A stretch of DNA of 18,565 nucleotides from Lachnospiraceae bacterium. Its GTDB lineage: Bacteria > Bacillota_A > Clostridia > Lachnospirales > Lachnospiraceae. Position numbers and translations under genes: made by a program. Positions within the stretch are counted from its first letter, which is position 1. The number at the start of each line of letters is the position of its first letter. Below, one piece after another: positions 1 through 18,565 of the stretch. The notes beneath the pieces are model-generated. The model made no database searches, was not told where the DNA came from, and saw only the letters and a program-made list of their open reading frames with translations. The stretch spans positions 7,210 through 25,774 of the forward strand of contig JAQUUB010000060.1 of NCBI GenBank assembly GCA_028694115.1, written 5' to 3'.

Positions 1-36
1 TGCTGTAAGCTCTGCTGTAAGCTCTGCTGTAAGCTC
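1..36 (-). repeat. Three tandem 12-bp repeats encoding TAEL in the HsdS spacer helix
   Basis: The plus strand starts with three perfect copies of TGCTGTAAGCTC (1-12, 13-24, 25-36). On the coding strand each is GAGCTTACAGCA, read as ELTA, giving a TELTAELTAELTA stretch right after the first recognition domain. The array starts exactly at the window edge, so the total copy number is at least three but unknown. In the EcoR124 family, changing the number of TAEL repeats (2 versus 3) changes the spacer length of the bipartite DNA target. Confidence 0.93.
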
Positions 37-570
37 TGTGAAATTGTCTAAAATACGAGCAATTTCACGTTGGACTTCAAGAGGGGGAATTGCGACTTTA
101 AATTTCTTGAATTTATCTAACGAAACTGCTGGTAATGTACTGCCACCTTTTGTATTATTCTTGCACATTTCATCAATTAAATCTGCGTAATAAAATAAAT
201 ACTTTATATCTAATATATCCTTAATATTATCCTTTATATGTATATGAGTAAGCTGCTGATTACATAAAAAAGGAACTGTAATAAGTGCATGTTCTCCAAT
301 AGTTGCAGTTGTAGCGAAAATGATAGCATCTGCTGGAAAACCATCCCCTTTTACACCTGAATGATGAACATATTGAATGGCATCATTTAATATATTTCCG
401 TTTATTCTAATATCTTCCATTCTAAACCATGGAATATCTCCATTTTCCCAATACTCAGTCACTTTTTTTGATGGAGTATATCCATTCTGTACTTCGCAAA
501 GTTCTTCAATAATTTTATACTCCACCCCATCCGGACATAACTCTTCTATTAATTGCTCTAACCTACTCAA
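1..570 (-). CDS. hsdS: Type I restriction-modification specificity subunit HsdS (3' part outside window)
   Basis: HsdS is the DNA-recognition subunit that directs the HsdM methylase and HsdR nuclease to a split target. 190 codons are visible, open to the window edge. The first target-recognition domain (about residues 15-165) holds typical HsdS features: QNGYTPSKK near the start, IPWFRMEDI, a central FATTATIGE, and then GGSTLPAVSLDKFKKFKVAIPP. It is followed by the conserved helix start PPLEVQREIARILDNFTEL and by ELTA repeats. The second recognition domain is missing from the window. The chosen start is TTG at 570, which overlaps the last 8 bases of rhuM and has GAAGGTGG about 8 bases upstream, a normal spacing for translational coupling. 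It is the last visible gene of the hsdM-rhuM-hsdS operon; hsdR may lie further to the left. Identification is firm; the DNA target cannot be read from sequence. Confidence 0.93.
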   Translation of the reverse strand, partial: MSRLEQLIEELCPDGVEYKIIEELCEVQNGYTPSKKVTEYWENGDIPWFRMEDIRINGNILNDAIQYVHHSGVKGDGFPADAIIFATTATIGEHALITVPFLCNQQLTHIHIKDNIKDILDIKYLFYYADLIDEMCKNNTKGGSTLPAVSLDKFKKFKVAIPPLEVQREIARILDNFTELTAELTAELTA

Positions 571-1600
571 GAATATCACCACCTTCGTCTTCTATTAAAA
601 ATCTGTCAAAATCACTCTCAAACAACTGATCCTGTTTAATCCTATATTTTTCAAATTCAGCTTCTGCATGTTGTTTCGCTATCTCTGCCGAAATAGTTCC
701 TGCATTTGTAAGAATTTCTTTTTGCGTTAGTCGAAGCATTCCTTCAAATTGTTTTCCCCAATCCTCCATTGTCATAGGAATTTGCTCTTCGGCTTTCATT
801 TCAGCCAAATCCAAGTAGGCATTCACAATTCTGGACATTGCTGTTAATTCTTTTTCTGACAAATAATTCTTTGCAACCACAACATCGAATTTCTGTATTT
901 TTCCATCTGGTGCATCTTTCCATGTAGTGAGTCCCATATTTTCTTTTTCACTATTTGCTCGATGATAGATTACTTCTGCTGCAGTTTCTCCATGAATTGC
1001 CCAATGAAGCTGATTTTGTACTTTCGCAAAAAAGGCTTTAGTCAAATTTGCTTTCGGATCATAATCTATACTGGTAGCATAAATATCCGTAATCTTTTGA
1101 TAAAATCTTCTCTCTGATAAACGGATTTCACGAATTCTCTGTAACTGTTCTTCAAAATAGTCTTTTGTAAGTATAGTTCCACCATTTTTTAATCGCTCAT
1201 CATCCATTGCAAATCCTTTGATTGTGTATTCTTCAATCACATCATTTGCCCATTTTCGAAACTGCACTGCTCTCGGAGAATCAACTTTGTTTCCTACTGC
1301 AATAATCGCTTTCAAATTGTAATGTTGTGCATTATATGGCTTACCATCACTGGCAGTTATTCGAAAAATTCGAATAACTGAATTCTTATCTAGTTCACCT
1401 GATTTGAACGCTTTTTGTAAATGATAATTAATTGTATTCACCTTTACATCATAAAGAATTCCCATCATTTTCTGTGTAAGCCAGACATTTTCATCTGCAT
1501 AGATAGCATTTACATCACTTTGTCCTGTAGCCGTTAAAAATGTTAAATATTCGGCAGCTGAAGAGCGAACTATGGAGACCTCATTCTTTTTCTTTGCCAT
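563..1600 (-). CDS. rhuM: RhuM family protein (Virulence_RhuM), embedded in the type I RM operon
   Basis: A 345-residue protein of the RhuM family, named after a Salmonella pathogenicity island gene; its biochemical role is not established. Recognisable features are the N-terminal KilA-N/Bro-like DNA-binding-type region (NVWLTQKMMGILYDVKVNT, about residues 38-57), the IRIFRITASDGKPYNAQHYN block near residue 77-96, AVGNKVDSPRAVQFRKWA near 101-118, and the downstream block with FAKVQNQLHWAIHGETAAEV. Length fits the family. The ATG at 1600 lies 2 bases after the hsdM stop, with AGGTGTAAGG as ribosome site inside the end of hsdM; its own end overlaps hsdS. Such insertion between hsdM and hsdS is a common arrangement in Firmicutes and Bacteroidetes, suggesting an accessory or regulatory role with the RM system. 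That role is inference. Confidence 0.9.
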   Translation of the reverse strand: MAKKKNEVSIVRSSAAEYLTFLTATGQSDVNAIYADENVWLTQKMMGILYDVKVNTINYHLQKAFKSGELDKNSVIRIFRITASDGKPYNAQHYNLKAIIAVGNKVDSPRAVQFRKWANDVIEEYTIKGFAMDDERLKNGGTILTKDYFEEQLQRIREIRLSERRFYQKITDIYATSIDYDPKANLTKAFFAKVQNQLHWAIHGETAAEVIYHRANSEKENMGLTTWKDAPDGKIQKFDVVVAKNYLSEKELTAMSRIVNAYLDLAEMKAEEQIPMTMEDWGKQFEGMLRLTQKEILTNAGTISAEIAKQHAEAEFEKYRIKQDQLFESDFDRFLIEDEGGDILE

Positions 1601-1602
1601 CC

Positions 1603-3165
1603 TTACACCTCGATTTCTGCAATAATATTATCGATTTCGTCTCTAAGAACTTGCTCTTTGGCTACAATTTCGGCAATTTCTTTATTCAACACATTTATAT
1701 CTATTTTTTCTCTAGTATCTTTTTGTTCCACATAAGAACTTACTGAAAGATTATAGTCATTTTCCCCAATCTTATCATTCGGAACGAGAACAGATACATG
1801 CTCCTTAACTTCTCGGTTTGCATAGATGGAAATTATTGTTTCAATATTTGTATCTGTGAGTTTATTGTTATTTGTTACCTTGATACATTCCATTGAAGCA
1901 TCAATAAATAAGGTTTTATTCTCAGACTTTGATTTTTTAAGAACCATAATACATGTTGCAATGCTGGTACCAAAAAACAAATTTCCTGGAAGCTGTATTA
2001 CACATTCAACAAAATTATTATCAATCAAATATTTTCTAATCTTTTGTTCTGCCCCACCGCGATACATAATACCGGGAAAACAAACTATGGCTGCTGTTCC
2101 ATTGGTTGCAAGCCAGTGAAGTGAGTGCATAATAAAAGCTAAGTCTGCTTTTGATTTTGGCGCAAGAACACCTGCTGGTGAAAATCTTTCATCATTAATG
2201 AGAAGCGGATTAGCATCTCCTTCCCAGTTAATACTATATGGCGGATTAGAAACGATAGCCTCAAAAGGTTCATCACCCCAGTGTCCTGGTTCTGTTAATG
2301 TATCACCATGTACCATATCAAACTTATCAAAACCGATATCATGCAGAAACATATTGATTCGGCAAAGATTGTATGTGGTAATATTGATTTCCTGTCCAAA
2401 GAAACCTTGTCTTACATTTTCTTTTCCTAATATCTTTGCAAATTTCAATAGCAAAGAACCTGAACCGCAGGCTGGATCATATACTTTATTTACTTCCGTC
2501 TTACCAACTATAGTTATTCTTGTAAGAAGTTCTGAGACCTCCTGTGGTGTGTAATATTCGCCTCCACTCTTACCTGCATTGGATGCGTACATACCCATCA
2601 GAAATTCATAAGCATCACCAAATGCATCAATGGTATTATCTTGGTAATCCCCTAATTTCATTTCTCCCACACCATTAAGGAGTTTTACTAATTTTTCATT
2701 TCTCTTTGCTACTGTACCACCTAATTTATTACTATTCACATCAATATCATCAAATAATCCTTTAAAACAATCTTCGCTATCTGTCCCCTGTGCAGATGAC
2801 TCAATATTACGGAATATTTTTTCCAAAGTCTCATTAAGGTTTTCATCATTCGAAGCCTTTGCACGCACATTACAAAACAATTCACTTGGAAGAATAAAGT
2901 ATCCTTTTGTCTTAACTAAATCTTCTCTTGCCTGCTCCGCATCACTATCTGATATCAAAGCATAAGCAAAACTACTATCTCCCGCCTCATGTTCTCCATC
3001 ATTTACAAATCTTTCAAAATTTTCTGAAATATATCTATAAAACAAGATTCCCAACACATACTGTTTGAAGTCCCATCCATCTACACTACCACGCAGATCA
3101 TTTGCCATACTCCATATAGTACGGTGTAATTCATCTCGTTCCTGCTCTTTTTTGTTGTCTATCAT
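1603..3165 (-). CDS. hsdM: Type I restriction-modification DNA methyltransferase subunit HsdM
   Basis: An N6-adenine methyltransferase that modifies the target adenine using S-adenosylmethionine, in complex with HsdS. The 520 residues match the usual HsdM length. An N-terminal helical HsdM_N domain (about 8-150, with WDFKQYVLGILFYRYISE) is followed by the N6_Mtase fold. The SAM-binding motif I is DPACGSGSLLL at about 230-240 and the catalytic NPPY is at about 307-310, within AIVSNPPYSINWEGD. GGEYYTPQEVSELL at about 201-214 is the typical entry to the methylase domain. ATG at 3165 has TTGGAGGA about 8 bases upstream. It is separated by about 70 bases from the small regulator gene upstream and directly joined to rhuM. 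All expected catalytic motifs are intact, so the methylase is likely active. Confidence 0.97.
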   Translation of the reverse strand: MIDNKKEQERDELHRTIWSMANDLRGSVDGWDFKQYVLGILFYRYISENFERFVNDGEHEAGDSSFAYALISDSDAEQAREDLVKTKGYFILPSELFCNVRAKASNDENLNETLEKIFRNIESSAQGTDSEDCFKGLFDDIDVNSNKLGGTVAKRNEKLVKLLNGVGEMKLGDYQDNTIDAFGDAYEFLMGMYASNAGKSGGEYYTPQEVSELLTRITIVGKTEVNKVYDPACGSGSLLLKFAKILGKENVRQGFFGQEINITTYNLCRINMFLHDIGFDKFDMVHGDTLTEPGHWGDEPFEAIVSNPPYSINWEGDANPLLINDERFSPAGVLAPKSKADLAFIMHSLHWLATNGTAAIVCFPGIMYRGGAEQKIRKYLIDNNFVECVIQLPGNLFFGTSIATCIMVLKKSKSENKTLFIDASMECIKVTNNNKLTDTNIETIISIYANREVKEHVSVLVPNDKIGENDYNLSVSSYVEQKDTREKIDINVLNKEIAEIVAKEQVLRDEIDNIIAEIEV

Positions 3166-3237
3166 TTTACTAATCCTCCAATTAAAGTTTGTTATTTTAG
3201 TCTACCACATCTATCTGTCCCTTTTTCAGGACTTACA

Positions 3238-3501
3238 CTACTTAAGCGACAACTTTTTTAATACTTCATATCCTTTAACGGTAACAATATACCGCCCTTT
3301 TGCATGAAGCATTTCAACATATCCATCGTCAATTAATTCCTTCAAAATCTGATTTACCTTAAGTTTTCCACAAGGCACCAGATTGGCTATTTCTTGCTGA
3401 TTCAATGGGCAAATGCTCTTTCCATCGATTTGTAACTGATTATCCCTCAGAATTACTAATACCTTTGTTTTCTCATTTACAAAGCCAAGTATTTCATTCA
3501 T
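3238..3501 (-). CDS. Small winged-helix DNA-binding protein, likely regulator of the RM operon
   Basis: An 87-residue winged helix-turn-helix protein. Residues about 30-85 form the fold: PLNQQEIANLVPCGKLKVNQ reads as helix-turn-helix, ILKELIDDGYVEML as the end of the recognition helix plus wing start, and GRYIVTVKGYEVLKKL as the wing and last helix. It looks MarR/replication-terminator-like in general shape, but I cannot name the exact family. A GAGG ribosome site precedes the ATG at 3501. The gene is first in the run to hsdM and sits directly after a promoter overlapped by a 9-bp inverted repeat. A short controller protein upstream of the methylase commonly delays restriction after entry into a new host. 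The regulatory role here is inferred from size, fold and position. Confidence 0.8.
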   Translation of the reverse strand: MNEILGFVNEKTKVLVILRDNQLQIDGKSICPLNQQEIANLVPCGKLKVNQILKELIDDGYVEMLHAKGRYIVTVKGYEVLKKLSLK

Positions 3502-3534
3502 ATTCTAATCCTCATTATCTAAAAATTATTTTTT

Positions 3535-3557
3535 AATGGTTTTGTTTTAAAACCATT
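3535..3557. promoter_or_regulatory. Perfect 9-bp inverted repeat overlapping the RM promoter (candidate operator)
   Basis: AATGGTTTT (3535-3543) and AAAACCATT (3549-3557) form perfect arms around a 5-base centre. The right arm overlaps the -10 box by three bases and the repeat covers the expected transcription start. This is the position expected for an autorepressor site, possibly bound by the neighbouring winged-helix protein. It could instead form a weak 5' leader hairpin. Confidence 0.6.
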
Positions 3558-3583
3558 TTATCATAATTACTTTTGCAAAACAA
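3555..3583 (-). promoter_or_regulatory. Extended -10 promoter for the RM operon
   Basis: On the minus strand, TTGTTT (3583-3578) and TAAAAT (3560-3555) are separated by exactly 17 bases, and TGA directly precedes the -10 box, making it an extended -10 element. It lies 54 bases upstream of the winged-helix gene start and is the best promoter in this gap. Confidence 0.65.
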
Positions 3584-3721
3584 ACGATTTTCGAAATAAA
3601 ACAACATAATTTTTGTAAAGTGAAAAAGTAAAAGTAAATCTCCCGGGTGCGGAATTTACTACTGCACATAGTTTTTTATGTGATTCCTAAAAAAGAGACG
3701 ACTTATTAAAATTTTGCATTT

Positions 3722-3746
3722 AAAAAAGAAGGTATTTCTACCTTCT
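3722..3746 (-). terminator. Intrinsic terminator after the membrane-protein gene
   Basis: On the minus strand AGAAGGTA, loop GAAA, TACCTTCT forms a perfect 8-bp stem with a stable GNRA loop, followed by TTTTTT. It isolates the upstream membrane-protein gene from the RM operon promoter. Confidence 0.85.
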
Positions 3747-3747
3747 A

Positions 3748-3852
3748 TCAACACCAATTATAAATATAAGATATGGCACCGCTTGAACCCCCTATTTTCT
3801 CGAATCCCCAAGCGGTATCAATGCTTAAAAGTTTTGGGTACCTACTCATCAT
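3748..3852 (-). other. Short reading frame and long-loop inverted repeat downstream of the membrane-protein gene
   Basis: A 34-codon frame starts at ATG 3852, preceded by AAAGG and overlapping the end of the upstream gene by 11 bases, and ends two bases before the terminator stem. It contains the peptide TAWGFEKIGGSSGAISYI. The same DNA has perfect 8-bp arms ACCGCTTG/CAAGCGGT about 23 bases apart, unusually GC-rich for this gap. It could be a tiny coupled gene, a 3' RNA structure or a recombination site. I do not recognise it with certainty. Confidence 0.35.
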
Positions 3853-4423
3853 CCTTTATTTCATGATTAGTAAAATAGTCCTTATAAATTTCTTTCTTAA
3901 AAATCAATTTTTTCTCTTTGTTCTTCTCATTTGTATATTTTAGAATGACTCTATCTGTTCTCTGTAAGAAAGCCAAATCATCGTGAGCAGATTTCTTTGT
4001 TCTCCAGACACATCCATGGAAATTAACATTTAAAACAGTCTTTGCTGGAACATTTATTACTGAAGCATCATCACAGAATGCCATATGTCCATCTGATCTC
4101 CGTGTTGAATCATCCTTGGGAACATTAACTAACAGTTGTTTCTTTTTATCAGCAAATTCAATCTGGATATTACGCATGATCTTAGTATCACGACTACTAT
4201 TGTATAAATCCAGTGAAACCTTATAACCGTAGTACTCTGTCTCTTCAAATGAGTGGCTTGCAGTCATAACCCCAGCCTTATTATACTGTAGTTTATCTTC
4301 CCATTCTTTTATGAAGATACTTACCTTACCCTTCTGAGATAGATTATTTAAAAACCAGCCCAAAACTGTACCTCCTAGAGTACCAGCAATACCTATAGTT
4401 GCAATAATAATTTCATTATCCAA
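3842..4423 (-). CDS. Small protein with one N-terminal membrane helix, unknown function
   Basis: I choose the TTG at 4423 as start because GGGGGAGG lies 7 bases before it; the upstream ATG at 4447 has no ribosome site and would place the Shine-Dalgarno inside the gene. The product is then 193 residues. The first 25 residues form a single membrane segment (IIIATIGIAGTLGGTVLGWF), followed by NNLSQKGKVSIFI and a mostly beta domain that could lie in the cytoplasm. The motif DLYNSSRDTKIMRNIQIEFA suggests an immunoglobulin-like or similar beta fold. No catalytic motif is visible. Similar one-helix proteins with the GWFLN..SQKGK pattern occur as hypothetical proteins in Firmicutes mobile regions. 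It stands alone between a repeat cluster and a terminator, so it may be a single-gene cassette. A role in defence is only guilt by association. Confidence 0.72.
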   Translation of the reverse strand: MDNEIIIATIGIAGTLGGTVLGWFLNNLSQKGKVSIFIKEWEDKLQYNKAGVMTASHSFEETEYYGYKVSLDLYNSSRDTKIMRNIQIEFADKKKQLLVNVPKDDSTRRSDGHMAFCDDASVINVPAKTVLNVNFHGCVWRTKKSAHDDLAFLQRTDRVILKYTNEKNKEKKLIFKKEIYKDYFTNHEIKDDE

Positions 4424-4542
4424 CGAAGATCCTCCCCCAAATGTCATATTGAGCCATTTCTGATAAAAACGTGTATTAGGTGTAGTAGAACCTTTTCAAA
4501 GCCAAAAAACCTTTATATACTGCGTTTGAAAGATTTCTTCGA

Positions 4543-4578
4543 CATAATGCCTTGGTCGACAAAAAGTATTTTTATGAT
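4543..4578 (-). repeat. Degenerate copy of the LMW-PTP start sequence (copy A)
   Basis: Read on the minus strand from 4578 the codons give IIKILFVDQGIM, aligned residue by residue with MIKILFVCHGNI of copy B: IKILFV and G are identical, the start codon is ATC and the catalytic Cys and His are lost. ATAAAAATACTTTT is shared at the DNA level, and an AAGGA-ATA block lies upstream in both. It is a relic and not a gene. Confidence 0.6.
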
Positions 4579-4622
4579 ACTCTTTTGTATTTCCTTATTT
4601 CTCGTTTATGATTATTTTAATA

Positions 4623-4839
4623 TTATTTATTCAAGCAATTCATAATAACACTTACCATCATTTCTTTTTCTTCTGGCTTTGATTCAGCAATCATAATTGC
4701 ACAACCAACCTCCTGCACAATTTTACTTAATTGCGCATAGCTGTTCTCAAGTATCTCAAATCCCTTTATTATTTATTATTACATTTTCAGGTAACATCCA
4801 CCATTCGGTATAAAAAAGGTGTAAATTCAGTCTTTTCAT
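4623..4839 (-). pseudogene. Small gene split by a one-base frameshift, unknown product
   Basis: An ATG at 4839 opens a 27-codon frame (MKRLNLHLFYTEWWMLPENV...) that stops at TGA 4756. A second frame overlapping its end runs to TAA at 4623 and reads GFEILENSYAQLSKIVQEVG, then AIMIAESKPEEKEMMVSVIM and NCLNK. Removing one A from the AAA before GGG (near 4767) would fuse both into one protein of about 72 residues with a charged helical C-terminal half. That half looks like genuine coding sequence. The start overlaps the AAATTTACACC part of the repeat family seen in other gaps. The product is not recognised. A sequencing error or programmed slippage at AAAGGG are alternatives to a dead gene. Confidence 0.45.
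4812..4832. repeat. Divergent copy of the GTTGTAAA-type intergenic repeat (near copy B)
   Basis: AAAAAGGTGTAAATTCAGTC lies 57-77 bases from the GCCGTGGCA of copy B, in the same order and orientation as AAAAGTTGTAAA lies relative to the GCCGTGGCA of copy C and the CCGTGGCA of copy D. Confidence 0.4.
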
Positions 4840-4882
4840 CGCCACAAACCCAGTATTTATGCGGTTTTCCTCACTCGTCTTG

Positions 4883-4918
4883 GATGTTGCCGTGGCAAAC
4901 GAAAAGTATTTTTATCAT
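4883..4918 (-). pseudogene. 5' fragment of a low-molecular-weight protein tyrosine phosphatase gene (copy B)
   Basis: ATG at 4918 with AAGGAG 10 bases upstream opens MIKILFVCHGNI, then the frame reads QDE and stops. LMW-PTPs begin with almost this sequence, followed by CRSPMAE, and the catalytic loop is CxxxxxR(S/T). Here homology stops after CHGNI, before the catalytic Arg and general acid. So only a ribosome site and the first 12 codons remain. This looks like a junction where foreign DNA joined the gene inside its phosphate-binding loop. Confidence 0.65.
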
Positions 4919-5050
4919 TGTTATCTATCTCCTTGGTTTGCCAAGAAATGCCCCGTTTTGCAAGGTTTTTTGGCATTATAGCATCCCTTTTGTTCGTCTG
5001 TCACTCATCTTGACAGAACGTAGCAAAATTTAGCAAGTTGTAACCACCTG

Positions 5051-5093
5051 TTAGTAGTAAAATTAGTAGTAAAACGAAAAGTCTTACTACTAA
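5051..5093. repeat. Tandem 12-bp repeats plus inverted copy downstream of the Nudix operon
   Basis: TTAGTAGTAAAA occurs twice in tandem (5051-5062, 5063-5074), followed by an inverted TTACTACTAA (5084-5093) that can pair with either copy over 10 bases. On the minus strand this is a hairpin followed by TTTTACTACT, so it may serve as a weak terminator for the Nudix genes. The AGTAGTAAAATTAGTAGTAA core closely resembles AGTTGTAAATTAGTTGTAA at 10607, which points instead to a recombination-site-like repeat. Confidence 0.65.
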
Positions 5094-5191
5094 GGATTTT
5101 TCAACTCATTATAACTTCTATAACATTTCATTCATTTTTAATAAGTGCTTAGCAAAACTTCAATATCCAACAAATATATACCGGTTTAAAG

Positions 5192-6229
5192 CTAAATTCC
5201 ATATCTACGTATATCTCGTTTTCTCATAAAAAACCAAGATATAGCATTACAGTTTCCAACTAATTGGTAAGTACTTGTATCTGTAAATTTATATTTTCGA
5301 GCCACCCCCCGTACTTTCCTATGTGGAACAGCATAAAGCCTTGTATTTTCATCTTTATTATCTTTTGCCTGCCTTATTGTTGCTCCCAACTCTTTAAAAC
5401 TTTTTTCAACCTTACCTTCTAGCAGTACAACAGGCTGATATTTCTGTTTAACAACGATAATATCTTTAATCACTAATTCAACTTCTAAGTTTAGTTCTTC
5501 CCTCACCTCTCGACATCCAGCATAAACAAAAGGGTTTTCTTCTTTCAAGTCTTCAATTGCAAGACTTCCAGTTGCGCTAACAGCAAATGTTCCCGAAGAT
5601 ATCGCATTTTTGTTCCCGCGTCTTACTATAAGAATCTTATCTTCCTTATCCCTCAAAACAATACTAATTGCTATTGCATTTGCAAACTCATCAACATTCA
5701 GTACCTCGTCAAACGTTTTTAACTTTCCATACCATGCTACTTTAGATTTAAGTCGATTTTCAAGTTTATTTCTCTCTCGAAATTCTTCATCAAAAATCAT
5801 ATGCCATAGCACATCCTTAAGTGATAATAACTTTGAACTGGCTGGTTTAAAAACAAGATTAGTTGTCAAGAAATCAAAATACTTAATTTCTTGCACATAA
5901 CAAGTATTATTCTTTATTTTTGTCAACCTTACCATATTTCCATTGAACAGTTTCTTTCCAGTCGAATGTGCTAATAATTGTTTTTGCTCATTTTCCTGGA
6001 ATATATTCTTAAATTGATTTTTTTCTACCTGAATTTTCACTTTGTCAAAATCTACATTTTCACATCGAAAGACTCTTTTCAAGGGCAAAATTGCCTTATT
6101 AAAAAACACCTCATTTCTTTTTAAATAAAGACTAATTAACGCAATGCACCATACTACCGCACCCGTTACAATTATTCCAATTACATCTGCTAACAGTTCC
6201 TTCAATATTTCGCAAAAATATGCTGCCAT
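5192..6229 (-). CDS. Membrane-anchored Nudix-domain protein
   Basis: A 345-residue protein with one N-terminal membrane helix (about 13-34, DVIGIIVTGAVVWCIALISL), a linker domain (about 60-180) and a C-terminal Nudix fold (about 185-310). The Nudix box is recognisable as GSLAIED... then REVREELNLEV at about 240-250, matching REUXEEXGU, but with about 10 extra residues between the glycine and the REUXEE part. Nudix enzymes hydrolyse nucleoside diphosphates linked to another group; the substrate here is unknown. ATG at 6229 has GGAGCGAAGG upstream and lies 26 bases after the preceding Nudix gene, so both are co-transcribed. The two share the linker pattern FN...VRL...I...YFDFL.TN as well as the Nudix domain, so they are diverged paralogues. 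The membrane anchor suggests the pair works at the cytoplasmic membrane, possibly on a signalling or cofactor nucleotide. That is inference. Confidence 0.8.
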   Translation of the reverse strand: MAAYFCEILKELLADVIGIIVTGAVVWCIALISLYLKRNEVFFNKAILPLKRVFRCENVDFDKVKIQVEKNQFKNIFQENEQKQLLAHSTGKKLFNGNMVRLTKIKNNTCYVQEIKYFDFLTTNLVFKPASSKLLSLKDVLWHMIFDEEFRERNKLENRLKSKVAWYGKLKTFDEVLNVDEFANAIAISIVLRDKEDKILIVRRGNKNAISSGTFAVSATGSLAIEDLKEENPFVYAGCREVREELNLEVELVIKDIIVVKQKYQPVVLLEGKVEKSFKELGATIRQAKDNKDENTRLYAVPHRKVRGVARKYKFTDTSTYQLVGNCNAISWFFMRKRDIRRYGI

Positions 6230-6255
6230 TCTATCCTTCGCTCCTATGTTACTAT

Positions 6256-7095
6256 TTATCCAATTACACTTCTCAAATGATACTCTACTGCTTCCGTGAA
6301 CTTTTCCTTACATAGAATTATCTCCAGTGTTTCTTTATTTGCAATAAACAATTTATCCACTTCATAAGTAAAATCTTTTGCCTCACTCATTCCATCTAAC
6401 AATTCAACAAATGTTCCTTCTACTTTTCCATTTATTATTACTATAGGCTGTAATTTATTTTCCCCTGCCACAATTGAACATATTTGAAGATTTTTACTAT
6501 TAACATCAACATTTAATTCTTCATGCAATTCTCTAATCACACAGTTTTTCAGTGGTTCTGAACTATAATAATCAATTTCGTCAACAGCTCCTGTTGCTGT
6601 AACACTATACATTTTTTCACTTATTCCCGTTTTTCCACTTCTTTGTGTGAGCAAATAATCACCATTATCATCTGTGAGTAAAACACTTATTGCTAATGCA
6701 TTTGAAGAAATCCCTGTATGAACTAATGTTTCAAAATCCCTTGTTTGCATCATAACTTTGCAGTATTGCTTTAATTGTTCAATCTCACCACATACATTGT
6801 GATATATATCATTCCTTTTAAGATACTGAACAAAATCCTCCAATTGAACCGAAGTAATATTAATTGCTAAAAAATCAAAAAAATCTATTAATGACAATTT
6901 TATTTCTATCTTGTTGCCTTGAAGTTCTATATCTTCAAGTCTTACCACTCTATTATTAAAGTAGTTCACATTCTTATATATCGAAAATTCTTTTATAATC
7001 TTATCTCTCTCTGCCTTATTTATAGGCATCTTCAATGATGATTCTATTGTTTTATACACAATCTCTTTGGTTATGTCATACTTATATACAGCCAT
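6256..7095 (-). CDS. Soluble Nudix-domain protein, partner of the membrane-anchored paralogue
   Basis: About 279 residues from ATG 7095 (a GTG at 7107 is in frame, but its GGAG is directly adjacent, so ATG is more likely). The N-terminal half has the shared module VRLEDIELQGNKIEIKLSL then DFFDFLAINI; the C-terminal half from about residue 130 is a Nudix fold: ALAISVLLTDDNGDYLLTQR, SVTATGAVDEID, and the box end RELHEELNVDV (about 188-198). As in the paralogue, the Nudix box carries an insertion after the first glycine (DYYSSEPLKNCVI). It lacks a membrane helix. It is the first gene after the promoter at 7155-7183. The retained Glu residues of the box suggest catalytic activity; substrate unknown. 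Two tandem paralogues, one soluble and one anchored, could form a heteromer. Confidence 0.8.
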   Translation of the reverse strand: MAVYKYDITKEIVYKTIESSLKMPINKAERDKIIKEFSIYKNVNYFNNRVVRLEDIELQGNKIEIKLSLIDFFDFLAINITSVQLEDFVQYLKRNDIYHNVCGEIEQLKQYCKVMMQTRDFETLVHTGISSNALAISVLLTDDNGDYLLTQRSGKTGISEKMYSVTATGAVDEIDYYSSEPLKNCVIRELHEELNVDVNSKNLQICSIVAGENKLQPIVIINGKVEGTFVELLDGMSEAKDFTYEVDKLFIANKETLEIILCKEKFTEAVEYHLRSVIG

Positions 7096-7154
7096 AATCT
7101 TCAACACTCCATTTTGTTTGCTTTGTACTATTATTATATGTTTCTATATCATAT

Positions 7155-7183
7155 ATTTTAACATAACACTCGTTTTTTCACAA
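7155..7183 (-). promoter_or_regulatory. Promoter of the Nudix gene pair
   Basis: TTGTGA (7183-7178), 17-base spacer, TAAAAT (7160-7155) with TGT before the -10 (extended -10). It sits immediately after the strong terminator at 7185-7215 and 60 bases before the Nudix start. Confidence 0.65.
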
Positions 7184-7184
7184 T

Positions 7185-7215
7185 CAAGAAAACGCCCCCG
7201 CCGAAGCCAGAGCGT
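7185..7215 (-). terminator. Strong intrinsic terminator with UUCG loop
   Basis: On the minus strand ACGCTCTGGC, TTCG, GCGGGGGCGT forms a 10-bp stem with two G-U pairs and one mismatch, closed by a UUCG tetraloop and followed by TTTTCTTG. Its GC content is much higher than its surroundings, consistent with being part of the imported remnant upstream. Confidence 0.8.
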
Positions 7216-7266
7216 CCTCAAATCCTCTATATCAAACCACCTTAAACATTTTCTGCGATACGGCCT

Positions 7267-7363
7267 TTACTTCGTTTTACTTCTCACTTCAGCCTGTGCC
7301 TTTCTAAATTCCTCCAACCGCTTCAATTCTTCTTCAGCATCATCAAAGCTGATATGTTGCCAT
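7267..7363 (-). pseudogene. Remnant of a small gene of an integrative element (frameshifted)
   Basis: ATG at 7363 overlaps the previous stop as TAATG and has GGAGG upstream, but the frame MATYQL stops at once. In the next frame ISFDDAEEELKRLEEFRKAQ continues to AEVRSKTK and a stop at 7267. The shift falls at CAGCTTTGAT; a small deletion would explain it. The strongly charged coiled-coil-like peptide, tight coupling and strong terminator fit the small accessory genes of conjugative elements. Exact family not certain. Confidence 0.5.
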
Positions 7364-7620
7364 TAAGTAATTACCTCCGTAAATGAGCAATCAGGTGAAA
7401 AATCTTCTCTTACATACAAGTAGTTGTCCAAAAAAAGAACTTACTTCCAGGTAATTATGCATATCATCCCCAAGAATGTCATAGACAGTCCAGCCATCAG
7501 AACTTCTACAAATCTTGTGGCCTATATCATATACCCCGCTTGTTTTTACATATTTTCACCATTGAATATAAAATAACCTTGTTTGAAATAGGCTTTATTT
7601 CCAATTCTGCAGGCGCTTAA
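7363..7620 (-). pseudogene. Decayed small gene upstream of the coupled remnant
   Basis: Coding-like peptides occur in different frames along one direction: AYFKQGYFIFNGENM (about 7600-7555), GHKICRSSDGWTVYDILGDD then MHNYLEV (about 7525-7445), and REDFSPDCSFTEVIT ending at TAA 7363-7365. At least two frameshifts and an in-frame stop break the gene. The last part is coupled to the next remnant by TAATG. It looks like a dead accessory gene of an integrative or conjugative element. It sits between the DUF2971 gene and the Nudix promoter and has no intact function. Confidence 0.5.
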
Positions 7621-7659
7621 AAATATACATAATGCCTCTTAAAGCTCTTCTCCTATAAT

Positions 7660-8931
7660 CTATGGAACATCTTCAGCATGTAATTCATAAGCACCACGAT
7701 CCACCTTCATTTGTCTTACTGGGATATTGCGCATTTTTGCTATATCAATAATTTTATCACGATTATCTTTATCAATGGCCGCGCCTAAATATATACACGA
7801 TATTTGGGGCATTCGCAGCTCTGTATCTTCTGACACCATGCTAAGAATACGCCATTCGTTCTCATATTCCCATGCCTTATCTTTTATTAATAATCCTCTC
7901 ATAAGTTCCACACATACTTCTTCTGTGTTCTTTACAGAATTTCCTATTGCAGCTTTCCACGGAATAAGCGGTCTGCTTTCAGAATAGAATACCGGTAAAG
8001 GTATTTTTGATAGAATTTCCTCTTCTGTTCCGCTAAAATCATATTCAATACAAAATCCTTTATGGCTATCCGCATAATGCGACCACATAAGCCTATTTTT
8101 ATAGTCTGTACATAGACATCCCACAAGAAAAAGATTTTTCACTTCATCTGCCAACTTATGACCCATGTCATCTATTAGCCTTTGTACATCTTCCACTGCT
8201 TCATTATGTTCAGGACATAATTTCTGGCTCAAAAGCATAGTAAGCCCTAACTCATCCGTATCTACCAAAACACCATTCACACGTGCATAATCTTTTAAAC
8301 TCACATTATCGTTGGAAAGTAATAGCATTCCTTCTGGCGATATTTTTTCCATCATTCGAGGTAACATATCTGCACAGATTCCTAATGATGGCTTAAATAC
8401 CTCATCAGAGAGTACTATTTGCATCAATTCCACAATAACAAATGCATTATTCTTCAAAAGTATTGCTATCTCTTCTTGTGTCTCTGCATTGTCATCATAA
8501 TTTGCAATAAAATTATTTAAAATATTGCTCGCTAATAGTTTTCTAATGACACGTTGTTCATCAACACTGCTTTCGTCTATTGACATTTTACCTTGTACAA
8601 CCCTAATGTACTTTTCTAAGATTTCACACACCTCATCAAATTCTGCTCCATACTTTGCTGCATATAAAGACTGAAATGTCACTCCAATATTACAATCAAA
8701 CGGATCATTAAACACATCTGCTTTCGAACAATGCAATGTCCCTTCACAAAGATTTTTAAGGGAATATCCCTCCTTATCAAACGAACGAAATTTATATAAT
8801 TTTCCTCCATTAGTATCCTTTAGCAGAAGTTTATGTAATTGCTGTTGTTGTATCTCCAAAGGCTGAACTTCTTGATATAACATTTTAATCATATCTTCTA
8901 CAACTCTTTTCTTTTCTTCAGAAGAAACCAT
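7660..8931 (-). CDS. DUF2971 family protein
   Basis: About 423 residues from ATG 8931, which has AGAGGTG 7 bases upstream (an in-frame GTG at 8940 would overlap that site). Typical DUF2971 signs are KLYKFRSFDKEGYSLKNLCE, then TLHCSKADVFNDPFDCNI in the N-terminal part, and in the C-terminal part CLCTDYKNRLMWSHYADSHK, GFCIEYDF, VFYSESRPLIPW and KDKAWEYENEWRIL. A long insert (about residues 95-265) separates the two halves. The biochemical role of DUF2971 is unknown; members are frequent in defence islands and near toxin-like genes. It follows the PIN-like gene with an 90-base gap, probably in the same transcript. The stop is followed by the decayed mobile-element genes with no clear terminator in between. 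Confidence 0.85.
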   Translation of the reverse strand: MVSSEEKKRVVEDMIKMLYQEVQPLEIQQQQLHKLLLKDTNGGKLYKFRSFDKEGYSLKNLCEGTLHCSKADVFNDPFDCNIGVTFQSLYAAKYGAEFDEVCEILEKYIRVVQGKMSIDESSVDEQRVIRKLLASNILNNFIANYDDNAETQEEIAILLKNNAFVIVELMQIVLSDEVFKPSLGICADMLPRMMEKISPEGMLLLSNDNVSLKDYARVNGVLVDTDELGLTMLLSQKLCPEHNEAVEDVQRLIDDMGHKLADEVKNLFLVGCLCTDYKNRLMWSHYADSHKGFCIEYDFSGTEEEILSKIPLPVFYSESRPLIPWKAAIGNSVKNTEEVCVELMRGLLIKDKAWEYENEWRILSMVSEDTELRMPQISCIYLGAAIDKDNRDKIIDIAKMRNIPVRQMKVDRGAYELHAEDVP

Positions 8932-9022
8932 TAATATCACCTCTTTAGTTATAAAATTGCATTCAAGTAATAAACAAGGTCTACTGCCGAAATGTTATTC
9001 TTATTTCAGACACTCTTTTTAA

Positions 9023-10069
9023 TCAACTATTACCAAGTATTTTAATAAGCTCATCTTTTTCTTCTCTAATCAAATTATCAAAATAAGCTTGTGACTCTTT
9101 CCCAAAATCCGGTTTAGTTCTATTTGCTTGTCTTTCCTCAATATAGTTGCATATCTTGTTATAATCTTTTTTTGAAAACGCCTCATATAACAATCCATTC
9201 ACCCCATTAGATCCATGCGTATTAATAAAAATGCGTTTTAGAAGAATATCATTTGTTGCAAACATAAATTCTTCGGAATATTCCTCATTGTTCCAATAAA
9301 GAGTACTCCAATTCGATAGATAACTAATGTCCCATGCTTGATTTTCACATCCTGAAACAATACGATCTATATCATTTGTATTTGCTCCTTTTGGTGCTTT
9401 AATATTAGCTTGTCCAGTAAATAATAATACCGCATAAGCTAAAGCATATTGGCATAATAAAAGATTATCGTATGTCCAGCTCAAAAAATCTATTATTTTA
9501 TCTACAGCCTTGATATCCTGCTTTCTGTATAAATTAACAATATGTAACATTGAAGCAACCATCATATAGTAATGATCACATCCGATTGAATAATCAACAG
9601 TAATATCTTTCGCAGTTGTTCCAGAAAAACTAATCGGTATTATCTCCGTTTCTTGCCCTTCTGCAATTTTCAACCAAGTTTGACCTGGATATGCTTCAAA
9701 AATTTCCAAGAATTTCTGTAATTCTTTCAATCCTTCCTCTTGGTTTTTTGTTTGAGTTGCCCTCTCTTGAACTGCAAGCCCTGCACTAATTGAAATATCA
9801 TTCATTTCTGTCCAAGACATGATCAATCCCAATATCTGTGACTCACCTTTATCTCTCATACTTCCTTTTTCACAGAAATTGAGCAATCCGCTCAAAACAT
9901 TGCGATCCACAAAAAGTATAACTGACTTTTTTGTTTTAATTTCAAAAAACTTCTTAATATCAATTTGTCCAAATGGAGCTATTTCTGGATGGAAGATTAT
10001 TTGTAGTTGTTGAATTGTACCCCAAATATAATTCATATCCTCGTCATCCAAAATCAAAAAACTATTCAC
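9023..10069 (-). CDS. Predicted PIN-like nuclease-fold protein, family not recognised
   Basis: The preferred start is GTG at 10069, 8 bases after GGAGG; an in-frame ATG at 10084 has no ribosome site. The product is 348 residues. The layout of acidic residues resembles a PIN-like RNase: a strand ending in ILFVDRNVLSGLLNF (Asp about 55), an acidic VQERA (Glu about 102), WDISYLSNW (Asp about 247) and, after a short gap, FMFATNDILLKRIF (Asp about 274), the last matching the T.D+.L strand that closes PIN active sites. About 140 residues of helical insert lie between. I infer the fold from these motifs only. If right, it may cut RNA as a toxin or abortive-infection effector. It is co-oriented with the DUF2971 gene downstream, which could be its partner. 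Confidence 0.6.
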   Translation of the reverse strand: MNSFLILDDEDMNYIWGTIQQLQIIFHPEIAPFGQIDIKKFFEIKTKKSVILFVDRNVLSGLLNFCEKGSMRDKGESQILGLIMSWTEMNDISISAGLAVQERATQTKNQEEGLKELQKFLEIFEAYPGQTWLKIAEGQETEIIPISFSGTTAKDITVDYSIGCDHYYMMVASMLHIVNLYRKQDIKAVDKIIDFLSWTYDNLLLCQYALAYAVLLFTGQANIKAPKGANTNDIDRIVSGCENQAWDISYLSNWSTLYWNNEEYSEEFMFATNDILLKRIFINTHGSNGVNGLLYEAFSKKDYNKICNYIEERQANRTKPDFGKESQAYFDNLIREEKDELIKILGNS

Positions 10070-10152
10070 TCTTTTATCCTCCATAGACTACGAATGCATA
10101 ATACTTTCTAGTCGGCTCAAAATACATCTAATCCGCCCAAGCGTATGACTCT

Positions 10153-10317
10153 TTATTTCATTTGTAACCCATTGCATTGTATAGCTAAACCGCTCCCTCT
10201 TAAAAGGTTTTCTGCGTAAATTACTTCTCCTTCAAAATAGCTTCTCCTGCCAGAGTATATTTCAAATTTTTTCATTCCATAAGTAAAGGTGTGATCCACG
10301 CCAGATGCTAACCCCAT
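10153..10317 (-). CDS. Possible short secreted or membrane peptide gene
   Basis: A 54-codon frame from ATG 10317 to TAA 10153. The frame stays open upstream to 10368 and there encodes NIIFFVLCLIMGLASG, a signal-peptide or membrane-like segment, without an ATG in front; a GTG lies inside this segment. The rest reads FEIYSGRRSYFEGEVIYAEN, then LLRGSGLAIQCNG. AAAAGGATGTGAGAGG upstream could be a ribosome site but its spacing to any normal start is poor. The frame lies between a good promoter (10458-10487) and the PIN-like gene. It may be a true small gene with an unusual start, or a degraded one. Confidence 0.35.
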   Translation of the reverse strand: MGLASGVDHTFTYGMKKFEIYSGRRSYFEGEVIYAENLLRGSGLAIQCNGLQMK

Positions 10318-10438
10318 TATTAAACATAGCACAAAAAAGATTATATTTTTATGCCTCTCACATCCTTTTCATAAATATAAGATTTCAAGCTTTACCTTAT
10401 TGCACCATTATATAACTTGGTAATCCGTATTTCAATTA

Positions 10439-10463
10439 TATAATGGAATGATTTTCCATTATA
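10439..10463. promoter_or_regulatory. Perfect 10-bp inverted repeat covering a -10 box (candidate operator)
   Basis: TATAATGGAA (10439-10448) and TTCCATTATA (10454-10463) are perfect arms around TGATT. The right arm contains the -10 box of the minus-strand promoter at 10458-10487, so a bound dimer would block transcription. The design parallels the RM promoter at 3535-3560. Confidence 0.55.
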
Positions 10464-10487
10464 ATGTAATCACTTAAACGCTTACAA
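10458..10487 (-). promoter_or_regulatory. Promoter upstream of the PIN-like/DUF2971 genes
   Basis: On the minus strand TTGTAA (10487-10482), 18-base spacer, TATAAT (10463-10458). It could drive the short reading frame, the PIN-like gene and the DUF2971 gene as one transcript. Confidence 0.55.
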
Positions 10488-10531
10488 TATTGGACTTCTT
10501 GTTTATAAACATTTTTCCTTCCAAATGAAAT

Positions 10532-10557
10532 AAGACTACTCATTGCCGTGTAGTCTT
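10532..10557 (-). terminator. Hairpin, probable terminator after the copy C repeat unit
   Basis: AAGACTAC and GTAGTCTT form a perfect 8-bp stem around a 10-base loop. On the minus strand it is followed only by TATTTCATTT, a weak T-run. It lies just downstream of a short frame ending in KIDYDDE, so it may end a former small gene or act as a structural part of the repeat unit. Confidence 0.5.
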
Positions 10558-10602
10558 TACTCATCATCATAATCAATTTTACATCGTATCAGAGCATCTT
10601 TC

Positions 10603-10698
10603 AAAAGTTGTAAATTAGTTGTAACTTTCATTAAACAATCAAGAAATCCTTATTTTATCAGCCTTTCCACCCATAAGTTGGTGTCCTGCCGTGGCAAG
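10603..10698. repeat. Intergenic repeat unit copy C
   Basis: The plus strand has AGTTGTAAATTAGTTGTAA (from 10607) and, about 65 bases later, TGCCGTGGCAAG (10687-10698). On the minus strand the unit runs TTGCCACGGCA, GGACACCAA, GTGGAAA, then ATGAAAGTTACAACTAATTT. A short frame NLQLLKDALIRCKIDYDDE follows. Copy B shares TTGCCACGGCA, ACA.CCAA and GTGAGGAAA in the same order; copy D shares TTTACAACTTTTGAA, GCT and GATA. The rest of the LMW-PTP start is not clearly preserved here. Confidence 0.55.
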
Positions 10699-10857
10699 CC
10701 GCCACCTATTAATCCATTTCTGTGACACAAAAAAAGATGAAATGATAACTTCTGCTACTGTATTGACTACTGTAACTATCCTTAATCAATCAGATTCTTC
10801 TCGCAACATCTAAATGCGACTTATCATCAAAATGATAAACTCCAATCATACAGAAGA

Positions 10858-11958
10858 TTAATCTTCAGGTAACAACAAATGATATGTTTCATTCGCATCT
10901 GGAGAAATATACTCAAATGCATTCGAAATGCCATCAGTTGTAAAACTTCTTATGACACAATCCTTTATATCATCCAAATGTTGAGGTTTATTCTTGTAGT
11001 AATAGTATACCAATCCCAAAATAACATGCTTCATATTCTCAGTAACGTTATTCAGCTGTACCTCGTCAAAATCCAAATAATTCTTTCCTCTATGAACAAT
11101 TGCATTTCGATATTTATAGAAGAAATAAATAGAATCTGCCAAAGAAGTTTTCCATTTCTTTTCCATATGTTCAAAAAGAAGGCACGCCGAACGAACAGAG
11201 ACTTTCTTTCTTTGATTATCCTCATCTTCGCCTAATAAAAGCGTTTCAAGTATTGTTGATATCGTAATAATTGAAATATTCATATTGGAGTAAATCATGA
11301 ATAGCTCATAATACAGTCTCAAAGCAGACTTTAACTTATTTCCGAATTCACTTTCTTCGTTAATCATACCATTTAGTGTACCAATAATGTCAATTAATTC
11401 ATCGTCAACTTCTATTTCTTCATCTTTAGACCAAAACAAATATCTTGTATCATAACTGTCACAAAGATCACCTCCATAGGCTCGGGTCAAATAGCTTTCG
11501 AAATCGTCACAAGTCATTTCATTTTTTCCCAGTTTAATACACCAATGAATATTATTAATATATCCATCATTCCAGAATCCTCTTAAATTCCAATTCTTTA
11601 CATGTGGGCTCTCATGCTTCCTATATCTTTCATTCATCATCTGAACACCCAGTGTTGAATATAGCGGATCAGAATAGAACTTTTTCTCCCTTTGTTCTTC
11701 AACCTGAATGCGGTATGCAAAATAAAGCATAGAAATAAAAACCTTTATATAATATGTTTCAATACTATTATTTCCCATTGAAGAATAAATAACCACTGTC
11801 TTACATTCTTCTATATCATATGGATTAATAAATTTATTTTGTATTTTCAAATACTCCGAATACGGGCAAAATATAAATTCAAATTCATACTCACCGTGTT
11901 TGGCAACAAATCTTATCTTGCTATCAATACGTAATCCGTTTATTTGTATACATTTCAT
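10858..11958 (-). CDS. HEPN-domain protein (Apea-like), predicted RNase
   Basis: About 366 residues from ATG 11958, which has GGGGTG 8 bases upstream; an in-frame GTG at 11973 lacks a ribosome site. The C-terminal third (about residues 205-320) is a HEPN four-helix domain: SALRLYYELFMIYSNMNIS, TISTILETLLLGED, KKVSVRSACLLFE, and then the catalytic Rx4H motif RNAIVH (about 284-289) in FFYKYRNAIVHRGKN. HEPN domains with Rx4-6H are metal-independent RNases in toxin, abortive-infection and CRISPR proteins, usually active as dimers. The N-terminal 200 residues look like a separate alpha/beta domain, perhaps a sensor, which I do not recognise. It is a single-gene transcription unit with its own promoter, flanked on both sides by repeat units. 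A defence role is inferred from fold and context. Confidence 0.78.
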   Translation of the reverse strand: MKCIQINGLRIDSKIRFVAKHGEYEFEFIFCPYSEYLKIQNKFINPYDIEECKTVVIYSSMGNNSIETYYIKVFISMLYFAYRIQVEEQREKKFYSDPLYSTLGVQMMNERYRKHESPHVKNWNLRGFWNDGYINNIHWCIKLGKNEMTCDDFESYLTRAYGGDLCDSYDTRYLFWSKDEEIEVDDELIDIIGTLNGMINEESEFGNKLKSALRLYYELFMIYSNMNISIITISTILETLLLGEDEDNQRKKVSVRSACLLFEHMEKKWKTSLADSIYFFYKYRNAIVHRGKNYLDFDEVQLNNVTENMKHVILGLVYYYYKNKPQHLDDIKDCVIRSFTTDGISNAFEYISPDANETYHLLLPED

Positions 11959-12028
11959 TTTAAGACACCCCACTCATATTTTATTAAATTCTCATAAAAG
12001 AATACCTTATTTTCTGAATATGGCCATG

Positions 12029-12057
12029 ATTCTAATTAATTTTCACAACTACTTCAA
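12029..12057 (-). promoter_or_regulatory. Promoter of the HEPN gene
   Basis: TTGAAG (12057-12052), 17-base spacer, TAGAAT (12034-12029) on the minus strand, about 70 bases before the ATG. It is the best match in this gap. Confidence 0.6.
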
Positions 12058-12175
12058 CCAGTTTTATAGTCATAATCTTCTAAATTACAATATCCTTAGG
12101 AAACTATTAGCATAGCTTTTGTCACATTAAGTATATCAGTTTTGTATATACGCCTTGCATATCTTCAATAAAATA

Positions 12176-12206
12176 GCAAAAAGGGAATGTACAAAATTGC
12201 ACATTC
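12176..12206 (-). terminator. Hairpin with T-run after copy D
   Basis: GAATGTGCA, loop ATTT, TGTACATTC on the minus strand gives a 9-bp stem with one G-U pair, followed by CCTTTTTGC. It occupies the same place relative to the TTTACAACTTTTGAA repeat as the hairpin at 10532-10557 does in copy C. It separates upstream transcription from the HEPN promoter. Confidence 0.65.
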
Positions 12207-12234
12207 TACTCATAATTTCATATCGTAGCTTCTT

Positions 12235-12256
12235 CAAAAGTTGTAAAACTGATGTT
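12235..12256. repeat. GTTGTAAA-type repeat in copy D
   Basis: CAAAAGTTGTAAAACTGATG is 60 bases from CCGTGGCAG (12295-12303), in the same order and orientation as in copy C. CAAAAGTTGTAAA is identical in both. Confidence 0.5.
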
Positions 12257-12448
12257 ATGCATTTTGAAAATACAGTTAATTCAAGGTTTCCGACTCCGTG
12301 GCAGATGAATAAAACTATTATCATACACTTTTATATCTCCTTATATGTCGGCTTTTCTTTATATTTCCTGCATTTCACAACTTTTCCTTCGTGACTTGCT
12401 TTTTCTTTATCTTTTCATAATTATGTAATTTTTGCATATTTCAGACAG

Positions 12449-12476
12449 AAAAAGTTGTAAAATTGGTTGTTGTAAT
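12449..12476. repeat. Further copy of the GTTGTAAA-type repeat
   Basis: AAAAAGTTGTAAAATTGG followed by TTGTTGTAA resembles AGTTGTAAATTAGTTGTAA at 10607. It lies between the end of the RloB gene and copy D. No CCGTGGCA is found next to it, so it may be a partial unit. The rest of the 12124-12587 gap is AT-rich with no convincing gene. Confidence 0.45.
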
Positions 12477-12587
12477 TAAATTATATGGCACATCCATCTT
12501 TGTACCTACTGTCGCTATCATTAAGCAGTTACTTACCTTTCTATATTTCTTATATATAGTTTTACTTTGCCTTTTCCATCAAAGAAT

Positions 12588-13247
12588 CTATACCAACCCA
12601 CAATCCTTAAATATATTCTCGATTGCTTCCCATATTGCAAGCGACGGATTTTCCTTATAATATCGGTATCCCTTATATTGCTGTAACACGTAGCCACTTT
12701 CTTTATTTCGCTGTATAATTGCTTTTGCACGATTTACTGCATCAATAACATTTGACATTTGGAGTTTTCCAAGGCATCGCTTAAAATTTGACTCATGTTT
12801 GTATTCATGCATATTTTCAAAATGTTCATCGAACGCTCTATTCAATGGTGCAAGATAATTTTTTCTATGAGCAATGGTTCCATTACAATCAGCCTTATGT
12901 AAGATAATCCATAAATCAAAAGTCAGATTGCTATATCCAAATTGGTAAGAAATTTGTTTTCCCAGTCCTTTTGCCGCTTTCATGTTATCCATAGTCTCCA
13001 TAAACTGTTTTACATGAATTGGTTCATCACTTTCATAATCTGATATATGCCATACTTCTGTTTTTCTGGTTATCACCATTGACTTTGCTCTTTTTAATGG
13101 ACTTTTCTCCACCGGACAATCAAAAGATACCTTTATTTTTGATTCTTCTGTCTCATTAATTCTATCTTGTAGCCATTTCAGATACCAATGTTCTGTCTCA
13201 CCTTCTACACTAAAATAATATTTTTTTGTGCTTTTCATCTTTGCCAT
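12588..13247 (-). CDS. rloB: RloB family protein (TOPRIM-like; AbiL second component)
   Basis: A 219-residue RloB-like protein. The TOPRIM-type N-terminus has the glutamate motif in KYYFSVEGETEHWYLKWL (Glu 15, 17, 19), and the acidic strand WHISDYESDEP (Asp 70, Glu 72, Asp 74) takes the place of the usual DxD. Next come FGYSNLTFDLWIILH, KNYLAPLNRAFDE and a C-terminal helix ending in NPSLAIWEAIENIFKD, all typical of RloB. Length is normal. The ATG at 13247 is 3 bases after the stop of the ATPase gene, so the two are tightly coupled. RloB was first described beside type I RM genes in Campylobacter; the same pair is known as AbiL in lactococcal phage resistance. TOPRIM plus ATPase suggests an OLD-like nuclease complex. 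Activity in this copy is inferred. Confidence 0.88.
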   Translation of the reverse strand: MAKMKSTKKYYFSVEGETEHWYLKWLQDRINETEESKIKVSFDCPVEKSPLKRAKSMVITRKTEVWHISDYESDEPIHVKQFMETMDNMKAAKGLGKQISYQFGYSNLTFDLWIILHKADCNGTIAHRKNYLAPLNRAFDEHFENMHEYKHESNFKRCLGKLQMSNVIDAVNRAKAIIQRNKESGYVLQQYKGYRYYKENPSLAIWEAIENIFKDCGLV

Positions 13248-13250
13248 AGC

Positions 13251-14579
13251 TTACACCTCTCCTTCCGCCGCAATAATTTCCTCAAAGATTGGTGTAAAAT
13301 CAATATCCTTAATTGCACCATACTGACTAACGAAATAGTTCTTCATATAATCCTCGTGCATACGGACACCCTTATCTCCAGATGTTCCAAAATCAGAGAG
13401 TGCATACAGAGTACTATAATAACTGTCATCATTACGCTCTACAAACTTAATCTCATCTCTTCTGAATAGATTAGAGTTAAGAAATATCGGATTATGTGTA
13501 TTGAAGATTAACTGGGCATGGTGGATGTTAATATCATCATTATGAAAAATATTAATAATACTCATAAGTGCCATAGGATGAATCGAAGCATCAAACTCAT
13601 CTACAACCAATGTTCCACCTGTCAAAATTGCTCTGATGACTAATGGAAAAATATTAACAAAGCGGATAGTACCATAAGATTCAAATAATTCTGCCGCCAT
13701 TGCTGCCGCTTTACCATTATTCACATCTTTAAACAAGGAACATAACTTTGCTTCCGAATCTTCATCACCTACTACATATCCAACTGCATTAGAATTAATA
13801 CCAAACAGCCTAGCCGCCTTATCTGTTGTCTTTTCAACATATACTGCCTTTTTCTGTGGGTCTGCAAATCTTTTAATCAATTGCATAGAATCTGCACGGT
13901 AAATTATCATAAACTTATTCATAAACCAATCGGTAACTAATTTTGCAAAAGTTTGTGAAAATATAAGCTTAAATCCATTGGTCAGGAATAATTCTTCCTG
14001 ATTCAAACTATTCTTGGCTATTTCTACTAATCCATCTGCTTTCTTGTAAAGTGCGTCTGTTATATATGGTTTTATTTCTTTCAGATTCTCTACTGTCAGC
14101 TCATCACCTCTACAAAAAACAAGCTCTCCATTAACAGTCATTTCTTCTTTCAGTATTTTTCTCTGGTATTCACTATCAAGAAAAACTCCTAAATCTAAGG
14201 AAACGTTATATCCGATCCTAAGCCCGTTTTCTATGAATTCCACAGCAAATTCTACCGGTTGCGACTTTGTACATTTATTATTAGGAATAAGCTCCAATGC
14301 TGTTGACGCAGGATTTGGAGAGGATTTTTCCTCGGAATTTCTGATATTTCCAGTTAATACAATAGAACGGAATACATCCATTGCTCCAATAATATTTGTC
14401 TTGCCTGCAGCATTTGGTCCATAAATAATGGAAGATGATAGTCCCTTCCATACTTTTCCCTTTATTTTTTCTATACATAAACTATAATCAAGCCCCTTCT
14501 GCTTTGGCGCAGCAAGCATTGAAAATCTAACTTCTTCTATAAATGATTTATAGTTTTTTGTTTTAAATTCAAGTAACAT
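13251..14579 (-). CDS. rloA: RloA-like ABC/SMC-type ATPase (AbiL first component)
   Basis: A 442-residue ATP-binding protein of the AAA_15/AAA_21 type. It begins MLLEFKTKNYKSFIEEVRFS, the usual opening strand and FKSF motif. Walker A is GPNAAGKT at 54-61, a SYGTIRF motif (about 301-307) stands in for the ABC signature, Walker B is TLVVDEFD at 323-330, ASIHP follows, and the H-loop is FNTHNP at 359-364. All ATPase motifs are intact. An ABC-type head dimer would couple ATP binding to control of its TOPRIM partner RloB, encoded 3 bases downstream. GGAGG lies 8 bases before the ATG at 14579 and a near-consensus promoter lies 45 bases upstream. The pair is a self-contained phage-defence candidate. 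Confidence 0.9.
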   Translation of the reverse strand: MLLEFKTKNYKSFIEEVRFSMLAAPKQKGLDYSLCIEKIKGKVWKGLSSSIIYGPNAAGKTNIIGAMDVFRSIVLTGNIRNSEEKSSPNPASTALELIPNNKCTKSQPVEFAVEFIENGLRIGYNVSLDLGVFLDSEYQRKILKEEMTVNGELVFCRGDELTVENLKEIKPYITDALYKKADGLVEIAKNSLNQEELFLTNGFKLIFSQTFAKLVTDWFMNKFMIIYRADSMQLIKRFADPQKKAVYVEKTTDKAARLFGINSNAVGYVVGDEDSEAKLCSLFKDVNNGKAAAMAAELFESYGTIRFVNIFPLVIRAILTGGTLVVDEFDASIHPMALMSIINIFHNDDINIHHAQLIFNTHNPIFLNSNLFRRDEIKFVERNDDSYYSTLYALSDFGTSGDKGVRMHEDYMKNYFVSQYGAIKDIDFTPIFEEIIAAEGEV

Positions 14580-14623
14580 GTTTTTTCCTCCATTTTGCGA
14601 ATTATCTACAAAATCATATTTAA

Positions 14624-14652
14624 ATTATAATATTATTATATACTTAAGTCAA
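14624..14652 (-). promoter_or_regulatory. Near-consensus sigma-A promoter of the RloAB pair
   Basis: TTGACT (14652-14647), exactly 17 bases, TATAAT (14629-14624) on the minus strand, 45 bases upstream of the ATPase ATG. This is the strongest promoter in the window, arguing for constitutive expression. Confidence 0.8.
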
Positions 14653-14791
14653 ATTTAATATACTTATTTTGAATGTTTTTTGCAAAATTAATATTCAAAC
14701 AACATAAAAACCATGGATATGATGTCCTTTATTCTCATAGCTCACTATAAATTTTCATAACTCTTTTTATTATGTTTCAAACAAATTTTAT

Positions 14792-14810
14792 GCTCTAAAT
14801 AACATAGAGC
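14792..14810. other. Short hairpin in the gap between the surface-protein gene and RloAB
   Basis: GCTCTA and TAGAGC pair around a 7-base loop; the plus strand continues CTATTTATTT. It may be a second weak terminator. The rest of 14653-14827 is AT-rich and I see nothing else in it. Confidence 0.3.
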
Positions 14811-14827
14811 CTATTTATTTAATCTAT

Positions 14828-14874
14828 AAAAAACTAAAAGTCCAGCTATTTTACTTAGCTGAACCTTAGTTTTT
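14828..14874. terminator. Long bidirectional-looking terminator of the surface-protein gene
   Basis: On the minus strand AAAACTAAGGTTCAGCTA pairs with TAGCTGGACTTTTAGTTTT (about 15 paired bases with small mismatches), loop of 7, followed by TTTATAG. The opposite strand also has a T-run after the stem. It begins right at the stop codon of the large gene. Confidence 0.85.
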
Positions 14875-17800
14875 TATTTTATCTTAAACACTTTTTCTAT
14901 ACTTCCAGTAAACCCACTTCCATCCACTGCATTAATAATTACTTTTGCAGTCCCTCTTTCCGTGTTGTTTTGATATGCTACAGTATAATCTCTTCCTAAC
15001 TTTAACGTTCTCTTACAATAAACAATACTAATTTTTGGTTCAATAGCACTTCCTGTATACTTCTGTGTCTTAAGTCCTTTTACAGAAAATTTCTTACTAA
15101 ATCCTGTATTGTTAATTGTAAACGATTTCGTTATTGAACCTGTATAGTTCTTAATTCCTGTAATTGTAATTGTCGCTGAATTTCCCACTAATAGGTTGTC
15201 CTCATATGAGATTTCATAATTATTCTTTGCAGCGAGCTTCTTTTTCGTATTATTATTTATTACTTTAAAAGGAGGATTTATTATGCTTCCTGTAAATGAA
15301 TAGCTCGGAATCTCGCCTATTCCATAATTACCCACAAGATTGATTGGCTTTATCGTAAAGTAATAAATCTGTGTTCCTTTATATAATTTTCCCTTTCCTT
15401 TTATGACGATGGAAGCAAGACCTGCATTTTTATTATTTTTATAAATTACGGTATAATTCTTTTTGTTAATTTCATTTCCACTTACATCTTTTACTGTAAT
15501 CTGAGGTTTAATAGCTTTTCCTGTATACGTATAGGTAGTCTCGTTCACTGGTTCTATTTTCATAGTATTTACCAGCACTGTATTTTGTGGAAAGATGGTA
15601 AATTTTATTTTCTTACTTCCAGTGTAATTCCCTTTTCCCTTTATGGTACAGCTTGCCGCTCCTGCTTTATTATTATTTTTGAGATCCTCTACTGTATAAT
15701 CGGTATCCTGAACAAGAAGCGTCCCATTATCATATACTTTTATTTTAGGAGTAACCGCAACTCCTTGGTAAACCATATCTACTGCTTCCATATTTGTTGT
15801 TGGTAATTTTTTAGGAATAATATTAAAGCTTATCGTCTGGCTTCCTGCGTAATCCCTCATTCCATAGATAATCGCTTTTGCATCTTGACCAGCATTCACA
15901 TTGTTTCGATAGCCGACAATATAATCTGTGCCTTCCTGTAGTTTGATCTTTCCATCTTTAACAATCAGATTTGGTTTTACTGCATTTCCTGTATATATTA
16001 CTTGGGATTTTGGTTTTATTATTGTCATATCATGTATATTTTTAGCCTCTGAGCTTGATATCCATTTTGCATACAATGTCACATCCTTAGTAATCTTTGT
16101 TTTTTCAGTAATTTTGCTTCCTGTTCCATTTTCACCTGTATACCATCCAGCAAATAAATAACCCTCTTTCTCGGGTATTGGTAATTCATTAATTGCCTTT
16201 CCTCTCTCTACTGTAACTGGATCATAAATAGAACCTCCTTGTGAATCGAATACTGCCGAATAAGTGATATGATAATATTCGCTTGAACTATTATCATATT
16301 GATAATATTCTGCTGTATTACAAGACACACTATATGTCAGTAAGGCATCTTTTGCATCCTCATCAATCCATTCAGAATTTAATTTTATTACACTATAAGA
16401 AGTTTCTCCTTCCTTAATATTCCCAATCGTTTCTTTATAAATCGGTGTTTGATTATCATTGACATAAACATTTAGAACAGCATTTTCTGCTGTCACATGG
16501 CTGGTATTACGAATAGATACATTCGTTCCATAATTCCCATTAAAGCATACCTGCTCCGTTGACATCTTTAAATTTGTATTTCCTACTGAAAATGATTTCC
16601 TATTATTCGAAGCTATTGCATCTGTCTCTCCATCTTCACCTACTGACAACTGATATTCTTCTGTTGTAATTTCTGATGGAACCGTAAAATTTACAGTTAC
16701 CGTTTTAACTTCGCCGGGCTCCCACTGCTCATTGATGGTACTCGTAGCTACGTTTACATTTGCTGCATTATAAATATCTGTCTTTATACTGCTAACAACA
16801 GAATCTCCTTTGTTTTGTATTGTAACATTAAGCGGTATGATTTTATTTTGGCTAACGGCTTCATAATCGTAAGATATACCCGTTACTGCCAAATCGTGTA
16901 CGCCATTCAGATAGGCCCAGCCCATGTTATCTACTTCTCCCGTGTCTGCATAATCACTCTGCATAAATACACAAAGGCGCTTATTTCCGGCTTTTACGGT
17001 ATTGGCATCATGTAAGTAGAGGTCTTGAGAGGTCAGTTGTACAGCATCACTATAGGAATTCTTTTGAGAATCATAAACTACAGAATAAAAATTGCTTCCT
17101 CCTTTTCCATCTACCCCTATAAATATTATTTCATCATCAAAAAGTTCATAAGAATCTGTAAGGTTTGCAGGTACTGTCTCAAATACATCGGCTGGTGTAT
17201 CTGCTGCATTCTGCACATAATGCAAATTATTGCTTCCATACCAAACCATACTGTTTGCTTTTCCTTTTATTGTTCCAAAGCATGGTGCACTGATTTCTCC
17301 CTCTGCCAATTTTACAGATTCATCCCCCAGAGTCGCTGTATACAATTCTCGATCACTCATTGTGTTGAGATCATTATCCTTGTCCAACAGATAAAGAATT
17401 TTATCTCCTTGAACTTCTAATCCAATTATACTGCTTAGGTTCTCTTTCCAAACCTTTGTTTCTGACCACTTATCGTTTTCATAAGTCCGATATAAAATCT
17501 GATTTGTATTATTTCTTCCAAAATAATCTGAATTTGTGTTAGAAACCCAAACCACTACAGGTGCTCCATTGATACTTGTCATGCGTGGTACTGATTGGAA
17601 CTGTTCTGATGCACTATAATTTCCGCTTACAACGGTTTCTTCTCCATCTAAATTAGATGTGATTTCTTTTTCAATAACACTTTCTTCTCCAGTGTTCCCT
17701 TCCAAAATATCGTTTTCAGATAAGCTTTCTATTTCATTTCCAGTTGCTTGTTCATATATTCCAGTAATTCGATAGGGTTCCTCGAATGCTGATTTAACCG

Positions 17801-18565
17801 AATCAAACTTTGACACAGCAATTTCGTAATACGGTGTCATATTATTAATTTCTGTTTCATCACCAAATACCTTTGCTGAATCCACATAGATTGCATAGAT
17901 ATCCGATCCATCTGTATAAAGTTGTGGCATATAGTCCGGCGTCTGGTTGTTATCCAGTTGTTTTGGCACACTCCATGTATTATTTTGAGAATTGAAAATA
18001 GAATACATGACTCTTGACATATTACAATCACTGCGCTCGCTATCATCACCTACATAGACCATAATGGTATCACTGCCGTTTGTAATAATCTTTGGTGAAC
18101 TTGCTCCATATGTATTGCTCACAAGACCATTTAATGTATTAATCTGCGATTCGTTTTCTCCGCTTACCGCTTCTTCTTGTAGATATAATCCCTGCCAGTC
18201 AGATTGTCTTTCTAAATAAGAACGGTCAATCAAATTATAATTATCTAAATCATAGATACCTGAAACAAGAGTAGTGCTCCAACTACCACCGCCTCCTCCT
18301 CCACTACCCTTTGGGTTATCAGTACCCGGAAGCAAATGGTATGTTGCCTGTCCATATGTTTTCTTATATTCAAAAGGTCCAATATATGCCTTTAATCCTG
18401 CTTTAAATATTGCATCTAATTTTTCTACTCTGGGGTTACTCTTGGTAGACGCTAATAAATAATCAAAATCAGCACCTCCCGATAAAAATCCTCCAACTGC
18501 TGCCGTCTTGCATATTCCTACTCCCGCAAATCCCTCTAATGTTGGTTTTAGTGTAAAATGTGCAT
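14874..18565 (-). CDS. Very large secreted/surface protein with CARDB, InlB-type and Ig-like repeats (5' end outside window)
   Basis: The frame is open from the stop at 14874 to the window edge: upstream of the TTG at 18335 it continues for 76 more codons (GFAGVGICKTAAVGGFLSGG and so on), so that TTG is not the real start. At least 1229 residues are visible. In order: an unrecognised N-terminal part, a glycine run (SGGGGGGSW), a region of beta-propeller-like repeats with SPKIITNGSDTIMVYVGDD, PQLYTDGSDIYAIYVDS and PVVVWVSN, a CARDB domain (HDLAVTGISYDYEAVSQNKI), an InlB-type repeat (FDSQGG..., EGYLFAGWYTGENGTGSKIT, TLYAKW), and five Ig-like repeats to the C-terminus. No LPXTG anchor or membrane tail ends the protein, so it is probably secreted or held by other means. 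Likely an adhesin or surface-layer accessory of a gut bacterium. Not obviously related to the defence genes. Confidence 0.88.
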   Translation of the reverse strand, partial: AHFTLKPTLEGFAGVGICKTAAVGGFLSGGADFDYLLASTKSNPRVEKLDAIFKAGLKAYIGPFEYKKTYGQATYHLLPGTDNPKGSGGGGGGSWSTTLVSGIYDLDNYNLIDRSYLERQSDWQGLYLQEEAVSGENESQINTLNGLVSNTYGASSPKIITNGSDTIMVYVGDDSERSDCNMSRVMYSIFNSQNNTWSVPKQLDNNQTPDYMPQLYTDGSDIYAIYVDSAKVFGDETEINNMTPYYEIAVSKFDSVKSAFEEPYRITGIYEQATGNEIESLSENDILEGNTGEESVIEKEITSNLDGEETVVSGNYSASEQFQSVPRMTSINGAPVVVWVSNTNSDYFGRNNTNQILYRTYENDKWSETKVWKENLSSIIGLEVQGDKILYLLDKDNDLNTMSDRELYTATLGDESVKLAEGEISAPCFGTIKGKANSMVWYGSNNLHYVQNAADTPADVFETVPANLTDSYELFDDEIIFIGVDGKGGSNFYSVVYDSQKNSYSDAVQLTSQDLYLHDANTVKAGNKRLCVFMQSDYADTGEVDNMGWAYLNGVHDLAVTGISYDYEAVSQNKIIPLNVTIQNKGDSVVSSIKTDIYNAANVNVATSTINEQWEPGEVKTVTVNFTVPSEITTEEYQLSVGEDGETDAIASNNRKSFSVGNTNLKMSTEQVCFNGNYGTNVSIRNTSHVTAENAVLNVYVNDNQTPIYKETIGNIKEGETSYSVIKLNSEWIDEDAKDALLTYSVSCNTAEYYQYDNSSSEYYHITYSAVFDSQGGSIYDPVTVERGKAINELPIPEKEGYLFAGWYTGENGTGSKITEKTKITKDVTLYAKWISSSEAKNIHDMTIIKPKSQVIYTGNAVKPNLIVKDGKIKLQEGTDYIVGYRNNVNAGQDAKAIIYGMRDYAGSQTISFNIIPKKLPTTNMEAVDMVYQGVAVTPKIKVYDNGTLLVQDTDYTVEDLKNNNKAGAASCTIKGKGNYTGSKKIKFTIFPQNTVLVNTMKIEPVNETTYTYTGKAIKPQITVKDVSGNEINKKNYTVIYKNNKNAGLASIVIKGKGKLYKGTQIYYFTIKPINLVGNYGIGEIPSYSFTGSIINPPFKVINNNTKKKLAAKNNYEISYEDNLLVGNSATITITGIKNYTGSITKSFTINNTGFSKKFSVKGLKTQKYTGSAIEPKISIVYCKRTLKLGRDYTVAYQNNTERGTAKVIINAVDGSGFTGSIEKVFKIK
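14877..16035 (-). repeat. Five C-terminal Ig-like repeats in the surface protein
   Basis: Units of about 77 residues with consensus YTG.A..P.I.V.D...L....DYTV.YKNN.NAG.A...I.G.G.YTGS....F.I. Approximate limits: 16035-15820, 15819-15595, 15594-15350, 15349-15120, 15119-14877. The units are diverged in DNA sequence, so this is an old duplication. Such repeats act as stalks or ligand-binding modules in Lachnospiraceae surface proteins. Confidence 0.85.

Follow-up and report, generated by a model that had tools for sequence, protein, structure and literature searches.

LMW-PTP gene starts as putative attachment sites in a probable stack of mobile elements of a Lachnospiraceae bacterium

Why should one stretch of bacterial DNA hold four copies of the start of a low-molecular-weight protein tyrosine phosphatase (LMW-PTP) gene, each joined to different DNA? 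The window analysed here, a whole stretch of 18,565 nt, comes from a Lachnospiraceae bacterium (GCA_028694115.1, contig JAQUUB010000060.1, positions 7,210-25,774 of the forward strand). Comparison with related loci suggests that integrated mobile elements are stacked at the LMW-PTP 5' end and that all four copies mark old attachment sites in that stack, a reading to which we assign a probability of roughly 0.87.

Attachment sites A-D and the units between them

An earlier note on this DNA had proposed four minus-strand sites resembling an LMW-PTP start, and all four lie where it placed them, with different DNA joined to each fragment as it had described. A 175-column profile of the PTP start plus the DNA past the core, built from 73 non-intact LMW-PTP starts outside the window, returned exactly these sites (A, B, C and D); the next-best match in the window reached 5.6 bits, and among 200 shuffles the highest score was 12.7. 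Site D (minus strand, 12222..12351; 31.5 bits, E 1.4e-9) has the PTP start MIIVLFICHG at 12324-12295 with a ribosome-binding site, a crossover near CCACGG, and a single arm-type motif, TTTACAAC, at ~12247-12240. Site C (minus strand, 10594..10696; 26.2 bits, E 6e-8) retains the core TTGCCACGGCA and the arm repeat AAGTTACAACTAATTTACAAC at ~10627-10607, with 9/10 identity and a period of 11. The highest score belonged to site A (minus strand, 4807..4961; 87.9 bits, E 7e-27), where the PTP start MIKILFVCHGNI (4918-4883) includes the core CCACGGCA (~4895-4888) and the arm repeats TTTACACC/TTTATACC lie at ~4827-4807. Site B (minus strand, 4466..4609; 22.7 bits, E 7e-7) is decayed, having the PTP start IIKILFVDQGIM (4578-4543) and one arm motif, TACTACACC, at ~4487-4479.

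When a 63-nt profile of the PTP start only was used, derived from 112 PTP starts taken from other sequences, site A scored 50.1 bits (E 3.8e-15), site D 21.7 bits (E 2.9e-6), and site B 12.0 bits (E 0.003), compared with 11.4 for the best of 200 dinucleotide shuffles. The 2.7 bits of site C are not significant on the PTP-start part alone, a value that would suit the view that short AT-rich reading frames look like a PTP start by chance; site C was accepted because an arm repeat was found and because of its score with the 175-column profile. That full profile, working at the nucleotide level, puts all four sites above the best of 200 shuffles, in agreement with the expectation that the copies exceed chance, and chance resemblance, whose probability we regard as negligible, was rejected on those scores.

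Downstream of the core, the arm repeat consists of a directly repeated 10-mer whose period is almost always 11 (range 10-13). At 9/10 identity it was present in 42 of 67 non-intact sites, with an offset of 48-54 in 37 of the 42, compared with 2 of 43 genes with intact PTP and 30 of 720 stretches taken at random; the other 25 of the 67 non-intact sites elsewhere are without it. Every site in the window retains at least one arm-type motif ~50 nt beyond the core: the copies at site C are AAGTTACAAC/AATTTACAAC, site A has a 7/10 version, and sites B and D each show by eye one recognisable copy at about 50 nt, that of B being decayed. Right-end arm copies were seen in 4 of 4 elements of integrase cluster 0, but in only 7 of 12 other elements. 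In the window, left arms can be made out by eye at sites C and A, as can a repeat of the right end near 5051-5074. We identify A-D as attachment (att) sites from these sequence features, and the tandem order of the units is read from them in the same way.

The D-C, C-A and A-B units are each flanked by profile-detected att sites, and the only integrase in the window is a remnant of ~30 codons. No transfer genes appeared among the Pfam matches of ten window proteins, and the window contains no intact PTP gene; an intact PTP or a next site is expected at lower coordinates, beyond window position 1. Upstream of site D lies a RloB and RloA/AbiLi-like pair (minus strand, 12588..14579; PF13707, E 5e-16; PADLOC AbiLi, E 4e-68), for whose unit no left end was found, and a 1229-aa gene occupies 14874-18563, for which genome contigs gave no hit from the same species.

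The D-C unit, ~1.65 kb without an integrase, is a one-gene cassette. Its 371-aa gene (minus strand, 10858..11973) contains an RNAIVH (RX4H) motif and is HEPN-like by eye; it had no Pfam or PADLOC match and belongs to 36 homologous proteins, the window's own counted, with no homologue in 397 family genomes and none in viral contigs.

The C-A unit is a larger element of which only the integrase end is left, and it is homologous in two stretches to the integrase-bearing loci L032 and L045. Its 353-aa gene (minus strand, 9023..10084), called PIN in the earlier note, is an open reading frame with no Pfam match; it has 199 homologous proteins, one of which, among 120 matches listed, is labelled Roseburia. 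A 426-aa DUF2971 protein follows (minus strand, 7660..8940; PF11185, E 1.4e-12; PADLOC candidate PDC-S31, E 2.6e-46). The Tn916-type integrase remnant and the conserved DNA after it span 7155..7362 on the minus strand, with the last ~30 codons at 7362-7270; the remnant scored 12.1 bits (E 0.07) with the integrase profile, and blastn aligned it to the integrase 3' ends of L032 (75% over 198 nt, E 2.5e-23) and L045 (75% over 197 nt, E 1.7e-25). Between the remnant and the right end are two minus-strand genes (5192..7107). The first, of 283 aa (6256-7107), is a NUDIX gene (PF00293, E 1.6e-6) for which 397 family genomes gave no homologue; the second, of 345 aa (5192-6229), is weakly NUDIX-like. 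This cargo gave weak NCBIfam isopentenyl-diphosphate isomerase matches (E 0.003-0.005). The right-end region of the element (minus strand, 4962..5101) has TTTTACTACTAATTTTACTACTAA at ~5074-5051, and the DNA upstream of the PTP start in L032 and L045 is 78% and 76% identical to window positions 4883-5101 and 4884-5096, respectively.

The A-B interval of ~350 bp, with no recognisable gene, is an empty micro-unit. The first gene past site B (minus strand, 3842..4447) encodes a protein of 201 aa that, judged by eye, has a single hydrophobic stretch at its N-terminal end and that had no family match in Pfam, PADLOC or NCBIfam. Further minus-strand genes at 1..3501 encode an 87-aa winged-helix regulator, whose matches fell under the cut-off, HsdM, RhuM and a protein cut by the window edge that we take, from gene order and sequence, to be HsdS; PF02384 and PF13310 were matched among these genes. 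Against the fetched loci of relatives, the window cargo gave relatives of HsdM, HsdS and RhuM only.

Junctions, integrases and intact genes in relatives

The crossover zone corresponds to the P-loop codons TGCCACGGCAACAT of LMW-PTP (TGC CAC GGC AAC AT), with reciprocal identity breakpoints at the core. The earlier proposal that homology ends in the P-loop codons is thus borne out, and related genomes have junctions at exactly that point. Shared DNA continues to the core and then changes there. L024, L089 and L101 share one element (99.8% over 7.8 kb) whose left end coincides with the core; its right end, up to the core, is likewise common to L090 and L101 (97%), with an internal difference. 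When joined at the core, the flanks of the L082 array align unbroken to L166 (78%) and L165 (77%), and to four other loci at 68-72%; such uninterrupted loci are not wholly empty, because leader repeats lie upstream.

These breakpoints bear on a second account, in which the PTP 5' region was tandemly duplicated and decayed while defence genes arrived between the copies by unrelated events. The ~500-bp gene-free PTP-leader repeats in Enterocloster relatives (L082, L176, L177) would fit it, but the DNA past most stubs is shared arm-bearing sequence and not PTP, identical elements stop at the core in different genomes, and the integrase keeps a narrow distance from PTP. Simple tandem duplication, contradicted by the reciprocal breakpoints at the core, was rejected, and we consider it very improbable.

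In 15 of 37 Lachnospiraceae genomes the ATG of an intact PTP lies 153-213 bp past the end of a Tn916-type tyrosine integrase, which in 5 of these 15 is broken; one further match beside an intact PTP in this sample is doubtful. The sample was hand-picked, not random, among the matches listed (one match each, with enough upstream DNA for plus-strand matches): 40 regions were taken, three of them (L134, L138, L145) had no intact PTP by the test used, and two of the remaining 37 (L149, L158) have less than 400 bp upstream. Both relatives' integrases tested possess the PF02920 and PF00589 domains. The 15 intact frames right after the integrase are consistent with a PTP frame rebuilt by element DNA. 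More widely, 61 genome-contig stretches, mostly Clostridia by record title, fit the truncated-start pattern, and 48 of the 61 were truncated by regular expression. Among viral contigs, 9 of 20 pattern loci were truncated, with a full-length integrase of the same profile family upstream in 8 of the 9 and none in L004; in four phage records with integrases of that family, the PTP site was clear in one, weak in one and absent in two. Three things that the insertion model called for, namely an intact PTP at the edge of an array, loci without an interruption and a tyrosine recombinase nearby, are found in relatives but not in this window.

The mechanism that we favour, stacked insertion of mobile elements, would run as follows. 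An integrase family of the Tn916 type, on mobilizable elements and phages, would recombine element with chromosome in the LMW-PTP P-loop codons. Near its integrase, each element would carry its own copy of the DNA upstream of PTP together with the start codon and some ten codons. Insertion would then yield a complete PTP at one junction, made of the element-supplied 5' end and the old body, and at the other junction the displaced stub of PTP with the arm repeats of the element behind it; since elements supply their own PTP start, the gene would survive and the stub would be displaced. Repeated insertion at the rebuilt gene would build arrays, and because later elements enter the rebuilt gene, the newest unit would adjoin PTP, and its predecessors would be moved away from the gene and decay. 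Once the integrase is deleted, what remains would be cassettes of one to three genes with an att site at each end, as in cis-mobilizable elements (CIMEs). The profile search and the junctions in relatives support the earlier idea of repeated site-specific insertion into P-loop codons. Its suggestion that each event recreates a partial target needs amendment: the stub is there, but it would be the displaced older 5' end, with the complete PTP rebuilt opposite.

Units without an integrase

Relatives yielded 57 units that run from one att site to the next; 18 of them have a full integrase and 11 a remnant, and in 28 no integrase was detected. The integrase-less units have a median length of 2.0 kb, and 22 of the 28 contain genes, which are co-oriented with PTP at 50:4 versus 112:31 in units with a full integrase. 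A full or remnant integrase unit adjoins PTP in 6 of 6 arrays that also hold integrase-less units. No defence fraction is claimed, because PADLOC on the integrase-less cargo gave families and not protein counts. An integrase-less cassette of ~2.8 kb is common to genomes G003 and G041 from core to core at ~99% identity, with different neighbours; apart from it, region matches do not exceed 206 bp. The two genomes differ in the order of units: what lies directly upstream of the cassette in G041 matches, at 94% identity over 174 bp, the right end of the element located downstream of it in G003. The five DUF1016 genes nearest the cassette's own all follow a PTP att site, compared with 0 of 27 more distant ones in that search, and the integrase-less cassettes L082:3724 and L166:7140 still have the pair of left arms and, at the right end, a copy of the cluster-0 arm. 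As with the association of integrase and PTP and the uninterrupted loci, the occurrence of one such cassette in two genomes is read from the sequences themselves.

Apart from the position of integrase units in the six arrays, which speaks for stacked insertion, these properties would suit an integron-like system in which the cassettes are more than decayed remains: functional mobile units, leaving as circles and entering PTP in trans, served by integrases of related elements, with the array as a bank of cassettes carrying largely defence genes; we hold this tentatively, at less than even odds. Other observations point to decay in place, namely the broken integrases (5 of 15 beside PTP) and the 11 remnant units. 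Accretion-mobilization with a neighbouring integrase element would yield the same pattern without trans action, units with a full integrase are also co-oriented, if less strongly, and more distant DUF1016 genes occur at att sites as well (L096, L102, L167), so that this gene does not represent one cassette lineage. It is conceivable, though we would sooner bet against it, that the LMW-PTP 5' end anchors an integron-like economy of short, co-oriented cassettes without an integrase, many with defence genes, that pass between species; resident phages and mobilizable elements would provide the Tn916-type integrases for inserting and removing them in trans, and the P-loop codons the shared recombination site. 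Many integrase-less units may be dead remains; we infer recombination itself and decay as the source of most cassettes, and cassettes presumably move by accretion-mobilization or by trans action of a related integrase.

Mobile elements of gut Lachnospiraceae appear to insert repeatedly at one exact spot near a phosphatase gene start, leaving stubs, and small cassettes, several with defence-like genes and many without a mobility enzyme of their own, accumulate side by side. Within this dominant gut family the site seems to be a precisely defined and apparently common hotspot of integration (an integrase, whole or broken, at 15 of 37 sampled intact PTPs), and cassettes there, some of no known family, can be found and delimited simply by reading between att sites. 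Interspecies movement of small defence units without a mobility gene becomes testable, as does the question of why elements pick a site that obliges them to supply the start of a catalytic loop.

Comparison with known systems

Integrons hold arrays of short, mostly co-oriented, recombinase-less cassettes between recombination sites, and the arrays described here are alike in these respects. They differ in that the associated integrase is Tn916-type and not IntI-type, in that the sites consist of a gene 5' end and arm repeats, and in that no integron platform was seen; a true integron was rejected. Tn916 is resembled in the PF02920 arm-binding domain with PF00589 and, in one integrase cluster, in direct-repeat arms at both ends; by the excerpted account in PMC12084037, however, Tn916 itself inserts at many sites, unlike the PTP-associated integrases, which use one site in a gene.

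The earlier note's statement that no system of this kind had been described does not stand, given excerpts that report tandem accretion with decayed, integrase-less CIMEs at other target genes (PMC7563491, PMC5704250, PMC3146451) and, for dusA, elements that restore the 5' end they target (PMC8409611). Neither LMW-PTP as an attachment site nor cassette-like arrays there were found in the open-licence literature, and excerpts of PMC10072058 and PMC10763512 have sites other than LMW-PTP in use; what appears without precedent in that literature is this target with its arrays, tandem accretion of ICE, IME and CIME and 5'-end targets being known already. In the excerpts on dusA elements, phages and mobilizable elements use the same site at the 5' end of a conserved gene, and here too phages and mobilizable elements share a target at a conserved-gene 5' end, whose frame element DNA rebuilds; those elements differ in being proteobacterial, with other integrases and another gene, and one tandem pair is noted (PMC8409611). 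The parts of PMC3146451 on Dehalococcoides ssrA describe many tandem islands bounded by target-gene-end repeats, 15 of them without an integration module and possibly CIMEs, with the differences of a serine recombinase, the 3' end of a tmRNA gene and reductive dehalogenase cargo.

The ICE, IME and CIME of Streptococcus, as excerpted in PMC7563491 and PMC5704250, form tandem units between att sites at one target gene, with integrase-less CIMEs of 1.2-13 kb, gene-free microCIMEs and the most decayed units farthest from the target; composites of S. salivarius join two or three elements at the 3' ends of rpmG, rpsI, fda and rplL. With regard to what defines a CIME, att sites lie on both sides of the 57 units of relatives and of the D-C, C-A and A-B units, the window has only the ~30-codon integrase remnant and no transfer gene among the Pfam matches of ten proteins, and 28 of the 57 are without a detected integrase; integrase-bearing elements at the PTP site are present in relatives and none is visible in the window. 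Compared with those excerpts, the present arrays are likewise tandem and att-bounded, with integrase-less and gene-free units and the apparently older ones farther from the target, whereas their target is the LMW-PTP 5' end, mostly in Lachnospiraceae, with the crossover in catalytic-loop codons and some defence-like cargo.

Truncated phosphatase starts in the window

All of the work described here is comparison of sequences. The earlier note had placed the first residues of low-molecular-weight protein tyrosine phosphatase (LMW-PTP) on the minus strand at A (4918-4883), B (4578-4543), and D (12324-12295), along with a reduced copy, C (10687-10698). Every copy was said to break off within the phosphate-binding-loop codons and to continue into DNA of its own; all of this was found as described. 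A 63-nt profile built from 112 PTP starts in other sequences gave 50.1, 21.7, and 12.0 bits for A, D, and B against 11.4 for the best of 200 dinucleotide-preserving shuffles, with C (2.7 bits) falling below that shuffle. When the profile was extended past the core, the short P-loop codon stretch where homology ends (175 columns; built on 73 non-intact starts from outside the window), A, D, C, and B scored 87.9, 31.5, 26.2, and 22.7 bits, compared to 5.6 for the next best site and 12.7 for the best shuffle, and all four copies thus stand out from chance.

Read leftward on the minus strand, RloA-RloB precede D, and a 371-aa HEPN-like gene separates D from C. Between C and A lie, in this order, a 353-aa gene, DUF2971, the final ∼30 codons of an integrase, and a pair of NUDIX or NUDIX-like genes. 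Some ∼350 bp with no recognised gene then lead from A to B, which is followed by a membrane protein, a small regulator, and a type I restriction-modification locus. Integrase-bearing elements at loci L032 and L045 share homology with the C-A unit over two stretches: the integrase 3' end (window 7155-7347) and the region leading into A (4883-5101). Between these stretches lie a PIN7-domain gene and a membrane protein in L032 (1119-2783), an unrelated 494-aa gene in L045 (334-1818), and the NUDIX pair in the window (5192-7107). Three related elements thus carry unrelated genes at one position, a second and variable cargo slot bounded by the integrase 3' end on one side and the right att region on the other. 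There is no intact PTP in the window; under repeated insertion at the PTP 5' end it would lie at lower coordinates. No relatives of the window's HEPN-like and NUDIX cargo were detected in 397 family genomes.

Other features were also seen in the window. At 1-37 (minus strand), the HsdS gene contains a 12-bp repeat in three copies, reading TAEL, that resembles the specificity-changing repeats of EcoR124-type enzymes; specificity switching is possible. Within the type I locus, HsdM and HsdS are separated by a RhuM-family gene (563-1600). The gene at 14874-18563 encodes a repeat-rich protein of 1229 aa that is probably secreted and contains a TIGR02543 repeat; it had no relative in the genome contigs.

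Crossover position and integrase

The insertion model of the earlier note implied junctions in related genomes, and these were observed. Across 141 sites, pairs with similar sequence ahead of the core retained ∼0.92-0.94 identity right up to it, then dropped over the next 70 nt to 0.17-0.33 (intact-fragment pairs), 0.35-0.59 (fragment-fragment), or 0.42-0.67 (intact-intact, with conserved PTP bodies); in 20 pairs that were alike after the core and unlike before it, agreement started at the core. The switch point is in TGCCACGGCAACAT, within the P-loop codons. In L024, L089, and L101 the left end of one element falls at the core (99.8% over 7.8 kb); L090 and L101 share its right end (97% over the final 4.1 kb, as far as the core), apart from an internal difference. 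Loci L166 and L082 sit in the same chromosomal setting, with HolA (91% identical) on the upstream side and PTP plus the gene after it on the downstream side, and carry different units. When the native leader and PTP body that flank the L082 array were joined at the core, they aligned without a break to L166 (78%), L165 (77%), and L168, L164, L176, and L177 (68-72%); the joined L166 flanks did so to L177, L164, L165, L176, and L168 (74-76%), with the caveat that most uninterrupted relatives bear ∼500-bp leader repeats upstream. L082 is the cleaner case because the L166 leader is itself repeated. Gene-free ∼500-bp units composed of PTP leader plus stub (the displaced PTP 5' end), with common sequence after the stub, occur in Enterocloster-like genomes (L082, 2713-3724; L176, 7145-7645; L177 flipped, 9266-9764; L168).

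A 10-mer direct repeat (the arm; period ∼11) was frequent ∼50 nt past the core outside the window. At ≥9/10 identity it followed 42 of 67 non-intact starts, a few of which are probably chance pattern matches, with offsets of 48-54 in 37 of the 42; the controls gave 2 of 43 intact PTP genes and 30 of 720 random stretches. The motif varies by family (TACTACACCA, TTTACACCTT, TTTATACCTT, TTTACTTCAA, and others). Within the window, TTACAAC occurs twice at C, the pair TTTACACC/TTTATACC is present at A, and B and D each have one copy at the expected distance. A core followed by arm repeats at a fixed offset resembles an integrase attachment site.

The pattern scans were built to find truncated starts, and their counts give no frequency: nine of 20 pattern loci in viral contigs were truncated, and 48 of 61 stretches fitting "start without the usual Cys codon next" in genome contigs of 84,980 species were truncated by regular expression (one of the 48, L073, is probably a chance match), with two intact variants (L033, L042) and 11 lacking a match. 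Record titles of the 61 were mostly Clostridia, with five from other groups and five given only as "bacterium". In eight of the nine truncated viral loci (all except L004), the DNA just upstream encodes a full-length integrase from a single profile family, and both integrases checked with Pfam contained the Tn916 arm-binding domain PF02920 plus PF00589. The exact PTP-start pattern was found in 251 of 397 evenly drawn family genomes versus 1 of 397 for the reversed pattern. By our criterion, intact PTP was present in 37 of 40 hand-picked family genomes, and an integrase ended 153-213 bp before its ATG in 15 of the 37 (10 full length, five broken), the least biased count, yet hand-picked; one further match (L153), short and close to PTP, is doubtful and stands outside the 15. 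The integrase family includes members without a PTP site nearby: among four phage records, a clear site follows the integrase by 167 bp in L211 and a weak one is present in L210, with none in L208 and L209 within the stretch examined.

Broken integrases often keep a C-terminal part beside the att site (L091, L093, L095, L096, L100, L118, L141, L144, L147, L163, L169), with exceptions in L150 (C terminus missing) and L087, L094, L140, and L170 (longer or frame-broken); the retained stretch perhaps serves as the PTP promoter region.

Arrays and their cargo

We delimited 57 att-to-att units in 95 fetched regions: 18 with full integrase (median 10.8 kb), 11 with integrase remnants (6.5 kb), and 28 without detected integrase (2.0 kb, range 0.2-13.6 kb; six gene-free), although small remnants may escape detection. 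Genes of ≥100 aa were oriented like PTP in 50 of 54 cases in integrase-less units <8 kb, 37 of 39 in remnant units, and 112 of 143 in full-integrase units. In all six arrays that combine integrase-less units with a full or remnant one, the full or remnant unit adjoined PTP (L082, L092, L094, L097, L127, where the integrase-less unit is only 208 bp, and L175); three further arrays had integrase-less units alone. Many family genomes are fragmented.

Pfam names, which serve only as labels of predicted function, included DUF1016 (5), Fic (3), Abi_2 (2), and SIR2-type domains in the 77 proteins first drawn from integrase-less and remnant units, and MobA/MobL, Mob_Pre, RepA_N, and DNA methylases among 66 of the 84 proteins of full-integrase units (short or opposite-strand reading frames were dropped). 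The stub-cassette-intact PTP layout was also seen outside Lachnospiraceae, in L108 (a Sphaerochaetaceae MAG) and L107 (Holdemanella), and L093 has an extra att-like site (11597, minus; 64.5 bits) on the opposite strand past the intact PTP.

A shared cassette and known systems

An integrase-less unit of ∼2.8 kb in genome G003 (DUF1016, 126-aa, and 261-aa genes) matched the unit adjoining intact PTP in G041 at 98.6-99.4% identity over the full span between the left and right PTP cores; the G041 copy also shows a ∼170-bp difference, as well as an IS66-type insertion (8-bp repeat). All other matches between the two regions were ≤206 bp, and the PTP bodies were 79% identical over 206 bp. The DNA directly upstream of the G041 cassette matched (94%, 174 bp) the right end of the element downstream of the G003 cassette, so the unit order differs. 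The closest DUF1016 genes to that of the cassette all come after a PTP att site (G003, G300, G289 (≥91%), G041, G005); none of 27 more distant ones did so within the short stretches of loci in that search, and other distant ones occur at att sites in L096, L102, and L167. The two-genome cassette would fit equally well with accretion-mobilization beside an integrase element or with movement in trans. In L105 (flipped, 3004-5793), an integrase-less cassette is interrupted by an IS66-type insertion that has an 8-bp target duplication.

Searches of open-licence papers found no report of LMW-PTP as such an attachment site, which leaves absence unproven. Units of this kind are already known: a study of Streptococcus salivarius describes CIMEs (1.2-13 kb), which lack an integrase and retain att sites, and microCIMEs, which hold no genes, as well as tandem accretion in which decay is greatest in the units most distant from the target (PMC7563491). 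What is new here is the frequency in our sample, a site located within codons of the catalytic loop, and cassettes that are short and co-oriented.
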